Below are positions 1 to 64,000 of a stretch of DNA of 64,000 nucleotides, in pieces. Each line of letters opens with the position of its first letter. Positions within the stretch are counted from its first letter, which is position 1. Position numbers and translations under genes: made by a program. This DNA comes from Thermomicrobiales bacterium (GTDB taxonomy: Bacteria; Chloroflexota; Chloroflexia; Thermomicrobiales; UBA6265): positions 1-64,000 of the forward strand of contig JAHBVL010000004.1 in assembly GCA_019637585.1 (NCBI GenBank), written 5' to 3'. The notes beneath the pieces are model-generated. The model was not told where the DNA came from. It saw only the letters and a program-made list of their open reading frames with translations, and made no database searches.

Positions 1-15
1 GACCTGATCACATCC

Positions 16-131
16 GCCCGGCACTGAAAGTGGCCGGGCTGCATCAGCAAAGTCCATTGAAATGGACTGCCTCCTGCGTTCCAGTCCACTTGAGTGGACT
101 TCTGGGAGTGAGAGCGGCAATTCATTGCCGC
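16..131. repeat. Four evenly spaced inverted repeats sharing a core
   Basis: Four dyads lie at 16-39 (10-bp arms, one bulged base, 3-nt centre), 51-68, 83-100 and 114-131 (each with perfect 8-bp arms and a 2-nt centre). Centres fall at about 27, 59.5, 91.5 and 122.5, so the spacing is 31-32.5 bp, close to three helical turns. The arms differ (AGTCCATT, AGTCCACT, GCGGCAAT, GGCACT) but every inner half-site ends C-A-N-T and is mirrored by A-N-T-G. Arms of the second and third dyads differ by one compensated base pair. No coding sequence is apparent here. A set of operators for one protein is the simplest reading; no neighbouring start is visible to the left. Confidence 0.6.
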
Positions 132-210
132 ATCTGAAGGGCCGCCGCAAGCTCCCCCGAATCGCTCATCAATCCGGTCGATCAACCCTTCGCGCCGGCC
201 CCGAAGATCG

Positions 211-246
211 ATACAGGGCGACGGGGGATTCCCCGCCGCCCTGTAT
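211..246 (-). terminator. Strong stem-loop, likely terminator of the 81-aa gene
   Basis: Stem ATACAGGGCG at 211-220 pairs with CGCCCTGTAT at 237-246; an inner stem of five further pairs (222-226 with 231-235) closes a GATT loop, with one mismatch between. It lies 28 nt beyond the stop of the minus-strand gene at 275-520. There is only a weak T-run, so it may act in either direction. Confidence 0.55.
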
Positions 247-274
247 TTAGCATTTCCAGACCAGTCGCCGTTGC

Positions 275-520
275 CTATGAGGAAGCCGCCGTGCTTTCCG
301 CGCCATCTTCAGCACTGGCGATACAGACCGGCGACACTCTCTGAAAACCTCCTGGCCGGACACCGCCCGTGCTCGAGTCCTCCATGGCCGCCGTGTCAGT
401 TCGACTGACGGTCACCGTCACCCCGGAAGCCACAAATCCGGCGCCGGATCCAAGCAGGATCGCCAGCAATGCCACGCTCACCATTCTGCCAGTACGTTTT
501 CCGAAAACTGATTCGTCCAT
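275..520 (-). CDS. Small secreted or membrane-anchored protein, unknown function
   Basis: An 81-residue protein with a basic start (KRTGR, residues 8-12) followed by a hydrophobic segment at about 13-34, which reads as a signal peptide or single membrane anchor. The remainder is rich in Ser, Thr, Ala and Gly with a single Cys near residue 67. Start ATG at 520 is supported by GGGAG at 529-533, 8 nt upstream. It lies just downstream of the LuxR ATPase regulator on the same strand, separated by about 160 nt that contain a perfect 16-bp palindrome. A second small secreted protein (3188-3553) flanks the regulator on the other side. I do not recognise a family. Confidence 0.55.
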   Translation of the reverse strand: MDESVFGKRTGRMVSVALLAILLGSGAGFVASGVTVTVSRTDTAAMEDSSTGGVRPGGFQRVSPVCIASAEDGAESTAASS

Positions 521-651
521 CGTTCGTGCTCCCAGATCGACATCGACATTCCTCGCCGCAACGGTGCTTCCATCGCCGGGCTGACCTGAGAGTGCCCAAC
601 TCGCGGGGATCGGGCTTCGACCAAAGGACGTGATTAGGGAAAGGCGTCACG

Positions 652-667
652 TACGCCTTAAGGCGTA
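652..667. promoter_or_regulatory. Perfect 16-bp palindrome, candidate operator
   Basis: TACGCCTTAAGGCGTA is fully palindromic, and the half-site AAGGCGT occurs again at 641-647 as a direct repeat. It lies 130 nt upstream of the 81-aa secreted protein start and directly after the stop of the LuxR regulator, so it could be that regulator's target, a promoter element for the small gene, or a short terminator. The sequence cannot distinguish these. Confidence 0.35.
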
Positions 668-682
668 GCCTCGACAGATGGA

Positions 683-3013
683 TCAGACGAGTCCGGAACG
701 AATCGCGAAGGAGGCCGCGGCCGTCCGGCTCTCCACGCCGAGCTTGGTCAGAATCGAACGAACGTGGACTTTCACCGTTGGCACACTGATGAAGAGTGCG
801 GCCGCAATATCCCGGTTGGAAGAACCGCCGGCCAGCAGTCCGAGCACCTCTCGTTCCCGGCCGGTGAGACCAAAGCGCGCGCTTGCATCGTCCGTCTGAT
901 CGCCCCAGCCGGCGATCAGGAGATCGGCTTCCGCCACGGCCTCTTCGACCGGAAGCAGCTCACCGGCCCTGACGGCGTCGTGAAATGCCTCGGGCGAGAG
1001 CGACGCCTGGATCGCCAGGAGATCTCGCTCATATTCCGCTTCATCCATGCGCGGCGCAGCCACCCCTGCATGCCGTTCGAAGCGGCCGGCGGCGCCGAGC
1101 AAACGAGCCGCTTCCTCATATCGCCTGAGCGCGACCGCGTAATGCACCACGCTTTCCAGCGCATAGGCCAGGTACTCATCCGACCGGAGTTCCGCTGATT
1201 GCCTCAGGAACTCTCTGCCACGTGCGGCGGCTTCTCGTCTCTTTCCAGACCGGCGCAACAGGAAGACGTGGCTGTCGTGCGCATCGACCAGACCCCATAG
1301 GTCGCCGGCGGCCTCAGTGATCGCGACGCTTTCCTCAATCATGACGGCGGCCCGGTCATACCGCTCCTGCAATGTGAGCAGAACGCACAGCCGGTTGCGC
1401 ACCGCGGTGCGCAGCATGAGATCGGCGTTGCCATCTGCAAGAACGAGCGCCTCCTCGAACTGCCTTTTCGCGGCCGGGTAGTCCTGCCGGTCCATCGCGA
1501 TGAGGCCGAAGATGACGTACGCCCAGCCGGCGATCGTTTCGGATCCCGAAGCAGTCGCCAGATCGAGCGATTGCTCCGCCGCCGCCTGGGCAGCGATCGT
1601 ATCACCGAGACAGAACTCAGCCCACGCGAGGCAGGAGAAGACATCGGCACGCCGGGCGTCCAGGTTGTGCGCAGGCATGTCCAGGATCGCCTGCATCCAC
1701 TGCCGTTGCTCCCGGTAGCGCACCATCGGGCTCCATATCTGGAAGACGAGCGCACCACCGAGACGCATGGCCAGCTCGGCGTTTCCGCTACGGATGCTCC
1801 AGTCGAGCGCCGCGAGCAGATTGCGCTCGTCGCGCATGGCGCTCTCAACCCAACTCCCCACCTCGGCGTCAAACGGCGGCATGGGGTGATCGATCAATGC
1901 CATGAAGTACCGGGCGTGCCTGTTCTTCAGCGCCTCGAGTTCGGGAGTTGACGCGTTGAGATCGCTGGCAAATTCGCGAATCGGTTCGAGCATGCCGTAT
2001 CGCGCTTCAGAGCCACTTGTGCCCAACGAACGGACCAGACTCTGCTCGACCAGCGACTCGATTCCCTCCGCCGCGGCCCCGCGGTCCAGGTCGCCAGTCG
2101 CGCTGCAGACCTCCCGGGCGGCCTGCGCCGTAAAACCGCCAGCGAACACCGAGAGCTCGGCGAAAAGCCGCTGCTCAGGCGGCGAGAGCAGGTCGTAAGA
2201 CCACCGAATCGCGTTCGCCATCGTCTTGTGACGCTCCGGGCGGTCCGGTCCTCCTCCCGTGAGCACCGGCAGGCTTTGTTCCAGATGTTCCAGCATCGCG
2301 ACGGGGGGCAGAAACTTCGCCCGGGCCGCCGCCAGCTCGATTGCCAGCGGGATGCCGTCGAGTCTTCGGCAGATCGCTTCGACGATGGTTCGGGTGGCGC
2401 GGTCCCGGCCCAAAGGCACACCAGCGGCAGCCGCGCGCTGCAGGAAAAGCTCGACGGCCGGGGCGCTGTCGTGGCTGGGGCCGGGATGTTGGGAGTCCGG
2501 CTCGGCAATGACGAGCGGCCCCACCTCGACATCCCACTCCCCGGACACCCGAAGTCTGATCCGGCTCGTGATCAGGATCGATACACCGGCGCAGGCGGCG
2601 AGGAGGTCGATCAGCTGCGTCGCCGCAGCCCGGAGGTGCTCGAAGTTGTCGAGGATCAGGAGAACCTGACGACCGGCAAACAGCGCGATGAGTTGCTCGA
2701 CCGGCGATGCCCCACCCCGCCCGTGAACGCCCACAGCACGGGCGATGGCCGCTGTGACATCCGACGAATCACCGATATGCGCCAAATCCACGAACCAGAC
2801 GCCGTCTGGAAATGCGCTGGCCATCCGTTCGCCGACGGCAACGGCCAGACGCGTTTTGCCAATGCCGCCGGGACCCGTGATCGTCACCAGCCGCGCCTCT
2901 CTGCTCCGCAGCAACGCCTCGACCTGGGCGATCTCCTGTTCCCGGCCGACCAATGACGTCAGGAGCGGAGGAAGAGCACCAGCGATGGGAACGGCAGAGA
3001 CATGGGTCGACAT
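683..3013 (-). CDS. LuxR-family regulator with NB-ARC/AAA-type ATPase and TPR-like core
   Basis: A 776-residue signal-transduction ATPase of the large LuxR (LAL/STAND-like) type. The P-loop GPGGIGKT is at residues 47-54, the Walker B stretch LLILDNFE at 118-125, and a GIPLAIELAAARAKFLPP motif typical of the NB-ARC ARC region follows. The middle is helical and TPR-like. The last 60 residues are a LuxR helix-turn-helix (LTGREREVLGLLAGG, then TVKVHVRSILTKLG). I start at ATG 3013 (MSTHVS) rather than the upstream ATG at 3073, because the paralogous remnant at 4659 begins at the equivalent place and a hairpin occupies 3035-3070. No good ribosome site is seen for either start. The inducer is unknown. 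Confidence 0.9.
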   Translation of the reverse strand: MSTHVSAVPIAGALPPLLTSLVGREQEIAQVEALLRSREARLVTITGPGGIGKTRLAVAVGERMASAFPDGVWFVDLAHIGDSSDVTAAIARAVGVHGRGGASPVEQLIALFAGRQVLLILDNFEHLRAAATQLIDLLAACAGVSILITSRIRLRVSGEWDVEVGPLVIAEPDSQHPGPSHDSAPAVELFLQRAAAAGVPLGRDRATRTIVEAICRRLDGIPLAIELAAARAKFLPPVAMLEHLEQSLPVLTGGGPDRPERHKTMANAIRWSYDLLSPPEQRLFAELSVFAGGFTAQAAREVCSATGDLDRGAAAEGIESLVEQSLVRSLGTSGSEARYGMLEPIREFASDLNASTPELEALKNRHARYFMALIDHPMPPFDAEVGSWVESAMRDERNLLAALDWSIRSGNAELAMRLGGALVFQIWSPMVRYREQRQWMQAILDMPAHNLDARRADVFSCLAWAEFCLGDTIAAQAAAEQSLDLATASGSETIAGWAYVIFGLIAMDRQDYPAAKRQFEEALVLADGNADLMLRTAVRNRLCVLLTLQERYDRAAVMIEESVAITEAAGDLWGLVDAHDSHVFLLRRSGKRREAAARGREFLRQSAELRSDEYLAYALESVVHYAVALRRYEEAARLLGAAGRFERHAGVAAPRMDEAEYERDLLAIQASLSPEAFHDAVRAGELLPVEEAVAEADLLIAGWGDQTDDASARFGLTGREREVLGLLAGGSSNRDIAAALFISVPTVKVHVRSILTKLGVESRTAAASFAIRSGLV

Positions 3014-3034
3014 GGGCAGGCACCGCGCCGGGAG

Positions 3035-3070
3035 GTAAGAAAGGAGAGACGCTCGAAGCGCTCTCCTTAC
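3035..3070 (-). promoter_or_regulatory. Leader hairpin upstream of the LuxR ATPase gene
   Basis: On the minus strand GTAAGGAGAGCGCT folds back on AGCGTCTCTCCTTTCTTAC: arms 3057-3070 and 3035-3053, with a CGA loop and a small AAA bulge. The only Shine-Dalgarno-like run near the start (GGAGAG) is buried in its 5' arm. It may be an attenuator or translational control element. Confidence 0.45.
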
Positions 3071-3187
3071 CATACGACCGGGAACTGCGGTTGAGAAGTC
3101 CCTGAGTGGGACCGCCTATATCCACTGCATTCACCGCCTGATCTGCGTTCGCCGGCCACGGGCAATGAACGCAGCGGACCGCTCGGG

Positions 3188-3553
3188 TCAGTTGGCAACC
3201 GGCCCGACACCGAATGGGTGGTATCTGGTCTGCGCACCACACCCAGTCTTGCCGTGCACTCGCTCATCGATGTCGCCCCGCGATAGCTGGGTCACATTGT
3301 CCGGCGATTCCGCGTCTCCTTCGAAAACCAGGAATCCCCTCACGGACAGCGGACTGGCAGCCGCGCCGGCACATGACATCGCTGATTCAGCCGGTTGCCC
3401 GATCGTGACGCCAGTCTCAGAGATATCGATGCCGGGAGGGCCGGCCAGCGCGCCTGGCGCGGACAACGGCGTCAGAACTGCCAGGCCGATCCCGATCCCC
3501 AGAACAACGGCTTGCCTGAGATAGGAATAGCGCGGGACGTTTCGGAAGTTCAT
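3188..3553 (-). CDS. Small secreted protein, unknown function
   Basis: A 121-residue protein with a clear signal peptide: basic N terminus, hydrophobic core at about 14-36 (AVVLGIGIGLAVLTPLSAPG) and a plausible cleavage after ALA-GP near 37. The mature part has two Cys residues (in AMSCAG and TGCGAQ) that could form a disulphide. The ATG at 3553 is preceded by GGAGAG 8 nt upstream. It lies between the intact LuxR ATPase gene and the remnant of its paralogue, all on the minus strand; an imperfect inverted repeat (3642-3699) lies in its promoter region. No family recognised. Confidence 0.65.
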   Translation of the reverse strand: MNFRNVPRYSYLRQAVVLGIGIGLAVLTPLSAPGALAGPPGIDISETGVTIGQPAESAMSCAGAAASPLSVRGFLVFEGDAESPDNVTQLSRGDIDERVHGKTGCGAQTRYHPFGVGPVAN

Positions 3554-3641
3554 TCTGGTGCTCTCCTGGCCGTGACCGATAGTCCGATGCGCCGCTCGAT
3601 GGACGCAGTGACATCGTGCTTTCGGCGGCCGAAGCGGACAT

Positions 3642-3699
3642 CACCTGAAAGAGGTGTTTCTTGCGGAGCTCTTTTGATGAACCGATACCTCTTTTGGTG
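3642..3699. promoter_or_regulatory. Long imperfect inverted repeat, candidate operator
   Basis: CACCTGAAAGAGGTGT at 3642-3657 is mirrored by ATACCTCTTTTGGTG at 3685-3699; about 13 of 16 positions match after reverse-complementing. The repeat lies 90-145 nt upstream of the secreted-protein start at 3553 and directly before the paralogue remnant's stop. A regulator site is plausible. Confidence 0.35.
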
Positions 3700-3718
3700 G
3701 AGGGAGGGGTGAGGGGGC

Positions 3719-4659
3719 TCAGTCCAGCTGATGGCGAATCGCGAAGGAGGCCAGAGCCGTCCGGGAACCGAGATCGAGTTTTCTCATGATCGAGCGAATA
3801 TGCACCTTCACCGTCGCTTCACTGATGAAGAGATCCTCGCCAATCGTCCGATTGGACTTGCCTGCCGCCACGAGTCGCAGCACATCGATCTCCCGGCGGC
3901 TCAGCCCATGCGTGTCCGGAACCGAGATGCGCGCAACGGTCGAAGCCGCTTCCCATGCCGAAAAAGCATCGTCCGCCTCGGCAACAGCGGTATCGAGGTC
4001 CATCGATTTCCCTGCCAACCAGGCGGTTTCGAAATCGTCTTCTTCCATGTGGCTCCTGACGCGACCCACCTCTTCGTCATGCTCCTGTTGATAGCCAAAG
4101 GGAACGGCGGCGCCGGTTTGGCGGCCCAGCTGCTCCATCGCCCCGAAGAGCCGCGCCGCCTGCGCATGACGACCAATCTCATTTGCCCGTGACGCGGCGG
4201 TCCAGAGCGAAAACTGCAACAACCATTGTTCTCCAAGGCGCCCAGAAGCGATGGGACCACCGGAGCAGCCTCCAGCAAGTGTTCGAAGTTATCCACGACG
4301 AGGAGCAGGTGTCGATCGTGCACCGCTCTGGCGATGTGTTCCAGGAGGGGAACATCGCTGCGTTCCTGAACGCCGAGTGCGCGGGCCATCGCCGGCAGCA
4401 CCGCCTCCGCTCCGGCGAGCGGCGCCAGAGCGACGAAGCGAACACCATCCGGGAATCGATGCGAGATCGCCGCGGCCGCCGCGATCGCCATTCGCGTTTT
4501 GCCGACGCCACCCGTTCCCGTGAGCGTCACCAATCGGACGTCATCCCGCAGCAGGAGCGTCGCGAGCTCGTCGATTTCCCGCTCGCGCCCTAACAACGAG
4601 CTCAGCGGGCGGGGAAGCTCGTGTGGAAAAGGAGAGAACCTGGCGGACGGAGCCGGCAT
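3719..4659 (-). pseudogene. Remnant of a second LuxR/ATPase regulator with central deletion and frameshift
   Basis: The reading frame starting at 4659 encodes about 150 residues aligning with the N terminus of the neighbouring LuxR ATPase: LLGREREIDEL, P-loop GTGGVGKT and Walker B LLLVVDNFEHLL. Near 4205-4225 homology stops before the sensor region and resumes in another frame (4222 to 3719) with the C-terminal part: ARLFGAMEQLGRQTG and a complete LuxR helix-turn-helix (GLSRREIDVLRLVAAGKSN). About 500 residues of NB-ARC/TPR core are missing and the two halves are out of frame. The C-terminal open frame could in principle be expressed as a free HTH protein, but no good start is seen. Confidence 0.8.
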
Positions 4660-4815
4660 GGCGAATCCAGTGAATGCGGCCGACCTGCAGAGAAAGCACT
4701 CGAAGAACGCCGCAACTGTACTCTACCCATGACCCGTTCAGGAACCAGCGGCCGGCATCGAACAACGCCCCATGTCCGCTTCGCACCCATTCCAGACTCG
4801 TTCCGGGCGAGCCGG

Positions 4816-6057
4816 CTAGTCGATCCGCATGACCCGCTGCAATGAAGCGACGGTTCCGGCGACGCGGGGAATGGGCGGCAGGTCGGCGTCAAAGGTCGCC
4901 GGCCAACGAAGTCCAGCGCCGGTTCCGATCATGACCACCGTTTCGTCACGCTCGATCCGGCTCTCTCCAAGCAGTTTCAGGGCGCCCGCCAGCGCGGCCG
5001 ACGACGATGCTTCCACGCAGACGCCCATGCCGGCGTAGAGCCGGGCCGCCTGGTGAATCTCCTGGTCGGTGACAGCCACCGCGGTTCCCTGCGATGCGCG
5101 GATTCCCTGCAACGCCAGATCACCGGTCTGCCGCTCGACGATGGAGAAGGCGATGGTGGCGGAGGTGTCGACGGGCGCGACCTGCGCCAGATCATGCTCG
5201 ATCGCATTGACGAGAGGCGCACCCTTTGCCGATTGCGCAGCGATAACCTGGGGAACGCGATCGGCCAATCCGGCATCGCGCAGTTCGCGAAATCCCTTGT
5301 ACACCCCCCAGGCTGCGTCGCCACCACCGACCGGCAGCACAACCTTGTCCGGAGCTTGACGGCCGAGCTGATGGAAGATCTCGTACGAGATCGTTTTGTA
5401 GCCCTCCATCCCATAGGGATTGCCGATTTTCCGTCCACCGACACCAGGAGCGTTGCGCTGAGAGACATACCAGCCATGATCGAGCACCAGCGATTCGAGG
5501 AGCGGCACGATCTGACCGTCCTCGACGATCGCCACTTCGGCGCCGAAAAAACGCATCTCCTGCAAACTGAGCGCGGGTGCGTCGGCTGGCATCAACACCA
5601 GGCAGCGAAGTCCGGCGCTGGCCGCATACGCGGTCAATGCCACACCGTGATTGCCCGTCGACGTGCAGATCACCTTGTCCCGGCCAAAATATCTGGCAAC
5701 GGAGACAGCCACTGCATTCGTCCGGTCCTTGTAGGAGTGGGTGGGGTTGACCGCCTCATACTTGATCCACCAGTTGGCATCCACGCCGGCGACGGGCAGG
5801 AGCGGCGAGCCTCCTTCCCCCAGCGTCGTTCTGCACATCGAATCGGGCAGCGGCAGCGTTTTGTGACCGTCCCAGAGGGTGGTGGGCGCGGCGGGGAAGT
5901 CCTGGGCGGCGGGCGTTTGGTAGAACGGGTCGAGCATCGCCAGCTCGCCCTTTTCGACGCAGGCCGGGCATCCCCCCAGCATCAACTCGAATCCGTAGGT
6001 GGCGCCGCAGTTCGTGCAGCGCAACCCCTCGACCAGTGAATAGGCATCCATATGCAT
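4816..6057 (-). CDS. Threonine synthase-like PLP-dependent enzyme
   Basis: A 413-residue fold type II PLP enzyme. An N-terminal zinc-ribbon (Cys14, Cys17, Cys30, Cys33) is followed by the PLP-lysine motif SYKDRTN (Lys110), the phosphate/substrate loop STGNHG, and the glycine-rich PVGGGDAAWG. Threonine synthases usually read TGSFKDRG; the THSYKDRT variant suggests a related lyase or ammonia-lyase such as a diaminopropionate- or threonine-type enzyme rather than housekeeping threonine synthase. The ATG at 6057 has AGGA 8 nt upstream. It begins 5 nt after the stop of the M24 hydrolase gene, so the two are one operon and probably act on consecutive steps. Confidence 0.85.
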   Translation of the reverse strand: MHMDAYSLVEGLRCTNCGATYGFELMLGGCPACVEKGELAMLDPFYQTPAAQDFPAAPTTLWDGHKTLPLPDSMCRTTLGEGGSPLLPVAGVDANWWIKYEAVNPTHSYKDRTNAVAVSVARYFGRDKVICTSTGNHGVALTAYAASAGLRCLVLMPADAPALSLQEMRFFGAEVAIVEDGQIVPLLESLVLDHGWYVSQRNAPGVGGRKIGNPYGMEGYKTISYEIFHQLGRQAPDKVVLPVGGGDAAWGVYKGFRELRDAGLADRVPQVIAAQSAKGAPLVNAIEHDLAQVAPVDTSATIAFSIVERQTGDLALQGIRASQGTAVAVTDQEIHQAARLYAGMGVCVEASSSAALAGALKLLGESRIERDETVVMIGTGAGLRWPATFDADLPPIPRVAGTVASLQRVMRID

Positions 6058-6062
6058 CGATT

Positions 6063-7283
6063 TCAGTCCTGCAGTGACAGCAATTGCCGGGGAGCAGCCG
6101 ACAGCAGATCGTAGCCGTCATCCCGGATGACGAGCGTTTCCTCGATCTGCAGACCTCCCAAACCGAGCTCGTAATAGGGAAGCTCCACATTCACCACCAT
6201 GCCCGGTTCCAGCAGCGGATCCCCTCCGCCGAATGAATGAATGGCATTCGGGTCAGCGGGAGCCAAAATCGGCGCTTCGTACATCTCCAGTCCGATGCCA
6301 TGACCGACATGGTGCCGTTTGTAGCCGGGAATGCCGCCGCCACGAACCGCTTCGACCCCGGCGGTGAAGAGGGTGCTCACGGGAACACCTGGCTTCACTT
6401 CAGCCAGAATCGCGTCGATACCGGCCGACAACGCCGTGAAAGCGGCCACCAACCGATCGGGCGCCTGCCCGAGCACGCGGGTGCGGCCGCTGTCGGCCCA
6501 GTAGGCGAGATTGCGCCCTCCTGCGTCGGAGCGGACGACATCCCCCATCTTCAACTGATAGTCCTTCGACGAAGGGAAACAACCGGATGAGCGAGTCCCG
6601 GCCGATGTCTCGAAATGACCGGGGGTCCCGCCGGTTGCGGCGATCGTCGATCGGAAAACCGATTCCAGATCCCATTCGCTGACCCCGGGCGCCGCGGCCT
6701 CGAATGCCGCCTGCATACCCGATTCCACGATCGAGACGACAGTGCGCAGCCGTTCGATCTCCTCCTCCGTCTTGATCAATCTGATCGAACGGAAAAGATC
6801 GCCCGCCAGGGAGACGTCATAGCGCGAGAGCTGTTCGGTGAGCTGATTCCATCGGGTGACATTGAACCGGCGCTCGTCGACGCCAATCCTGCCGCTGTTT
6901 ACGCCGGCATCGGCCAGCGCTCGCTTCAGACCGTCGAACGCAGAGGCGACGGGAATCGCATTGGCGCGCACATCCGCGATCCCCTGCTCTGCACCGGTCA
7001 GCACGGCGTCCGGATCGCGCTCGGTATGAAATGTCCCGTAGAAATAGGTATGCGTTGTCGCGACCGGCACCTGCGCCAGATAGTCGGCCGCATCGATGGC
7101 CGCCACCAACCGGAGGTCGCCTTCTCGCGGCAGGACGGCAAACATGACCAGATCCTGGAAGGTGTACAACGTCCAGTTGGCAAATCCACTGACATACGTG
7201 ACGTTTTCGGGCGACGCGGCCACCAGCGCATCGAGACCATGCTCGTCCATGAATTTCCGCGCCCGCGTGATGTTGAGCAACAT
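6063..7283 (-). CDS. M24 family metallohydrolase (Xaa-Pro peptidase-like)
   Basis: A 406-residue pita-bread protein: an N-terminal creatinase-like domain (about 1-165) and a C-terminal catalytic domain. All five metal ligands are identifiable: Asp in VRSDAGG, Asp in WADSGRT, His in HHVGHGIGLE, Glu in VNVELPY and Glu in QIEETLV. The preferred start is ATG 7283 (MLLNITRARKF), with AGGAGG 8 nt upstream, not the farther ATG at 7337. Peptidase, creatinase-type or ectoine-hydrolase-type activity cannot be separated by eye, but retained metal ligands argue against a true creatinase. Divergent from the peptide-binding protein gene, with which it may share control. Confidence 0.88.
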   Translation of the reverse strand: MLLNITRARKFMDEHGLDALVAASPENVTYVSGFANWTLYTFQDLVMFAVLPREGDLRLVAAIDAADYLAQVPVATTHTYFYGTFHTERDPDAVLTGAEQGIADVRANAIPVASAFDGLKRALADAGVNSGRIGVDERRFNVTRWNQLTEQLSRYDVSLAGDLFRSIRLIKTEEEIERLRTVVSIVESGMQAAFEAAAPGVSEWDLESVFRSTIAATGGTPGHFETSAGTRSSGCFPSSKDYQLKMGDVVRSDAGGRNLAYWADSGRTRVLGQAPDRLVAAFTALSAGIDAILAEVKPGVPVSTLFTAGVEAVRGGGIPGYKRHHVGHGIGLEMYEAPILAPADPNAIHSFGGGDPLLEPGMVVNVELPYYELGLGGLQIEETLVIRDDGYDLLSAAPRQLLSLQD

Positions 7284-7339
7284 CGATTTGTCCTCCTCAC
7301 TGCTCCCTGAAGCAGCCGCCCGGGCGTGGAAACACACGC

Positions 7340-7371
7340 TTGACAGCTCTATTTGATATGTTACATTGTGT
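7340..7371 (+). promoter_or_regulatory. Promoter and shared 20-bp element in divergent region
   Basis: TTGACA at 7340-7345 is followed after 16 bp by TACATT (7362-7367), a plausible sigma-70 promoter directed to the peptide-importer genes. Overlapping it, 7352-7371 (TTTGATATGTTACATTGTGT) matches 17 of 20 bases at 11791-11810, upstream of the creatininase gene and opposite the GntR gene. A common operator is inferred. Confidence 0.5.
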
Positions 7372-7499
7372 CATATTCGGAGACGATTGATCGAAGACAG
7401 TGCAACGACGCGCTGAGAAGACAAAGCCCCTGTACATCAAGCGGGCGTTCATTTCCTGCGAAACCGGGTTAGAGTCAATCAGAGTGAAAGGAGTTCATC

Positions 7500-9053
7500 A
7501 TGGTCATCGAACAGTCCACCACGGAAACGTCGCTGAACCGGAGGCAGATTCTCAAGGGAGCGGGAGCTGCCGGTCTGGCCCTGACGCTGCCAGGCGCTGC
7601 CGCTCACGCTCAGGAAGCCGGTGAGCTTCGCGTCGGTATGGGCGCGCTGCCCCCCACGCTCGATCCACACCTGAACGCATCCGGTATCTCATTCGCCACC
7701 TTCTATCAGCTCTGGGATGGACTCACTAACATCAACGGCGACGGCGAGCTCGGACCGGGCCTCGCCACCGAGTGGGGATACGTCGACGATCTGACCTTCG
7801 AGATCAAGCTTCGCGACGGAGTGACCTTCCACAATGGCGAGGCGTTCAACGCCGACACGGTCAAGTGGAATGTCGAGCGAATCATCGATCCGGAACAGCG
7901 ATCGGCAATCCGGTCGCGGCTGGCCACCGTCGAAAGCGTCGAGGTGGTCGATCCACTCACGGTTCGGCTGATTCTCACGGCCCCCTCTGCCGTGATGGAG
8001 CGGGCCCTTTCCGTCGTCTTCATGATTCCTCATCTCTACTTCGAAGAGGTAGGTGGCACCGAGGGATTCGTCACCGCGCCGGTCGGAACCGGTCCGTTCT
8101 CCTACGCCGAGGGGGCGCCGGGCGATTTCATTCAGTTCGCCGCCAATGAGAGTTACTGGGGCGGCGCTCCGAAGCTCAGCGCCGTGCGCTATCTGGCGAT
8201 TCCAGAAGCGGGAGCCCGCCTGGCGGCCCTTCAGTCCGGACAGGTCGACATGATTCAGAACGTGCCCCTGTTCAACATCGAACAGCTGCGCGGCGAGGGC
8301 TACACAATCGAAGAATCGGTGATGAGCCGCATGCATGTCGTGCACATGATGCCGGGTCTGAACGAGCAGCTCGCCGACAAACGGGTGCGGCAGGCATTCA
8401 ACTACGCGGTGGACAACGATCTCCTCATCGAGAGTGTGATGCAGGGTCACGCCGCGCCATCGCAGGGACAGATGGTTGGACCGGATGGTCTGGGCTTCAA
8501 CCCCAACCTGGAGGCCTATCCCTACGACCCGGACAAGGCCCGGCAGCTCCTCGAGGAAGCAGGTGTCGGCGAAATCGAGATCACCGTCTGGACGACCGAA
8601 GGCTCATACATCGGCGACAAGGACACGAACCAGGCGATCGCCGGATTCCTCAGCGACATCGGCGTCAAGACCAATCTGGAGACGATCGAGTTCGCCAACT
8701 TCGCCGAGCGGTTGAGCGCCGACACGCTCGATGGTCTGAACATGCAGGGCATGAACTACTTCCCGATGAAGGATGCTTACTTCGTGCTGGCCAACTATGG
8801 ACCAACTCGCAGCTACAACTCGATCTACAACAACCCGGAATTCGACGAGGTGCTGCAGGCATCGCTGGCCGAACTCGATCCCGATGCCCGGCTGGAGCTG
8901 CTCCATCAGGCTGGGGAGATCTTCCGGGAAGACCCGCCGGTGATCTTTCTCTTCCAACCCCCGGATATCTTCGCCCTGAGCGATCGGGTGCAGAACTTCC
9001 GGGCGCGGACCGATGCTCGCGTCTATCTCGTCGACGTGGAAGTCGCGTCCTAG
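7500..9053 (+). CDS. Oligopeptide/dipeptide ABC substrate-binding protein (SBP_bac_5)
   Basis: A 517-residue periplasm-side or cell-surface binding protein. A Tat-type signal (NRRQILKGAG at 13-22, hydrophobic stretch, AHAQEA) precedes the family 5 fold: TLDPHLNASG, then GLATEWGYVDDLTFEIKLR and DGVTFHNGEAFNADTVKW, which is typical of DppA/OppA proteins. Start ATG 7500 follows AAAGGAG at 7 nt. It binds and delivers a peptide, nickel chelate or other amide to the two permeases encoded next. A perfect stem-loop separates it from the permeases, as is common for highly expressed binding proteins. Confidence 0.93.
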   Translation: MVIEQSTTETSLNRRQILKGAGAAGLALTLPGAAAHAQEAGELRVGMGALPPTLDPHLNASGISFATFYQLWDGLTNINGDGELGPGLATEWGYVDDLTFEIKLRDGVTFHNGEAFNADTVKWNVERIIDPEQRSAIRSRLATVESVEVVDPLTVRLILTAPSAVMERALSVVFMIPHLYFEEVGGTEGFVTAPVGTGPFSYAEGAPGDFIQFAANESYWGGAPKLSAVRYLAIPEAGARLAALQSGQVDMIQNVPLFNIEQLRGEGYTIEESVMSRMHVVHMMPGLNEQLADKRVRQAFNYAVDNDLLIESVMQGHAAPSQGQMVGPDGLGFNPNLEAYPYDPDKARQLLEEAGVGEIEITVWTTEGSYIGDKDTNQAIAGFLSDIGVKTNLETIEFANFAERLSADTLDGLNMQGMNYFPMKDAYFVLANYGPTRSYNSIYNNPEFDEVLQASLAELDPDARLELLHQAGEIFREDPPVIFLFQPPDIFALSDRVQNFRARTDARVYLVDVEVAS

Positions 9054-9074
9054 ATCACGCATCAGGCTGAAGCT

Positions 9075-9098
9075 CGCCCCGGTCGCACGACCGGGGCG
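9075..9098 (+). terminator. Perfect 11-bp stem-loop between binding protein and permease genes
   Basis: CGCCCCGGTCG (9075-9085) pairs exactly with CGACCGGGGCG (9088-9098); flanking AGCT/AGCT can extend it after one bulge. No U-run follows. Most likely a partial terminator or mRNA 3' stabiliser that keeps binding-protein mRNA above permease mRNA. Confidence 0.6.
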
Positions 9099-9145
9099 TA
9101 GCTGCTCCTGTTGCATCCTGTTTCGATCGACAGCATAGTGAACGC

Positions 9146-10066
9146 ATGAGCGCCCGATATCTCCTCGCGCGGCTGGCGCAGGCCATCTTCCTGTTGTGGG
9201 GTATCTCCACAATTGTCTTTGTCGTGCTGCGACTCTCCGGCGATCCCGTGCTTCTGCTGGTTCCCCAGGAAACACCCCCGGAAGTCGTGGACTCGATCCG
9301 CGAAGAGCTGGGATTCAACGCCCCCCTCCTCGAACAGTACGGACGATTCCTCGGCAGACTCGTGCAGCTCGATTTCGGGCAATCACTGAGCTACAACCAG
9401 CCAGCGCTCGATGTTGTTTTCGACCGATTTCCGTCGACGCTCAAACTGGCGGTGGCGGCTATCGCCTTCACGATTCTGACCGGCGTCCCGCTCGGCATTC
9501 TGGCGGCGCTGCACCGCAATTCGATCATCGACCGCTTCGCGCTGATCGTGGCGTTGCTGGGCACATCGGCGCCGACATTCTGGGTGGGAATCCTGCTGAT
9601 TCTCCTCTTCTCGGTGCGCTGGCAGCTGCTCCCCTCGATCGGCGATCAGGGGCCCTCCTCGCTCATCTTGCCGGCGGTGACGCTTGGCATTTTCTCGACC
9701 GCCAAGATCAGCCGGCTCACCCGGTCGGCGTTTCTCGAAGTGCTCCGGAGCGATTTTCTGCGCACCGCCCGGGCGAAGGGGCTCCGCGAGCGGGTGGTGC
9801 TGCTGCGTCACGCAGCGCCGAACACCCTCATCACGCTGGTCACGGTGATCGGGCTGGAGTTCGCCCTCCTGCTGGGCGGCGCTGTCATCACTGAAACCGT
9901 TTTTTCCTGGCCCGGCATCGGCCGGCTGGCGATCCAGGCGATTGGCGCGCGCGACTACCCGCTGGTTCAGGCGATCGTTTTTGTCTTCGCCTCGCTGGTG
10001 ATTCTCGTCAACTTCCTGCTCGATCTCCTCTATCCGCTCATCGATCCACGCATCAAGGCGAGATGA
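9146..10066 (+). CDS. Peptide ABC transporter permease, DppB type
   Basis: A 306-residue inner-membrane permease. It has an N-terminal membrane segment (LAQAIFLLWGISTIVFVVLRL), the family signature TPPEVVDSIREELGFNAPL before the core, then five further hydrophobic segments and a cytoplasmic EAA-type loop (RTARAKGLRERVVLLRHAAPN) that would dock an ATPase. The end (YPLIDPRIKAR) is typical of DppB. No strong ribosome site is visible before ATG 9146. It overlaps the following permease by ATGA. The matching ATPase genes (DppD/DppF) are absent from the operon. Confidence 0.92.
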   Translation: MSARYLLARLAQAIFLLWGISTIVFVVLRLSGDPVLLLVPQETPPEVVDSIREELGFNAPLLEQYGRFLGRLVQLDFGQSLSYNQPALDVVFDRFPSTLKLAVAAIAFTILTGVPLGILAALHRNSIIDRFALIVALLGTSAPTFWVGILLILLFSVRWQLLPSIGDQGPSSLILPAVTLGIFSTAKISRLTRSAFLEVLRSDFLRTARAKGLRERVVLLRHAAPNTLITLVTVIGLEFALLLGGAVITETVFSWPGIGRLAIQAIGARDYPLVQAIVFVFASLVILVNFLLDLLYPLIDPRIKAR

Positions 10067-10980
10067 TGACCATGGATGGCATGCCTGCTCAGACCCAGAC
10101 TCTGGCGTCGAACCTTTCCTCGAAACCCCGGCGGAATGCGCTGACCCGGTTCCGCGCCAACTGGCCGGTCATCATTGGTCTGCTCATCGTCCTCCTTTGC
10201 GCCGCCGCTGCCATCTGCGCCCCCTGGATTGCTCCCTATGCTCCCGAACAGCAGAACCTTCGCAACCAGTTCGCGGCGCCGATAGGTTTCGGCGGCACCA
10301 GCGAGCACTGGCTCGGCACCGACCAGCTGGGGAGAGACATCCTTTCCCGCTTGATCTATGGGGCGCGCATCTCGCTGATCGTCGGGTTCTCCGCGGTTGC
10401 CATTTCGGGCACGGTCGGCATCCTGCTCGGGCTGATTTCCGGCTACTACGGCAGGTGGCTCGACGCGATCGTCATGCGGTTCGTCGAACTGCAGCTGACT
10501 TTTCCCTTCATGCTGCTGGCGCTGCTTGTGCTGGCCGTCTTCGGTGGCGGTCTGCGAAACATCGTGATCGTGCTGAGCATCGCCGGATGGGCCGTCTATG
10601 CCCGGGTGCTTCGCTCGGAAGTCATTTCCACCCGCGAGCAGCTCTATGTGGAAGCGGCCCGTTCGGCGGGTGTGCGCGATGCCCGCCTGCTCGCCAGGCA
10701 CATCTTTCCCAACGTCATGTCGTCGATGATCGTGCTGGCCACCTTTTCGGTGGCGGCGATGATTGTGCAGGAATCAGCGCTGAGCTTCTTGGGACTCGGC
10801 ATCCCGCCCGATCAGGCGTCGTGGGGCGGCATGCTGGCGGACGGCAGAAACTTTCTGACCATCGCCTGGTGGCTCGGCACATTGCCTGGCCTGGCGATTC
10901 TGGCGGTTGTGCTCAGCATGAATCTGATCGGCGACTGGTTGCGCGATGTCACCGATCCGACGATCAGAAACACCCGATAG
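10063..10980 (+). CDS. Peptide ABC transporter permease, DppC type
   Basis: A 305-residue permease with the DppC hallmark WLGTDQLGRDILSRLIYGAR, six predicted membrane segments and the EAA loop (EAARSAGVRDARLLARHIFPN split across residues about 195-215). The C terminus (NLIGDWLRDVTDP) is the usual DppC ending. Its start overlaps the DppB stop by 4 nt (ATGA at 10063), implying translational coupling. It forms the second half of the channel. Immediately downstream, on the other strand, is a GntR regulator, so the operon ends here without ATPase genes. Confidence 0.92.
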   Translation: MMTMDGMPAQTQTLASNLSSKPRRNALTRFRANWPVIIGLLIVLLCAAAAICAPWIAPYAPEQQNLRNQFAAPIGFGGTSEHWLGTDQLGRDILSRLIYGARISLIVGFSAVAISGTVGILLGLISGYYGRWLDAIVMRFVELQLTFPFMLLALLVLAVFGGGLRNIVIVLSIAGWAVYARVLRSEVISTREQLYVEAARSAGVRDARLLARHIFPNVMSSMIVLATFSVAAMIVQESALSFLGLGIPPDQASWGGMLADGRNFLTIAWWLGTLPGLAILAVVLSMNLIGDWLRDVTDPTIRNTR

Positions 10981-10998
10981 GCGGACGCGACAACTGGT

Positions 10999-11667
10999 CT
11001 ACGTGGCCGTCAGCCCCGCCGTTTCCCATTCATGGAGAAGCCGCTCTTCCGATTGCACCAGGTGGTTGTGGGTCACGCTCGCCGCGGCGTCTGCGTCTCC
11101 CGCGCGGCAGGCATCGAGCAGTGCACGGTGATCGGCGTGAATTCTGGTGACTTCGCCGATCATGGCAGTGCTGGAGATCATGTAGCGTTTGCTTCGCTTC
11201 CAAAGCGTTTCGATCGTCTCCAGCCAGCGCCGGCTGCCGGCCGCTCCATAGAGCACCAGATGAAACGCCATATCCCGTTCGAGGAAATGCGCCCAGTCTC
11301 CCTCGAGCCGGGTCATGTCATCGATCAGGGCAGCCATGGCGTCGAGGTCCTCCTCGGTGATTCTCGATACCGCCTGTCTGGTGACCATGGACTCGAGACC
11401 GCCACGAATCGCATAGAGTTCGAGAATCTCTTCCCGATCCATCGGCGCCACGATCGCGCCCCGATGGGGCAGCTGCACGATCAGTCCCTCCCCCTCCAGC
11501 ACCGGCAGCGCCTCGCGGATCGGGGTCAGGCTGAGACCGAGCTGTTGTGAGAGCTCCTCCAGAATCAACCGAGTTTCCGGCGCCAGCCGGCCGGCGATGA
11601 TCTCGTTCCGAATCGCTTCGACAGCGACGTCCCGCTTCGTACGAAATACGGTCTGTTGGAAAGACAT
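10999..11667 (-). CDS. GntR-family regulator, FadR/FCD subfamily
   Basis: A 222-residue repressor-type regulator. Residues about 10-75 form the winged helix (VAVEAIRNEIIAGRLAPE, then LGLSLTPIREAL and LEGEGLIVQLPHRGAIV). Residues about 85-215 are an FCD ligand domain with the metal-site pattern D-x3-H (ERDMAFHLVLY) and later His residues (HADHR, HNHL). Such proteins release DNA on binding a small organic acid or amine. It is transcribed divergently from the creatininase-family operon; the 236-nt spacer holds a 16-bp dyad and the element shared with the peptide-importer promoter, so control of both is likely. Confidence 0.92.
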   Translation of the reverse strand: MSFQQTVFRTKRDVAVEAIRNEIIAGRLAPETRLILEELSQQLGLSLTPIREALPVLEGEGLIVQLPHRGAIVAPMDREEILELYAIRGGLESMVTRQAVSRITEEDLDAMAALIDDMTRLEGDWAHFLERDMAFHLVLYGAAGSRRWLETIETLWKRSKRYMISSTAMIGEVTRIHADHRALLDACRAGDADAAASVTHNHLVQSEERLLHEWETAGLTAT

Positions 11668-11790
11668 GGCGACGATCAGTCCTTTCGTAGCGGAAGTATA
11701 TGGTGGAAACCGGGCACCCCTGCGTCATCGAGATCGAATCGGGCGGGAAGGGATCGAGCGTTCACCACGATCTGCTTCCGTCAAGCATAA

Positions 11791-11821
11791 TTTGATATGC
11801 TATTTTGTGTACAATTACACA
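11791..11821. promoter_or_regulatory. Shared 20-bp element and 16-bp dyad, likely GntR operator
   Basis: 11791-11810 (TTTGATATGCTATTTTGTGT) repeats the element at 7352-7371. It runs into a perfect dyad TGTGTA-CAAT-TACACA at 11806-11821. The site lies between the GntR gene (start 11667) and the creatininase-family gene (start 11904), and is unusually A/T-rich for this genome. Confidence 0.55.
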
Positions 11822-11903
11822 TTGTCGGGGCAATGACCTCCATTCGTCAAGAACCCCGATTCGCGTGACGTCAGAACAATCCAGTCAAAGACGGGAGCCA
11901 CGA

Positions 11904-12728
11904 ATGTCGCTGCAGGCTGAGTATCGCAAATTGACCTGGCCAGAAGTCAATGAAGCCGTTCGTCAGGGTCGCGTTGTATTGATCCCGGTCGGCGCAATCG
12001 AGCAGCATGGTTACCATCTGCCAATCGATATGGACAATGTCGCGGTCGAAACGGTCTGCCTGCGAGCCGCATACGAGCGACCCGACCTGATCGTCTGCGC
12101 TCCGCCGATCCACTACGGGTACAACGAGCACAACATGGATTTCCCGGGCACCATCAGCGCGGAGCTCGAACACTTCCTTCATTACTGCGTCGATGTGGCC
12201 CGGAGCTTCGCTCGCCAGGGATTCGAGCGCATCCTATTGGTCAACGGACATGGCAGCAACGCCCACTTGCTCGATGCCGCGGCACGAACGGTCAACATCA
12301 AATCGGACGCCAAGTGCGCCGCAATCTCGTACTGGGATCTGACCAAAGCCGATTATGACACCGTCCGCGAGTCCCCCTATCCCGGCGGCGCCAATCACGC
12401 CTGCGAATACGAGACCTCGATCTATCTCGCCGTCGATCCGGATCTGGTGCAGATGGACAAAGCGGTGAAGGACATGCGCCACCACAGCAAGTATTTCTAT
12501 GAAGACCTGCTTGGCGGTTCACCCGTCCGGTTCACCGGCTGGCGAAGCGCGCAGACCAAATCGGGAGTCGGCGGCGACCCGACCATCGCCACTGCGGAAA
12601 AAGGGAATGTCATCCTCGAATCGGCGGTGCGCGGCATGATCGAGCTGGCCCAGGACTTCAAGGACTTCCCATTCGGTGAGCGAACCAATCTGATCGGCGT
12701 CGATCCCGAAATGCCGGGCCAGGGCTGA
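11904..12728 (+). CDS. Creatininase-family amidohydrolase
   Basis: A 274-residue metal-dependent cyclic-amide hydrolase of the creatininase family. Metal-site motifs are all present: IPVGAIEQHGYHLPIDMDN (Glu, His, Asp), VNGHGSNAH (His) and HACEYETS (Glu). The chosen start is ATG 11904 (MSLQAEYRKL), preceded by GGGAG; the longer frame from 11805 runs back through the putative operator and is unlikely. The family opens creatinine and also hydrolyses formamidopyrimidine or other lactam-type substrates. It leads an operon with an enolase-superfamily enzyme (6-nt gap) and an SDR dehydrogenase. Confidence 0.92.
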   Translation: MSLQAEYRKLTWPEVNEAVRQGRVVLIPVGAIEQHGYHLPIDMDNVAVETVCLRAAYERPDLIVCAPPIHYGYNEHNMDFPGTISAELEHFLHYCVDVARSFARQGFERILLVNGHGSNAHLLDAAARTVNIKSDAKCAAISYWDLTKADYDTVRESPYPGGANHACEYETSIYLAVDPDLVQMDKAVKDMRHHSKYFYEDLLGGSPVRFTGWRSAQTKSGVGGDPTIATAEKGNVILESAVRGMIELAQDFKDFPFGERTNLIGVDPEMPGQG

Positions 12729-12733
12729 CATCG

Positions 12734-13822
12734 ATGAAGATCACGGGTCTGCAATCTGTCATCTTCGAACCAACCTGGGACGATCCCTACGCGGCGAAAC
12801 TGCGGCGCACGCTCGCCACGCTGACGATCAGCACCGACGAGGGGCTGACCGGCATCAGTCGCGGCACCGCCGACCAGATTCGGGTCATTCACGACATCTT
12901 TACCCCACTCCTTGTCGGCGGAGATCCACGCGCGGTCGAACGCCTCTGGACAAAACTGGAGCAGACAACTGTTTCCCGGCTCGGACAGGAACCGCTGCTC
13001 ATTTCGGCCATTGGCGTCGTCGATATCGCGCTCTGGGATCTCCTGGGCAAGGCAACCGGACAACCCTGCTGGCGCCTGCTGGGTGGTTACCGCGACTCCG
13101 TGGAGGCGTATGCCGATATTCCGATTCGCGACCGAACCCCTGCCGGTCTGGCCCAGGAGCTGGTCGATTGCGTCGACGACGGGTACCGGTCTGTCAAATT
13201 CCATATCGTCGACTACGACCCCGATCACATCGTCGCCTGCACCGAAGCGGCCCGCGCCGCCATGGGGCCCGAGCCCCGGTTGATGGTCGACATCTTCCGG
13301 GCGCTCGACCCGTGGACGGCCATCGATGTGGCGCGCCGCATCGAGCACCTCGACATTCACTGGCTGGAAGAACCGGTTCGCTGGCACGACAACCCACGCG
13401 GCCTGGCACTCGTCGCGCAGAACACGACGATCCCCGTGGCTGGCGGTGAGGGAGAGTCGACCATTTTCGGAGCGCGCGCCATTCTCGAGCAGGCAGGGCT
13501 CGCGTATCTGCAATGCGACACGCTGACCATCGGCGGCTACACACCCTTGCGCAAAGCGGCCGGGATCGCTGAAGGATTCCATGCCCGCCTGGCTCCGCAC
13601 GGCGCCACATTCCCTGAATTGAGCGCGCATCTCGTGGCTGCCGTGCCAAACGGGGCCATGGTGCCGGCCACTACCCGGCACTTCCCGCCGGCCATCTGGC
13701 ACAAGATCTATGAATCGTTCGACATCGTCGACGGCATGATCCAGCTCAGCGAGGCTCCGGGACTCGGTCTCGCGTTCGATTCGTCTTTTCTCGCCAAGTA
13801 TCAGATCGGCACTATTGGATGA
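12734..13822 (+). CDS. Enolase-superfamily (mandelate racemase/muconate lactonizing-like) enzyme
   Basis: A 362-residue enzyme with a capping domain (about 1-125) and a barrel. Metal ligands can be read as Asp in LMVDIFRA, Glu in WLEEPVR and Glu in VAGGEGES; the catalytic His of the mandelate racemase subgroup is in LAPHGAT. The usual K-x-K at the second barrel strand is K-F-H here (SVKFHIV), so the chemistry or stereochemistry may differ. It probably dehydrates or epimerises a hydroxy acid or an amino-acid-like substrate made by the preceding amidohydrolase. Its stop overlaps the SDR start. Confidence 0.88.
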   Translation: MKITGLQSVIFEPTWDDPYAAKLRRTLATLTISTDEGLTGISRGTADQIRVIHDIFTPLLVGGDPRAVERLWTKLEQTTVSRLGQEPLLISAIGVVDIALWDLLGKATGQPCWRLLGGYRDSVEAYADIPIRDRTPAGLAQELVDCVDDGYRSVKFHIVDYDPDHIVACTEAARAAMGPEPRLMVDIFRALDPWTAIDVARRIEHLDIHWLEEPVRWHDNPRGLALVAQNTTIPVAGGEGESTIFGARAILEQAGLAYLQCDTLTIGGYTPLRKAAGIAEGFHARLAPHGATFPELSAHLVAAVPNGAMVPATTRHFPPAIWHKIYESFDIVDGMIQLSEAPGLGLAFDSSFLAKYQIGTIG

Positions 13823-14586
13823 CCGGCTCCCCTGCGTTCGACTTCTCCGGCGCGAACGTTCTGGTCACCGGCGCCGGCAAGGGAATCGGCAGGGAAATCG
13901 CTTTCCACTTTGGACGTGCGGGAGCGACGGTTCTCGTCGCGGGCCGAACGCCCGCCGATCTCGACGCTGTCGTGGCCGCGATCTCCGCTGCCGGTGGCAA
14001 CGCCCACCCGCTGGCCGTCGATGTCGCCTCCGCACAATCCGTGGAAGCGATGTTCGGCGAGCTGACGACCATCGCCGGGAGCCTGGACGTGCTGGTGAAC
14101 TGCGCCGGCCGGGTGCAGCGCGTGCCCACGCTTTCCATGAACGAAAACGACTGGCGGGCGATGATCGATACGAATCTGTCGGGGGTTTTCTTCTGCTGCC
14201 AGCGAGCCGGGGCGATCATGCAATCGCAGCGATCGGGCAGCATCATCAATGTCGCCTCGACGCTGGGCATTGTCGGACTGGATGAGCGCGCTGCCTACAT
14301 CGCGTCGAAAGGTGGCGTGATTGCCCTGACCAAAGCGCTGGCGGTCGACTGGGCGCCGTTTCAGATCAGAGTCAACGCGGTCGCCCCCACCACAACCCTG
14401 ACCGGCGAAACCGCCAAACTCTACGAAGATGAATCGGTGCGGAACGCCAAGATCGCCGACATTCCCCTCCGCCGCCTCGGTTCACCGGAAGACATCGCCT
14501 CCGCCGTCCTCTACCTGGCCAGCCCGGCCGCCAGTTTCATCACCGGACATACCCTCGTCGTCGATGGCGGCTACACCGCTCGATGA
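13819..14586 (+). CDS. Short-chain dehydrogenase/reductase (SDR)
   Basis: A 255-residue classical SDR. Nucleotide-binding TGAGKGIG is at residues 18-25, the structural NxAG motif appears as NCAG, and the catalytic Ser-Tyr-Lys set is in NVAST and AAYIASKGG. The C terminus HTLVVDGGY is typical. It oxidises or reduces a hydroxyl/keto group with NAD(P). Translation is coupled to the enolase-superfamily gene by an ATGA overlap, so it likely acts on that product. Confidence 0.93.
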   Translation: MTGSPAFDFSGANVLVTGAGKGIGREIAFHFGRAGATVLVAGRTPADLDAVVAAISAAGGNAHPLAVDVASAQSVEAMFGELTTIAGSLDVLVNCAGRVQRVPTLSMNENDWRAMIDTNLSGVFFCCQRAGAIMQSQRSGSIINVASTLGIVGLDERAAYIASKGGVIALTKALAVDWAPFQIRVNAVAPTTTLTGETAKLYEDESVRNAKIADIPLRRLGSPEDIASAVLYLASPAASFITGHTLVVDGGYTAR

Positions 14587-14683
14587 CGGTATAGGTTCGT
14601 GGCAGCGCTATCCGGGTCGTAATGATCGCGCGTTCATCCGGTACTGGTAGTATTGCTCCCTGTCTTCCAGGACAAGGAGTGAC

Positions 14684-14986
14684 ATGATGTCACGCGTCGT
14701 ATCTCCAATGGAATTGAAAGAGAACATCGATTCAATTCTGCGCGAGCTTGCAGAGGATCGAGAGTCCGTCGTCATCGAACGGAACGGCGAGCGGACTGCC
14801 ATCCTGGTTCCGGCGGATGAATATGACACTCTGCGCCGGAATTGGGCGTGGAGCGTCGTTGACCAGCTCGGGTCCCTCAACGCTGACCGCGAGCCTGACG
14901 ATATCCTCCGCGAGGTCGTTGAAGTCGTCGAGGAGGTCAAGACCGATCTCTATGCCAAGCGAACCCCAACCTCTGGTCGTCCTTGA
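14684..14986 (+). CDS. Phd/YefM-type antitoxin
   Basis: A 100-residue DNA-binding antitoxin. Its N terminus has the Phd/YefM pattern (VSPMELKENIDSILRELAED, then VVIERNGERTAILVPADEYD), and the acidic, charged tail would bind the toxin. Two adjacent ATGs (14684, 14687) follow AAGGAG. It overlaps the PIN-domain toxin gene by 35 nt. Autorepression of the pair is expected for this family. Confidence 0.85.
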   Translation: MMSRVVSPMELKENIDSILRELAEDRESVVIERNGERTAILVPADEYDTLRRNWAWSVVDQLGSLNADREPDDILREVVEVVEEVKTDLYAKRTPTSGRP

Positions 14987-15401
14987 CACGAGTGTTCTCA
15001 TCAGCGGCGTGCTTTCAGGTCGGGGCTCTCCTAGCGAGGTATTGAGGATGGTCGGCAGTGCTCGCTGCCGCGCCCTGGTTTCCCATCCTCTGCTAACTGA
15101 ATACCGAGAGGTGCTTGCACGTCCGTTTGCGGCGAATCGACTGGCCGCGCTCGGCGTTGAACCGCCAGAGTTCATCGACGAGCTCTTTCGGAACGCTCTC
15201 CGATTGCCGCACCTCGTCGAGAGCAACGTCAAGGTGCGTGATCCCAAGGATCAGATTGTCCTGGAAACTGCGCTCACCGGCGCAGCAAATTTCCTCGTGA
15301 CTGTTGACAAGGATTTCGAACCACTCGTCTCGCACCCGGATATCGGGATGCTCGAGATCGTGTCACCAGCTGGTTTCGTCGCCAGGCTGGACGCCACCTG
15401 A
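14952..15401 (+). CDS. PIN-domain toxin (putative VapC-like RNase)
   Basis: A 149-residue PIN nuclease. Acidic residues typical of the fold occur in VVLDTSVLISG, LLTEYREVL, DPKDQIVLE and TVDKDFEPL. It belongs to the COG1569-like branch in which the toxin starts VVLDTSVL. Start ATG 14952 lies inside the end of the antitoxin gene; the longer upstream frame merely reads antitoxin sequence out of frame. It would cleave RNA when the antitoxin is lost. Confidence 0.82.
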   Translation: MPSEPQPLVVLDTSVLISGVLSGRGSPSEVLRMVGSARCRALVSHPLLTEYREVLARPFAANRLAALGVEPPEFIDELFRNALRLPHLVESNVKVRDPKDQIVLETALTGAANFLVTVDKDFEPLVSHPDIGMLEIVSPAGFVARLDAT

Positions 15402-16625
15402 TTACGCCGACAGCTGCAACGCCGCCAGCAACAAGACATTCGCTCCCGCTTCGATGTCCTCCGGGGTGCTGTACTCCCCTTCCGCGTGACTGAGTCCACC
15501 CTGGCTGCGAACGAAGATCATGCCGCTGGGAACGATGTCGGCCATGTACTTCGCGTCGTGAGCAGCGCCCGACCAGAGATCGCGCTCTCCCAATCCCAAC
15601 ACGCGCACGGCATCCCGGATTGCCGCCACGATGGCCGGATCGAATGGCGTGGGTCGGGAGCGCCAGAAGGTATCGACCTTGCCCTCGACCTTCCTCTCTG
15701 AGCAGACATGCTCGACCAGCGCTTCCAGCCGCGACACCTGCGTATCGAGCACGGACTCATCCGGATGCCGGAAGTCGACACTGAAGACAACCTTGCCCGG
15801 TATCGTGTTGATCACATTCGGTTCGACAGCGACTCTTCCAACCGTCGCAACCGCGATGTCATCTTCCATCGTCGCGATCCGCTCCACCCCCTGGATGATC
15901 TCCGCAGCGGCGATGAGCGGGTCGCGACGCAGGTGCATCGGCGACGGTCCCGCGTGGTCGGACTTGCCGGTGATCGTCACCTCACTCCAGGCCAGACCGA
16001 AAATCCCGCCCACGATGCCGACGGGCAGATCGTCTGCCTCGAGCACAGGCCCCTGCTCGATATGCAACTCGAGATAGGCCGACGCCGAACCAGGGCGGTT
16101 CTCGATCTCGCCGCGATAGCCAATCCGGTCGAGCTCGTCGCCGAAGCGTTTGCCGTCCCGGTCGACCCTGTCGTTCACATACCCCACATCGAATGCCCCA
16201 GCCACCGCTCCGGAACAGAGCAACGCCGGTTCGAACCTCACCCCTTCTTCATTCGTCCAGTTGACAACCGCCAGAGGCTTTGCCGTTTCGATGCCGTTGT
16301 CGTTCAACGTGCGCACCACTTCAAGTGCGGCGAGAACGCCAAGCGCGCCGTCGTACCGGCCACCCTTCACCACCGAGTCGATATGGGAGGCCAGGATCAC
16401 CGGTGGGGCGTCGGTGGAACCCCGTCGCACCCCGGTCATATTCCCCAGATCGTCGATGCGGACATCGAGTCCCGCTTCGGTCATCCAGGTAGTCAGCAGA
16501 TCGCGAGCTGCCTTGTCTTCATCAGACAAGGTCAGCCGGGTCACGCCTCCACCCTCGGACGCGCCAATTCTCGCCAGCTCCGCAACGCTTTCGAGGAGAC
16601 GAGCGGTATTGATGCGGATGGTCAT
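15402..16625 (-). CDS. M20-family amidase (N-carbamoyl-L-amino-acid hydrolase/allantoate amidohydrolase-like)
   Basis: A 407-residue zinc amidase. Metal and catalytic motifs: ASHIDSVVKGGRYDGALG (His, Asp), NWTNEEGVRFEP (Glu-Glu), LELHIEQGPVLE (His) and a C-terminal SHAEGEYS (His). The dimerisation lid region (TITGKSDHAGPSPMHLRRDP) is also typical. Start ATG 16625 overlaps the stop of the M24 gene by 4 nt (ATGA). It releases CO2 and ammonia from N-carbamoyl or ureido amino acids, or hydrolyses a related amide; coupling with M24 and MFS genes suggests import and stepwise hydrolysis of one compound. Confidence 0.92.
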   Translation of the reverse strand: MTIRINTARLLESVAELARIGASEGGGVTRLTLSDEDKAARDLLTTWMTEAGLDVRIDDLGNMTGVRRGSTDAPPVILASHIDSVVKGGRYDGALGVLAALEVVRTLNDNGIETAKPLAVVNWTNEEGVRFEPALLCSGAVAGAFDVGYVNDRVDRDGKRFGDELDRIGYRGEIENRPGSASAYLELHIEQGPVLEADDLPVGIVGGIFGLAWSEVTITGKSDHAGPSPMHLRRDPLIAAAEIIQGVERIATMEDDIAVATVGRVAVEPNVINTIPGKVVFSVDFRHPDESVLDTQVSRLEALVEHVCSERKVEGKVDTFWRSRPTPFDPAIVAAIRDAVRVLGLGERDLWSGAAHDAKYMADIVPSGMIFVRSQGGLSHAEGEYSTPEDIEAGANVLLLAALQLSA

Positions 16626-17800
16626 GCTGTTTCCCAGAGTCTCATGGGCGTCGGTGTGATCACCTCGCAGCCCGTTTCCGTCACGATGACTTCCTGTTCG
16701 ATCGCGGCCCCGGCGACCTCCGGAATGAAGAGACCCGGTTCGATGCACAGCACCATCCCCGCCTGCAGTTCGGTCATCTCACCAAGACGCAGATAGGGAA
16801 GCTCGACCGTTTCCAGGCCGATCGCATGCCCGAGCATGCCGCGGAAGTAGTCGCCAAACGGGCTGTCGTCCATGACGCGCTGGGCTGCCTGGGCAACCGA
16901 ATCAACGGTGACGCCAGCTCGCGTGGCATCGACCGCGGCTTGTGTCGCCGCCAGTGTCGTTTCCAGCAATGCAAGATGCCGCTCGTCGAGCCGGCCACCG
17001 GCCGTCGTTCGGTTGACGTCGAAACCGTAGCCCTGGTATGCGCCAATGGCATCGAGCGCCACCACTTCTCCCGGTTCGATGGCTTTGTTCATCGCCTGCG
17101 GCCAGCGCGAACCCATGGCCGACCAGGTGCCGGAGTGCACCCGAAAATACCGGACAAAATCGGCGCCTTCACGCATCGCCGCGGCGATCGCGTCCGCGCA
17201 CACCTCTCGCTCGGTCACATTGCCGGCCCGGATCATCGCGACAGCGGTCGTCAACGCCGCGTCGGCGCAGAGCGCTGCCCGCCGCATCAGCGCGAGCTCG
17301 GCCGGACTCTTGATGCTTCGCATACTGGGAAGAATCGAGAGCTCTTCTTCGAGCTGCAAATCAGGCAGCGCCGCCGCCAGCTGCCAGTCGATCACCGCGG
17401 GCAGGATGTCGGCGCCGGCCAGACCGACCCTCGATCTGGTCAGCTCCTTTTCGCGCAGCAGATCGATGATTCCCTCGCCCAGATCGTTCGTCGCTCGCAC
17501 ATCGTCGACCACCACCAGGTCGGGCCGGTGCCGCCGGGCGTCGGTCAGGAGCGTGGGCTCCCCTTCGACCGGAAGCAGAAACGCGGCATGCCCCATTCCC
17601 CGGTTGCCCTCGGAGAAAACCGTGGTCGGAAAGGGTGGGAAGTGGTTCGTCAGATAGGCAAGATCGCCGGGGCGATCGTAGAAGGACCGTCCGACCACCA
17701 GGAGCGCATCGAATCCGGCCTCACCCGCCAGCGATCTGGCGCGCACCTGCCGGTCTCGAATCTCCTCGGCGCCAATCGGCGGGACATCGGGGTGGGGCAT
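16622..17800 (-). CDS. M24-family metallohydrolase (second)
   Basis: A 392-residue pita-bread hydrolase. Five metal ligands are readable: Asp in VALDAIGAY, Asp in FDVNRTT, His in MLGHAIGLE, Glu in LCIEPGLF and Glu in IEQEVIV. Start ATG 17800 (MPHPDVPP) has GGAG 8 nt upstream; the longer frame reaches into the end of the MFS gene and is rejected. It is distinct from the M24 protein at 6063-7283. It could be an Xaa-Pro-type peptidase or an amide/amidine hydrolase. Operon order is MFS, M24, M20. Confidence 0.88.
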   Translation of the reverse strand: MPHPDVPPIGAEEIRDRQVRARSLAGEAGFDALLVVGRSFYDRPGDLAYLTNHFPPFPTTVFSEGNRGMGHAAFLLPVEGEPTLLTDARRHRPDLVVVDDVRATNDLGEGIIDLLREKELTRSRVGLAGADILPAVIDWQLAAALPDLQLEEELSILPSMRSIKSPAELALMRRAALCADAALTTAVAMIRAGNVTEREVCADAIAAAMREGADFVRYFRVHSGTWSAMGSRWPQAMNKAIEPGEVVALDAIGAYQGYGFDVNRTTAGGRLDERHLALLETTLAATQAAVDATRAGVTVDSVAQAAQRVMDDSPFGDYFRGMLGHAIGLETVELPYLRLGEMTELQAGMVLCIEPGLFIPEVAGAAIEQEVIVTETGCEVITPTPMRLWETA

Positions 17801-17813
17801 CGTGGGGCTCCAA

Positions 17814-19310
17814 TCACTCTTTCTTGCCGGCGTTCTTCTTTGCCGGTGGCGTCTTCGGGGCACTGGTCTTCGCGGATTTCTTCGTAGCTGGCTTTGCCGG
17901 CTGCGGATCGTAGGCGTCCCCCGACTCATCCCCCAGCATACCCAAGGCGTCCAGCGCGGAGACATCCTCCTGACCGCTCCGCTTGTAGCCATATCGGATC
18001 AACCACGTGACGACGGCAAACAACACAATGGGGGCGAAGAGGAAGACATACTGAGCGCCAACCACATTGGCCACAACGCCCAGCACCACGACGGCAACAA
18101 GCGTCAGGCCATTTTCGACCACTTCCTGCAGTCCGAAGGTCGCTCCCTGCTGCACGATCGGCACCCGGCGGTTGATGTAGACCTGAACCGTCGCACCGGC
18201 GGCGGTCGAGCCAAAATTCGCAGGAACCGCAATCAGACTGGCCGCCAGCACTCTGTCATTCAGCTCGATACCGCCGAGCCATTCGGCTGCACGCAGCGGG
18301 CTGAAGGGAGCCAGATAGGGCGCCACGGCTTCGATCGTTCCGAAGAGGAAGGTCGACGTCGTCAGCATCAGGAGGGAGAGAACCGCCAGCTTCCGCTCTC
18401 CGATCCAGGAAATCAATCTCGGCGTTGCGAACGTGGCGATGGCAAAGCCAACGCCCGCCGGCGCGAAGATGTAAACGGCGTTGGCCGGATTGGCCTTGAG
18501 CACATCACGGATGTAGATAGGAATCAGCGTATTGAACGCCTCGAACAGCGCCACCACAATCGCGCCGGAGAGAATCATGGTTGCCACGGGGCGGTGATCG
18601 ACGATCCACCCCGCTGTCCATCGCAACGAGAGCGCCTGCGGCTTCCACTCTACCGATCGCAGCGCATCGGTCATAGCCATGGTCTTTTCGGAAGCAGGAA
18701 GCTTCAGCGTGCGCAACGCACCGATCAGGTAGACGAATCCGGCAACGATCAGGATCGTTTTCATCCCGGAGTACTTGATCAGCAGCGGCGCCATGAACGA
18801 CGAGCCAATCGCCGAAGCGATCGAGCCAGCCATGGTGACCGTCGCGGATACCGTCGCCAGCTGCCCCGGTGTGGAAACCAACGCCACCGCCGATTTGATC
18901 GATGGCGAGATCACCTGGTTCAGCGCACTGGCGGCGAACATGATGAACATCAGCGCGCCGACATCCGTCCCCCAGAAGACCGGCACCAGAAAGCAGAGCA
19001 ACGCCTGGGCGACATACCCCGCTACCAGCGCGATCCGTTTGGACATCGAGTCAGAGAGCGACCCGCCCTGGATGCCGAATGCCAGAGCGGCCGCGTATGA
19101 CGACGCCGACACAAGCGAAATCTGCAGCTGCGTCGCACCCTGAATTGCCAGATAGACCATGGCCCCGTACGAGACGATGGCCGTGGCCAGCTTCGATGCA
19201 GCTCGCGAGGCGGCCAGAATCGAGACGCTGGGCAATTTGAGCGCCGTCTTGAAACTCGGTTTATCCTCAGCGGCCGGTGCAACCGCTTTCGACGGAACGA
19301 CAGCAGGCAT
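17814..19310 (-). CDS. Major facilitator superfamily transporter with Lys-rich tail
   Basis: A 498-residue membrane protein with about eleven or twelve hydrophobic segments between residues 25 and 450, beginning ATAIVSYGAMVYLAIQGATQ. The loop between segments 2 and 3 reads GGSLSDSMSKR, the MFS motif A position. After the last segment comes a long cytoplasmic tail ending in a Lys/Ala/Pro-rich run (PATKKSAKTS, then PPAKKNAGKKE). It ends 13 nt before the M24 start, so it is first gene of the MFS-M24-M20 operon and probably imports the compound they hydrolyse. Export cannot be excluded. Confidence 0.85.
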   Translation of the reverse strand: MPAVVPSKAVAPAAEDKPSFKTALKLPSVSILAASRAASKLATAIVSYGAMVYLAIQGATQLQISLVSASSYAAALAFGIQGGSLSDSMSKRIALVAGYVAQALLCFLVPVFWGTDVGALMFIMFAASALNQVISPSIKSAVALVSTPGQLATVSATVTMAGSIASAIGSSFMAPLLIKYSGMKTILIVAGFVYLIGALRTLKLPASEKTMAMTDALRSVEWKPQALSLRWTAGWIVDHRPVATMILSGAIVVALFEAFNTLIPIYIRDVLKANPANAVYIFAPAGVGFAIATFATPRLISWIGERKLAVLSLLMLTTSTFLFGTIEAVAPYLAPFSPLRAAEWLGGIELNDRVLAASLIAVPANFGSTAAGATVQVYINRRVPIVQQGATFGLQEVVENGLTLVAVVVLGVVANVVGAQYVFLFAPIVLFAVVTWLIRYGYKRSGQEDVSALDALGMLGDESGDAYDPQPAKPATKKSAKTSAPKTPPAKKNAGKKE

Positions 19311-19384
19311 GCATATTCCTCATCATTCGTGAGCGGAACAATCTCACTGGAGGTGGATTCTATCTGGTGTCTGGCTCAACGTTC

Positions 19385-20050
19385 TCAGGATTCGGCAGCG
19401 GACTGGCGGAGACTCTCTCTCAGCCGCGAAGCGAGCCGGTCTTCCGCCAGCACACGCTCGATCAGCGCAGGTTCGGCGTTCGGCAATCGAGCTAGGTGCG
19501 CGTCGGCGACGCTGACACCGGAATCGCTTCTGCCGATCAGCTCGAGTTCACCCGTTGATGGCGCGTGACCCGGTTCGATGACCCGCAGGTACCATCCGGT
19601 TCGGCCATTCTCGACCATCTCCCGCACCACCTTCGGACGTCCAAGCTTCATTCCCAGCTTGTAGCACGGGTAACGCGGTTGGCAGACCTCCAGCACGACG
19701 TCGCCCCACCGCCAGCGGTCGCCGATATGAACGGCAGACTCATCGAGACCGGCCAGCGTCAGATTCTCGCCGAACACCCCGGGGCCATATGGCTCGCTCA
19801 CCCGGTGTTCAGCGGACCACACCGGCAGATGCTCCATCGGATAGGCATAGACGGCCTTTTCCGGACCGCCATGAGCGACAAGATCGCCCTGACCATCGCC
19901 AACGATCCCCGTCTCGGTCACCGAAACCGTGCCATTGCGTACCGGGAGCTTGTAGATACCGCTGATGACCGGCTGGCGTCGCCGGATGCCGATCTCGGCC
20001 GGCAGCGCGACATTCACTGAGACGAGCGCCAATGCCGTCACGACACTCAT
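19385..20050 (-). CDS. MOSC-domain protein (YiiM-like)
   Basis: A 221-residue protein with the MOSC beta-barrel features: LVAHGGPEKAVYAYP, GVFGENLTLAGLDE and the conserved cysteine in QPRYPCYKLGMKLGR. The YiiM-type length and C-terminal helical region fit a stand-alone molybdenum-cofactor-handling or N-hydroxylated-base-reducing protein. It is transcribed divergently from an enolase-superfamily gene across a 278-nt spacer. Confidence 0.88.
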   Translation of the reverse strand: MSVVTALALVSVNVALPAEIGIRRRQPVISGIYKLPVRNGTVSVTETGIVGDGQGDLVAHGGPEKAVYAYPMEHLPVWSAEHRVSEPYGPGVFGENLTLAGLDESAVHIGDRWRWGDVVLEVCQPRYPCYKLGMKLGRPKVVREMVENGRTGWYLRVIEPGHAPSTGELELIGRSDSGVSVADAHLARLPNAEPALIERVLAEDRLASRLRESLRQSAAES

Positions 20051-20294
20051 GAAATCGCAATCTCCGAAGTCTCACTCACCATCGCAAGATCGCCACAGGC
20101 GGCAATCGCGCCGCATCGCGACCATTCGACGGATTGTACCCGGCGCCTGCGCCCTGTTCGGATGAGCCGAGTGTCACTTTCGACCCCTCGGAAGGCGAAT
20201 CGCCGCTCGCGGTCACGGAACTGGCACCGGGGCGTCGGACCGCATGGCCAGGGCACTCAGACCACCTGCTTTTAGGCACAATCACGCCGCTTTC

Positions 20295-20308
20295 GACAAT
20301 CCATTGTC
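20295..20308. promoter_or_regulatory. 14-bp perfect dyad before the enolase-superfamily start
   Basis: GACAAT-CC-ATTGTC lies 21 nt upstream of the chosen GTG start at 20329 and downstream of a weak TAGGCACAAT stretch. It may be an operator. The rest of the 20051-20328 divergent spacer shows no other clear signal. Confidence 0.3.
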
Positions 20309-20328
20309 ACGCCGAAGGGGTGGACCTC

Positions 20329-21534
20329 GTGATAATCACGGACATCAAGTGCGCGGTCATCGCCAACAGTCCCGTCGTGCGCATCGTCGCGGACGAGGGA
20401 GTCGACGGCTGGAGCCAGATCGAGACGCCGAAACCGTATGTGCAACCGCCTGTGCTGCAACTGAAGCCGTGGTTGATCGGCGAGGACCCCACGAACGTCG
20501 AACGAGTGATGAAGCGTATTCGTAGCCGCGGCGGTTTCAAGCCGTGGGGTTCCGCGGTCAGCGCGATCGAGATCGCACTCTGGGATCTGGCGGGAAAGGC
20601 GCTCGGGGCGCCGGTCTACAAACTGCTCGGCGGGAAAGTGCGGGACAAGGTTCGGACGTATCGCACCTTCTATCATCATGAGATCTCTGCGCAGCACACC
20701 GTCGCAGATTACACCCGCTGGGCGGCCGAAGCGAAGGCACTGTCCGGCGGCTACAAGATGTTCAAGTTGCCGTCGAGCTTTCATTCAGCGATGGCGGTGG
20801 ACGTTCAGGACTATTTCTACGGGGAGACTCATAAGGAAGCGCCGTTCCCCTACCCGAACCGTGGGCTGGTTACGGAAGCGGGATTCGACCATGCAGTAGC
20901 GGCGATCACGGCTGCCAAAGAAGCGCTTGGCCCGGGATATGGGCTGGCGGTGGATGCCGGACCAGGCTATCTCGCCTACGATGCGCTCCGCTTCGCGAAG
21001 GCGCTCGAGCCGTTGCATCTGCTCTGGGTGGAGGACATGATCACCGGCGACTACTCCCCGTTTGTGAATGCGGATGTCTACCGCGATGTGACCCAGGCCA
21101 CGACGACGCCAATTCACACTGGCGAGCAGATTTACCTCCGGCAGAACTACAAGGATTTGATCGAGAAGCACGCCGTCAATGTGATCGGTCCGGATCCCTG
21201 CGATGTCGGCGGCATCGCTGAGCTGAAGTGGATTGCCGAATACGCCGATTTGCATGGGATCGCAATCGCGCCGCACGGAACGGCGAATGGCGTCTTCGGA
21301 TTGGCGAGTCTCATTCAGGTGTCAGCCTGTTTGCCCGACAACTACATCGCGTTCGAGTATCCGGCGCGGTTCGAGGCGGACGGATTCTGGTACGACATCG
21401 TGGATGGGTTCGATGGGAACCCGGTGGTGGATGGGCAGATCGACGTGCCGGATCGACCCGGTCTCGGGGTGAACTTCATCCCCGAGGCTGCGAAGGCCCA
21501 CCTCCGCCCCGAAGACGCCGGCTTCTTCGATTGA
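20329..21534 (+). CDS. Enolase-superfamily dehydratase-like enzyme
   Basis: A 401-residue protein, starting here at GTG 20329 (reads V-I-I-T-D-I-K-C) because GGGG lies 8 nt upstream and the longer frame from 20134 has a non-homologous N terminus. Capping domain about 1-140, barrel after. Readable sites: K in YKMFKLP, Asp in LAVDAGPGY, Glu in LWVEDMI, Glu in HTGEQIY and His in IAPHGTANG. The pattern is that of mandelate racemase-like sugar-acid dehydratases, but K-x-K is replaced by K-L-P. Substrate unknown. It stands alone on this strand. Confidence 0.85.
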   Translation: MIITDIKCAVIANSPVVRIVADEGVDGWSQIETPKPYVQPPVLQLKPWLIGEDPTNVERVMKRIRSRGGFKPWGSAVSAIEIALWDLAGKALGAPVYKLLGGKVRDKVRTYRTFYHHEISAQHTVADYTRWAAEAKALSGGYKMFKLPSSFHSAMAVDVQDYFYGETHKEAPFPYPNRGLVTEAGFDHAVAAITAAKEALGPGYGLAVDAGPGYLAYDALRFAKALEPLHLLWVEDMITGDYSPFVNADVYRDVTQATTTPIHTGEQIYLRQNYKDLIEKHAVNVIGPDPCDVGGIAELKWIAEYADLHGIAIAPHGTANGVFGLASLIQVSACLPDNYIAFEYPARFEADGFWYDIVDGFDGNPVVDGQIDVPDRPGLGVNFIPEAAKAHLRPEDAGFFD

Positions 21535-21585
21535 TCTCGGTGGCTGTTCAGGCTTAACGATGCCTTACCACGCAGATGGAGATGC

Positions 21586-22155
21586 TTAAACGCCGCGCTG
21601 CATTTTTCTGACGAAGCGGTGCATGGAAGGGTCAAGTCGACAACTATCAATTGCGAGCACCTCGTCAAGCTCTAGCCACTGATAGCCATTCATCTCCCGC
21701 CTATCAACGTGCAGTTGCTCTTCCCGATTGCCCGAAACGACGAACCACAGACTTACGTCTGTGTGTTGTCTTTGTCCAACAGTGCATGCAATCGTAACGA
21801 ATAGGGGACTATCTTTGAAAACCGTTGAGAAGTCTGCTCTCAGGCTCAGTTCCTCTTCAGCTTCACGCAAGACAGTCGTTCGCGGGTGTTCATTGGGTTC
21901 AACGTGCCCGCCGCTGGGTAGCCATAGCCCAGATTCAACATGGTCGATGAGCAGCACAGCATTGTTCGCTTCATCAAGTAACACAAAGTACGCTACAAGA
22001 TGCTTCGGCGGATTATCTGGCTTGCTTATGCGATAGAGTTCTGCACCACTATCGATCCACGCCAGGACATTCGCAACGTGTTCGCTCTCGATATCGTCGA
22101 ACGGTTCTATCTGCTCAATCATTCGCCGTAGCGTAGCTGTCATTCTCGTCTTCAC
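21586..22155 (-). CDS. NUDIX hydrolase
   Basis: A 189-residue protein with a complete Nudix box (GGHVEPNEHPRTTVLREAEE followed by ELSL), preceded by an N-terminal helical extension of about 45 residues. It would hydrolyse a nucleoside diphosphate linked to another moiety, possibly a damaged nucleotide. Its DNA is visibly richer in A/T than its neighbours, suggesting recent acquisition. It is divergent from DNA polymerase B. Confidence 0.9.
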   Translation of the reverse strand: MKTRMTATLRRMIEQIEPFDDIESEHVANVLAWIDSGAELYRISKPDNPPKHLVAYFVLLDEANNAVLLIDHVESGLWLPSGGHVEPNEHPRTTVLREAEEELSLRADFSTVFKDSPLFVTIACTVGQRQHTDVSLWFVVSGNREEQLHVDRREMNGYQWLELDEVLAIDSCRLDPSMHRFVRKMQRGV

Positions 22156-22338
22156 TTACTACTATTATCCGCGCGCGCGTACTCCTGCAGCTGGCGGCAT
22201 AGTTGTACCAGATTCGCTTCCCCCGGCCTGAAAGACATTTCCGTGCGCGCGACTGGCTGCAACACAACGTCTGGCGCACAGCTGGCGATTCGGACGTGGA
22301 CCACTTTTCCGCTGATTACCGATGAGATCTGTTTCGCG

Positions 22339-24615
22339 ATGACCGCTGCATCACCCCCCGTCCAACAGCACTCTGCCTTCGCCGGGCGCGATCGCTTCAC
22401 CGCCGAGGACGTCGAGGTCCTCCTCTTTGGGCTCGACCGCACGCCCCGGCTGGTCGCCGCTGAGTTTCGCTCTCCGAACACGATCCTCCTCTATCAGCGA
22501 CATGATGACGGCCAGACCGTCGTCATCGAACAGACCTTCCGGCCGTGGTTGATCGCGCGCGACCCGGACGCGCTGCGCAATCTTCAGCCGGCGCCGGATG
22601 TCAGCACCTTGAGCGGCGCCGGGATGCACCCGCTGGCGACGCTGTTCGAGTTCGATTCGTGGGAGCAGTTCCGTCGCGCCCACGATCTCCTGCCGCCGCA
22701 ATCGAACGACACCTATCTGGTCAACTCACCAGTCAGTCAGTTCTTGATGCGAACAGGCATCACCCTCTTCAAGGAGATGCGTTTTGAGGATCTCCGTCGC
22801 CTGCAGGTCGACATCGAAACCCTGAGCCTGAATCCGCGGGACGAGGATGGTGCGATCGTGATGATCGCCCTCAAACAGGGTGATCACGAGGAGTTGCTCT
22901 TTCTCGATACGGACGAGCGAGACCTCCTGCTCCGATTCACGGAGATGGTTCAGCGACTCGATCCCGACGTGATCGAGGGCCACAACGTTTTCAACTTCGA
23001 TCTTCCCTATCTGGTCGAACGGGCGCGTCGGTGGCAGGTTCCGCTGCGCCTGGGCCGGGATGGATCACCGCCGCTGCTCAGAGAGCAGCAACGGTTTCGC
23101 GCCGGTCCGGTGTCGCTACCCTATACACAGGCGCACGTGCACGGTCGCCACATCGTCGACACATTTCAGCAGCTGCAGCGCTTCGACACCGCCGGACGGC
23201 TGTCGAGTTACGCGCTGAAATCGGCGATTCGCACGCTCGGTCTCGAACGGGAAGAGCGGGAGTTCGTTGCGGGCGAGGAGATCGCCACGCTCTGGCGCAA
23301 TGGCGAGCGCGATCGCGAGCGCCTCGGCCGCTATGCGCTGGATGACGTGCGAGATGTCGATCTCCTGGCCAGGATCACCGTTCCCACCGAGTTCTATCAA
23401 ACGCAGATTCTGCCGATGCCCTTTCAACGGACCACGGTCACCGGCACGGGTCGCAAAATCGACGATCTGATGGTGCGCGCTTATCTGGCGGCGGGGCATG
23501 CGCTTCCGGAGCCCGGCGGCCCCCGCCCATATCCCGGCGGTTTCACCGAGCTCGTGCGGAGCGGCGTCTTTGGCCCGGTCGTCAAGGCGGATGTCGAGAG
23601 TCTCTATCCGTCGATCATGCTTCACGACAACGTCACCGCGTCCGCCGACACCCTGGGCGCCTTCCCGGTATTGCTGCGGGAACTGACGAAGCGGCGCATT
23701 GACGCCAAGCAGCGAGCGCGCCAAACGACCGGGGAAGAACACGCATTGTGGGATGGGCTCCAGGGCAGCTTCAAAGTCCTGATCAACTCGTTCTACGGCT
23801 ATCTGGGATTTGGCCAGGGATTGTTCAACGATTTCGATGCCGCCGAGCGGGTGACGCTCGAAGGGCAGCGATTGATCCGAAATGTGGTGGCTGAGCTGGA
23901 CCGGCACGGAGCCCGGCCGATCGAGGTCGACACCGACGGCGTCTATTTCACCCCACCCGATGGCATTGCGACGGAAGACGAAGAAGAGGCCTTCATCGCC
24001 AGGGTGGGCGCGTTGGCCTTACCCGAAGGTGTGCGACTGGCTCACGACGGGCGCTACGAGAAGATGCTTTCGCTGAAGCTCAAGACGTACGCACTCCTCG
24101 ACCACACCGGTTCGCTTACCCTCAAAGGGAGCGCGTTGCGAAGCCGCCGCATGGAGCGCTGCTTTCTCCGCTTCATCAAGGACGCTGCGCACGATTTCAT
24201 GCGCGATCGGCGCAACGACGTCCGCGATCGCTACTTCGAGCTGGCGGAGGCAATCCAGCAGAAGACCGTCGATCCCCGCGAGATCGGTCAGTGGACGATG
24301 GTGAATCGCGGCACCCTGGAAAAACAGCCCCGCCTCAAGGCGCTCCTCGACGCACATCCAGGTCGCTGGCGATTCGGTGAGCGCGTCGAGATCTACGAAC
24401 GCGAAGATGGTTCGCTGGGTTTTCTGGAGGACTACGCGAACGATGAGAATACGCGCGAGCTGCTTCGCCGGCTATCCGATACCGCAGCGCGCTTTCGGGA
24501 GGCGTTCGAGACCAAAGCCGAATTCGACGCCTTTTTCCCGAGGATCACGCCAATGACACACTTAGGCGAAGCGCGGGAAACCAAGCCCGTCCATCAGCTC
24601 ACCCTCTTCGGTTGA
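22339..24615 (+). CDS. Family B DNA polymerase with 3'-5' exonuclease
   Basis: A 758-residue polymerase. Exonuclease motifs are intact: QVDIETLSLN (Exo I), EGHNVFNFDLPYL (Exo II) and YALDDVRDVD (Exo III). Polymerase motifs follow: KADVESLYPSIM (A), KVLINSFYGYLG (B) and EVDTDGVYF (C, with DTDG). The extreme C terminus QLTLFG matches a sliding-clamp-binding peptide. I start at ATG 22339 (MTAASPP); the frame stays open to ATG 22243. Family B enzymes in bacteria usually act in repair or lesion bypass; here it stands alone between a NUDIX hydrolase and a toxin-antitoxin pair. Confidence 0.93.
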   Translation: MTAASPPVQQHSAFAGRDRFTAEDVEVLLFGLDRTPRLVAAEFRSPNTILLYQRHDDGQTVVIEQTFRPWLIARDPDALRNLQPAPDVSTLSGAGMHPLATLFEFDSWEQFRRAHDLLPPQSNDTYLVNSPVSQFLMRTGITLFKEMRFEDLRRLQVDIETLSLNPRDEDGAIVMIALKQGDHEELLFLDTDERDLLLRFTEMVQRLDPDVIEGHNVFNFDLPYLVERARRWQVPLRLGRDGSPPLLREQQRFRAGPVSLPYTQAHVHGRHIVDTFQQLQRFDTAGRLSSYALKSAIRTLGLEREEREFVAGEEIATLWRNGERDRERLGRYALDDVRDVDLLARITVPTEFYQTQILPMPFQRTTVTGTGRKIDDLMVRAYLAAGHALPEPGGPRPYPGGFTELVRSGVFGPVVKADVESLYPSIMLHDNVTASADTLGAFPVLLRELTKRRIDAKQRARQTTGEEHALWDGLQGSFKVLINSFYGYLGFGQGLFNDFDAAERVTLEGQRLIRNVVAELDRHGARPIEVDTDGVYFTPPDGIATEDEEEAFIARVGALALPEGVRLAHDGRYEKMLSLKLKTYALLDHTGSLTLKGSALRSRRMERCFLRFIKDAAHDFMRDRRNDVRDRYFELAEAIQQKTVDPREIGQWTMVNRGTLEKQPRLKALLDAHPGRWRFGERVEIYEREDGSLGFLEDYANDENTRELLRRLSDTAARFREAFETKAEFDAFFPRITPMTHLGEARETKPVHQLTLFG

Positions 24616-24662
24616 TGATCGATCCGGCACTTCGACGCCTGGCGAAGCGTGCGGTCGACGTT

Positions 24663-25055
24663 TCAGGTCGCCACCCGCACGTCCGTATGTATGAAATCAT
24701 CTCCGATGAAGAGCAGAGGCTCGTCGAGTTCCGTCGCGAGCGCGTAGGCGAAGCAATCGCCGAAATTGAGCCGAGCCGGATGGCCGGTGCCCTTCCCGTA
24801 GCGTCGCCATGCCAATCGAGCGATCTCCACTTGAGCCAACGTCACCGGTGCGATGGCCAGGCCGATACCCGCCAGGATCTCCTCCATGATCTCCCGGTCA
24901 GCTTCGTCGTTTCGGCGGTCAAGAACCATCCACGTTTCAAGCCAATTCGCGGCGGACACGCTGACACTCCGAGCCTCGAAGATGCTCATCATCATGCGTG
25001 ACGAGGGAGTCTCGTTCAACGCTATGGCGATAAGCGCGGAGGAGTCAACGATCAT
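24663..25055 (-). CDS. PIN-domain toxin (VapC-like), copy 1
   Basis: A 130-residue PIN RNase. Acidic positions: MIVDSSALIAIALNE, NWLETWMVLD, LNFGDCFAYALA and FIGDDFIHTD. It closely resembles the toxin at 28299-28700 (both share the GKGTGHPARLNFGDCFAYAL-type block). Translation is coupled to the antitoxin by a 4-nt overlap (25052-25055). It converges with the DNA polymerase gene. Confidence 0.88.
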   Translation of the reverse strand: MIVDSSALIAIALNETPSSRMMMSIFEARSVSVSAANWLETWMVLDRRNDEADREIMEEILAGIGLAIAPVTLAQVEIARLAWRRYGKGTGHPARLNFGDCFAYALATELDEPLLFIGDDFIHTDVRVAT

Positions 25056-25321
25056 CCGGGTAGTCCGTGCTCATCATAGAGCTCGTCGGCGGAAAGTGGC
25101 AGTTGGTCCTTCAGCCTCTCTCGCAGCCTAGAAGCAAGCGACTGTATATTTTCCATCACCAACTGCCGCTCCTCGGGCGTTTTCGCAGTAGCAAGCGTCA
25201 GCGGAACAGTCGAACGATCATCCAGAGCATCTGCTATTTGCACTATGGCGACCTGCCCCGGCTTGGCGTTGGGGATACGAATCTGACCGTCTGTGTCGAT
25301 GACGAGTCGATAGGTCTGCAT
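25052..25321 (-). CDS. Antitoxin of PIN pair, copy 1 (unnamed family)
   Basis: An 89-residue protein encoded directly upstream of a PIN toxin. The N terminus (MQTYRLVIDTDGQIRIPNAK) resembles a swapped-hairpin AbrB-like strand pair; a helical charged region follows, and the end reads LYDEHGLPG. It aligns throughout with the antitoxin at 28697-28969. ATG 25321 is chosen over 25336 because AAAGG lies 7 nt upstream and the paralogue begins MSTYRLLV. Probably binds the toxin with its C-terminal tail and the operator with its N terminus. Confidence 0.78.
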   Translation of the reverse strand: MQTYRLVIDTDGQIRIPNAKPGQVAIVQIADALDDRSTVPLTLATAKTPEERQLVMENIQSLASRLRERLKDQLPLSADELYDEHGLPG

Positions 25322-25783
25322 CACGTTGCCTTTCATCCTTCCAGCTAAGTCAAGAGTTTACCCTCTCATAGCTCGAGGGCACTCACAAGCGAGTCGCTTT
25401 CGGAGCGGGGCCGTCGTATACGAGTTCGCGCGGCGTCCGAATCACGCCGCTCGTCTATCATCACGGTGAATACGAGGCCCGGTGCTCAGTTCGTCGCCAT
25501 TTCTCGATTGGCAACACCACTCTCCTCCTCTACTTCTCAACAGCGTGGGGAGGGATAGGAGATCGGTGTGATCCTTCCCAAGGTTCGTGACACAAATGGC
25601 CCCTGATCCCCGCACATCAATGCAGGATCAGGAGCCATCATCGGTCTATCAGTTCCGAGGTTCGAGCACCGCCCGGCGCACCGGGAAATGCTCTGGCGGT
25701 CTCCATCGCCACGATGGACTATAGGTCAGAACCCTTCCGGCGGCAACACCACCAACCCCGTCGTTCACTCGTATACTTTGTAT
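25322..25783. other. Intergenic stretch with stem-loop and crcB promoter
   Basis: No coding sequence seen. A stem-loop at 25597-25637 pairs TGGCCCCTGATCC with GGATCAGGAGCCA (12 of 13 pairs, 15-nt loop) without a T-run. A -10 hexamer TATACT lies at 25772-25777, placing a start site near 25784, exactly where the riboswitch begins; no good -35 is seen. The rest holds nothing I can name. Confidence 0.55.
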
Positions 25784-25852
25784 GGGTGATGGCGTCCGCC
25801 CGGATCAGCGATCCAAACTGTCAGATTCTCTGCACTGATGACTCCTACCGAC
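25784..25852 (+). ncRNA. Fluoride (crcB-motif) riboswitch
   Basis: The stretch has the conserved crcB-motif order: GGGTGATGGCGTCCGCC (P1 arm with GATGG), an extra small hairpin GGATC-AGC-GATCC, the AAACTG linker, a P3 stem (CAGA-TTC-TCTG) and the nearly invariant CTGATGACTCCTAC. The pseudoknot GGCGTC with GACTCC pairs at five of six positions (typical members have GGAGTC). It sits 35 nt upstream of the CrcB start, and the spacer contains a short TGCGC-AAT-GCGCA hairpin near the ribosome site. It would raise CrcB expression when fluoride is bound. Confidence 0.88.
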
Positions 25853-25887
25853 GGTTGCGCAATGCGCACAAACGGTCAGGAGCGTGT

Positions 25888-26268
25888 ATGGACTATCTGT
25901 GGATTGCTACCGGCGCTGTCGCGGGCGCCAATCTGCGATACATCATTGGGATGTGGGCTAGCAACCGCTTCGGCGTTGCTTTTCCGTACGGCACATTTGC
26001 CATCAACATCACCGGCGCCTTGGTCATCGGCTTTCTCCTCACGCTGCTGACGAAGATCGTGATCGCCGATCCTCGGTGGCGATTGCTCCTGATCGTCGGT
26101 TTTCTGGGCGCGTACACCACGTTCAGAACTTATGCCTTTGAGGCCATCGCTCTGGTCGAACGTGGCGATGCCGTGCGGTCGGCTGTCTATGTCGTCGGCA
26201 GCAATGCGATTGGGTTAGGCGCCTGTCTGGGCGGCATCGCTCTGGCGCGTATCGTCGGGGCACGATAG
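25888..26268 (+). CDS. crcB: CrcB/Fluc fluoride channel
   Basis: A 126-residue membrane protein with four hydrophobic segments, half of a dimeric fluoride channel. Family motifs: GAVAGANLRY, YGTFAINITGALVIG and GFLGAYTTFRTYAFE. The last motif normally reads GFxGGFTTFSTF; here the serine is Arg and the second Phe is Tyr. Start ATG 25888 (MDYLWIA) has GGAG 7 nt upstream; the frame extending back to 25714 reads through the riboswitch and is rejected. A single crcB gene implies a homodimer unless a second lies elsewhere. DUF190 follows after 13 nt. Confidence 0.92.
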   Translation: MDYLWIATGAVAGANLRYIIGMWASNRFGVAFPYGTFAINITGALVIGFLLTLLTKIVIADPRWRLLLIVGFLGAYTTFRTYAFEAIALVERGDAVRSAVYVVGSNAIGLGACLGGIALARIVGAR

Positions 26269-26281
26269 GAGGCAGAGCGAT

Positions 26282-26635
26282 ATGGAGGGGCTCAATCGTG
26301 ATGAGCGTGCCATCCGCGTGTGCGTCTACTTTGGAGAACGGGATCACTATCAGGGACAGCCGCTTTGGGCGGCGCTTCTCGAGCTGCTTCGGCGCGAGGG
26401 CGCGGCCGGCGGGACGGTTGTTCGAGGGATCGCCGGTTTTGGCGCGCACAGCGTGATTCGTGCCGCAAGGATTGTGGACCTATCGACAGATTTGCCACTC
26501 GTGCTGGAATGGATCGATCAGGAACCGCTCGTGGACAGACTGCTCCCGGCAATTGAGGACATGCTGCAAGGCGGTTTGATCACGACTGACGCTGTGACGA
26601 TTCGCCGCTATCAACCACACGCCAAGCCACACTAG
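26282..26635 (+). CDS. DUF190 family protein
   Basis: A 117-residue cytoplasmic protein of the PII-like DUF190 family: VCVYFGERDHYQGQPLWAAL, then GAAGGTVVRGIAGFG and LPLVLEWIDQ. DUF190 genes are commonly neighbours of crcB and may sense or modulate fluoride export; the biochemical role is not established. AGGAGG lies 9 nt before ATG 26282. It is co-transcribed with crcB under the fluoride riboswitch. Confidence 0.88.
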   Translation: MEGLNRDERAIRVCVYFGERDHYQGQPLWAALLELLRREGAAGGTVVRGIAGFGAHSVIRAARIVDLSTDLPLVLEWIDQEPLVDRLLPAIEDMLQGGLITTDAVTIRRYQPHAKPH

Positions 26636-26687
26636 GAACGTCAGCGCCGCCCCACCATGGGGCGCAACCGTCGAGGAATGCAGAACC

Positions 26688-27407
26688 GTGGAACACTCGC
26701 AGACCTACTACGACTTGCTCGACGTGTTCAAAGAGGCGTCAGGATGCCCCATCTGCCACCTAACGCTGCAGGGTGTCCAGGCGTACCTTGAAAGCCTCAA
26801 CTACGAATATGTGAACGATCCCGGATTCCGGGCAGAAATCGAATCCGCGAATGGATTCTGTCCCAGCCACGCTGACGAGTGGCTACACATCGCACACGTC
26901 CTGGGCACAGCCTTGATCTACCAGGCCGTGCTGAAGCGAGTCTCCCACGATCTGGAACGTCTTCCCGTTGGACGGCGCAGTGGAGGGATATGGGCTCGTT
27001 TCATCTCGGCGGTGACTGCTACCCGGGCGGGCGTCACCGACTGCGGCATCGTCCCTCCCGCGAGAGCCTGCCCGGCGTGCCTCCGCCGGGCGGAGCTGGA
27101 ATCGATGTTCTTGACGGTGCTGCTCCAGGGTCTCGAAGATCCACCGTTTGGAGCAGCCTATCAGGGGTCGTCGCTCTTGTGTCTGCCTCACCTCCGTCAG
27201 GCACTATGCCTGGCCGAGAAGGACATGACATTCTCCGTGCTGCGCGACGCCGCCTGCGAGAGAAACGCGATGCTCGAGGCCCAACTCGCCGAGGTCATTC
27301 GCAAGCATGACTACCGATTTCACGACGAGCCGGTAGGCGTCGAGCACGACGCCGTCGCTCGATCGGTCCGGTATATTGCGGGTGCACCGGGGATCGATCA
27401 CCGGTGA
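26688..27407 (+). CDS. DUF6062-like protein with duplicated CxxC/CxxH zinc motifs
   Basis: A 239-residue protein starting at GTG 26688 with GAGGA 11 nt upstream. Two matching metal-type motifs are visible: Cys20-x2-Cys23 with Cys58-x2-His61, and Cys128-x2-Cys131 with Cys165-x2-His168. Spacing between the paired halves is 34 and 33 residues, so the protein looks internally duplicated with two zinc sites. It lies 52 nt after DUF190 on the same strand and may be in the fluoride transcript. Function unknown. Confidence 0.8.
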   Translation: MEHSQTYYDLLDVFKEASGCPICHLTLQGVQAYLESLNYEYVNDPGFRAEIESANGFCPSHADEWLHIAHVLGTALIYQAVLKRVSHDLERLPVGRRSGGIWARFISAVTATRAGVTDCGIVPPARACPACLRRAELESMFLTVLLQGLEDPPFGAAYQGSSLLCLPHLRQALCLAEKDMTFSVLRDAACERNAMLEAQLAEVIRKHDYRFHDEPVGVEHDAVARSVRYIAGAPGIDHR

Positions 27408-27659
27408 TAGGCGTCGACCTCCGAACAGGAGGTCGTGTGTTCGACGCCCGACTAATGTGCATTTTTTGCACGTTGCTTTTTCCGGCAGTTTCTGCGGCTT
27501 CGGCATATGTTCCTCACATGCTGCTCACGGTATGATCCTGAGCGAGGCGATGGACTTCCACTGTCCCATGCGTAGCGCAAATGCTGGCAGCGACTCACGC
27601 GACAGGGGTCACGTTCCGGACGGAACCATCGAAAATGACATGGAGGCAGGAGCTCTCTC

Positions 27660-28526
27660 GTGAATCCATTCGATACGCTCCCCTTCTTTCTCGCCACGGA
27701 TGGTCTGAAACGGGAGCAGCGAACCACGCTGCTGGCCGATGGATCGCGACAAGAAAGCGTGGCGGAGCACTGCTGGCACCTCTCGCTCCTTGCCCTGGTC
27801 CTGGAGTCGCATGCGCCGCATGGTATCGATCTCGTTCATGTCCGGGATCTCATCACGATCCACGATCTGGTCGAGGTTTACGCTGGGGATACCTGGTTCT
27901 ACGCAGATGACAACGGCGAGGCGGCGGTCAGCGAGGCGGCCGCAGCCCAAACGCTGCTGGCATTGCTCCCGGAGGTTGGTCGCGAACGGTTCCGCACGCT
28001 GATCGAGGAATTCCTGGCGCTGGAAACACTCGAGTCTCGCTATGTGCGGGCACTCGACGTCTTGCATCCAATGGTGCTCTCCTATGCGCCGGGACACGCC
28101 GTCGCCGCGACGCCACTATTGAGAGCCTCCATGGTTCGCGATCGCAAACGCCCCCACCTCGAGCCGTTTCCCGTGCTTTGGAACTTTGCCCAGCGTCTCA
28201 TCGAGAGCGGTATCCAGCTCGGCGTCCTCGATCCAGACTACGTGATCGTTCTCAGGGGAACTCGGGCGCACGGCACGAAGGACAGCGTTCTTCAGAAGCT
28301 ATGTCTCCTGAAAAGCAGCAATCAGGTCAGTTTGAGAGAAGTCATTGCCGACAAACAGCAACGGCTCTTGCGTCTGAGCCGCCAGAGCGTAGGCGAAGCA
28401 GTCTCCGAAATTCAGGTTGGCACTATGACCACTGCCTCGGCCAAAACGTTGCCAGGCGATCCGGGCCAGATCGACATGATCGGGCGTGATCGGCTCCACC
28501 ACCAGGCCAAAGCGCTGAACAATTGA
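27660..28526 (+). CDS. HD-domain phosphohydrolase with altered C terminus
   Basis: A 288-residue protein, GTG start at 27660 with GGAG 9 nt upstream. The N-terminal 195 residues are an HD domain of the YfbR/HDDC2 kind: VAEHCWHLSLLAL (His), LITIHDLVEVYAGDT (His-Asp) and a later LDVLHPMVL. Such enzymes dephosphorylate nucleoside monophosphates. From residue about 214 onward the frame is simply the antisense of the PIN toxin gene at 28299-28700, overlapping it by 228 bp, so the tail is probably acquired and the original 3' end lost. Confidence 0.8.
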   Translation: MNPFDTLPFFLATDGLKREQRTTLLADGSRQESVAEHCWHLSLLALVLESHAPHGIDLVHVRDLITIHDLVEVYAGDTWFYADDNGEAAVSEAAAAQTLLALLPEVGRERFRTLIEEFLALETLESRYVRALDVLHPMVLSYAPGHAVAATPLLRASMVRDRKRPHLEPFPVLWNFAQRLIESGIQLGVLDPDYVIVLRGTRAHGTKDSVLQKLCLLKSSNQVSLREVIADKQQRLLRLSRQSVGEAVSEIQVGTMTTASAKTLPGDPGQIDMIGRDRLHHQAKALNN

Positions 28527-28700
28527 TTCCACCAGTTGGATCGCTTGAGCGTTTCCCCGTCGGTCCACGACAACGAACGACTCAAAGAGGTTCGCCGCCG
28601 AAATCCGACTCCTCTCCGCGTTTCCCAGCAAGTCGAGTATTCGCTGAGCATGGTGTTCGTTGAATGCGACGGAGAGAACCGCCGACGTGTCGACAATCAC
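28299..28700 (-). CDS. PIN-domain toxin (VapC-like), copy 2
   Basis: A 133-residue PIN RNase paralogous to copy 1 at 24663-25055: MIVDTSAVLSVAFNE, LFESFVVVDRRG, LNFGDCFAYALAAQ and FVGNDFSQTD. The fourth acidic motif has Asn-Asp rather than Asp-Asp. It overlaps the antitoxin start by 4 nt and runs antisense to the end of the HD-domain gene. Confidence 0.88.
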   Translation of the reverse strand: MIVDTSAVLSVAFNEHHAQRILDLLGNAERSRISAANLFESFVVVDRRGNAQAIQLVESIVQRFGLVVEPITPDHVDLARIAWQRFGRGSGHSANLNFGDCFAYALAAQTQEPLLFVGNDFSQTDLIAAFQET

Positions 28701-28969
28701 CTGGGAAGACCGTCGTCGCCATAGAGCTCGCGACCGTGGTCAATTGGAAGCTCATCCTTTAACAGTTCTCGAAGTCTCCCTGCCATTTCGAGGATTTCTT
28801 GCTTGACCGCGTTCTTCTCCTCTTCGGTCTCCGCCGTCGCGAGAGTCAGCTCCTGCCGTTCATCGACTCGCTTCACATCTTCCACAGTCACGGTGACGAT
28901 CTGCCCAGGTAGGCTGTCGGGGATTGCCACCTGTCCGTCTGGTCCTACAAGAAGACGATACGTGCTCAC
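28697..28969 (-). CDS. Antitoxin of PIN pair, copy 2 (unnamed family)
   Basis: A 90-residue paralogue of the 25052-25321 antitoxin. Shared features are the TYRLxVxxDGQxxIPxxxPGQ N terminus, an LTLATAxTxEE block, an LxxxLKDxLP segment and the C-terminal GLP ending. Divergent from the sugar cluster promoter at 29041. Confidence 0.8.
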   Translation of the reverse strand: MSTYRLLVGPDGQVAIPDSLPGQIVTVTVEDVKRVDERQELTLATAETEEEKNAVKQEILEMAGRLRELLKDELPIDHGRELYGDDGLPR

Positions 28970-29040
28970 GGTACTACCTCATCAAAACGCTTGTTCCGAT
29001 TGTACTCGCCTCTGCCGCCTGACTTGCTTCGTGCCCGCTC

Positions 29041-29099
29041 TTGACAGTGCGACTGCCGTCTCATACCATCAGTAAATCGATTAATGAATCGTTTTACTG
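29041..29099 (+). promoter_or_regulatory. Promoter with LacI-type operator for the sugar cluster
   Basis: TTGACA at 29041-29046 and TACCAT at 29064-29069 (17-bp spacer) form a promoter. Immediately downstream, CAGTAAATCGAT (29070-29081) and ATCGTTTTACTG (29088-29099) are inverted repeats matching 11 of 12 positions around a 6-bp centre. The repeat covers the expected start site, a repressing position. The LacI regulator encoded second in the cluster is the obvious ligand. Confidence 0.65.
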
Positions 29100-29109
29100 G
29101 AGTCAATCG

Positions 29110-30129
29110 TTGTCCCCTGCCACGGATTCCCGCGCTTTCGCGACATCACAAGCCGAGGTCGAAGTTCTGGCGCTGGCCGCGCATGGGATGTCGATCGGTG
29201 TGGCGCCGGAGCTGGGCGGGAAGATCGTGTCGATGGTCTGGGATGGCCGTGAGTTCCTCTTTCAGAACCAGAGCCGTCCCCTGCGTCGCGCCGAGTATGG
29301 TGCGTCTTACGCCGACTTCGATGCCAGCGGGTTCGATGAGTGCCTGCCGTCGATCGGAGCCTGCCGGTATCCCGATGGGCCGTGGAAGGATGCTGACGTT
29401 CCCGACCATGGCGAGCTGTGGTCGATTCCCTGGCGCACGCGGATCGAAGCGAACGCCGTTCATCAATCCGTCGACGGCATCCGCCTTCCGTACACCTTCT
29501 CCCGGTCGATCGAACTCCTGCCGGGACCGCAGATCCAGCTGCGGTACGAGCTCAGGAGTCGGTCGTCCCACGACTTCCCCTTCCTCTGGTCAGCACACCC
29601 GCTGCTCGCCATCGAAGATGGGTCCCAGATACACGTGCCGGAGCCCGTGGAGGTGATCGTCGACTGGTCGCTGGACGAACGCCTCGGTCCGCAGTTCGCC
29701 CGCCACCAGTGGCCACGCACCACCGACAAACGCGGCGGCGCGGTCGACATGAGTCTGATCGGCGACCTCGCTGACGGCTTCGTAGAAAAGCTCTACACAT
29801 CACCGCTCCAAGCGGGCTGGTGCGGCGTCCACCATCCTTCCGACGGATATTGGGTGGCGATGGTCTTCTCCACAACCGAGATCCCATACGTCGGACTGTC
29901 GATCAATCAAGGTGGCTGGCCGGTCGATGGACCGGGCTACTTCAATCTCGGTCTGGAGCCCTGCAACGGGTTCCCCGATCGTCTCGATATCGCCCATCGG
30001 CAAGGAACCTGCAGGACTCTGCCGCCACATGGCGCGCTTTCCTGGGAGTTCTCGATCTTCTTCGGCTTGGACGACGATTTTCCTCGCGATTCCGTCAGTT
30101 CACTCGCTGCCGAGGTCATGCACGCATGA
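29110..30129 (+). CDS. Aldose 1-epimerase-like protein
   Basis: A 339-residue galactose-mutarotase-fold protein: IGVAPELGGKIVSMVWDG at the N terminus, FLWSAHPLLAIEDG with the probable catalytic His, and NLGLEPCNGFPD with the catalytic Glu. It would interconvert alpha and beta anomers of a sugar. I start at TTG 29110, because GGAG lies 7 nt upstream and the alternative TTG 29041 is the -35 box. First gene of the plus-strand sugar cluster, overlapping the LacI gene by ATGA. Confidence 0.85.
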   Translation: MSPATDSRAFATSQAEVEVLALAAHGMSIGVAPELGGKIVSMVWDGREFLFQNQSRPLRRAEYGASYADFDASGFDECLPSIGACRYPDGPWKDADVPDHGELWSIPWRTRIEANAVHQSVDGIRLPYTFSRSIELLPGPQIQLRYELRSRSSHDFPFLWSAHPLLAIEDGSQIHVPEPVEVIVDWSLDERLGPQFARHQWPRTTDKRGGAVDMSLIGDLADGFVEKLYTSPLQAGWCGVHHPSDGYWVAMVFSTTEIPYVGLSINQGGWPVDGPGYFNLGLEPCNGFPDRLDIAHRQGTCRTLPPHGALSWEFSIFFGLDDDFPRDSVSSLAAEVMHA

Positions 30130-31151
30130 GCACGATCAAGGACATCGCCCGTCACGCCGGCGTTTCCGCCGCCACCGTGTCGAATGTAATCAACGAGACG
30201 CGCTATGTCAGCCCGGAGTTGCGCGACCGGGTGATGGCCGCCGTTTCCGAGCTCGAGTACCGGCCGAACGCCGTGGCCAAGAGTCTGCGCAAAAAGCGAA
30301 CGTCAACCATCGGACTCATCGCTCCCGACAACAGCAACCCCTTCTTCGCGGAAGTGGCCAAGGGAGTGGAAGATGCCGGTTTCCGGGCGGGTGTCAGCGT
30401 CATCCTCTGCAATTCCGACTCCAGCTTCGATCGCGAGTGCAGCTACCTGCAGCTCCTGTCCGACAAGCAGGTCGACGGCATCATCTTCATCGCCACCACA
30501 CCGGAAATCGACCACCTGACCAGACTGATCGATCCCCGCCTGCCCATGGTCGTGTTCTACCGGCAGTCCGATCGCCTGATGACCGACTCACTGGTCGTCG
30601 ACAACTTCGGCGGGGGATATCTGGCCACGCAGCACCTGATCGAGCTCGGACACCGGCACATCGCCTGCGTGGCGCCGGCGTCGACCAACTCTCCCAGCTC
30701 GCTCCGCGTCAGCGGCTATCGCCAGGCGATGGAGGACGCCGGACTGGCCGTCGAAGATGAGCTTCTCTTCCGCGGCGACAACCGCTTCTCCGGAGGGCGT
30801 GATGGCGCCCGACATCTCCTCGCCGGCACACGCCGATTCACCGCGCTTTTCGCCGGAAACGACGTCATGGCCGTCGGCGCCATCCGGGAATTCCGCGATC
30901 AGGGCATCGATGTGCCGCGCGACGTATCGGTTGCCGGTTTCGACGGCATCGCCCTCGGCGAGGTGACGATTCCCGCTCTGACAACGATCGTCCAACCCCG
31001 GTATGACGCCGGCCATCGCGCCTTCGGGCTTCTCTATCAACGTATCGAGGAGGGATACAACGGCCCCCCCAGGCATGAGTCACTTGGTATCGAGCTGGTG
31101 GTGCGCGAATCGACGATGCCACTCGCACAATCTCAAAAGGAATCGAAATGA
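30126..31151 (+). CDS. LacI-family transcriptional regulator
   Basis: A 341-residue repressor. Residues 1-60 hold the LacI HTH and hinge (STIKDIARHAGVSAATVSNV, YRPNAVAKSLRKK), followed by a periplasmic-binding-type sensor domain (IGLIAPDNSNPFFAEV, VDGIIFIATTP, FAGNDVMAVGAIREF). It probably binds the 30-bp operator at 29070-29099 and releases it on binding a sugar or sugar phosphate. Encoded within the operon it would control, giving autoregulation. Confidence 0.94.
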   Translation: MSTIKDIARHAGVSAATVSNVINETRYVSPELRDRVMAAVSELEYRPNAVAKSLRKKRTSTIGLIAPDNSNPFFAEVAKGVEDAGFRAGVSVILCNSDSSFDRECSYLQLLSDKQVDGIIFIATTPEIDHLTRLIDPRLPMVVFYRQSDRLMTDSLVVDNFGGGYLATQHLIELGHRHIACVAPASTNSPSSLRVSGYRQAMEDAGLAVEDELLFRGDNRFSGGRDGARHLLAGTRRFTALFAGNDVMAVGAIREFRDQGIDVPRDVSVAGFDGIALGEVTIPALTTIVQPRYDAGHRAFGLLYQRIEEGYNGPPRHESLGIELVVRESTMPLAQSQKESK

Positions 31152-31786
31152 CCTTCGTCACGCGCGCTGAATTGCTCGAAGTCTGCCGGCTTGTCTACGA
31201 CCGCTGGTTGACCAATGCGGGCGGGAGCAATTTCAGTGGCCGGCTGACCGCGGATTCGGTGCTGCTCACCGCAACGGGCAACGCCAAGCGCACCCGGCTG
31301 CGGATGTCGGCCGACGACCTGCTGCACGTGAAACTCGACGGCACGATTCTCGAAGGAAGCGGCGAGCTCTCCTCCTCCTGGTCGACGCATCGGGGGCTGT
31401 ATCAGGCATTTCCACAGATCGGCGCGGTCATTCACGCCCACCCCTTCTACGCCACGATCTTCGCCGCCCACCAGCGGGACATGCCGGTTCTGCTCGACGG
31501 TATGCGCAAATACGGCACGATCCCCTGTCTGTCGGGGCACAACAAGATCGACTCCGCTCCATTTGTCGAAGAGGTCGTGTCGGTTTTCGGGGAGCATCGG
31601 GATACCGCCACCCGCACGGGATTTGGCGTGCTATATCCGGGGCACGGGGTGCTCGTGGCCGGCCCCACCCTCGATGATGCCTACGATCTTCTCGAGCGAA
31701 TGGAGTTCAACGCCGCGGCGCTGATTCTCGGACGACTCCTCGACGGCACGCCTCCCCCTCCCCCGGCAGGGAGCTCCGATGAGTAG
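31148..31786 (+). CDS. Class II aldolase/epimerase-family protein
   Basis: A 212-residue member of the fuculose-phosphate aldolase/ribulose-5-phosphate epimerase family. Zinc ligands are readable as His-x-His in VIHAHPFY and His in YPGHGVLV. The catalytic Glu normally in the PSSEW segment is absent: this protein has LSSSWSTH at that place. It may cleave a ketose 1-phosphate or bisphosphate with altered chemistry, or act as an isomerase. Chained to LacI by ATGA and to the PfkB gene by an 8-nt overlap. Confidence 0.87.
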   Translation: MTFVTRAELLEVCRLVYDRWLTNAGGSNFSGRLTADSVLLTATGNAKRTRLRMSADDLLHVKLDGTILEGSGELSSSWSTHRGLYQAFPQIGAVIHAHPFYATIFAAHQRDMPVLLDGMRKYGTIPCLSGHNKIDSAPFVEEVVSVFGEHRDTATRTGFGVLYPGHGVLVAGPTLDDAYDLLERMEFNAAALILGRLLDGTPPPPPAGSSDE

Positions 31787-32744
31787 CCTCACCATGCTTT
31801 CCATCGGGGTGAATGCCGCGACCGATGTCTACTACCGGGCTCCGAGCGTTGCCTTGGGAGGCGTCAATCGCGTCGAGCTGGTACGGGCGGCGCCCGGCGG
31901 CAAGGGGATCAATCTCGCCCGCGCTTTTGCCCGGTTGGGCGGCGAACCGGTTGTCAGCGGCATCGTTGGCGGAGAAAGCGGCTCGGTCATCGAGTCCTCA
32001 TTGGCGAGTGAGGGCATCCCCTTCGATTTGGTCCGCAGCGACATCGAAAGCCGGCGCACCGTGACTGTCGTCACCCCCGGGGAGACGACGGTCTTTCTCG
32101 AACCGGGTGGAGATTTCCCGTCGGCGGCGTATGACGAGCTCATCGAGCGTGTTTCGTCGCTGGTGGCCGGGCATCGCCTGGCGGCCATCGCCGGATCGCT
32201 GCCGCCCACAGCGCCCACTGGCTATCTCTCGGAGCTCGTCCGCGCGGCGCGTAGGCACGCTGGTGTCACGATCGCTGTCGACACCGCGGGTCCATCGCTC
32301 GAACACGCCATCGCGGCGGGAGTCGATCTCATCAAGGTCAATGCCGATGAGCTTGGGGCCACATTCGGCATCGATGCTCGCGACCTCGACGCTGTCGCGA
32401 CTCTCTTCGCGCGCCTCCAGACTGACAACGTCTCGGTACTCTGCGTCACCGACGGAGAAAACGGAGCCGTCTTCTTCCGCGGCGACGGCGCCTTCCGCGT
32501 CAGCGCTGGTGTCGAACATGCCGTTTCGACGGTTGGAGCCGGCGACGCGTTCCTGGCCGGGTTGCTGTATGCGATCGCCGAGGGACGGGAGTTGCGGGAA
32601 GCCGCCCGGCTCGCCGCGGCATCCGGAGCGGCAGCGACGCAGGTGATCGGCGCCGGTTTCATCGACCGGTCGACGGTGGAGAGGCATCTGGCCGCCGTCG
32701 AGATCACCCCGATCAGCGTCGCAGTGGCAGGGCAAGCCCGATGA
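31779..32744 (+). CDS. PfkB-family sugar kinase (1-phosphofructokinase/tagatose-6-P kinase type)
   Basis: A 321-residue ribokinase-fold kinase with APGGKGINLARAFARLG near residue 42 and the catalytic anion-hole motif TVGAGDAFLAGLL near 253. The GGKGIN form is typical of the phosphofructokinase/tagatose kinase branch rather than ribokinases. It phosphorylates a ketose phosphate, giving the bisphosphate needed by an aldolase. Confidence 0.9.
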   Translation: MSSLTMLSIGVNAATDVYYRAPSVALGGVNRVELVRAAPGGKGINLARAFARLGGEPVVSGIVGGESGSVIESSLASEGIPFDLVRSDIESRRTVTVVTPGETTVFLEPGGDFPSAAYDELIERVSSLVAGHRLAAIAGSLPPTAPTGYLSELVRAARRHAGVTIAVDTAGPSLEHAIAAGVDLIKVNADELGATFGIDARDLDAVATLFARLQTDNVSVLCVTDGENGAVFFRGDGAFRVSAGVEHAVSTVGAGDAFLAGLLYAIAEGRELREAARLAAASGAAATQVIGAGFIDRSTVERHLAAVEITPISVAVAGQAR

Positions 32745-33736
32745 GCGCACGAGCGATCGAGACAGCTCCAGCCATAGCCCTGGACATCGGTGCGACGGCG
32801 ATCAAGATCGCCGCCATCTCCCGGCAAGGAGAACTCCTGGCGGTACGGCGCATCGCGACACCATCCTCGCCCGAACCGACCATCGCCGCCGCTCTCGACG
32901 AGATTCACGGCCTCGCCAACGAGGTCGACCTCGATCCAGCCTCGGTGGCCGGAATTGGCTGCTCGATTGCGGCGTTCGTCACCGACCGCGGCCGAATCGT
33001 CGCCACCGCCCACCTTGGCGAGGCATGGGTGGCTTACGAGCTCGGCGACCGGCTCTCGGCGAGTCTGCCAGCCAACTACTACTTCGCTCTCGACGCGCCG
33101 GCGCCGACCCTCGGCGAAGCCTATTTCGGGGCTGGACAAGGTTGCCGCGACTTCGCCTATGTCACGGTTTCGACGGGCGTCGGAGCCGGACTCTTTCTCA
33201 ACGGCGCCATCTACACCGGCGGGCTCGGTTGGGCCGGCGGGGTCGGTCACGTGATCGTCGATCCGGAAGGCGAGCGGGTCTGCGCCGGCTGCGGCAATCG
33301 AGGCTGCCTTGAAACCTACGCAGCCACCCAGGGAATCCTGGCGCTGGCCCGGGAGTCGATCGAGCGTCATCCGGAAAGCCTCATGGTCCGGATCGCTCCG
33401 GCGGAGCTGACACCGAGAGCCATCGGCGATGCCGCTCTGCGGGGGGACGTCGCCGCTCGTTGTGTGTTCGAAACCGCTGGACGCTATCTCGGCCTGGGAT
33501 TGACCAATCTCGTCGACATCACATCGGTGCAGCGCATCGTCATCGGAGGCGGGGTGGCGCTGGCGGGTGATCTCCTGCTGGAGCCTGCTCGCGAGGTCGT
33601 CCGGCAACGGGCATTTCCTCCCGATCACCGCAAGGTGGAGATCGTGCCGGCAGCGCTTGGCGATCTTTCCGGCGTCTATGGAGCGGCGGCGATGGTCTTC
33701 AACGACATCCGCATCAATATCGAATCGGGGAACTGA
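32741..33736 (+). CDS. ROK-family sugar kinase
   Basis: A 331-residue ROK protein. The nucleotide-binding ALDIGATAIKIA opens it, and the zinc-binding motif C-x2-C-G-x2-G-C-x-E occurs as CAGCGNRGCLE. No N-terminal helix-turn-helix is present, so it is an enzyme rather than a ROK repressor. It would put the 6-phosphate on an imported hexose. Overlaps PfkB by ATGA. Confidence 0.9.
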   Translation: MSARAIETAPAIALDIGATAIKIAAISRQGELLAVRRIATPSSPEPTIAAALDEIHGLANEVDLDPASVAGIGCSIAAFVTDRGRIVATAHLGEAWVAYELGDRLSASLPANYYFALDAPAPTLGEAYFGAGQGCRDFAYVTVSTGVGAGLFLNGAIYTGGLGWAGGVGHVIVDPEGERVCAGCGNRGCLETYAATQGILALARESIERHPESLMVRIAPAELTPRAIGDAALRGDVAARCVFETAGRYLGLGLTNLVDITSVQRIVIGGGVALAGDLLLEPAREVVRQRAFPPDHRKVEIVPAALGDLSGVYGAAAMVFNDIRINIESGN

Positions 33737-33737
33737 A

Positions 33738-34547
33738 ATGACCGCTGTCGACACACTGGTACAGAGGGCCGGATTTCCTGTCGAGTTCGATGGTGAGGAG
33801 GGCGCGCTCGTCACCTCCGCTCCACTGGTGTTCAACCGCGTGGTCCGGACCAAAGCCGACATCGCCAAAGTGCTGGTCGACGGCGGCGGCATACCCGACG
33901 ACACCCATCTCTACTGGATTTTCCAGTTGGCGGACGCCGGTGCGGATCAGCAGCGCTTCGAGGCCACCGAAACCACCTATGCCTGCGTTCTGCTGCCGTC
34001 GCGCAAGGTCGGACGGGAGTATGTCAAGACACAGGGGCACTATCACCCTCCGATGCCCGGCACGACGATCGAGTATCCGGAGGTCTACAGTCACCTCTTC
34101 GGCGACATCTACCTCCTCTTACAACGCCGGGCTGGGCAGAGACCGGAAGTAATCGAGGATTTCGTGATCCTCGATATGAAAGCGTGGGGAGCGGTGACGA
34201 TCCCGCCTGGCTATGCCCATGTGCTGATCAATGCTTCTGATGCCCCGGCGGCGATCGCCGGCATCTACGCAACCTCGTTCAAACCCGACTATCACCCGTT
34301 CGTCGATCTGGGCGGCGCCGCCTACTTCATGGTCGACGACGCGGGCGAATCGCTCATTCCGAATCCGAGATACGAGCGGGTGCCGAGACTCAGACGACCA
34401 GCGCCCGGTTCCGACCCAGCCTTTCTGGCGCCGGAGGGAGCCGAACAGCTCTGGACGTCGTTCCTCGAGAACCCGGAACGCTACGCATTTGTCGCTGACC
34501 CACAAGCCGCGCTGGAGAAGTTCGGCCCGATGAAGGAGCTCACATGA
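33738..34547 (+). CDS. Cupin-type glucose-6-phosphate isomerase
   Basis: A 269-residue cupin of the archaeal-type phosphoglucose isomerase family (PF06560-like): YVKTQGHYHPPMPGTTIEYP and EVYSHLFGD (metal His-x-His and Glu), then PPGYAHVLINAS (second cupin motif His). It interconverts aldose and ketose 6-phosphates. It lies one nucleotide after the ROK gene, and overlaps the GH127 start by ATGA. It explains how a hexose 6-phosphate could reach the PfkB step. Confidence 0.88.
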   Translation: MTAVDTLVQRAGFPVEFDGEEGALVTSAPLVFNRVVRTKADIAKVLVDGGGIPDDTHLYWIFQLADAGADQQRFEATETTYACVLLPSRKVGREYVKTQGHYHPPMPGTTIEYPEVYSHLFGDIYLLLQRRAGQRPEVIEDFVILDMKAWGAVTIPPGYAHVLINASDAPAAIAGIYATSFKPDYHPFVDLGGAAYFMVDDAGESLIPNPRYERVPRLRRPAPGSDPAFLAPEGAEQLWTSFLENPERYAFVADPQAALEKFGPMKELT

Positions 34548-36217
34548 AACTGGCCGATCCCACCCATTGCACGCTGGCTGGTGAGGAGGCCACCCGCCTT
34601 TCGCTGGCCATCGAGCATCTGCAGCGGTTGAACGCTGAGGAGATGTGGCGCGAACTGGAAAATCCCGACACGATCTGGCACTGGAGCGCCGACTATCCGG
34701 GTCGGTGGATCGCCACCATGGCCCTTCTCACCAATCACACCGGGGTCGACTATGGCGCGCATGGCGTCGCTCGCCGCTTGATCGGCTACCAGCGTCCCGA
34801 CGGGAGCTACGGCGACTTCACGAGTCCGCACGAGTACAAGGAATGGTTTGGGATGGGTCGCGGTCTGGTGGGACTCCTCGAGTACTACCAGGCGACTGAC
34901 GACGTTCAGGCACTGGAGTCGGCAAAGCGCCTCGGCGAGTACTACCTCACCCACTATCCACGCCTGACCCCCTACATGTATGAGTGCTACCCGAACGCTC
35001 TCGAAGGGATCGTCCTGCTGGCAAACCTGACCGGCGAACAGCGGTTTCTCGACTTCGCCCACGAAATGGCCGAAACGTCGATGATCTACCAGCAAGTCTG
35101 GTTCTCGACAGAGCTGGGCGAGAACGGTCGCCGCTCGCCATGCGGCGGTCAGGTGCATTGCCAGCTGATGGCCGCCCGCGGTTTGCTCGACTTGGCCGAG
35201 CTGAGCGGTGCAACGAAGTACATCGCGCCGGTGCTTGCGCTTCACCAGCACATTTGCGACAAAGTTCTCTCAGTGGCCGGCGGGGTCGGCATCTATTTCA
35301 ACCGGCCCGAAGAGAACGAGGCGTGCGCCGACGCCGACTGGCTGCGGCTCAATCTGCAGCTCTGGCGGATGACCGGCGAACCGCAATACCTCGCTCTGGC
35401 CGAGAACACACTGCTCAACCAGATTCCGTTCAGCCAGGCGGCCAACGGCGCCTATTGCTATCTGCGCGGCGTGCAAGGGCGCTCGGGCAACTCCTTCGAT
35501 GTCTGCTGCTCGCATCACGCCCCTCGCGCCGTGTGGGAAGCGCTGCGCTACGCCGTCACCAGCACCAGCGGTCGAGTCGATGTCAACCTTCATCTGGAAG
35601 GCACGTTCACGGCGAAGCCACATGAGCAGCCGTTCGTTTTCCGTGCCGAGAAGGAATATGAGGACGGAATGCTCGTCTGGCGCTACGCGATCGAGGAAGC
35701 GCCTGGCGACGCGATCGATTTTCGGATCCGTATTCCAGAATGGGCGAATTCGTGCAGCGCATCGCTGAATGACAACGCACTGGCGGTCGGACGTGAAGCG
35801 TCCTGCGCCGGTGAACAGCGCATCTGGAGTCCGGGCGACGTTCTGGAAATCCGTCTCTCCTATCGACCGGCTCTCACCCACGGGTACACGATCGGTCGTC
35901 AGGTCATCTATCCCGGCGAGGCGGCTCTGTTCGTCGGACCTCGCGTTTTCACGCTTTCCGACTCATCCAATCCGGCAATCGACATCAACACGGCGCGCAT
36001 TCACGCCGATGCGGACGGCAACCCGATCTGCGAGGAGGTGGCACGCGATCGGGTCGTGGTCTCCGGTGAAAACGCGGACGGCACGCCAACCTCGCTCGTC
36101 CTGACGCCATTGACCGCCACTGGCGGCAATCCCAATGGCATTGGCCGCAGTCATCCGATTCTGGTGCCGGCATTTCGCACCTGGATCACGGTCCGGGAGG
36201 TTGCGAATGCTGGCTGA
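34544..36217 (+). CDS. Glycoside hydrolase family 127 (DUF1680) protein
   Basis: A 557-residue glycosidase with an alpha/alpha-barrel N-terminal part (YPGRWIATMALLTNHTGV, then PTMYEC-like TPYMYECYPNALEG) and a C-terminal beta region. The cysteine-zinc site of beta-L-arabinofuranosidases is recognisable: Glu-Ala-Cys in EENEACADADW and the Cys pair in FDVCCSHHAPR. GH127 enzymes remove terminal beta-L-arabinofuranose or related pentoses from plant and algal glycans. No signal peptide, so it acts on imported oligosaccharides in the cytoplasm. Confidence 0.88.
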   Translation: MKLADPTHCTLAGEEATRLSLAIEHLQRLNAEEMWRELENPDTIWHWSADYPGRWIATMALLTNHTGVDYGAHGVARRLIGYQRPDGSYGDFTSPHEYKEWFGMGRGLVGLLEYYQATDDVQALESAKRLGEYYLTHYPRLTPYMYECYPNALEGIVLLANLTGEQRFLDFAHEMAETSMIYQQVWFSTELGENGRRSPCGGQVHCQLMAARGLLDLAELSGATKYIAPVLALHQHICDKVLSVAGGVGIYFNRPEENEACADADWLRLNLQLWRMTGEPQYLALAENTLLNQIPFSQAANGAYCYLRGVQGRSGNSFDVCCSHHAPRAVWEALRYAVTSTSGRVDVNLHLEGTFTAKPHEQPFVFRAEKEYEDGMLVWRYAIEEAPGDAIDFRIRIPEWANSCSASLNDNALAVGREASCAGEQRIWSPGDVLEIRLSYRPALTHGYTIGRQVIYPGEAALFVGPRVFTLSDSSNPAIDINTARIHADADGNPICEEVARDRVVVSGENADGTPTSLVLTPLTATGGNPNGIGRSHPILVPAFRTWITVREVANAG

Positions 36218-37454
36218 GCGCGCAGCGTCGTACGACCATCTTCTGGCCGGTCCGGCGTTCTTCGCCGACCCGTATCCGGTCTACGGACGGTTGCGCGAGG
36301 AGCAGCCCGTCTACTGGAGCGATGCCTGGCAGTGTTGGCTCGTCACCAGGTACGGGACCATTCTCGATGCGCTTCGCAATCACCGCACCTATTCGAACAA
36401 GGGCCGCCAGACCTCATTCATATCGCGCCTCCCCGAGGAGCGACGGGAAAACCTGCGGAATCTGTCATCTCACTATGACAAGGGAGGCATGAGCAATCAG
36501 GATCCTCCCGATCACACGCGCCTGCGCGGTCTGGTCAATCTGGCGTTCACTCCCAGAGTCATCGCCGAGATGGAGCCTCGCATCCAGGAGATCGTCGAGT
36601 CATTGGCCGGCGGCCTGGACGTCGACACTCCTGTCGATTTCATCTCCCGGTTCGCGAATCCTCTACCCGCCACGGTGATCGCAGAGCTCCTTGGCCTGCC
36701 TCAGGAAGACCGGCCGATCTTTCAGCGCTGGTCGAACACCATCACCGCTTTTCTGGGCACAGGCGCCGCGGATGCTGCCAGCGCTCAGCTCGGGCAGGAC
36801 GCCATGGCCGCGCTTCGCGCCTATCTGGGCGCGAAGATCGCCGAGCGCAAGCACCAGCCCACCGATGATCTGCTGGGCAGATTCGCGTCGGCCGACGCCG
36901 AAGGCGACCGCCTGACCGAAAACGAGATGATCGGCTCCTGCGTCACCCTGCTTCTGGGCGGGCACGAAACCACCACCAATCTCCTGGGCAACGGCCTCCT
37001 CGCGCTGCTGCGCAACCCGGAGCAACTGGAACGGTTGCGGGCGGAGCCGGAGTTGATCCCGGGAGCCATCGATGAGCTGCTGCGATTCGACTCCCCGGTC
37101 CAGAGAATCTGGCGCATCGTCGCCGAAGACACGGTCATCGAGGACCAAACGCTCCGCACCGGTGATGCGGTCTTTCTAATGACTGGCGCCGCAAACCGGG
37201 ACGACCAGCAATTCAGCGAACCCGGCCAGCTGGATGTCACCCGGAATCCGAACCGGCACCTGACCTTTGGTCATGGCATTCACTTCTGCCTCGGGTCGGT
37301 GTTGGCCCGGCTGGAAGCCAGGATTGCGTTCACCACGCTTTTCCAGCGCTTTCCGCGCATCGAGCTGCATCCCGGGCCAGTTGCCTATCACCCCAACGTC
37401 GCGTTTCGCGGATTGACGTCACTGCCAATTGTTGTGTCAACGGGTAGTGAGTGA
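36207..37454 (+). CDS. Cytochrome P450
   Basis: A 415-residue soluble P450. Oxygen-binding I-helix LLLGGHETTTN, K-helix Glu-x-x-Arg in IDELLRFD, and the haem-cysteine loop FGHGIHFCLGSVLAR are intact. Start ATG 36207 has GAGG 6 nt upstream and overlaps the GH127 end by 11 nt. It sits inside a sugar cluster between glycosidase and sugar importer, but no ferredoxin or reductase gene is adjacent. A role in O-demethylation or hydroxylation of a sugar or aglycone is inferred. Confidence 0.93.
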   Translation: MLAERAASYDHLLAGPAFFADPYPVYGRLREEQPVYWSDAWQCWLVTRYGTILDALRNHRTYSNKGRQTSFISRLPEERRENLRNLSSHYDKGGMSNQDPPDHTRLRGLVNLAFTPRVIAEMEPRIQEIVESLAGGLDVDTPVDFISRFANPLPATVIAELLGLPQEDRPIFQRWSNTITAFLGTGAADAASAQLGQDAMAALRAYLGAKIAERKHQPTDDLLGRFASADAEGDRLTENEMIGSCVTLLLGGHETTTNLLGNGLLALLRNPEQLERLRAEPELIPGAIDELLRFDSPVQRIWRIVAEDTVIEDQTLRTGDAVFLMTGAANRDDQQFSEPGQLDVTRNPNRHLTFGHGIHFCLGSVLARLEARIAFTTLFQRFPRIELHPGPVAYHPNVAFRGLTSLPIVVSTGSE

Positions 37455-37529
37455 GGAGGGCCTATGGGTCGACGTTCTGCGAACTGAGAATGAGCCCGGC
37501 CAGTGAGCCGGTCGGACTCCAAACGCCGG

Positions 37530-37559
37530 TCGCGACGCGCGCGATCAGGCTCGTCGCGA
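37530..37559. promoter_or_regulatory. Inverted repeat in the leader of the sugar importer
   Basis: TCGCGACG (37530-37537) is repeated inverted as CGTCGCGA (37552-37559), 25 nt before the binding-protein start, in the only sizeable gap (129 nt) of the plus-strand cluster. It may be an operator, or a stem-loop before the second transcription unit. Confidence 0.35.
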
Positions 37560-37583
37560 ATTGATCAGGAGAGGAGCTCCCGA

Positions 37584-38915
37584 ATGAGTTCACGCATCAA
37601 CCGGATCAGCAACGCAAAACAATTGAGTCGTCGTAGCGCCCTGAAAGCCGCTGGCCTGGGGGCCGCGGGTCTGGGTGTGGCTGGATTGGGTCTGCCCCGG
37701 ATCGGCGGGCAGGTCCGAGCCCAGGACCAGATCACCCTTCGCTATCAGAACCACTGGTCGAAAGAGACCGACGCCCATTACGAGGGGATGAACTGGCTCT
37801 ACGAGTCGTTCCATGCCGCCAATCCCGGCATCACCATCGAGAACATTCTGAACCCGGATAGTCAGGAATCGCGACAGAAGATTCTGGCTGACTGCGCCGC
37901 CGGCGATTGCCCGGACATCATCCACGAGGCCGGGGCCGACATGTGGGAAGGCGGTTATCTGCTCGATCTCACCCCTCACCTCGATGCCGATCCAGACTGG
38001 AAAGCGCAGCTCGATCCCAATGTCCTCGGCACCACCGCGACCGACGGGCAGATCTGGGCGCTCTCAGGCGAGGTTTCGCCGATGTCGACCATCTGGAACA
38101 CCCGCATTCTCGAAGAAGCGGGCGTCTCGGCCATCCCCACGACCTGGGACGAGCTCCTGGCCGCCTCCGAACAGATCGTGGCGATCGGCAAGCTGCCGAC
38201 ATCATGGGAAGTCGGCGGCGTCCACCAGTTCAACAACATCCTCGCCAGCCAGCCTGGTGGACTCGACGCCATCGCCGCCGGTCAGTTCGATGCGCCGCAG
38301 GTGGTCGAGGCGTTCACGCGCCTCAAGGTCTTCGTCGACAACGGCTGGGTGCCGGCCAACGAGCTCGAGCTCACCTGGCAGCAATCGGTCGCGCTCTTCG
38401 TGGCTGAGGAGACCGCCTTCTATCTGAATGGAGCGTGGACGATCGGCAACGAGATCACCGGTGAAGGCGCCGCGCCCGACCTGGCCGACAACGTTGCGTT
38501 CACCCCATATGTGGCAGTGGGCGAAAACGGCACCACGGTCGAGACGAAGCAGACGACCGGTATTGGTCTCGCTGCGTCGCTGGCCGGAGACGAGGCGAAG
38601 CTCGACGCCGCCATCACCTTCTTCAAGCACTGGTTCAACACCGAGAGTGCGACGGAGTGGATCCTTCTGACTCGATCACCGATGGGTGTGACGGTCGACT
38701 TCGAGTCGATCGAGGGAGTCGATCCGATGTTGATCTCCTTCCTCTCCACCGTCAACCAGGCGGATCACCCCTACTCTCTGCCCGGCACCAGGTCGATGCA
38801 GGAGCGTGGGTGGGATCACCCGCAGTCGGGACTCGATACCCTCCTGGCCGGAGGCGGCGTCGAGGAAGCAGTCGAGACATACGTGCTCGAGATGTCGAAT
38901 TACGCGGTCGAGTAG
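37584..38915 (+). CDS. Sugar ABC transporter substrate-binding protein
   Basis: A 443-residue family 1 extracellular binding protein. A Tat-type signal (LSRRSALKAAGLGAAG, then VRAQDQ) precedes the fold: YEGMNWLYESFHAANPGI, DIIHEAGADMWEGGYL, FYLNGAWTIGN. Start ATG 37584 with GAGGAG 8 nt upstream is preferred over the frame from 37503. It captures an oligosaccharide or glycoside for the following permeases; the matching ATPase is not in the window, as is usual for this transporter class. Confidence 0.93.
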   Translation: MSSRINRISNAKQLSRRSALKAAGLGAAGLGVAGLGLPRIGGQVRAQDQITLRYQNHWSKETDAHYEGMNWLYESFHAANPGITIENILNPDSQESRQKILADCAAGDCPDIIHEAGADMWEGGYLLDLTPHLDADPDWKAQLDPNVLGTTATDGQIWALSGEVSPMSTIWNTRILEEAGVSAIPTTWDELLAASEQIVAIGKLPTSWEVGGVHQFNNILASQPGGLDAIAAGQFDAPQVVEAFTRLKVFVDNGWVPANELELTWQQSVALFVAEETAFYLNGAWTIGNEITGEGAAPDLADNVAFTPYVAVGENGTTVETKQTTGIGLAASLAGDEAKLDAAITFFKHWFNTESATEWILLTRSPMGVTVDFESIEGVDPMLISFLSTVNQADHPYSLPGTRSMQERGWDHPQSGLDTLLAGGGVEEAVETYVLEMSNYAVE

Positions 38916-38930
38916 TTCGACCATTTCATA

Positions 38931-38969
38931 CCTGGCACGCCGCGGGGGCTGGTCCCGCGGCAAGCCAGG
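38931..38969 (+). terminator. Strong stem-loop after the sugar-binding protein gene
   Basis: CCTGGC (38931-38936) pairs with GCCAGG (38964-38969) and GCCGCGGG (38939-38946) with CCCGCGGC (38954-38961), closed by a 7-nt loop. No U-run follows. A partial terminator or mRNA stabiliser between binding protein and permeases. Confidence 0.65.
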
Positions 38970-39002
38970 AACCGGCGATCAGCGGGTCAGGTAGTACAGG
39001 CA

Positions 39003-39917
39003 ATGCTTACGCGGTCACGTCCCTACTCACCATATGGCAGCAGGTTGGGCATTCTGCTCTTTCTGCTGCCTGGTATCGGCGCATACACGCTGCTGATGCT
39101 CTACCCGACCCTGCTGTCGCTCTACTACAGCGTGCTCGACTGGCAAGGCGGTCCGGTCCGCGACGCTCCGTTCGTCGGCACGGACAACTTCCGCGAACTC
39201 TTCCATGATCGCTATCTGCCGATGGCGCTGTGGAACAACGCCCGGGTGCTCTTTCTCGGCTGGGCATTCCAGCTGCCGATGGCGCTCCTGCTGGCGTTCA
39301 CGCTCAGCCGCCTCAGCCGCGGATCGCAGGTTTATCGTTTTCTCTTTTTCATCCCGGTCATCCTGCCAATCGCCACCCTGGCGCTGATGTGGCGGTTCAT
39401 CTTCTCCGGGAATCAATACGGTCTGCTCAACAACGCATTGACCGATATCGGCCGCGAAGAGTGGATTCGTCCCTGGCTGAGCGCCGATGGCATCGTCCAG
39501 TGGACGACATCCTTTCCGCAGGTCTGGCAGTTCATCGCCTTTTTCATGGTCATCTTCCTGGCCGCGATCGCCGGCATCCCGGAGGAGTACTACGAAGCGG
39601 CGTCGATCGATGGGGCGAACGCGCTACGCCAGCTCAAAGACATCACGCTGCCCGGCATCAAACCGGTCTACATCTCGGCGATGATCCTCTCGCTCAACGG
39701 CGCGCTGGGCGCCTACATCTATCCGCTCCTGATGACACAGGGTGGCCCCCTGCACCGGAGCGAAACGCTCATCTCCTACTCCCTGTACCTCCTCTGGACG
39801 AAGCGGGTCTGGGGATATGGCAGCGCCGTGGCTGTGCTCAGTTTCATTCTCAGCGTGATCGTGGCCACGCTGATCTGGAAGCTCGGTCGCCGTGAAGATC
39901 AGGTGCTGGCCCGATGA
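39003..39917 (+). CDS. Sugar ABC transporter permease, MalF type
   Basis: A 304-residue inner-membrane permease with six hydrophobic segments, beginning GILLFLLPGIGAYTLLMLYP. The cytoplasmic EAA loop is EEYYEAASIDGANALRQLKD followed by ITLPGIKP, the standard docking site for the ATPase. It ends ILSVIVATLIWKLGRR. Weak ribosome site. Overlaps the MalG-type gene by ATGA. Confidence 0.92.
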   Translation: MLTRSRPYSPYGSRLGILLFLLPGIGAYTLLMLYPTLLSLYYSVLDWQGGPVRDAPFVGTDNFRELFHDRYLPMALWNNARVLFLGWAFQLPMALLLAFTLSRLSRGSQVYRFLFFIPVILPIATLALMWRFIFSGNQYGLLNNALTDIGREEWIRPWLSADGIVQWTTSFPQVWQFIAFFMVIFLAAIAGIPEEYYEAASIDGANALRQLKDITLPGIKPVYISAMILSLNGALGAYIYPLLMTQGGPLHRSETLISYSLYLLWTKRVWGYGSAVAVLSFILSVIVATLIWKLGRREDQVLAR

Positions 39918-40819
39918 GCGCTCAAACCTCCACACCAGCCACCCCACCGACCGGCGCGAACGGAGCCGACAGACCGACGACCCGGCCGGGAAACCGGCCC
40001 CAACGGGTGCTCCAGCTCGTGTTGCACCTCGGACTCCTCCTGTGGGCCATCCATGCGATCTATCCGCTGATCTGGATCTTCCTGACCTCGCTGAAGCGGA
40101 CGCGGGAGCTCTACGAGAATCCCTTCGGTCTCCCCAGCGGGTGGCACTGGTCGAACTACACCGACGCCTGGGTGCACGCCCAAATGGGCACCTACTTTGT
40201 GAATAGCGTGGTCGTCACCGCGCTCTCGACGGTGATGGTCCTCTTCTTTTCATCGACCTCCGCATATGTGCTTGCCAGATTTGATTTTCGTTTCAAAGGG
40301 TTGCTTTGGGCTTATGTGCTCTTCGGTTTTCTCATTCCCTATTCGATTCTGTTGATTCCTTTGGCGATCTTCACCCGCGAAATCGGTATCTACAACAGCG
40401 TATTCGGGCTGGCGCTCGTCTATGCGGCGGTCGGCATTCCCTGGAACATCTTCTTCCTGCGGGCGTTCATGGAAACGATCCCGAAAGAGCTCGAAGAAGC
40501 AGCCGTGCTCGACGGCGCGGGAATGGTCGGCGTCTTCAAGGACATCATCCTGCCCCTGTCGACACCGGCGCTGGCCACAATGGCCACATTCCACATCCTC
40601 TCGGCCTGGAGTGAGTACATCCTGGCGCTCGTGCTCACCGGCACCACGGCATCGCGCACATTGCCGGTGGGGATCAGTCTGCTGGAAGGACATTTCACAT
40701 CGAACGAGCCGGGTGTCGCGGCGGGGATGATGATCACGATCATTCCGGCGGTGCTGGCATTTCTCTTTCTACAGCGGTTCGTGATCAGGGGTCTCACCGC
40801 AGGAGCGCTCAAGGGCTGA
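39914..40819 (+). CDS. Sugar ABC transporter permease, MalG type
   Basis: A 301-residue permease with a Thr/Pro-rich cytoplasmic N terminus (about 1-35), the MalG signature IFLTSLKRTRELYENPFG and the EAA loop IPKELEEAAVLDGAGMVGVF followed by ILPLSTPAL. C terminus QRFVIRGLTAGALKG is typical. It joins the GH2 gene by a one-base TGATG overlap, linking import to hydrolysis. Confidence 0.92.
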   Translation: MSAQTSTPATPPTGANGADRPTTRPGNRPQRVLQLVLHLGLLLWAIHAIYPLIWIFLTSLKRTRELYENPFGLPSGWHWSNYTDAWVHAQMGTYFVNSVVVTALSTVMVLFFSSTSAYVLARFDFRFKGLLWAYVLFGFLIPYSILLIPLAIFTREIGIYNSVFGLALVYAAVGIPWNIFFLRAFMETIPKELEEAAVLDGAGMVGVFKDIILPLSTPALATMATFHILSAWSEYILALVLTGTTASRTLPVGISLLEGHFTSNEPGVAAGMMITIIPAVLAFLFLQRFVIRGLTAGALKG

Positions 40820-43563
40820 TGGAAACGTCATCACGCGGCCGCATCGATCTCGACGGCGCCTGGGATCTCGCCTTCGACGAAACGGAGGGACCCACACGTC
40901 TCGACTGGATCGGTGACGGCTGGCCGGCTGAGTCGTCCGATTCGGTCACCGTCCCGGCGATCTGGAATCTGACCCATCCCGACGCGCCAGCCATCGGCTA
41001 CTACCGGCGCGCGTTCGACGTTCCCGTGACATGGTCGAGTCAGCGGATGCGCCTGCATGTCGACGGCGCCTGCTATCGACTCGAGGCCTGGGTCAATGGC
41101 GCATATGCGGGGAGCCATCAGGGCGCCTACACCGGTTTCTGGTTCGACGTCAGCGCCGCGGTCCGGCCCGGGCAATCGAACGAGGTCGTTTTCCGGGTCA
41201 CCGCCCTGCGCAGGGACCGCACCGTCGACGGCATGAATCTCTATGAGATGCCGGTCTCCAAACAGTCGTGGTACCACGTCGAGGGCGGCGTGTGGGGTTC
41301 GGTCTGGCTCGAAGCGCTGCCGGCAGTGAGCATCGAGTCGGTCGCCATCGAACCCGATCTGCGTCGATCTGTCGCCTCGTTCGAGGTCAGTTTCACTAAC
41401 GCCACTCCGGAATCCGCGCATCAGGTTCTGCAGATCGACATCACCGATCCGAATGGCGTGACGACAATCGCGCATTCGGACCCAGTCGTCATTCAGCCCG
41501 GTTCCTCCCGCTACTTCGTCAAGCTGACGATCGCGCGGGCGCTGGCCTGGTCTCCCACCGAGCCCCATCTCTACGCGTCCCGGATCACGATCACCGAGGA
41601 TGGGCATGAGCTCGATAGCCAGACAACAACATTCGGGATGCGCGACTTCACCGTCAAAGATGGACAGTTCTACCTGAACGGCGACGCGATCTTCATTCGC
41701 GGTGTGCTCATGCAGCCGAACTACCCGGCTGGTCTGCTGGCGCCGCTCGATCTGAGCATGCTCGAAACGGAAGTCCGCCTCATGAAAGAGGCCGGTTTCA
41801 ATATGATGCGCGTTCATATCCGCCCGCCGGTTCCCGGCTTTCTCGATCTGACCGACCGCCTCGGCATGCTCGTCTACGAGGAATCGAGTCTGGCCTGGAT
41901 CAGGGAGTCGCCCCGCCTGCTCGACCATGCGCGCCGCGAGATCACCGCGATGATCGAGCGGGATCGCAATCACCCGTCCGTCGTTTTCTGGGGCGTCTTC
42001 AACGAGCACCGCCATCCAGCCGGGCGCTACGCCGACACGTTGATTCGCACTGTCCGGGCGCTCGATAGCACCCGCGTCGTGGTCGACAACTCGGGCGGCG
42101 CCTTCGCCATCGACCAGGACTTCGGGTGGATCGACCGGGCGACGGTCGTGCCCGATCGCTCGACGACCCGGGAGTCGATTCAGGACATCCATATCTACGC
42201 CGGCGCGCCGATCGCCAAGCGGGCGTTCGATTGGCTCGCCTCGATCGGGTCGCCTTTTCAGTCGTTCGACGTCGATGCCCTCGGCATCGGTTCCGATCGC
42301 GTTTTCGACGAATGGAGCCGCGAAGTCCGCGACGATCCGGGACAGATTTTCGTTTCCGAGCTCGGTTGCGGTGGCATGGGCGACCTGGACGAGATGCTTG
42401 CCGGTTTCGAAGGCCAAACCGACCTCGTCGACGCTCGCGAATACCGGGCGTTTCGCGACAGCCTGCACGAAGGCTTTGCCGAGCGGCAGCTCGACAAGCT
42501 GTTCGGATCGATCGACGAGCTGGTTCGCCAGGCGCAGCATCAACAGCGGATGGGCAATCGCCGACAGATCGAAGCGATGTTGATCAACCGGCGGGTTTCC
42601 GGCTACTCGATCACCCAGCTCGCCGACGTTGGTTCCGAGTTCCATGCGGGGATTCTCGACCTCTGGCGCAAACCGAAGCCGGTCTACGACGAGATTCGCC
42701 GCCTCCAGCAGCCTCGCACCATCGTGCTCGATCTCGAGAGCCGCGCCGTTCAGCCGGGAACTGCCACTCAGGTCGAACCCTGGGTGATCGACCAGTTCCA
42801 TGCCTCGGAACGAGACACACTCCAGATCACTGTCACTGACTCGGAAGGACGAGTGCGCGCGGAGCACGCGCTGCAGATCCCCGCCGGTCCGGGCATCAAG
42901 CCCCTGCCCCGGTTCACGATCGAAACCGGCGACACACCGGGCTGGTGGCGAATTGCAGCGCGGCTGGCCAGCGATCCAGGGGTCGTCTGTGAAGAGGAGC
43001 TGATCCTGCTGGCCCCGGTTCAGGCGGAGGTCGATCTGAACTCGACGATTCTCGACGCCACCCGGCCATCGCAGCTGACGCGCGACGCGTGGCAACGCTT
43101 TTTCGAGGGAATCAAGGGTGGTGGCACCGGGATCGTGGGAGACCTTGCCCCCGGCGACGAGCTGGCGCTCGCCATGCTGGCGGAGGCAGGTATCGACGCC
43201 CGCCTGACCATGGGGATCGGCAGCTGGCTGGGTTGCTACCACTGGACGACCGATTCCCCGCTCTTTGCCGGGTTGCCGGCGGGCGGACTGGCGGGAGAGG
43301 TCTATGCCGGCATCGTTCCGCGCTACGTGCTCCCCGAGCATGGTGGTCACCTGCTGGCCGGAAGCATCAGCAACACACAAACCCGAGTGACCGCGCCCGC
43401 CATGACCTGGCATGCCGATGTCGAAGTTGTGCCGCATGGCGACGGGCAAATCATCTTCTGCCAGTACCGCATTTTCGGTGACGACCTCGCTGATCCGGTC
43501 GGGCTGACACTCCGGCAGAATCTTCTTACCTTCGCTTCGAACCTGAAACGAACCGCCATATGA
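40819..43563 (+). CDS. Glycoside hydrolase family 2 protein
   Basis: A 914-residue cytoplasmic glycosidase. An N-terminal jelly-roll (SRGRIDLDGAWDLAFD, YYRRAFDVPVTW), an immunoglobulin-like domain and a TIM barrel are arranged as in beta-galactosidases and beta-glucuronidases. The acid/base Glu396 is in WGVFNEHRHPA and the nucleophile Glu514 in FVSELGCGGMG. An extra C-terminal region of about 280 residues is present. No signal peptide. Galactosidase, mannosidase or glucuronidase specificity cannot be decided by eye. Confidence 0.9.
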   Translation: METSSRGRIDLDGAWDLAFDETEGPTRLDWIGDGWPAESSDSVTVPAIWNLTHPDAPAIGYYRRAFDVPVTWSSQRMRLHVDGACYRLEAWVNGAYAGSHQGAYTGFWFDVSAAVRPGQSNEVVFRVTALRRDRTVDGMNLYEMPVSKQSWYHVEGGVWGSVWLEALPAVSIESVAIEPDLRRSVASFEVSFTNATPESAHQVLQIDITDPNGVTTIAHSDPVVIQPGSSRYFVKLTIARALAWSPTEPHLYASRITITEDGHELDSQTTTFGMRDFTVKDGQFYLNGDAIFIRGVLMQPNYPAGLLAPLDLSMLETEVRLMKEAGFNMMRVHIRPPVPGFLDLTDRLGMLVYEESSLAWIRESPRLLDHARREITAMIERDRNHPSVVFWGVFNEHRHPAGRYADTLIRTVRALDSTRVVVDNSGGAFAIDQDFGWIDRATVVPDRSTTRESIQDIHIYAGAPIAKRAFDWLASIGSPFQSFDVDALGIGSDRVFDEWSREVRDDPGQIFVSELGCGGMGDLDEMLAGFEGQTDLVDAREYRAFRDSLHEGFAERQLDKLFGSIDELVRQAQHQQRMGNRRQIEAMLINRRVSGYSITQLADVGSEFHAGILDLWRKPKPVYDEIRRLQQPRTIVLDLESRAVQPGTATQVEPWVIDQFHASERDTLQITVTDSEGRVRAEHALQIPAGPGIKPLPRFTIETGDTPGWWRIAARLASDPGVVCEEELILLAPVQAEVDLNSTILDATRPSQLTRDAWQRFFEGIKGGGTGIVGDLAPGDELALAMLAEAGIDARLTMGIGSWLGCYHWTTDSPLFAGLPAGGLAGEVYAGIVPRYVLPEHGGHLLAGSISNTQTRVTAPAMTWHADVEVVPHGDGQIIFCQYRIFGDDLADPVGLTLRQNLLTFASNLKRTAI

Positions 43564-44996
43564 CATCGACCGCTGCTACAACTGCCATTACCGAGCTTCG
43601 CCGGGCGCTCGGGGAGGAAAAGGTCTCGACCGCACCGGTCGATCTCATCGCCAACGGGCGTGCGGTCTGGCCGGTCGAGCTCAAACAGGCGCGGCGCGCG
43701 ATGCTGGGGGAGATCGAGTTCGACATTCCAGCGTGTGTGGTGCGCCCTGGGTCGACCGACGATGTCTGCACAGTCCTGCGCATCGCGGACGAGCTTCGCG
43801 TGCCGGTGATTCCCTACGGCGGCGGATCGGGCATCGTGGGCGGCACGGTTCCGCCGCCGGGATCGATCTCGCTCGACACCAAAGCGCTCAATCATATCGA
43901 CGTCGATCCTGTTTCGATGATTGCCAGGGTCGGTGCGGGCTGTTTCGGCATCGAGCTGGAGACGGCGCTGAATAGTCAGGGCTTTACATTCGGGCACTAC
44001 CCGCAATCGCTGTACGTCAGCACGGTGGGCGGCTGGATCGCCACCCGCGCCTCGGGAACCTTTTCCACCCTGCACGGCAACATCGAGGATCGGGTGATCG
44101 GGCTCGATGTGGTGCTGCCCGGCGGCAAGCTGCTGTCGCTCGCCCCTTCGCCGCGATCAGCCACCGGGCCGGACCTCAAAAGCTGTTTCATCGGTTCCGA
44201 AGGAGCATTTGGCGTCATCACCGCCGCGACGCTGGAGCTCGTGCCAACCGGACGGCCAAGACTGCACCAGGCATGTGTTTTCCCGACGTTCCAGCAGGGT
44301 CTGGACGCGGTTCAGCACTTCATCCAGGCGGGCGCCCGGCCGGCTGTCGTGCGTCTGTACGATTCGGGTGAGACGGCGCACAAGTTCGCCAATTTCAGCA
44401 TTCCTGCGGAAGGAGCCATGCTGCTGCTCATCTTCGAGGGAACCGGGACCATCATCGAGCGTGAGTCCGAGGTGGTCGAGGAGATTTGCAGAGGCGCGGG
44501 CGGTCATTCCGCTGGTGCGGGACCGGTCGATCACTGGTGGCAGACCCGCTTCGACACGTCATCCCTGGCCGCCGGAAACTGTGGTGAAGGAGGGTACGCC
44601 GACGCTATCGAGGTCTCGGCGCTCTGGGGTGATCTACCGGCGGTGTATGCGTCGATGCTGCAAGTCGCCACAGACCATGGGGCGCGAGCCTTCGCTCACG
44701 TTTCGCACGTCTATCAGTCCGGCGCCTGCCTCTACGTCATCTTCGCTGGGGAGGCGAAAACCGATCGTGACGCCATCGACGCCTATCAGGCGGTGGTCGA
44801 CGGCCTCCTAGCGAGCTGCCTGGCGAACAATGGGGCGGTCAGTCATCACCACGGCGTTGGCCGGGGCAAAGCACGATCGCTGGCCGCACAACATGGTCCG
44901 GCCGGCATGGAGGCGCTCACCGCACTGAAGCAGGCGTTCGATCCCCACAACATCATGAATCCCGGCGTGCTCGGCTTGGGGGAGATGGTTCGATGA
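43560..44996 (+). CDS. FAD-linked oxidase (GlcD/alkyl-DHAP synthase-like)
   Basis: A 478-residue PCMH-type flavoprotein: ACVVRPGSTDDVCTVLRIAD, then IPYGGGSGIVGGTVPPPGS for FAD phosphate binding, GGWIATRASGTFSTLHGN, and a C-terminal AVSHHHGVGRGKARSLAAQ histidine cluster like alkyldihydroxyacetone-phosphate synthase and D-lactate/glycolate oxidase subunits. The end PHNIMNPGVLGLGEM is typical of the superfamily. Coupled by ATGA to both neighbours; it probably oxidises a hydroxy acid and passes electrons to the next gene product. Confidence 0.9.
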   Translation: MTSTAATTAITELRRALGEEKVSTAPVDLIANGRAVWPVELKQARRAMLGEIEFDIPACVVRPGSTDDVCTVLRIADELRVPVIPYGGGSGIVGGTVPPPGSISLDTKALNHIDVDPVSMIARVGAGCFGIELETALNSQGFTFGHYPQSLYVSTVGGWIATRASGTFSTLHGNIEDRVIGLDVVLPGGKLLSLAPSPRSATGPDLKSCFIGSEGAFGVITAATLELVPTGRPRLHQACVFPTFQQGLDAVQHFIQAGARPAVVRLYDSGETAHKFANFSIPAEGAMLLLIFEGTGTIIERESEVVEEICRGAGGHSAGAGPVDHWWQTRFDTSSLAAGNCGEGGYADAIEVSALWGDLPAVYASMLQVATDHGARAFAHVSHVYQSGACLYVIFAGEAKTDRDAIDAYQAVVDGLLASCLANNGAVSHHHGVGRGKARSLAAQHGPAGMEALTALKQAFDPHNIMNPGVLGLGEMVR

Positions 44997-46114
44997 CGAT
45001 TTTGAGTTCGCAGGTCACCAGCGTCCTGCCGGTGGCACTTGGTCATGATCCGACTGCCTCGCTCTGCCCGTGGGTGCAGGCGACGCGGTCGACCGCCGAC
45101 TATCCATCCCGGAAAGCGCAGATCGCCATCGCGATCCTCAATGGCACGCTGACTCCGACGAGCGATGTGGTCGACTTGATGTACCGCTGCGATGGGTTGT
45201 GTCGATGCCAGCCGCTGCCAGGGCAACCTGACCCCACCGCCTATACGAATCTGATCCATGACGCCCGTGCGGCGCTTGTTTCCGGCGGATTCGTATCCGC
45301 AGCAGAGCAATGGGCGACCAACTGGCGCGAGTATGGCAACGTCTACGGCAGAATCGAGCTCGACGAGTCGTGGCTCGATCGCGACTCGCCTTCCAGCGCG
45401 GTGCTCTACGTGCCGGGGACCGCTTCGCTCTTCCTCGATCCCGCCGCCGCAGCGGCGAACGTGCAACTGCTCCGGCGAGCCTTCGGGTCAGTGACGATCG
45501 ATCCCGAGCTGCTCGATGCCGGTTATGTGCTTCGCCAACTCGGGCTGCAAACCGAATGGGAGGCGGAACGGGACCGGGTTCGCGAGTTGGTAGCCCGAGG
45601 CGGATATCAGGCGGTTGTCACCACCACGCCCAGAGAGGCGATAGGACTCGCGACAGCGCTCGCGGACCAAGCTGCAGTCGTATCGTCGCTCCTCGACTCG
45701 GTCCAGCCCTGGATGACATCGATGAGAACCCATCTCCGGCCTCCCGATTCGCGAATTTCTTTTGCACTCCAGCCGACCGAAGAAATGGCTGTGGAAAGGG
45801 AGAGCGCGATCATTCTGCTGGAGCACCTGGCCCATTGCAGTGGGCGTGAAATCGTCACCCTGGCGCCGGAAGCAACCTCGCCCGCCGCGATCGAACGACC
45901 GATCCTGCCATCCACAGAGCAGCTGAGCAGGAGATTCGCCGAAACATGCGCAGATGAGCTTCTGGAGCTCCACGACGGTGAGAACCTCGTCGTCCTCACG
46001 GTCGATCCCTTCTCCAAACGTGCACTGGCCGATCAGCTGGGCGCGAGGGCAAGAGTCGTGAATGTCGCCGCGTTCCTTTGCGAACACCTGGAAGGCGAGC
46101 GCACCGATGCCTAA
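44993..46114 (+). CDS. Divergent Fe-S oxidoreductase-like partner of the flavoprotein
   Basis: A 373-residue protein of uncertain family. The position after an FAD oxidase, and the segment YRCDGLCRCQPLPGQPDPTA, recall GlcF/LutA-type iron-sulphur subunits, but the usual C-x2-C-x2-C-x3-C-P pattern is reduced to C-x3-C-x-C and no CCG motif occurs later. The middle and end show an alternating helix/strand pattern (VLYVPGTASLFLDPAAAAANV, VVLTVDPFSKRALADQLG). It may carry one atypical cluster or have lost it. Overlaps neighbours on both sides. Confidence 0.6.
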   Translation: MTILSSQVTSVLPVALGHDPTASLCPWVQATRSTADYPSRKAQIAIAILNGTLTPTSDVVDLMYRCDGLCRCQPLPGQPDPTAYTNLIHDARAALVSGGFVSAAEQWATNWREYGNVYGRIELDESWLDRDSPSSAVLYVPGTASLFLDPAAAAANVQLLRRAFGSVTIDPELLDAGYVLRQLGLQTEWEAERDRVRELVARGGYQAVVTTTPREAIGLATALADQAAVVSSLLDSVQPWMTSMRTHLRPPDSRISFALQPTEEMAVERESAIILLEHLAHCSGREIVTLAPEATSPAAIERPILPSTEQLSRRFAETCADELLELHDGENLVVLTVDPFSKRALADQLGARARVVNVAAFLCEHLEGERTDA

Positions 46115-47234
46115 CCGACGACTCCGCGGCGCACTCATCGGTTCGGGGAGCATTGCCCAGTATCACCTGGCCGCCTGGCAGCAGATCCCCGACGTCGAGA
46201 TCGTCGCGATCAGCAATCGCACCACCGCCAGGGCAGGCGAACTTGCGCTCCGATTCGGTATCGGAACCGACCACGTTCACCCGTCCACGGCAGCGCTGCT
46301 GGCCGCGGAGCAACAACTCGATTTCGTCGATATCGTCACCGCTCCCGATCTTCATCGAGCCGATGTCGAGCAGTCCGCGGCCGCGGGAGTGGCGCATATC
46401 CTCTGCCAGAAACCACTCGCTCCGACGATGGACGATGCACTGGCGATGCGTGATGCGGTCAGATTCCATGGCGCCACGCTGACTACCAACGAGAACTGGC
46501 GGTGGCGTTCCTGGTATCGCCAGTTGAAAGATGTGCTCGACAGCAAGCGTCTCGGCGAGCCGCGTTACGCCAGAATCGCCGCTCACCACAATGTCGCGCT
46601 TGGGCATCCGGGCGCACCGCCGCCTATTCTGCAGCGCCAGTCATACACGGCGTCGATGTCCCATTTTCTGGTGATGGAGTGGGGCGTGCACCTGATCGAC
46701 ACATTACGGATGCTCCTCGGCGAACCGCAGTGGGTGCACGCTGCGATGAGCCAGGCCAGCCCCTACTTCCAGGGGGAGGACCGGGCCGTGATCTCGCTCG
46801 GATTCAGCGGGATCATTGCGTCGATCGACATCAGCTGGGCCACACACGCTTCGCCATCGCCTCCGACTCTCCTGGAAGAGACAACGATCGAAGGGGACGT
46901 CGGGACGATCAGTCTCATCCCCAATCGCGGCGATGGCGATCTGATCCGGCTGGTCGAAGCGCTTCCTCTGGAGGCTTTGCCAATCGATCGCGAACGGCCC
47001 TGGAGTCCGGTCGCGGTCACCTCGACGCCCGCCCATGACGGCAACATCGCCGCCGCCTATCAAGCGTCGTTCACTGCAGCACATCGTCATTATGTGCATT
47101 CCTGGCTGTCGAACCAATTGCCGGAAACGCACATCGACGACAACCTCCGAACGATGGAGGTGATGTTCGCGGCCTATCGATCGGCCGAATCGAACGAGGT
47201 CATCCGACTAGAAGGGGTTCCCAATTCCCAATGA
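46107..47234 (+). CDS. Gfo/Idh/MocA family oxidoreductase
   Basis: A 375-residue NAD(P)-dependent dehydrogenase: Rossmann motif ALIGSGSIAQYHLAAW, the family EKP motif as CQKPLAPT (Glu replaced by Gln), and the substrate-side WGVHLIDTLRMLLGEP. ATG 46107 overlaps the previous gene by 8 nt. Family members oxidise sugar hydroxyls, cyclitols or glycosides. It fits oxidation of the released sugar in this cluster. Confidence 0.9.
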   Translation: MPNRRLRGALIGSGSIAQYHLAAWQQIPDVEIVAISNRTTARAGELALRFGIGTDHVHPSTAALLAAEQQLDFVDIVTAPDLHRADVEQSAAAGVAHILCQKPLAPTMDDALAMRDAVRFHGATLTTNENWRWRSWYRQLKDVLDSKRLGEPRYARIAAHHNVALGHPGAPPPILQRQSYTASMSHFLVMEWGVHLIDTLRMLLGEPQWVHAAMSQASPYFQGEDRAVISLGFSGIIASIDISWATHASPSPPTLLEETTIEGDVGTISLIPNRGDGDLIRLVEALPLEALPIDRERPWSPVAVTSTPAHDGNIAAAYQASFTAAHRHYVHSWLSNQLPETHIDDNLRTMEVMFAAYRSAESNEVIRLEGVPNSQ

Positions 47235-48004
47235 ATCCAGCTGACCTCCGTGTGAGGAACTTCCGTCTCTTTCCGGCGGACGCGCCGCTCGGCGAACGAG
47301 AGCAGGCGCAGACGATCGATCTCGACCGGACAGCGCTCCTGCTCGTCGACGTCTACCACGCCGCCGCCGATCCGACAGCACGCGAGCTCGTCCACGGCGC
47401 CTGGGATGTGGAGTTCGCCCAGATCATCGAACGTGGCCTGACGCCATTGCTTGCAGCGGCTCGAGGCGCCGGTTTGCCGGTCATCTACGCCATGAATGCC
47501 GCCCCTCTTGTGGCGCTCGGTCAATCACCCTACGGCTGGAGCTTTCGCGAGAGTCTCGGATTCGACCCGGAGCAGGATTTCGCCGAGCCGGAGGTCGATC
47601 CGCTCGAATTCAAACGGGGCGAACTCGTTCAGCTCACCATCCCCGACACCCTGAAACCGGAGCCGGGCGACTACTACGTCCGCAAACACACCTACAGCGG
47701 CTTCGCGGCCACGCGCCTCGAAACGCTCCTGCGCAATCTCGATGTCCGCACACTGATCGTCGCCGGTTTCGCCACCGACTGCTGTGTTTTGTTCACGATC
47801 GCCGACGCCACCTTTCGCGGGTTTCAGTCGATTCTCGTTCGCGACTGCACGCTCGGATCCGAGCTGCCGTCCGAAATCGATTCGTTCGCCAACACTCACC
47901 GCACGATCACCCAGATCGAGAGCTTTCTCGCGGTCAGCGCGTTGTCGGCCGACGTCATCGAAACGCTGGCCGTCGCACAGGGTAAGAAACGGCACGCACC
48001 GTGA
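47231..48004 (+). CDS. Isochorismatase-like cysteine hydrolase
   Basis: A 257-residue hydrolase with the catalytic triad Asp (LLLVDVYHAA), Lys (YVRKHTYSGF) and Cys (GFATDCCVLF). Such proteins hydrolyse amides (nicotinamide, N-carbamoyl or ureido compounds) or vinyl ethers. Unusually long loop before the Lys motif. It overlaps the Gfo/Idh gene by ATGA and the metallohydrolase by 4 nt, so it is part of the same pathway. Confidence 0.9.
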   Translation: MNPADLRVRNFRLFPADAPLGEREQAQTIDLDRTALLLVDVYHAAADPTARELVHGAWDVEFAQIIERGLTPLLAAARGAGLPVIYAMNAAPLVALGQSPYGWSFRESLGFDPEQDFAEPEVDPLEFKRGELVQLTIPDTLKPEPGDYYVRKHTYSGFAATRLETLLRNLDVRTLIVAGFATDCCVLFTIADATFRGFQSILVRDCTLGSELPSEIDSFANTHRTITQIESFLAVSALSADVIETLAVAQGKKRHAP

Positions 48005-48837
48005 CGTTCGACCACATCGATCTGACCGGTATGATCGATCTCCATATCCACGGCGCTCCCGACGTTCGCCCCCGCAAGCTGAACGACATCGAGATCGCCC
48101 GGCAAGCGGCATCCGCCGGTATGAAGGCGATCGTGCTCAAGTCGCATGTCACCCTCACTGCGGATCGGGCCACGCTCGTCGAGGCGATGGTGTCGGGGGT
48201 GATGGTCTTCGGAGGACTGGCGCTGAATCACCCCGTCGGTGGCATCAATCCAGTCGCGGTGGAGATGGCCCTGAAGATGGGAGCGGCTCAAATCTGGATG
48301 CCAACCCTCTCATCCTCCGTACAACGGCACACGCCGATGCTGCCGGGCATCGCCCTGGCCCCGGACGGCGCGATCATCCCCGCCGCGCATGAAGTGCTCG
48401 AGTTGATCGCCTCCTACGACGCGATTCTCGGTACCGGACACCTCTCCGTCGCCGAAATCGAGCTTCTCCTGCCCGCTGCCCGTCAGGCGGGCGTCAAGAA
48501 GATCCTCGTCACCCACCCGGAGCACCCGCCCGTGGAGATGCCGCCCGACCGGCAGAAAGAACTCGCTCGCAAACACGACGTGCTCTTCGAACGGTGCTTC
48601 ATTTCGACGCCGAGTTGTGTCGACGGCGAGCTGCCGTTCGACCGCCTCGCCCAGATCATCCGCGACGTCGGACCGGAGTCGACCATCATCTCGACCGATC
48701 TCGGTCAGACCGTCAATGCACCGCCGGTTGAGGGGTTCGCCTCGTATGTCGACCAACTGCTCGCCGCGGGATTCACATCGAAAGACGTCCGACGCATGGG
48801 AGCCGACAATCCCGCCACCCTTCTTGGAGTTGCCTGA
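48001..48837 (+). CDS. DUF6282-type metal-dependent hydrolase (amidohydrolase superfamily)
   Basis: A 278-residue barrel protein starting at GTG 48001. Metal-site features: His-x-His in MIDLHIHGAPD, Lys/His in VLKSHVT, His in LVTHPEHPP and Asp in ISTDLGQTVNAPP. It resembles phosphotriesterase/TatD-like amidohydrolases and DUF6282. The substrate is unknown; its place after an amidase-like gene suggests opening of a lactone or cyclic amide. Confidence 0.8.
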   Translation: MTFDHIDLTGMIDLHIHGAPDVRPRKLNDIEIARQAASAGMKAIVLKSHVTLTADRATLVEAMVSGVMVFGGLALNHPVGGINPVAVEMALKMGAAQIWMPTLSSSVQRHTPMLPGIALAPDGAIIPAAHEVLELIASYDAILGTGHLSVAEIELLLPAARQAGVKKILVTHPEHPPVEMPPDRQKELARKHDVLFERCFISTPSCVDGELPFDRLAQIIRDVGPESTIISTDLGQTVNAPPVEGFASYVDQLLAAGFTSKDVRRMGADNPATLLGVA

Positions 48838-49790
48838 TGACCCAACGGATCGCGTATATGGAACCGGTGCCACCCGACGTCCAGGAGATCATTCGCTCCA
48901 GACTTCCCGACGGCTACGAAATCGACTTCCGGCCAAGTGACGCAGCGCCCGTCGCTTTCGCCAGGGACGCCGACTTCGTCATGGTGGCCACGACGAGAAT
49001 CGACGATTCGCTGCTGCAGGCAGCCACGCAGCTCCGGCTCGTCCAGCACCAGGGGGTCGGGTACGACAATATCGACCTCGAAGCCGCCCGTTCCCGTGGT
49101 GTCCCGGTGGCCATCTGCCCGGAAGGGACCAGCGTGGGGGTCGCCGAGCACGTCATTCTTCTGATCCTGTCGATCTACCGTCGTCTCCTCGAAGCCGACG
49201 CCTCGATCCGCCGTGGCGAATGGCTGCAGTGGGAGTTGCGGCCAACCTCATTGGAGCTCGCCGGGAAGACTGTGGGACTCGTTGGGTTTGGGAGGATCGG
49301 CCGGGAAGTTGCCCAACGCCTGCGCGGGTTCGACGTGGATGTTCTCTACTACGATCCCTTCCGCGCTGATGTGAGTGTTGAAGAGGCATTTGGTGTCCGT
49401 TTCGTCTCACTCGATGCGCTGCTCGCCGAATCGGACATCGTCAGTCTTCATCTTCCGCTCTCCGCCGAAACCCGAGGATTGGTCGACGCTGAGTTTCTAG
49501 CCGGGATGAAGCAGTCGGCGATCCTCATCAACACGGCGCGAGGCGGTCTAGTCGACCAAACCGCATTGATCGACGCGTTGCGAAACGGCGTGATTGCAGC
49601 CGCCGGTCTCGATGTTTTCGCAACCGAGCCGCTCCCTCCTGACAGTCCCATCCGCGCTCTGCCGAATGCCGTTCTCACCCCGCACATCGCCGCCGGAACC
49701 GCCGACGCGCTGCGCACCAAGATGGACGCCTGTTTCGCCAATATCGTCGCTATCAGCAGCGGGCGCGAGCCTGCCAACCGCATTGCCTGA
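48837..49790 (+). CDS. D-2-hydroxyacid dehydrogenase
   Basis: A 317-residue dehydrogenase of the phosphoglycerate-dehydrogenase family. NAD motif VGLVGFGRIGREVAQRL, catalytic Arg in LINTARGGLVD, Glu in LDVFATEPLP and His in VLTPHIAAGT. It interconverts a 2-keto and a D-2-hydroxy acid, perhaps hydroxypyruvate, glyoxylate or the product of the downstream aldolase. Start overlaps the previous stop by one base (TGATG). Confidence 0.92.
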   Translation: MTQRIAYMEPVPPDVQEIIRSRLPDGYEIDFRPSDAAPVAFARDADFVMVATTRIDDSLLQAATQLRLVQHQGVGYDNIDLEAARSRGVPVAICPEGTSVGVAEHVILLILSIYRRLLEADASIRRGEWLQWELRPTSLELAGKTVGLVGFGRIGREVAQRLRGFDVDVLYYDPFRADVSVEEAFGVRFVSLDALLAESDIVSLHLPLSAETRGLVDAEFLAGMKQSAILINTARGGLVDQTALIDALRNGVIAAAGLDVFATEPLPPDSPIRALPNAVLTPHIAAGTADALRTKMDACFANIVAISSGREPANRIA

Positions 49791-49801
49791 GGAGCATTCC
49801 A

Positions 49802-50503
49802 ATGACCTCCACACCCGGATTTCGCATCCTGCTCGACACCAGAAGACCCACGACGGCGCAGATTCTGCCGTTCACCGGGGTTCCAGCCGGCAACGTCTCC
49901 GATGCCATGGATCGCCTCGGCGCGATGGACCATAGCATCAAACCGATCGACCCGGCCTCGACCCTGCTCGGACCGGCGCTCACCGTTCGCACTCGGCCCG
50001 GCGACAACCTGATGGTCTGGAAAGCGCTCGACGTCGCCAAACCGGGCGATGTGCTGGTGATCGCCACCTATGGATTTCTCACGACGAGCACGCTCGGTGA
50101 GAATGTGGTCAAGGTGGCGGCGGCGAAAGGCCTGGCCGGTATCGTGACCGATGGCGCCTGCCGCGACGCGACCGGCATCCGGGCGACGGGAGTGCCCGTT
50201 TTCTGCGCTGGACTCGTGCCGTCCAGCCCATCGAAGGATGGTCCGGGTGAAATCGGCGGCTCGATCACCTGCGGCGGTCTCCCGGTTGACGCGGGGGACA
50301 TCATCGTCGGCGACGAGGATGGCGTTGTCGTGGTCCCCTTTGTGGACATCGACGCCGTCTCCAAACGCCTCGACGCCGTTTCCGCCAAGGAAGCGGCCAT
50401 GCAAGCGATGATCGAGTCAGGACAGCTCATTCCGGACTGGGTCGATCGCGTCCTGGCGGAGAAAGGGTGCGAGGTCGTTCGGTCGGCTTCGGGCTCCGCG
50501 TAG
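49802..50503 (+). CDS. RraA-type aldolase (HMG/CHA aldolase-like)
   Basis: A 233-residue protein of the RraA/4-hydroxy-4-methyl-2-oxoglutarate aldolase family: ALTVRTRPGDNLMVWKAL, GDVLVIATYG, and the metal/substrate loop VTDGACRDATGI with its Arg-Asp pair. Such aldolases release pyruvate from branched keto acids, and are often mis-called RNase E inhibitors. GAGGAG precedes ATG 49802. Last gene of the plus-strand cluster. Confidence 0.88.
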   Translation: MTSTPGFRILLDTRRPTTAQILPFTGVPAGNVSDAMDRLGAMDHSIKPIDPASTLLGPALTVRTRPGDNLMVWKALDVAKPGDVLVIATYGFLTTSTLGENVVKVAAAKGLAGIVTDGACRDATGIRATGVPVFCAGLVPSSPSKDGPGEIGGSITCGGLPVDAGDIIVGDEDGVVVVPFVDIDAVSKRLDAVSAKEAAMQAMIESGQLIPDWVDRVLAEKGCEVVRSASGSA

Positions 50504-50584
50504 CGCTGGTCTGTCGCCGCGACCGTCTCCTGCGCCGGTTCTCGGAAAACGGTCAAGAGCACTGAGGCAATGCCACGGCTTCAC

Positions 50585-51382
50585 TCACGAAGCCGCAACA
50601 CCCGCCGTTTCGTTGACCGTCAGCACATAGTCGACAAGATCGTGCAGGCCAACAAACACCGGCACCTCGAAACTGGCGGGGTCATGGCGAGAGTACCGAT
50701 CGATCAGCGCCGCCTGCATACCCAGCGCGAGTGATCCCACGACGTCGGATTTCGGTTGGTCGCCGATATGGAGAACTTTCGCCGGGTCGACGCCGAGGGG
50801 CTCGTACGCGGCCTGGAATGTGCGCGGATCCGGTTTTTCGTACCCCACGATTGCCGAAGTGACGATGAGATTCATCTCGTGGGCGAACGCCAGGTGTGTG
50901 CAGAATTCCGTCACATCGTCGTCCGCGTTGGAGATGACCGCCCGTTTCACCCCCGCTTCGCGTAGCCGCTGCAGTGCCGGAACGACATCATCGAACACCT
51001 GATACCCGCCCCATGGACCGGCATCGACCGCGGGAGTCTCGAACTCGGCGAGATATCGCCGGCGCGCTCCGCGAACGAGCAGCTCATCGTGCTCGATACC
51101 CGCCGCATCGAGCCAAACCTGCATGTAGTGCAACCGAAACGCCTCGCGCTCGGCCGGCGGGCGGTCGCGAATCGGCAGGCGGCCATTCTCGATCGTGAAA
51201 TAGTCCTCCGCGATCACGTCCGCCTGTCTGAGCGCTTCGACGTCAGCCTTGACGTCGAGCGTTCTGAGAGCGGCGTGCAGCCGGTCCCAGCGACGAGGAA
51301 CGATCTCGACCAGTGTGTCGTAGAGATCGAACGTCACCAGCTCGATCGGGCCATTTGTGCTCTGAGCGGCGTGCTGCGGCAC
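50585..51382 (-). CDS. HAD-superfamily hydrolase
   Basis: A 265-residue phosphatase with all four HAD motifs: FDLYDTLVE (nucleophile Asp), ISNADDD, Lys in GYEKPDPRTF and IGDQPKSDVVGS. The cap is helical, subclass I. Substrate unknown; pyrimidine nucleotidase or phosphoglycolate-type members look alike. Convergent with the sugar cluster. Confidence 0.9.
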   Translation of the reverse strand: MPQHAAQSTNGPIELVTFDLYDTLVEIVPRRWDRLHAALRTLDVKADVEALRQADVIAEDYFTIENGRLPIRDRPPAEREAFRLHYMQVWLDAAGIEHDELLVRGARRRYLAEFETPAVDAGPWGGYQVFDDVVPALQRLREAGVKRAVISNADDDVTEFCTHLAFAHEMNLIVTSAIVGYEKPDPRTFQAAYEPLGVDPAKVLHIGDQPKSDVVGSLALGMQAALIDRYSRHDPASFEVPVFVGLHDLVDYVLTVNETAGVAAS

Positions 51383-51412
51383 GTCTCTTCCTTCCTGAAT
51401 TACCGTCGATTC

Positions 51413-52276
51413 CTACGCCAGTTCTTCGCGCAACCGGGGAATGATCGTGGTCGCCACTTCAGTCGCCGCTTTGACCCCTTCCGCGGAAATGGGAAAGTCG
51501 AAGAGAAACTGGCTCGTCCCTGCGGCGCGATAGCTTCGCACCAGCGCTTCGAAACCGTCGACATCCTCCAGCCGGTCGGCGCCAAAGGATGAAGAGACCA
51601 ATATGCTCTCCGGATCCCGGCCGAACTCCCGGCAGTGCCCGGCGATTTCGGCCAGCCCCTCCCGGAGCTGTTCCGGGGTGCTCGATGTATCCCAATAGTC
51701 AGCATGCCGGGCAATGACTCGCAGCATCCTTGGCCGCCGTCCCCCGATCAGCACCGGCAGGTGGTCCTGCACCGGTTTCGGATTGAATGGCGCATCGACG
51801 AGGCGGTAGTGCTCGCCCTCAAATGTCGTCCGCTTTTCATTGAAGAGCAGATTCATGATCTGCAGTGACTCGTCGAGCATCTCCACCCGGTCACCTGCTG
51901 ATGGGAAATGCAACCCGTAGGCCCGATGCTCCCGCTCGTTCCACCCGGCGCCGATACCCAGAATCGCCCGTCCACCGCTGATGTGATCGACGGTCACGAT
52001 TTCCTTGGCCAGCAGCGCCGGAGGCCGGTGCGTGTTGCCATAGACCAGAACGCCGACCTTCAGTTTGGAGGTCTTCAGCGACAGCGCCGAAAGGAGGGTC
52101 GACGTCTCCAGACATGGTCCGTCCGGATCGGCATAGAGCGCCATGAAATGGTCAAAGAGCCAGGCGGAATCGAACCCGAGCGATTCCGCGGTTTGCCACT
52201 GTTCGACAAGCTGATCCCACGTCAGTTGATGCTGGCCGGTGACCACTCCAAATGTCAGGGGTCTTGCGGAATTCAT
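51413..52276 (-). CDS. LLM-class (F420 or FMN-dependent) oxidoreductase
   Basis: A 287-residue luciferase-like barrel protein: FGVVTGQHQLTWDQLVEQW, AWLFDHFMALY, KVGVLVYGNTHRPPALLAKE and GRAILGIGAGWNEREHRAYG, typical of actinobacterial/chloroflexal F420-linked LLM enzymes. ATG 52276 (MNSARP) is chosen over 52318 by homology; ribosome sites are poor for both. Divergent from the ClC channel gene. Confidence 0.9.
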   Translation of the reverse strand: MNSARPLTFGVVTGQHQLTWDQLVEQWQTAESLGFDSAWLFDHFMALYADPDGPCLETSTLLSALSLKTSKLKVGVLVYGNTHRPPALLAKEIVTVDHISGGRAILGIGAGWNEREHRAYGLHFPSAGDRVEMLDESLQIMNLLFNEKRTTFEGEHYRLVDAPFNPKPVQDHLPVLIGGRRPRMLRVIARHADYWDTSSTPEQLREGLAEIAGHCREFGRDPESILVSSSFGADRLEDVDGFEALVRSYRAAGTSQFLFDFPISAEGVKAATEVATTIIPRLREELA

Positions 52277-52464
52277 AGGTGCATGCGGACTTTCGTTTGC
52301 GCGTCCAATTCCGGGCATTGGCCCGGTCCCCGGTGAGTGTACCAGTCGATTCGGCCACTTCTACTCTTCCTCTCCGGAGAAACGGAAGCGGGCGACTGCA
52401 CGATACGATACCTCCGACTCGCCCAGACCATGGTGGGTCAGGATGTGGGTGAGGGGAACGCGGC

Positions 52465-54399
52465 ATGTTGGGATTCGGCAAACTGATGCGAGGATTCGTC
52501 GACCGGAAGGAACGCTTGGCCCCTTCGATCGCATCCCTCCCAGGTGGCTCAGGCTTCGAGTCGACCCGCTATCTCGCTCGCTGGCTGATCCTCGGATCAG
52601 TCATAGGACTTGTGGCGGGATTGGGGGCGGTGGCGTTCGACCGCGCCATCGTCTGGTCAACGCAATTCTTCCTGGGAGAACTCGTCGGGTATATGCCGCC
52701 CGCGCCCGTTGGTGAGGGAGAGTCCATTCGCCGCGCCTTCGAACGAGCGTGGGCGTTGCCGCTGGTAACCGGTCTGGGGGGTCTTGTTTCTGGAATCATC
52801 GTCAGTCGCTTGGCCCCTGAGGCCGAAGGACATGGAACAGACGCCGCAATCGAAGCGCTGCACTACCGGTCCGGACGCCTGCGGTTTCGAGTGGCTCCCG
52901 TGAAGCTGGCGGCATCGGCAATCACGATTGGCAGTGGCGGGTCAGCTGGACGCGAGGGGCCGACCGCCCAGATTTCAGCCAGTTTTGCATCCACGCTCTC
53001 GGACCGCATCGGACTCGACCCGCAGAACCGGCGAATCGCGGTTTCTGCCGGAATGGCTGCTGGGATTGGGGCGATTTTCCGGGCGCCTTTGGGCGGGGCA
53101 CTCATGGGGGCCGAGATTCTCTATATCCATGATCTCGAAGTCGAGGCCATCATTCCCTGCCTGATCGCATCGATTGTCAGTTTCTCTGTCTTCGGCACGA
53201 TGGAGGGGTTCGACCCGATCTTTGGCGCTCAGCCGAACCTTGGTTTCGAACACCCAGGAACAATCGCCTACTACGCGATCCTCGGCGCGATTTGCGGACT
53301 CGTTGGGCTCCTCTATGCGCGCTCCTTCTACGGTGTTTCAAGTGCGTTCCACCGAATGAGGCTGCCGATGTGGCTCAAGCCTGCGATCGGCGGACTGATG
53401 GTCGGGTGCATCGGGTTGATCATTCCGGGCGCGCTCGGATCGGGATATGGATGGATTCAGATCGGCATGAGCGCCGAGGTGATGTCGCTTCCACTCTGGA
53501 CGATCATGCTGCTGCCATTTGCCAAGATCCTCTCGACGTCACTCTCGATCGGTTCGGGAGGCTCCGGCGGCATCTTCGGGCCAGGCATGGTGATCGGCGG
53601 CATGCTGGGAATTGCGTTCTGGCGCCTTGGTGACGGCGTACTGCCCGGACTGCCGGAAACCGCCGCGCCATTTGCCATCGTTGGCATGATGGCCCTCTTT
53701 GGAGGGATCGCCCATGCGCCGCTGGCCGTCATGCTCATGGTGGCCGAGATGACGGGGAATCTCACCCTGCTGGCGCCCGCAATGGTCGCGGTTGCAATCT
53801 CGACCGCACTCGTTGGGGACAACTCCATCTACAGAAGCCAATTGCCAACCCGGGCAGACTCACCTGCATATCGGGTTCGGCTTAGCTTTCCGCTTCTCTC
53901 ATCCCTCCACGTTCGCGACGCCATGCGCGCTCTTCGAACACCGGGACAGGAGATCGACGACACACTTCGCCTCAGTCCCAACCTGCCCCTCGACGAAGCG
54001 ATCGAGCAGATCAGCGAGGCAGAACGCTCCCATGCGGTCGTCGTCGAAGCCAACACCCCTGTTGGCACAGTCTCGATCCGCGACATTCTGACCACCTATC
54101 GGGCCACATTGGCCCGAAGCGTCCGCCGAAGCCAGGCTCTCTCACCCGACACGACACTGATCGAATTGCAGATTGGGCCATACGCCGCAGTCGCTGGGCA
54201 TACACTGAGCGATGCATCGCTGCCCGGTCGGGCTCTCGTGGTCGGCATGACCCGCGACGGTCAGGCGATCTTCCCTCAGGCATCCACTCAGCTCAAGGCC
54301 GGCGACATGCTGATGGTAATGGGCGATCCGGCCGTCGAGCGTGAGCTGCATGAGTTGTGCGACTCCGATCATCGACAAGCATCACCGGGAGGACCGTAG
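52465..54399 (+). CDS. ClC-family chloride channel/antiporter with CBS and TrkA-C domains
   Basis: A 644-residue membrane protein. Filter motifs: GSGGSAGREGP (gating Glu164) and GGIFGPGMVIGG; the transmembrane core spans about 35-455. A soluble CBS-like pair (HVRDAMRALRTPGQEID, SHAVVVEANTPVGTVSIRDI) and a C-terminal TrkA-C-like domain (LIELQIGPYAAVAGHTLSDA) would bind nucleotide or ligands. GAGGGG lies 9 nt before ATG 52465. Proline in GREGP marks it as a chloride rather than fluoride ClC. Confidence 0.92.
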   Translation: MLGFGKLMRGFVDRKERLAPSIASLPGGSGFESTRYLARWLILGSVIGLVAGLGAVAFDRAIVWSTQFFLGELVGYMPPAPVGEGESIRRAFERAWALPLVTGLGGLVSGIIVSRLAPEAEGHGTDAAIEALHYRSGRLRFRVAPVKLAASAITIGSGGSAGREGPTAQISASFASTLSDRIGLDPQNRRIAVSAGMAAGIGAIFRAPLGGALMGAEILYIHDLEVEAIIPCLIASIVSFSVFGTMEGFDPIFGAQPNLGFEHPGTIAYYAILGAICGLVGLLYARSFYGVSSAFHRMRLPMWLKPAIGGLMVGCIGLIIPGALGSGYGWIQIGMSAEVMSLPLWTIMLLPFAKILSTSLSIGSGGSGGIFGPGMVIGGMLGIAFWRLGDGVLPGLPETAAPFAIVGMMALFGGIAHAPLAVMLMVAEMTGNLTLLAPAMVAVAISTALVGDNSIYRSQLPTRADSPAYRVRLSFPLLSSLHVRDAMRALRTPGQEIDDTLRLSPNLPLDEAIEQISEAERSHAVVVEANTPVGTVSIRDILTTYRATLARSVRRSQALSPDTTLIELQIGPYAAVAGHTLSDASLPGRALVVGMTRDGQAIFPQASTQLKAGDMLMVMGDPAVERELHELCDSDHRQASPGGP

Positions 54400-54501
54400 C
54401 GTACGTGCCGGGGGAGACATGCCGCCCTTCCGAGGCTGAATGAATGTCAGGGCATGTCAGAAGATTGTTATATTTCTCCGTGTCGCATGGAGGAACCGCG
54501 C

Positions 54502-54780
54502 ATGAACGTCAGTCTTACTCCACAACTCGAAGCCATGATCCGGGCCAAAGTCGACAGCGGTATGTACAACAACGCCAGCGAAGTCGTTCGCGAAGCGCTC
54601 CGGATCATGGAACGCGAGGAAAAACGCCGGATACTCATGGATGCGCTGCAGGAAGGTGTCGATCAGATCGAAAGAGGCGAAACAATCGAGTACACCAGTT
54701 CCACTATGCAGGACGCCCTTGCCCGAGCGCGAGCCAATCTCGCTGCTGGTCATCAGGTAAGCGATCTTGTCAAGCCATAG
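54502..54780 (+). CDS. parD: ParD-family antitoxin
   Basis: A 92-residue ribbon-helix-helix antitoxin: NVSLTPQLEAMIRAKVDSGM, then NASEVVREALRIMEREEK. The C-terminal third is acidic and flexible. ATG 54502 follows GGAGG at 8 nt; an upstream ATG at 54454 is rejected. Overlaps the toxin start by 14 nt. Confidence 0.9.
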   Translation: MNVSLTPQLEAMIRAKVDSGMYNNASEVVREALRIMEREEKRRILMDALQEGVDQIERGETIEYTSSTMQDALARARANLAAGHQVSDLVKP

Positions 54781-55063
54781 GCTGGAATACACCGTGGCTG
54801 CACTCCAGGATCTGGATGACATTCTGCAGTACACGATGGAACGTTGGGACGATGAGCAGGCAATAAGATACGCCGGCATCATCGACGAGGGACTCGATCG
54901 CCTTCGGCACTTTCCTCAGATTGGGACGATCCGATTGGAGAGGGGCATAGAGTTCCGTCTCTTTCCCATCGAGCAGCATCTTGCGATCTATCAAATCCAG
55001 GGCGAGATCATTCTCATCGTGAGAATCGTCCATCGGCAATCCGCCTGGCCACAACTGGACTAG
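54767..55063 (+). CDS. parE: ParE-family toxin
   Basis: A 98-residue RelE/ParE-fold protein: YTVAALQDLDDILQYTMERW, FPQIGTIRLERGIEFRLFPI and IILIVRIVHRQSAWPQL. It starts at TTG 54767 within the antitoxin gene. ParE proteins poison gyrase; RelE-like mRNA cleavage cannot be excluded. It converges with the MaoC gene 7 nt away. Confidence 0.88.
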   Translation: MSSHRLEYTVAALQDLDDILQYTMERWDDEQAIRYAGIIDEGLDRLRHFPQIGTIRLERGIEFRLFPIEQHLAIYQIQGEIILIVRIVHRQSAWPQLD

Positions 55064-55070
55064 AGGGGGC

Positions 55071-55514
55071 TCATCTCTTGCACCGCTCCACCAGCAAGAG
55101 ATGATCCGCAACCAGCACGACCTCGTCGTGCTGGTTTTTCACGTCCAGATGCTCCACGACGATACCGAAATCCGGACGCTTGTGGTCACGCTTATCTGAG
55201 ATGGTGACGGTGCAGGTGATCGTGTCGCCGATGAAAACGGGTTTGATGAACCGGAGTTTGTCGTAGCCGTAGGAAAAGGCAACAGGATTCACGGCGCCGG
55301 CAGTCATGCCCACCGCCACACTGAAAATCAACGTGCCGTGCGCCACCCGCTGCCCGAACTCCTGTGTCTTGCACCATTCGGCATCCACGTGATGCGGATA
55401 GAAGTCGCCGGTCTGCCCAGCGTGGACAACGATGTCGGTTTCCGTGATCGTCCGGCCCAGGGTGGTGCGCATGGCGCCGAGTTCGTAGTCCTCGAAATGT
55501 CTTTCTTGAAACAT
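55071..55514 (-). CDS. MaoC-like hotdog hydratase
   Basis: A 147-residue single-hotdog protein with the hydratase-2 motif: Asp and His in [13 protein letters not shown], and [10 protein letters not shown]. It would hydrate or dehydrate an enoyl-CoA. ATG 55514 ([10 protein letters not shown]) has AAGGTGG 5 nt upstream; the frame upstream to 55601 is not homologous. Confidence 0.88.
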
Positions 55515-55608
55515 CACACCCACCTTCGCTGCCGGTCGCTGCCGTGGCGGGAGTGTAGCGCTGGAGATGCGCTGTTGCGGAGTCCGCACCCTGACGCCCA
55601 CAAGAGAA

Positions 55609-55638
55609 TCAGCCTCCCCGGAAATCCGGGGAGGCTGA
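55609..55638 (-). terminator. Perfect 14-bp terminator stem-loop
   Basis: TCAGCCTCCCCGGA (55609-55622) pairs with TCCGGGGAGGCTGA (55625-55638). It lies 14 nt past the stop of the beta-propeller gene on the minus strand; TTCTCTTG follows. Factor-independent termination or strong pausing is likely. Confidence 0.7.
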
Positions 55639-55651
55639 GGAGTGGAGCGAG

Positions 55652-58480
55652 CTAGCCCATCCTATTGAACGCCTGAGTGCCAAAGTTGACGAGCGAGCCA
55701 TCCGGCAAGGTGGCGAAACGGCCCAGCTCGGTGCTTCCCGAATCGACGATCTCGAGCGGCACGGCACCGAACTCCGACCGAAGATCGTTCACTCCCTGAA
55801 TGGTCCCCGCGTCCCGGCCAAGCCAGACCTGCTGACCATCGGTCGTCATCGTCCAGAGGCCGCCCGAATTGGGCAGGATCGTACCGAGCTCGACGAATCC
55901 TCCCGCCCGGGTCGAGCGTGCCCAGATGACGTCACCAGTCTGCGCATCGAGTGCGAAAACATGATCTCCACCCGCATCCTGGTTGCTCACCTCGACCGAT
56001 CCGACCCAATCGGCTGTCGATCCCTCATCGTTGTCCTCCATCGGATCGTAGGTGGTGTCCAGCTCGGACGGGACCATGACCTTGTCGGCAATGAGATAGA
56101 AGAATGTCTCGTTTGTCGCCACAGGCTGGAAGAGGGGACCGCTCAGCTCGACAGCCCATTTCGCGTTGCCCGACTCCATGTCGAGTCCAGTGGCGAGCAG
56201 CTGATCGTCGCCGGGGCTCCAGAGAACCAGCACGACGCCATCCTGCCAGGCAACTCTGGTGTTGACCGGATCGAATCCCACCGACCAGGCCACCCCGCCC
56301 GACTCACGGCTGATCGCATGCAGCACACCATCGGCGTCCAGCACCAACAGATAGTCGGCGCCGGCGAAAACGGGGGCAGGACCAGGCGCGCCCGGCGTCG
56401 CGGTTGGCTCGTTCCCGATCTGGACGGTCCAGTCGAGCTCACCGGTCGCCGGATCGAGCGTCGTCATGCCATTCGACGCATCCATCACGTAGAGCCTGCC
56501 ATCGACGACAAGGCTCGTCACCGGTTCGCCAAAGGGGATGACCCACTGCTGCTGACCAGTCGCGGCGTCGAGAGCGACCATCTGGTTCGTCGAATCGACA
56601 AAGAACGCACCGGCAGGGCTCGCGACGATTCCCTGCTCGGTCCAGTCCGCGGCAACCTGCCAGGCAACCTGGCCCGTCACGGCATAGACCGCTTCGATCC
56701 AGCGACCGCCACTCGTTTCGATCGCCCGATAGAGCACACCGTCGGCTAGAGCCGTGTCCGCCTGGCGGACGAACTCTCCCTCAAGTGAATGTGGCAGGAT
56801 CCAATCCACCAGCGCATCCGGTGCGGCCCGTTGCTCAGCGATCAATCCGCCCTCGCCCGAAAGCACTGCCGTGTCGAGACCAACCAGCGTGCCGCTACCC
56901 AGGAGAGCACTCTGGCCAGCTGGCGACTCCAGGATGGCGTCAATCCCGCTCCCCGCATCGACAATCGATGTGACCGATGAGTCATCCGTAGAAACCACAG
57001 TGATCCGGCCCGAATCGGACGTGGCGACCACCGACGATCCATCGACGCCGGCCATGAGTCCGGTGAATGCCGGCACGCCCGCATTGCTGATCAACGCCAG
57101 ACCTTCTTCGTTTCGCACGATGTTGCCAGTGGACGGATCGAGAATGTACACGCTCGACTCGCCCCGGACCGGATAGTCATCGAGCGCCGTTTCAGGTGCG
57201 TACTCCTCGGTGACCTGCCCCTCCACAGACATCGGTACCACCAGTTCGGCCAGTACGGCCACACCGCGGCCGGTCGGCTGGAATTCAGGTGTCGCGGAGA
57301 TCACGCCCGTCTCCCATCGAGGAGTCCCTGCCGCCGCGTCGATCGCCGACAGGAGATATTGGTGCTCTGCCGGAGGAGACCCGTCCTCGCCGGCTCTCGG
57401 CCCGAACGCCAGCACCGTTTCACCATCGCCCGCGGCCACTCTGGTTTCACCCGGCGTGTACCCGCTGATGCTCCAAAGGGGCGTGCCACTCTGCCGATCG
57501 AACCCGGCCAGAACACCGGCGGCGTCGACTGCAACCACGATGTCGCCAATCACGACCGGCGCGTTGACGATCCCGTCGCTTGCAACCGCTGCGTCCCCCG
57601 CATCGACGGGTTGCGCTGTCCACAGACTCTCGCCGGTACCAGCATCGAACGCCCGCATGACCACGCCGTCCCAGGCGAAGAGCGTTTGCTGGTCGACGAT
57701 CACATGCTGGGCTTGCCCACCAACATCGATCGTCCATGTGTTCGCGACGTTGCTCCCCTCGATCGCCACGATCGACTCTCCGAACAGCACGTAAACTCCG
57801 GTGTCGTCGGCAGCGATGCTCGATCCAGTCCAATCCAGCGGTGTCTGCCACAGGGCGACGCCGGTTGCCGCATCGATCGCTTCGACCCCCGTGAAGCCAT
57901 CCGTGCTGGACGCGCGATAGATCGTCTCTCCGCCCACAGCCACGAGTGCGTTGTGTGCGTTGCCGCCTATCGGAGCCAGGCGCCAGGCAATGCCTCGCGA
58001 CGATCCAGTTTCTGCGAGCGGGACATCCTCCAAACTCGGAGAGGAAATCGGTGAACCGACCGCCTGACCCGGCACGACCACCGACGGCTCGTCGTTCGAC
58101 CCTGGGAGGCCGCGATCGCGGCCAGCGAGCCAAATTCCACCGACCACAACCAGCACCAGCGCGGCCGTCACGCCAAACGACAGCACCCGTCCGAATCCGG
58201 TCCAGAATCGCGGTGTTGGCGGTGTTTTGACCGGCGATGGTCTGGGCACGGCCGCCCTGACCGGTGTTCTCTGGTTTTCTGGACTCGCGATGATATGAGC
58301 TCGCACGCGGTCGATCGACTCAGGACTGACATTCATTCCGGCAACGGTCTGCAGCTGCCGCATCATCGCGAGCTCCTCGCGTTCCTCGGCCGCCGTACCA
58401 CCCGCATATCCGAGCACCAGGTCGTCCCAGAAGGCATCGATCTGATCGGCGGAAAGTTCATCGTTTCGTTCAAATCTCAT
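55652..58480 (-). CDS. Membrane anti-sigma-like protein with PQQ-type beta-propeller
   Basis: A 942-residue single-span protein. Residues about 1-75 are helical and cytoplasmic ([20 protein letters not shown]), in the position of an anti-sigma domain. One membrane helix lies near 97-118 ([20 protein letters not shown]). The outside part, about 800 residues, is built of repeated PQQ-like blades ([45 protein letters not shown]). Its start overlaps the sigma-factor stop by 11 nt, so it probably sequesters that sigma factor and senses an external signal. Confidence 0.85.
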
Positions 58481-59120
58481 GGGTGGCGTCCTTTCCCGGA
58501 ATTCCGCGCAGGGCGCGCGGGTCCTCTTCCGCCAGAATCAGAATGCTTTTCAGGTTTTGCACGGCACGGTGCTGCAACATCTTCACAGCGGCGTGACTCT
58601 TGCCCATCGCATCAGCGATCTCCGGGCCGGTCAGTCCGGCCAATCGAAGATTCACGACCTGACGTTGCTCCGTACCGAGCGCGTCGACTGCCGCCAGCAA
58701 CCGGGCTCGTTCGTCCCGTTGAATCGCCCGATCCTCCGGCGACACGGCGTGGTCGGTCACCTCGTGAGCGGCATCGAGCGGTCGCGGCGGGTGAGCCCCG
58801 TATCCCGATCGGTAATGGCTGGCCACGACGTTGTGCGCGATGGCGAAGAGCCACGACCGCACTGCCGCCGGGTCATTCGGCGGCCACGCCGACAACGCCT
58901 GGGAAAAAACGGTCGCAGTGGCGTCTTCGGCTTCTGCCAGGTTGCCCATTCGAGCGTTGCAGTAGCGCAGGATCAGTCCGGCATACGCCTCATACGCCTG
59001 TGTGAAGTCCTGCGTCGCCGCCCGCTGTCCGGGCGGCTGGTGTTTCCGTCGTTTCACGCTGGCCGAATCCCAGCCAATCTCTCCCGGCGGGCTCACGCTC
59101 AGCCCAGTTCCTGTCGCCAC
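58470..59120 (-). CDS. ECF-type RNA polymerase sigma factor
   Basis: A 216-residue sigma factor with region 2 (YAGLILRYCNARMGNLAEAE, then WLFAIAHNVVASHYR) and region 4 (LGTEQRQVVNLRLAGLTGPE, AVKMLQHRAVQNLK). I start at GTG 59120, with GAGGGAG 8 nt upstream; the frame extends back to 59264 without a good site. Divergent from a solute-binding-fold protein gene; two GGCATGCC palindromes lie between. Confidence 0.9.
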   Translation of the reverse strand: MATGTGLSVSPPGEIGWDSASVKRRKHQPPGQRAATQDFTQAYEAYAGLILRYCNARMGNLAEAEDATATVFSQALSAWPPNDPAAVRSWLFAIAHNVVASHYRSGYGAHPPRPLDAAHEVTDHAVSPEDRAIQRDERARLLAAVDALGTEQRQVVNLRLAGLTGPEIADAMGKSHAAVKMLQHRAVQNLKSILILAEEDPRALRGIPGKDATHEI

Positions 59121-59161
59121 ACGTTTGTCTCCCTCGTCTGCGGATGCTCGTAACCCCGAAA

Positions 59162-59215
59162 GGCATGCCTGCTTGGGAGACGCTGGCCAGAGGGAAAGGT
59201 AACGGGTGGCATGCC
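59162..59215. promoter_or_regulatory. Two GGCATGCC palindromes in a divergent spacer
   Basis: AGGCATGCCT at 59161-59170 and GGCATGCC at 59208-59215, 46 bp apart, lie between the sigma factor start (59120) and the gene starting at 59306. Candidate operators; chance cannot be excluded. Confidence 0.3.
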
Positions 59216-59305
59216 CGCGCTCTTCAGGTTGACACTCCAGCACAGCGAACGGAAGATTCCCCAACGCAACGACCGCGTGCTGCTTTGTCGAAAGGTGCTG
59301 GCTCT

Positions 59306-60454
59306 GTGGGAACCATCGAACTGCGCGGTATCACCTGGGATCACTCCCGCGGCTATGTTCCGCTGGCCGCGACCGCCCAGCGGTACCACGACGAACACCC
59401 CGAAGTGACGATCTCCTGGCAAACACGGTCATTGAAGGACTTCGGCGACTATCCCATCGAAAAGCTGGCGGAGCGATTCGACCTGCTGATCATCGACCAT
59501 CCATTTGCCGGATATGCCGCCACTCACCCGGTGCTGGTTCCTCTGGATGAGCATCTCGATGAATCGTTCCTCGCCGACCAGGCGGCCAACAGCGTCGGCA
59601 GGTCGCACGAGAGTTATGTCTACGGCGATCATCTCTGGGCGTTGGCGGTCGATGCGGCCACACCGGTCAGTGGTTACCGGCCAGACCTGCTGGCAAAGTA
59701 CGACCTGGAGCTTCCCAGAACGTGGGAGGACTTACTCATCCTGGCCCGCAAGGGGCGGCTCGCCCTCCCGGCAGCGCCAGTCGACATCATCATGAACCTC
59801 TACATGCTCTGCCTGGCCATGGGCGAGCCCCTTTTCGAATCGAACGAACGAATCGTGGAGCGTCGAGCTGGAACGGTGGCGCTTGAGATGTACCGGGAAC
59901 TGGTGCTGACCGCCGGGCGAGAGAATCTCCAGCGCAATCCAATCCGCACCTGGGAAGCGCTTTCCCATGGCGAGGAACTTGTCTACTGCCCGTTCGCCTA
60001 TGGCTACGCCAACTACGGAAGACGGGACTACACCGACAAACCACTCCGGTTCGGCGGTTTGGTCAGCTTGAATGGCACGCGTCTTCGCTCGACGCTAGGA
60101 GGCACCGGTTTGGCGATCTCGACGATCTGCCAGCACCTGGACACCGCACTCGACTACGCCCGGTATGTCGCCAGTCCCGAATGCCAGCGCGGCATGTACA
60201 CCATCACCGGTGGCCAGCCAGGTCACCGGCAAGCCTGGCTCGACGACGAAAACAACCTTCTGACCAATGGCTTTTTCGCCGACACGTTGGGAACACTCGA
60301 CGATGCCTATCTCCGTCCGCGCTACCCCGCCTACAACCGGTTCCAGGAGGACGCCGGCGAAATGATCTGGCATTTCATCGCCGATGGCGGCCAGGCGGAC
60401 GAACTCATGGACCGGCTGGACGCACGCTACCGGGAGAGTCGCGTAGGTGAGTAA
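59306..60454 (+). CDS. Solute-binding-fold protein without signal peptide
   Basis: A 382-residue family 1 extracellular-binding-protein fold ([65 protein letters not shown]) that begins directly with the first strand. GTG 59306 follows AAAGG; the longer frame from 59144 also gives no signal sequence. It overlaps the CoA-transferase gene by 8 nt and there is no permease nearby. It may be a cytoplasmic binding or sensory protein rather than a transporter part. Confidence 0.78.
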
Positions 60455-61628
60455 TCTGCCATCCCTGCCGCTCGACCAACGGCCGCTGCATGGCCTGGTC
60501 ATTGTCGATTTCAGTCAGTTCCTGGCCGGTCCATCCTGTGGACTTCGTCTCGCCGATCTGGGCGCTCGCGTCATCAAGATCGAACGGCCGGACGGAGGCG
60601 ATCTCTGCCGGCGGCTCTACATCTCGAACCTCGAACTCGACGGTGACTCGACGCTTTTCCATTCGATCAACAGAAACAAGGAAAGCTACGCCGCCGATCT
60701 CAAGAACCCGGCAGATGTGGAGCGAGTCAAAGCGCTTGTTGCCCGTGCCGACGTCATGATCCAGAACTTCCGCCCTGGCGTCATTGAGCGGCTGGGATTG
60801 GCATACGACGACATCAGGACGATCAATCCGACGATCGTCTACGGCACGATCACCGGCTATGGCGCGGTGGGACCCTGGCGGAACAAGCCGGGACAGGATC
60901 TTCTGGCCCAGTCGATTTCAGGACTGACCTGGCTGAACGGCGACGCGCACCAGGGTCCGGTGCCGGTCGGCATCGCCGTGGCCGATCTGATGGCCGGCGC
61001 ACACCTCACCCAGGGAATCCTGGCCTGTCTCGTGCGGCGCGGCATCACTGGGCAGGGAGGACTCGTGGAAGCCAGCCTCCTGGAATCGGTGCTCGATTTT
61101 CAGTTCGAAGTGCTGACAACCCACCTCAACGATGGCGGCAGACTCCCCCAGCGGAGTGAAGTCAACAACGCCCACGCCTATCTCTCCGCCCCCTACGGCA
61201 TCTATGAGACTGCCGACGGTTACCTCGCGCTGTCGATGCAACCGATCCCGCCGCTGGGCAAGGTGCTTGGCTGTCCCGAGCTGGAAACATTTACCGACCC
61301 GCAAGGCTGGTTCGACGATCGCGATCTGATCAAGAGGGTGCTGGCCAGTCATCTCAAGACCCAGACGACAGACCACTGGCTCTCGGTGCTCGAACCTGCC
61401 GATTTCTGGTGTGCGGATGTCCTCACCTGGCCGCGGCTGATGGCCAGCGAAGGCTTCACATCACTGCAGATGACCCAGGACGTCTCCCGGTCGAATGGCG
61501 CCACACTGACAACCACTCGCTGCCCGATCCGCATCGACGGCGCTCTTCTCTCAGCCGATCGCGGTTCTCCGCAGATTGGCGAAAACACCGCGGAGATCGA
61601 CTCCGAGCTGGTCCTCACGAATCGCTGA
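60447..61628 (+). CDS. CaiB/BaiF family (class III) CoA-transferase
   Basis: A 393-residue CoA-transferase starting at GTG 60447. Motifs: [31 protein letters not shown], the catalytic Asp151 in [13 protein letters not shown], and [16 protein letters not shown]. It moves CoA between organic acids, activating a substrate for degradation. Coupled to the preceding leaderless binding-fold protein, which may present or recognise that acid. Confidence 0.93.
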
Positions 61629-61633
61629 ACGGC

Positions 61634-62044
61634 CTACGGCTCGATCCGCTCGATGTCGGGCAACCGGTCGAAGTCACGGTCGAAGGAAATGATTTCAGTC
61701 AATCCGAGCCGGTGCATGACCGTAACGTGATGACAATCCGCAAACGAAAGCGATCGCTCTCGCACATAGCGGCCGAAGGTCTCACCAACCAGTACCTTGT
61801 GCTCCATGACGATGTTTGGAAGCTGCAAAAGCGCCAGGAGCGATTCCGCGATGTTTGGGCGCCCGAAGTGGTACGTCTTCTCCAAAAGATAGACCGTTTC
61901 GAAGAGCACCGTTTCGCTGATGTGCACGGTGATCTCGCCCCGGGCGACCTGCTCGATGAGGCCCCTCGCTCGCAACGCTCGTTCGGCATCGTCGACGACA
62001 AGATGCCGAACAAGAACATTCGTGTCCAGGAACGCTTCTTTCAC
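61634..62044 (-). CDS. PIN-domain toxin (VapC-like)
   Basis: A 136-residue PIN RNase: FLDTNVLVRHLVVDD, ISETVLFETVYLLEK, LSFADCHHVTVM and ISFDRDFDRLP contain the acidic site. Overlaps its AbrB-type antitoxin by 4 nt. Converges with the CoA-transferase gene. Confidence 0.9.
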   Translation of the reverse strand: MKEAFLDTNVLVRHLVVDDAERALRARGLIEQVARGEITVHISETVLFETVYLLEKTYHFGRPNIAESLLALLQLPNIVMEHKVLVGETFGRYVRERSLSFADCHHVTVMHRLGLTEIISFDRDFDRLPDIERIEP

Positions 62045-62319
62045 GGACGTCGGCCCGTCATGCCCTCGGCAACCTCATCTGCGATGGCTTGTGCAACAGC
62101 CTCCTTTTCCTCCTCGATCGAAAGCAGCTGACGACCTTCCGGCAGCCGAAGGCTGCCCGAGGTTCGCCGCACAATCTCCTCCGGAGTGAGCATCTGCACC
62201 GAGCCGTTCTGCCGCACAAAGATCATCCGGTCCCCTTCCTTGATATTCAGCTCTTTCCGAATATCGGCCGGAATGGTGATCTGTCCTTTGCGTGTAACCA
62301 CGCTGCTGTTCGAACCCAT
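62041..62319 (-). CDS. AbrB/SpoVT-type antitoxin
   Basis: A 92-residue antitoxin with a swapped-hairpin AbrB domain (SSVVTRKGQITIPADIRKEL, then KEGDRMIFV) and an acidic C-terminal tail for the PIN partner. ATG 62319 with GGGAG 8 nt upstream; a long upstream extension of the frame is antisense to the next gene and is rejected. Confidence 0.9.
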   Translation of the reverse strand: MGSNSSVVTRKGQITIPADIRKELNIKEGDRMIFVRQNGSVQMLTPEEIVRRTSGSLRLPEGRQLLSIEEEKEAVAQAIADEVAEGMTGRRP

Positions 62320-62571
62320 CATCAGTCTCCCAGATGGTTGTGAGGTACTACGCCACAGTATATCGTAGTGCGTCGAAGGGCATTGCACTCCGAGTGCGCG
62401 TGCCGACCCCGGCGCCAGCGCTGCGTGAAAGCAACCCGTAGCCTCGCCATTCATGGCGCTTTCCCCCACATCCGTTCGACCTTTCACAGCAACGGGAAAG
62501 GCGTTGCACAAGCCCCGACCGGCACCAATGCGCGACAATGCCCGCATGGTCACTGTGGAAAGGAGATTCGC

Positions 62572-63798
62572 ATGCCTGAAGCGCTCCGCATCGCGATTCG
62601 CAAATTCGAGGGCTTCGAGCGAGCGATCCAGCAGCAGTGGGCGGATTTCGCCCAAACGACCGGCTGCTCCCTCGAGCTCGAGTTCGAATCGCTCGATCTC
62701 AACCCACTGGTCAACGCGCTTTTCACCCGTCAGGGACTCCGGAACGGCGATTTCGACATCGCATTCATCGTCACCGACTGGATTGCCGATGCGGTCGCCT
62801 CCGGTGCGCTGCTCGACCTGGCGCCATTCATGAGGGAGCGGCCGGTCGACGGCTATCCCGAAGCGTGGCCCGCCTCGCTTACCCGATTTCAGGAGATCGA
62901 CGGCGCCATCTACGGTCTGCCCTATCACGATGGACCGGAGTGCCTCATCTACCGCAAGGACATCTTCGACGACCCGCACCACAAGCAGAAATACCGGGAG
63001 CGAACCGGCGAACCGCTGGAACCGCCGACGACCTGGGACGCGTTCGAATCGATCGCCCGATTCTTCACCCATCCGGAGAACGACGAATACGGCACGCTTT
63101 TCGCCGCCTTTCCCGACGGCCACAACACCGTCTACGACTTCTGCATTCAGCTCTGGAGCCGCGGCGGCGAACTCCACGACGCCGAAGGCCGACCAACCAT
63201 CGCCACACAGCCAGCCATCGAGGGTCTCGATTTTTATCGTCGCCTGCTCAACGACCGGTCGGTGACTCCACCAGGGCTGGAAGAGGTCGATTCCGTGAAG
63301 AGCGGCGAGTTGTTCACCTCCGGCAAGATCGCGATGATGGTCAACTGGTTTGGGTTTGCCGCGCTCTGCGAACAACCTGACAGTCCAGTCAGGGGCAAGG
63401 TCGGGGTGGCGCCGGTACCTGCAGCGGGAGGGGCCGAGAGCGCCTCGCTCAACGTCTATTGGGTGCTGGGCGTTGGGTCAGGGAGCCGGCACGCAACTGC
63501 CGCCTGCGACTTCATCCGGCACTGTTGCACCCCGGCGATGGATCGCATCACGTCACTGGAAGGCGGCATCGGCTGCCGGAAGAGCACCTGGCACGATCCG
63601 GAGATCAACGATCTGATCCCCTTCTATGGTCAACTCGACGTCCTCCACCAGAGCGCCCGTGAGCTGCCTCGCTCCCAGCAACTTCCAGCATTGATTCACA
63701 TCATCGACCGGGCAGTGCACCGTGCGATCGCGACCGGCGATCCAACCGAAACGATCCTGCGGTACGCCCAGGCCGAAGCAGACGGAATTCGCCTGTAG
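62572..63798 (+). CDS. Second solute-binding-fold protein without signal peptide
   Basis: A 408-residue family 1 binding-protein fold starting MPEALRIAIRKFEGFERAIQ with no leader. Typical blocks: AFIVTDWIADAVASGALLDL, YGLPYHDGPECLIYRKDIF, PTTWDAFESIARFF and GELFTSGKIAMMVNWFG. ATG 62572 has AAAGGAG 6 nt upstream, so the missing signal is real. It precedes a Gfo/Idh dehydrogenase by 19 nt. Similar to, but distinct from, the protein at 59306. Confidence 0.82.
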   Translation: MPEALRIAIRKFEGFERAIQQQWADFAQTTGCSLELEFESLDLNPLVNALFTRQGLRNGDFDIAFIVTDWIADAVASGALLDLAPFMRERPVDGYPEAWPASLTRFQEIDGAIYGLPYHDGPECLIYRKDIFDDPHHKQKYRERTGEPLEPPTTWDAFESIARFFTHPENDEYGTLFAAFPDGHNTVYDFCIQLWSRGGELHDAEGRPTIATQPAIEGLDFYRRLLNDRSVTPPGLEEVDSVKSGELFTSGKIAMMVNWFGFAALCEQPDSPVRGKVGVAPVPAAGGAESASLNVYWVLGVGSGSRHATAACDFIRHCCTPAMDRITSLEGGIGCRKSTWHDPEINDLIPFYGQLDVLHQSARELPRSQQLPALIHIIDRAVHRAIATGDPTETILRYAQAEADGIRL

Positions 63799-63817
63799 AT
63801 AGCGAGACCGAACCACG

Positions 63818-64000
63818 ATGAATCTGGCCGGATATGAGGTTTCGGACACAATCGAGCTGCCGGAAAAGCATGACTACGGCATTGGCATCATCGGCTGCGG
63901 CGGCATCGTCAACTACGCCCACTTGCCGGCTTACCGGTCACGCGGCCTGAATGTTGTTGCGTGCTACGACCAAGACCCGGATGCTGCCCGACGGACCGCC
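63818..64000 (+). CDS. Gfo/Idh/MocA oxidoreductase, N-terminal part (cut by window end)
   Basis: The first 61 codons are present. They include the Rossmann motif GIGIIGCGGIVNYAHLPAY and the following acidic strand end VVACYDQDP, which marks NAD preference. The family oxidises sugars or related alcohols. Likely operon partner of the leaderless binding-fold protein at 62572. Confidence 0.85.
   Translation, partial: MNLAGYEVSDTIELPEKHDYGIGIIGCGGIVNYAHLPAYRSRGLNVVACYDQDPDAARRTA

Follow-up and report, generated by a model that had tools for sequence, protein, structure and literature searches.

Does DUF6062, a widespread uncharacterised protein family, take part in the bacterial fluoride response? 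The question is raised by a locus of a Thermomicrobiales bacterium in which a DUF6062 gene stands third, after crcB and DUF190, behind a fluoride riboswitch. Fluoride-tolerance work has centred on exporters, and the handling of fluoride already inside cells is poorly known. The riboswitches, crcB and DUF190 of this locus are ordinary. We analyzed it within a 64,000-nucleotide stretch of DNA (the window) and consider it highly probable that two divergent fluoride riboswitches act here, the rightward one on translation and the leftward one by termination, and that DUF6062 is a member of the fluoride regulon.

Divergent riboswitches ahead of crcB

An earlier note on this DNA had read a fluoride riboswitch at about 25784 on the plus strand, directly after a TATACT box and with one C-U mismatch in its pseudoknot. 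The covariance-model search proposed there confirms the element: RF01734 matches on the plus strand with 34.1 bits (gathering score 34; E 1.1e-5 over the whole window). TATACT does stand directly ahead, P1 starting at 25784-25785, and an alignment of 31 aptamers gives five pairs and one C·U in the pseudoknot. The picture was incomplete in that it held one of two riboswitches and missed the one on the minus strand. The features of the plus-strand copy are as follows.

25772-25777, plus strand: -10-like box TATACT of a putative rightward promoter, from the sequence
25776-25854, plus strand: fluoride riboswitch aptamer 1 (RF01734 34.1 bits, R1 54.3 bits, covariation in relatives)
25785-25788/25797-25800, plus strand: P1
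25802-25806/25810-25814, plus strand: P2
near 25820-25835, plus strand: P3, with a bulge
25791-25796 (GGCGUC)/25840-25845 (GACUCC), plus strand: pseudoknot, five of six pairs and one C·U
25842-25882, plus strand: proposed translational expression platform, from folding

The putative rightward promoter has no clear -35 element, and TATACT is absent from the list of the sigma-70 scan. R1 is a lineage covariance model that we built from 31 RF01734 matches of the same class, within Chloroflexota. It scores aptamer 1 at 54.3 bits (E 5e-18), partly by construction, the window copy being one of the 31 training rows. Across these aptamers covariation is clear in P1, P2, P3 and the pseudoknot, with 93.5% of cells paired and both-side changes at 15 of 19 pairs; when partners were slid by 1-3 columns as a control, pairing fell to 34-52%. 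The pseudoknot itself is 98.4% paired, and four of its six pairs changed on both sides. In an automatic pseudoknot count, four matches were taken in the wrong register, and their mismatches disappear on reading by eye. The C·U of aptamer 1 is the sole mismatch at that pair among the 31, and two other aptamers have one pseudoknot mismatch each, at other pairs.

Folding connects the pseudoknot with the start of crcB. CUCCUACCG (25842-25850) overlaps the 3' strand of the pseudoknot and in the minimum free energy fold pairs with CGGUCAGGAG, which ends at 25882; this alternative duplex has -12.5 kcal/mol. The crcB Shine-Dalgarno sequence AGGAG occupies 25878-25882, five bases ahead of the ATG, and its unpaired probability rises from about 0 in the plain fold to 0.33-0.93 once the pseudoknot strands are reserved. 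Since CUCCU of the pseudoknot strand pairs with AGGAG in these models, the plus-strand switch looks like a translational ON type. Without fluoride, CUCCU at the 3' end of the aptamer would pair with AGGAG and crcB translation would be low; with fluoride the pseudoknot would form and take up CUCCU, freeing the crcB ribosome-binding site.

The second match is separated from the first by 57 nt, the two pointing away from each other.

25718-25746, minus strand: leftward promoter-like site TTGCCG-17-TATAGT, 9 of 12 consensus bases
25622-25719, minus strand (read from 25719 to 25622): divergent fluoride riboswitch aptamer 2, R1 43.8 bits
25596-25638, minus strand: terminator-like hairpin AUGGCUCCUGAUCCUGCA...UGUGCGGGGAUCAGGGGCCAU followed by UUGUGU, from folds (z -5.9)

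The promoter scan found this one leftward site, with 0.6 expected by shuffling. Aptamer 2 lies outside the training set of R1, which scores it at 43.8 bits (E 1.7e-14); under RF01734 it reaches 23.5 bits (E 0.0025), below the gathering score of 34. By R1 score and platform we call it a divergent, fluoride-riboswitch-like element, which by cut-off is no Rfam member. It has P1 (GGCG/CGCC), a long P2 hairpin, P3 (UCGG/CCGA) and a pseudoknot (GGAGAC/GGCUCC) with five of six pairs and one A·G. The terminator-like hairpin is very stable, but its U tract is weak. Its 5' arm contains the pseudoknot strand GGCUCC, which fits the transcription-termination ON switch that we propose from the modeled folds. 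GGCUCC would lie in the pseudoknot with fluoride, giving read-through, or in the long terminator hairpin without it.

The locus resembles the crcB motif (RF01734) in P1, the optional P2, P3 and the loop-to-tail pseudoknot, in the conserved GAUG and CUGAUGRCYYCUAC blocks and in its position upstream of crcB. It differs in the single pseudoknot mismatch of each copy, the bulged P3 of copy 1, the long P2 and below-cut-off Rfam score of copy 2, and the back-to-back arrangement with apparently different platforms. Judged by sequence, both aptamers would bind fluoride. The divergent pair would share a short promoter region and suggests one ligand driving two promoters via two mechanisms at one site. 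By R1 the source genome holds no copies beyond these two.

Downstream of switch 2 there is no clear fluoride gene. The minus strand carries no more than a short frame that has a strong Shine-Dalgarno-like AGGAGGAG, followed by an antitoxin-like/PIN pair; the original target gene of this switch may therefore have been lost or displaced. This downstream pair, together with a mismatch in each pseudoknot (C·U and A·G) and Rfam scores that barely pass (34.1 bits) or fall short (23.5 bits), would also suit riboswitches that are both decaying. We regard decay as quite improbable, since single mismatches also occur in other members ahead of intact genes, and both copies retain intact P1 and P3, conserved single-stranded bases and mutually exclusive platforms. 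Moreover, the back-to-back arrangement recurs in the phylum, where an R1 survey of 251 genomes, with 150 matches, contains 17 divergent pairs no more than 600 nt apart.

Genes behind the rightward switch

Read as an intact ON switch, the plus-strand element would turn on a fluoride-defence operon of crcB, DUF190 and DUF6062. This gene order, claimed in the earlier note, holds, with all three genes above their Pfam cut-offs.

25888-26268, plus strand: crcB (Fluc fluoride channel), 126 aa, ATG start (PF02537 88.4 bits, TIGR00494 100.5 bits)
26282-26635, plus strand: DUF190, 117 aa (PF02641 107.6 bits, cut-off 23.4)
26688-27407, plus strand: DUF6062, 239 aa, GTG start (PF19538 76.7 bits, cut-off 27)
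27453-27475, plus strand: terminator-like hairpin 3' of DUF6062, from the terminator scan
about 27411-27447, plus strand: second hairpin 3' of DUF6062, from folding

The predicted crcB product passes the cut-offs of both profiles searched, 32.9 bits for PF02537 and 80.45 bits for TIGR00494. As in other CrcB/Fluc operons, DUF190 comes directly after crcB, a pairing that is frequent in the class, whereas the third gene, DUF6062, is an addition here. Riboswitch control of crcB and DUF190, also proposed earlier, is well supported by the sequence; our literature search found no paper linking a fluoride riboswitch with DUF190. The source genome has a second crcB (G000:C29:107970-108311, minus strand), for which no fluoride riboswitch was detected.

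DUF190 and DUF6062 are 52 nt apart, and the gap contains a GC-rich hairpin, GCGCCGCCCCACCAUGGGGCGC, without a U tract. A terminator here would cut DUF6062 off, as had been considered beforehand. We rejected this possibility: the terminator scan lists none in the gap, and the site it does list sits after the gene. With no terminator in between and a terminator-like site behind DUF6062, the three genes could therefore lie on one transcript; the gap and its GC-rich hairpin make co-transcription into DUF6062 uncertain. The same gap and strong hairpin would equally suit a DUF6062 that is a mere neighbour, the riboswitch controlling crcB-DUF190 and DUF6062 having its own promoter or being cut off at the hairpin, and in G057, a genome of the same family, DUF6062 is divergent from the crcB pair, not behind it. 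We think this unlikely, as the hairpin is not scored as a terminator and the terminator-like site comes only after DUF6062. In addition, G101 and G021 both have DUF6062 linked to crcB on the same strand, G021 with a riboswitch directly ahead.

On either side of the fluoride locus lies a pair made up of a PIN-domain gene and a small partner gene; the two pairs are similar, toxin-antitoxin-like and equally oriented (24663-25336 and 28299-28969 of the window, minus strand). The frame of an HD_3 domain gene (27660-28526, plus strand) continues into sequence antisense to the PIN gene at 28299-28700, so the end of the HD_3 gene may have been replaced on arrival of the PIN pair.

DUF6062 in other genomes

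The suggestion that DUF6062 might be a fluoride-response protein gains strong support from comparative genomics, in which it repeatedly takes first or second place after a fluoride riboswitch, across about ten phyla. We scanned an even draw of 251 phylum genomes separately with R1 and PF19538. A same-strand riboswitch lies within 3 kb upstream of 28 of the 87 DUF6062 matches and within 500 nt of 17; chance is ruled out as the cause of the association, with 0.02 expected against the 28 observed. The count by genome (19/68) is safer, since some genes are split over several matches. Among 120 genomes of the class, DUF6062 follows 17 of 48 RF01734 matches, for example in the orders riboswitch-DUF6062-DUF190/CBS (G003) and riboswitch-DUF6062-crcB (G021). 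Several class operons begin with a gene of about 400 aa and also contain a Usp-sized gene and DUF6062; in G019 Pfam identifies a Na+/H+ exchanger and Usp.

A riboswitch is also found upstream in 26 of 80 named DUF6062 loci, a set that overlaps in part with the survey genomes, and in 17 of the 26 it is less than 400 nt away. Circularity through R1, some of whose class training rows lie beside DUF6062, was checked with Rfam's own model, which at gathering score places a riboswitch ahead of DUF6062 in 13 of the 26 linked loci, only L106 having been trained on. The 13 comprise L103 (Omnitrophota), L110 (Sumerlaeota), L113 (Aerophobetes), L101 (UBP3), L121 (Rokuibacteriota), L145 (Armatimonadota), L161 and L164 (Acidobacteriota) and L106 (Thermomicrobiota), together with L119, L128, L150 and L151; Chloroflexota are likewise among the phyla with gathering-level matches, and R1 adds Bacillota (L166). 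A tree of 76 DUF6062 proteins requires 16 changes of the riboswitch label, of which well-supported branches force at least seven. So scattered a label indicates that the link was made or lost many times. In five loci (L118, L119, L121, L145, L147) one riboswitch stands ahead of tandem DUF6062 genes.

This occurrence across phyla further weakens the case for a mere neighbour. Given the recurrent riboswitch linkage, DUF6062 very probably belongs to the bacterial fluoride response, to which it had not been linked before, and genomic association strongly supports its standing as a widespread fluoride-regulon member. It is sometimes tandem or the first riboswitch-controlled gene, which makes a simple, direct test possible. 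None of the papers covered by our literature search names DUF6062; the tables of Baker et al. 2012, the founding paper on the fluoride regulon, may hold an unnamed mention, and priority for the link is not certain.

Operon partners and near neighbours of DUF6062 include enolase, H+-pyrophosphatase, phosphoglycerate mutase, Na+/H+ exchangers, Usp and crcB. They largely match the classes listed for fluoride riboswitches in a passage of the review PMC11139923, where phosphoglycerate mutase and Usp are not among the listed classes. The accessory genes named in that passage are enolase, pyrophosphatase, Na+/H+ antiporter, formate hydrogenlyase and HAD phosphatases. DUF6062 occupies the same operon place as these and shares operons with enolase, H+-pyrophosphatase and Na+/H+ exchangers, but it differs from them in its CPxC...CxxH repeat and in having neither an enzyme signature nor a match to a solved structure.

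Several phylum genomes contain fluoride islands, with three to at least six riboswitches in about 5-25 kb of one contig (G159:C98, G248:C72, G228:C30, G260:C87, G295:C46, G332:C80). At L119 a riboswitch (4467-4543, minus strand), divergent from a riboswitch-DUF6062-DUF6062 unit, stands ahead of an NADH dehydrogenase subunit H-like gene, possibly of formate hydrogenlyase type. A SAM-I/IV riboswitch (L164, 3309-3431, plus strand) occurs in a locus with three fluoride riboswitches, and a fluoride riboswitch of G021 (L071, 3492-3556, minus strand) adjoins a dynamin-family GTPase-like frame.

The DUF6062 protein

DUF6062 of the window is built from two CPxC...CxxH units, in each of which about 34 residues separate CPxC from CxxH. 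All eight ligand-like residues are present (C20, C23, C58, H61 and C128, C131, C165, H168). Among 72 aligned DUF6062 proteins C20, C23, C58, H61, C128, C131, C165, D208 and Y209 are invariant and H168 is nearly so, and profile comparison finds the two halves to be homologous (probability 97.5%, E 5e-12). Long paralogues of 346-438 aa (L054, L057, L058 and similar; family f2) stand directly behind riboswitches, and at least two of them (L054, L057) contain three motif pairs, Pfam scoring the first unit only.

The AlphaFold2 model is all-helical (pLDDT 91), with the motif residues predicted at helix starts. Structure searches returned no match in the PDB (best E 0.77) or among viral structures. 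Within the PDB, the only sequence resemblance is to the zinc site of bS18, a weak profile match (E 0.008). The zinc-binding form of bS18 (CxxC...CxxH) has a similar Cys/His spacing but no overall fold match to DUF6062, and probably only the metal-site pattern is common to both. Because the CPxC...CxxH pattern echoes this site, zinc binding by DUF6062 is likely. We picture a soluble, helical, probably zinc-binding protein of two, sometimes three, such units, which would be induced by fluoride and act inside the cell beside the exporter.

Two DUF6062 genes in three have no detected riboswitch, so the use of this protein extends beyond fluoride switches. The ligand residues are equally conserved with and without an upstream riboswitch, and riboswitch-less genes lie beside a nitronate-monooxygenase-like gene in Bacillota and beside dnaJ in Ktedonobacteria, a possible sign of a wider role in stress. 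DUF6062 could accordingly be a general stress or metal-handling protein that serves many regulons, fluoride among them, and whose biochemistry is not specific to fluoride. The 50 of 76 tree proteins without an upstream riboswitch fit such a protein, as does Usp, another general stress protein that also occurs in fluoride operons, whereas no other recurrent regulon was identified, and the tandem arrays seen and the three-unit copies examined stand behind fluoride riboswitches. We treat it as a serious contender that nonetheless falls short of being probable.

For DUF6062 as a member of the fluoride regulon, our best guess, held weakly, is that it protects or repairs fluoride-inhibited metalloenzymes. 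More specifically, and more doubtful than otherwise, it might represent a new class of intracellular fluoride tolerance, in which modular zinc-site repeats shield or reactivate metalloenzymes such as enolase and pyrophosphatase. The forms counted under this tentative reading are two- and three-unit DUF6062 and the tandem gene arrays.

Follow-up and report, generated by a model that had tools for sequence, protein, structure and literature searches.

A LacI-headed gene run in a Thermomicrobiales bacterium as a possible mosaic glycoside operon of three catabolic modules

Introduction

The final steps of protocatechuate 4,5-cleavage and of gallate degradation run through LigC, LigI, LigJ or GalB, and LigK, and LigC is a Gfo/Idh-type oxidoreductase. 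The hydrolase of this series belongs to the amidohydrolase superfamily and the aldolase to the RraA family. A figure legend in PMC8431788 lists a dehydrogenase, a 2-pyrone-4,6-dicarboxylate (PDC) hydrolase, a hydratase and a CHA aldolase for such operons. Cleavage of CHA gives pyruvate and oxaloacetate, and homologues with the RraA fold mostly retain aldolase motifs, as stated in PMC5065237. The oxidative D-apiose and tetronate pathways employ a lactonase, a Gfo/Idh oxidoisomerase, a 3-oxo-acid kinase and a decarboxylase, and an enzyme list for an apiose cluster appears in PMC11747546. In the GlcD-GlcF glycolate/D-lactate oxidase complexes, an FAD enzyme is found adjacent to a GlcF-type partner.

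Here we analyse a locus that recalls each of these systems. It lies in a stretch of 64,000 nucleotides from a Thermomicrobiales bacterium (assembly GCA_019637585.1, contig JAHBVL010000004.1, positions 1 to 64,000), hereafter the window. In a preliminary description, eight genes from a GH2 glycoside hydrolase to an RraA aldolase were held to be translationally coupled throughout, and it was suggested that they deglycosylate, oxidize, ring-open, hydrolyse and cleave one compound in the order in which they are encoded.

Results

A same-strand run from a LacI-family regulator to RraA

The eight open reading frames are located at 40819-50503 and belong to the families first assigned to them, save one. 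They form the 3' half of a longer forward-strand run (30123-50503) that begins upstream, at a LacI-family regulator that is likely the first gene (30123-31151; PF00356, PF00532) and whose HTH domain puts the start near 30123. It is followed by a class II aldolase/adducin family protein (31148-31786; PF00596) that falls under every NCBIfam cut-off shown, a PfkB sugar kinase of the hexose-phosphate kinase subfamily (31779-32744; PF00294; 227 bits to TIGR03168, cut-off 216.4), a ROK sugar kinase devoid of an N-terminal HTH (32741-33736; PF00480; 183.5 bits to TIGR00744, below the cut-off of 260) and a cupin-type glucose-6-phosphate isomerase, GPI (33732-34547; PF06560). The four families PF00480, PF06560, PF00294 and PF00596 thus occur together in the run, all above gathering. 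The next gene encodes a GH127-like protein, a possible glycosidase (34544-36217; PF07944, 73 bits), with a weak match to an aceric acid hydrolase model (45.6 bits, cut-off 950). An ABC importer comprises a sugar-type solute-binding protein (37503-38915; PF01547) and two permeases (39003-39917 and 39914-40819; both PF00528). The GH2 glycoside hydrolase (40819-43563; PF02836, PF00703, PF02837) is nearest to beta-glucuronidase in the PDB (142 bits) and stays under all 11 NCBIfam cut-offs listed; at E<=1e-90 the window's own genome is the only one of 158 genomes of the class to contain it.

A cytochrome P450 (36207-37454, start inferred; PF00067; top PDB sequence match PksS, 4yzr) sits within this sugar operon, and no ferredoxin-type partner was detected among the proteins scanned around it. 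Literature searches brought up nothing relevant on glycoside operons of Chloroflexota that combine a P450 with an aldolase, or on RraA in the company of glycoside hydrolases.

From GH2 to RraA the junctions measure -4, -4, -8, -4, -4, -1 and +11 bases. Coupling by overlap therefore extends to six of the seven junctions and stops at RraA, which starts 11 bases past the end of the 2-hydroxyacid dehydrogenase gene. The start of the Gfo/Idh gene was set at the ATG at 46107 on the basis of the overlap; the mechanical ORF start is 46062. Most upstream junctions overlap too (class II aldolase -4, PfkB -8, ROK -4, GH127-like -4, second permease -4, GH2 -1), and the solute-binding protein gene is bounded by gaps of 48 and 87 bases. 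Because so much overlap accumulates on one strand, its extent would be hard to ascribe to chance. Past RraA, a HAD hydrolase and a luciferase-like protein are encoded on the opposite strand. Promoter and terminator scans gave results near chance, the exception being 28400-31200, where two promoter-like sites compare with an expectation of 0.6.

Elsewhere in the window, 7500-14586 encodes a dipeptide-type ABC importer (SBP_bac_5 and permeases), a creatininase, an enolase-superfamily acid-sugar dehydratase-like protein and an SDR. A second enolase-superfamily gene is found further on (20134-21534), as is a protein resembling family B DNA polymerases that includes an exonuclease domain (22243-24615). 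The sole Rfam match in the window is a fluoride riboswitch (25776-25854; 34.1 bits, threshold 34), and a CLC-type channel gene is located far from it, at 52465-54399.

The FAD enzyme and its cysteine-poor partner

The FAD enzyme (43560-44996; PF01565, PF02913) is of the AGPS/GlcD type. Its best PDB sequence match is alkyl-DHAP synthase, followed by D-lactate dehydrogenase, and its score against the GlcD equivalog, 175.6 bits, is below the cut-off of 567.9. In alignment it displays SHHHG where a haloarchaeal relative has SGEHG, and we take this triple-His motif to be a mark of AGPS. Relatives at E<=1e-50 are present in 19 of the 158 class genomes, the window's included; the closest are in genomes G149 (46%) and G097 (about 42-43%). 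The G149 contig stops ~600 bases past its FAD gene, too early to show a partner gene.

The adjacent protein (44993-46114) had been described as the second of a pair of FAD oxidases. The first member of that pair stands as an FAD enzyme; an oxidase role for the second found no support, and the designation was rejected. At E 0.001 neither Pfam nor NCBIfam offers a match to the protein, which is homologous to the GlcF family: it scores 53.2 bits (E 1.5e-15) against an independent profile of eight Fe-S subunits from which the window protein and its G097 counterpart had been left out, and the top score among 1,315 decoys (1,000 shuffles and 315 ORFs) was 7.8 bits. The G097 partner (L121:11119-12201) reaches 143 bits against the same profile. 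Homologues of the subunit adjoin homologues of the FAD enzyme at this G097 locus and at loci L124 and L125. The L124 and L125 partners carry Fer4 domains, in L125 with an additional CCG domain, and keep the eight cluster cysteines. The window protein has cysteines at 25, 66, 70, 72, 282, 319 and 363, which do not make up the two 4Fe-4S ligand sets: C25 and an altered C66/C70/C72 group are retained. Its G097 counterpart has no cysteines at the cluster positions, though it still lies beside the FAD enzyme. Because of the profile scores and the missing ligand cysteines, we regard the pair as an FAD enzyme and a GlcF-type subunit whose 4Fe-4S clusters have probably been lost.

Other searches with the cysteine-poor subunit gave two chance-like matches in the PDB and none among plasmids, and its close relatives in the 158 class genomes amount to the window protein itself. 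A single-sequence structure prediction attained a pLDDT of 38, and a literature search for FAD/GlcF systems with lost cysteines yielded nothing relevant. At L124 and L125 the FAD-enzyme relatives are grouped with AP_endonuc_2 and UPF0261 proteins and, at L124, also with Gfo/Idh proteins.

A related sugar operon in a distant class member

G097, a distant member of the class, encodes in order the FAD enzyme, the cysteine-poor partner, a DeoC-type aldolase, GPI, PfkB, ROK and GH2. Adjoining this set are a divergent ABC importer, a GH36 and a GH2 gene. The G097 operon shares with the window the FAD enzyme, its partner, GPI (36%), PfkB, ROK, GH2 and an ABC importer, and differs in having the DeoC-type aldolase where the window has the class II enzyme. 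Among the 158 genomes cupin-type GPI occurs only in G097 and in the window's own genome. The 20 kb around the G097 set contain no match to Gfo/Idh, the cysteine hydrolase, DUF6282, the 2-hydroxyacid dehydrogenase, RraA, the P450 or the GH127-like protein, and the genome has neither DUF6282 (E<=1e-20) nor RraA (E<=1e-25). Because G097 groups the FAD pair with the sugar-phosphate genes in a setting free of DUF6282 and RraA, we assign the pair, by gene company, to the putative sugar-phosphate module.

From Gfo/Idh to RraA

The Gfo/Idh/MocA oxidoreductase (46107-47234; PF01408, PF22725) has as its top PDB match 5uhw, spanning query residues 4-365, which we take to be a D-apionate oxidoisomerase. 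The isochorismatase-fold cysteine hydrolase (47231-48004; PF00857) is nearest to RutB (8bkd, 63 bits): Asp and Lys align and the Cys lies within a conserved segment, presumably completing the triad of an isochorismatase-fold hydrolase. It scores 68.4 bits against the RutB equivalog (ureidoacrylate hydrolase), under the cut-off of 377.95, and in 400 genomes at E<=1e-25 only the window's own contains a close relative. Nothing supports the earlier attribution of ring opening to this enzyme. The D-isomer-specific 2-hydroxyacid dehydrogenase (48837-49790; PF02826, PF00389) precedes the RraA-family protein, of the class II pyruvate aldolase type (49802-50503; PF03737, 149.7 bits). The latter is closest in the PDB to CHA aldolase 3noj and bears the motif E-X20-R-D, the commonest form, which 46 of the 71 family stretches in the alignment share if the window's own is counted; X20-R-D is presumably the metal/enolate motif of the RraA/HMG-CHA aldolase family. 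All NCBIfam scores reported for it lie below cut-off, including those to PRK09262 (122.3 bits, cut-off 179) and TIGR02798 (98.4 bits, cut-off 304.5), and it falls short of the LigK equivalog. Identification as CHA aldolase was rejected on the PRK09262 and TIGR02798 scores.

The best plasmid matches of the window RraA and 2-hydroxyacid dehydrogenase are neighbours on one plasmid of Roseibium aggregatum, in a run that encodes an ABC importer, RraA, the 2-hydroxyacid dehydrogenase, an Amidohydro_2 protein, Gfo/Idh, FucU/RbsD, OtnK and OtnC. Identity to the window proteins is about 47-48% for RraA, 47% for the dehydrogenase, 31% for Gfo/Idh, 30-34% for the permeases and 25% for the class II aldolase. 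OtnK and OtnC, products of tetronate genes, score above equivalog cut-offs. The Roseibium amidohydrolase is lactonase-like, its top NCBIfam match being 4-sulfomuconolactone hydrolase (87 bits, cut-off 500). GH2, the FAD pair and DUF6282 are missing from this set. The Roseibium run indicates that RraA, the 2-hydroxyacid dehydrogenase and Gfo/Idh recur alongside genes for sugar import, with a different gene order and a different amidohydrolase.

DUF6282, a predicted amidohydrolase

The DUF6282 protein (48001-48837) matches PF19799 with 215.8 bits, against a gathering cut-off of 26.8. An AF2 model made with an alignment of 50 of 81 sequences (the window and 80 loci; alignment A4) has a pLDDT of about 94 (94.3). 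In VIA-align it reaches Z scores of 19-21 with phosphotriesterase (PTE)-like proteins, one of which is the Listeria lactonase Lmo2620, and with a latent dihydroorotase. The model displays a TIM barrel like that of amidohydrolases, with HxH followed by His, His and Asp: H17, H147, H172 and D233 are invariant in the 50 rows, and H15 (H15xH17) also in an 8-row set. A PDB sequence search gave no match; LigI and LigJ are not among the best 50 rows of either fold search, an absence that is no evidence. We found no paper naming DUF6282 in a literature search. On the model, the window protein is probably a lactonase-type amidohydrolase that would open ring-shaped acids.

The family spans many bacterial phyla and archaea. 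A scan of genome contigs confirmed 280 relatives. For the 80 best of them, neighbours were counted within 4 kb, a distance not available on one side at 22 of the 80 loci. Among these best 80 of 280, GalB adjoins DUF6282 at 44 loci and a LigJ-like hydratase at 9 (either one at 53), an RraA-type aldolase at 49, and hydratase and aldolase jointly at 47. Gfo/Idh (2/80), the 2-hydroxyacid dehydrogenase (1/80) and a window-type FAD enzyme (2/80) are rare companions in the same best 80 of 280. A single distant query for COG3618 gave no match in the 80 loci. In a Thermus locus (L021) the PIG-L protein matches 5cgz, a 4-oxalmesaconate hydratase, with E 1.8e-55; at L050 a 4-oxalomesaconate tautomerase and a CHA aldolase exceed their cut-offs, and 'LigJ' there is our own reading of a hydratase-like protein that passes no NCBIfam model. 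Within the window's class, DUF6282 is present in 10 of 158 genomes and GalB in 11; the eight genomes with both have the two genes adjoining by coordinates, and the window's genome and G096 have DUF6282 in the absence of GalB. The association of DUF6282 and RraA with aromatic-type hydratases is also seen in the window's own order. Because GalB/LigJ and a CHA-type aldolase are its neighbours, and given the operons listed in PMC8431788, DUF6282 appears to fit the place of PDC hydrolase, and in those loci we consider it a candidate PDC hydrolase unlike LigI.

In the tree, the window protein falls outside the 72-row GalB/RraA clade (support 100/98), on a long branch (0.86) at an open fork with the lineages of L029 and of the haloarchaeal loci L020, L025 and L026. 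Their DUF6282 neighbours are a 2-hydroxyacid dehydrogenase in L029 and a fused FAD/Fe-S enzyme in the haloarchaea.

Several of these loci merit a record of their own. DUF6282 is beside a GalB/LigJ hydratase and a CHA-type aldolase in L021, L033, L035, L050, L078, L151 and L152, and it has such a hydratase as neighbour in 53 of the 80 loci L028-L107 (the best 80 of 280); some of all these loci add a C23O-type dioxygenase. The haloarchaeal plasmids conserve a nitrilase-type hydrolase, the fused FAD/Fe-S enzyme and DUF6282, together with an amidohydrolase, an HTH protein and a glycine-betaine-type ABC importer. L029 (1671-11297) presents in a row a gamma-glutamyltranspeptidase-like protein, the 2-hydroxyacid dehydrogenase, DUF6282, a ThDP enzyme and a TAXI-TRAP transporter, labels that were read by eye except for the dehydrogenase, DUF6282 and TRAP.

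Discussion

Based on these observations, we tentatively propose that the run is a LacI-controlled catabolic glycoside operon, a mosaic of three modules that ends at pyruvate-type acids; we hold this to be a possible reading, not quite a probable one. The modules are kept apart in other genomes and are joined here by overlapping genes. In the first module, the ABC importer would take up a glycoside or short glycan, from which GH2, perhaps with the GH127-like protein, would release sugar inside the cell. In the second, hexose would pass through the ROK kinase, the cupin isomerase, the PfkB kinase and the class II aldolase, and the FAD enzyme, together with the GlcF-type subunit that has lost cysteines, may oxidize a hydroxy-acid or a sugar-derived hydroxyl. 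In the third, the remaining acid or sugar-acid part would be converted to a lactone or keto form by Gfo/Idh, an amide or carbamoyl group would be removed by the isochorismatase-fold hydrolase, and DUF6282, as a lactonase-type amidohydrolase, would open the ring; the 2-hydroxyacid dehydrogenase would interconvert 2-hydroxy and 2-oxo acids, and cleavage by RraA would yield an aldehyde together with pyruvate or a similar oxo acid. We infer every one of these reactions and their substrates, the control by LacI and the action of the third module on the product of the first two. Oxidation, hydrolysis and aldol chemistry are plausible for the Gfo/Idh-to-RraA half, and the active-site motifs examined in the cysteine hydrolase, RraA and DUF6282 are kept, in support of the three-module reading. 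Against it, no dehydratase is encoded in the run, no locus outside the window was found with all modules, and in the genomes searched GH2, the cysteine hydrolase and the cysteine-poor subunit are without close relatives. The rarity of Gfo/Idh, the 2-hydroxyacid dehydrogenase and a window-type FAD enzyme near DUF6282, and the RraA scores below the NCBIfam cut-offs, also speak against it.

What are the implications of such an arrangement? If the proposal is correct, it shows how a glycoside operon can grow by the addition of ready-made catabolic modules, and DUF6282, a family so far without a function, gains a definite reaction class open to assay.

How else might the run be explained? Two separate pathways might share one operon: a glycoside/hexose set would span LacI through the FAD pair, and a hydroxy-acid set, spanning Gfo/Idh through RraA, would serve another nutrient of the same habitat. 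G097 has the first set alone, in a genome lacking DUF6282 and RraA at the thresholds given above, and Roseibium has RraA, the 2-hydroxyacid dehydrogenase and Gfo/Idh with neither GH2 nor the FAD pair. Against this, the two halves are joined by a stop/start overlap of 8 bases between the GlcF-type and Gfo/Idh genes, the Roseibium set includes genes for sugar import and for a class II aldolase as well, and other DUF6282 lineages, in haloarchaea and Priestia, adjoin an FAD enzyme; we judge the two-pathway explanation rather unlikely, while a serious one. The processing of one glycosylated compound in gene order, from GH2 to RraA, draws on the order itself, on the overlaps and on enzyme classes compatible with the chemistry. 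The classes are indeed consistent with oxidation, with the opening of a ring and with an aldol cleavage; a single compound for all the enzymes and a fixed sequence of reactions do not follow from them. The second FAD protein is instead an Fe-S-type subunit with lost cysteines, and the set is largely split in relatives, the very observation that the preliminary description named as its refutation, which leaves the scheme refuted in part: the FAD pair is separate in G097, RraA, the dehydrogenase and Gfo/Idh in Roseibium, where RraA comes first, and DUF6282 with RraA beside hydratases. DUF6282 and RraA recur together elsewhere, as do RraA, the dehydrogenase and Gfo/Idh. Gene order was accordingly rejected as a guide to reaction order, and this explanation is improbable.

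An aromatic aglycone degraded in the manner of protocatechuate 4,5-cleavage would make Gfo/Idh the counterpart of LigC, DUF6282 that of LigI and RraA that of LigK. It would account for the 47 of 80 loci (best 80 of 280) in which DUF6282 accompanies GalB/LigJ and a CHA-type aldolase, and it agrees with the operons in the legend of PMC8431788. The 18 proteins of the run, all covered by the Pfam scan, include no extradiol dioxygenase, however, and no OMA/CHM hydratase of the GalB/LigJ kind; GalB is absent from the genome at E<=1e-40, the window RraA is under the CHA aldolase cut-offs, and the window DUF6282 is outside the well-supported clade. Membership in the protocatechuate 4,5 pathway was rejected for want of a dioxygenase and a hydratase and for the scores of RraA below the LigK-equivalog cut-offs, which leaves the aromatic explanation highly improbable.

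The proposed three-module operon can thus be set beside the systems with which we began. It has in common with the GlcD-GlcF complexes an FAD enzyme adjacent to a GlcF-type partner, and departs from them in an FAD enzyme that is far under the GlcD cut-off and nearest to alkyl-DHAP synthase, and in a partner that lacks both 4Fe-4S ligand sets. With the oxidative apiose and tetronate pathways it shares a Gfo/Idh protein nearest to 5uhw, and its Roseibium relative has OtnK and OtnC; in contrast to that relative, the window run contains no PF07005/PF17042 (DUF1537-type) kinase and has DUF6282 in place of an Amidohydro_2 lactonase. The likeness to the protocatechuate and gallate endgame lies in the Gfo/Idh-type oxidoreductase, the amidohydrolase-superfamily hydrolase and the RraA-family aldolase, and in the DUF6282 relatives that adjoin GalB/LigJ and CHA-type aldolases, whereas the window RraA and DUF6282 are set apart from the enzymes of that endgame by score and by tree position. 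One may speculate, although we consider it doubtful as a whole, that the operon encodes an undescribed route for carbohydrates that parallels the meta-cleavage endgame of aromatic compounds. In it Gfo/Idh would oxidize a sugar-derived ring to a lactone, DUF6282 would open it and RraA would yield pyruvate, while hexose phosphates are processed in a branch alongside and the AGPS-like FAD enzyme works with a cluster-less partner. On this view the DUF6282 proteins of the main clade would also stand in for LigI, which they do not resemble in sequence.
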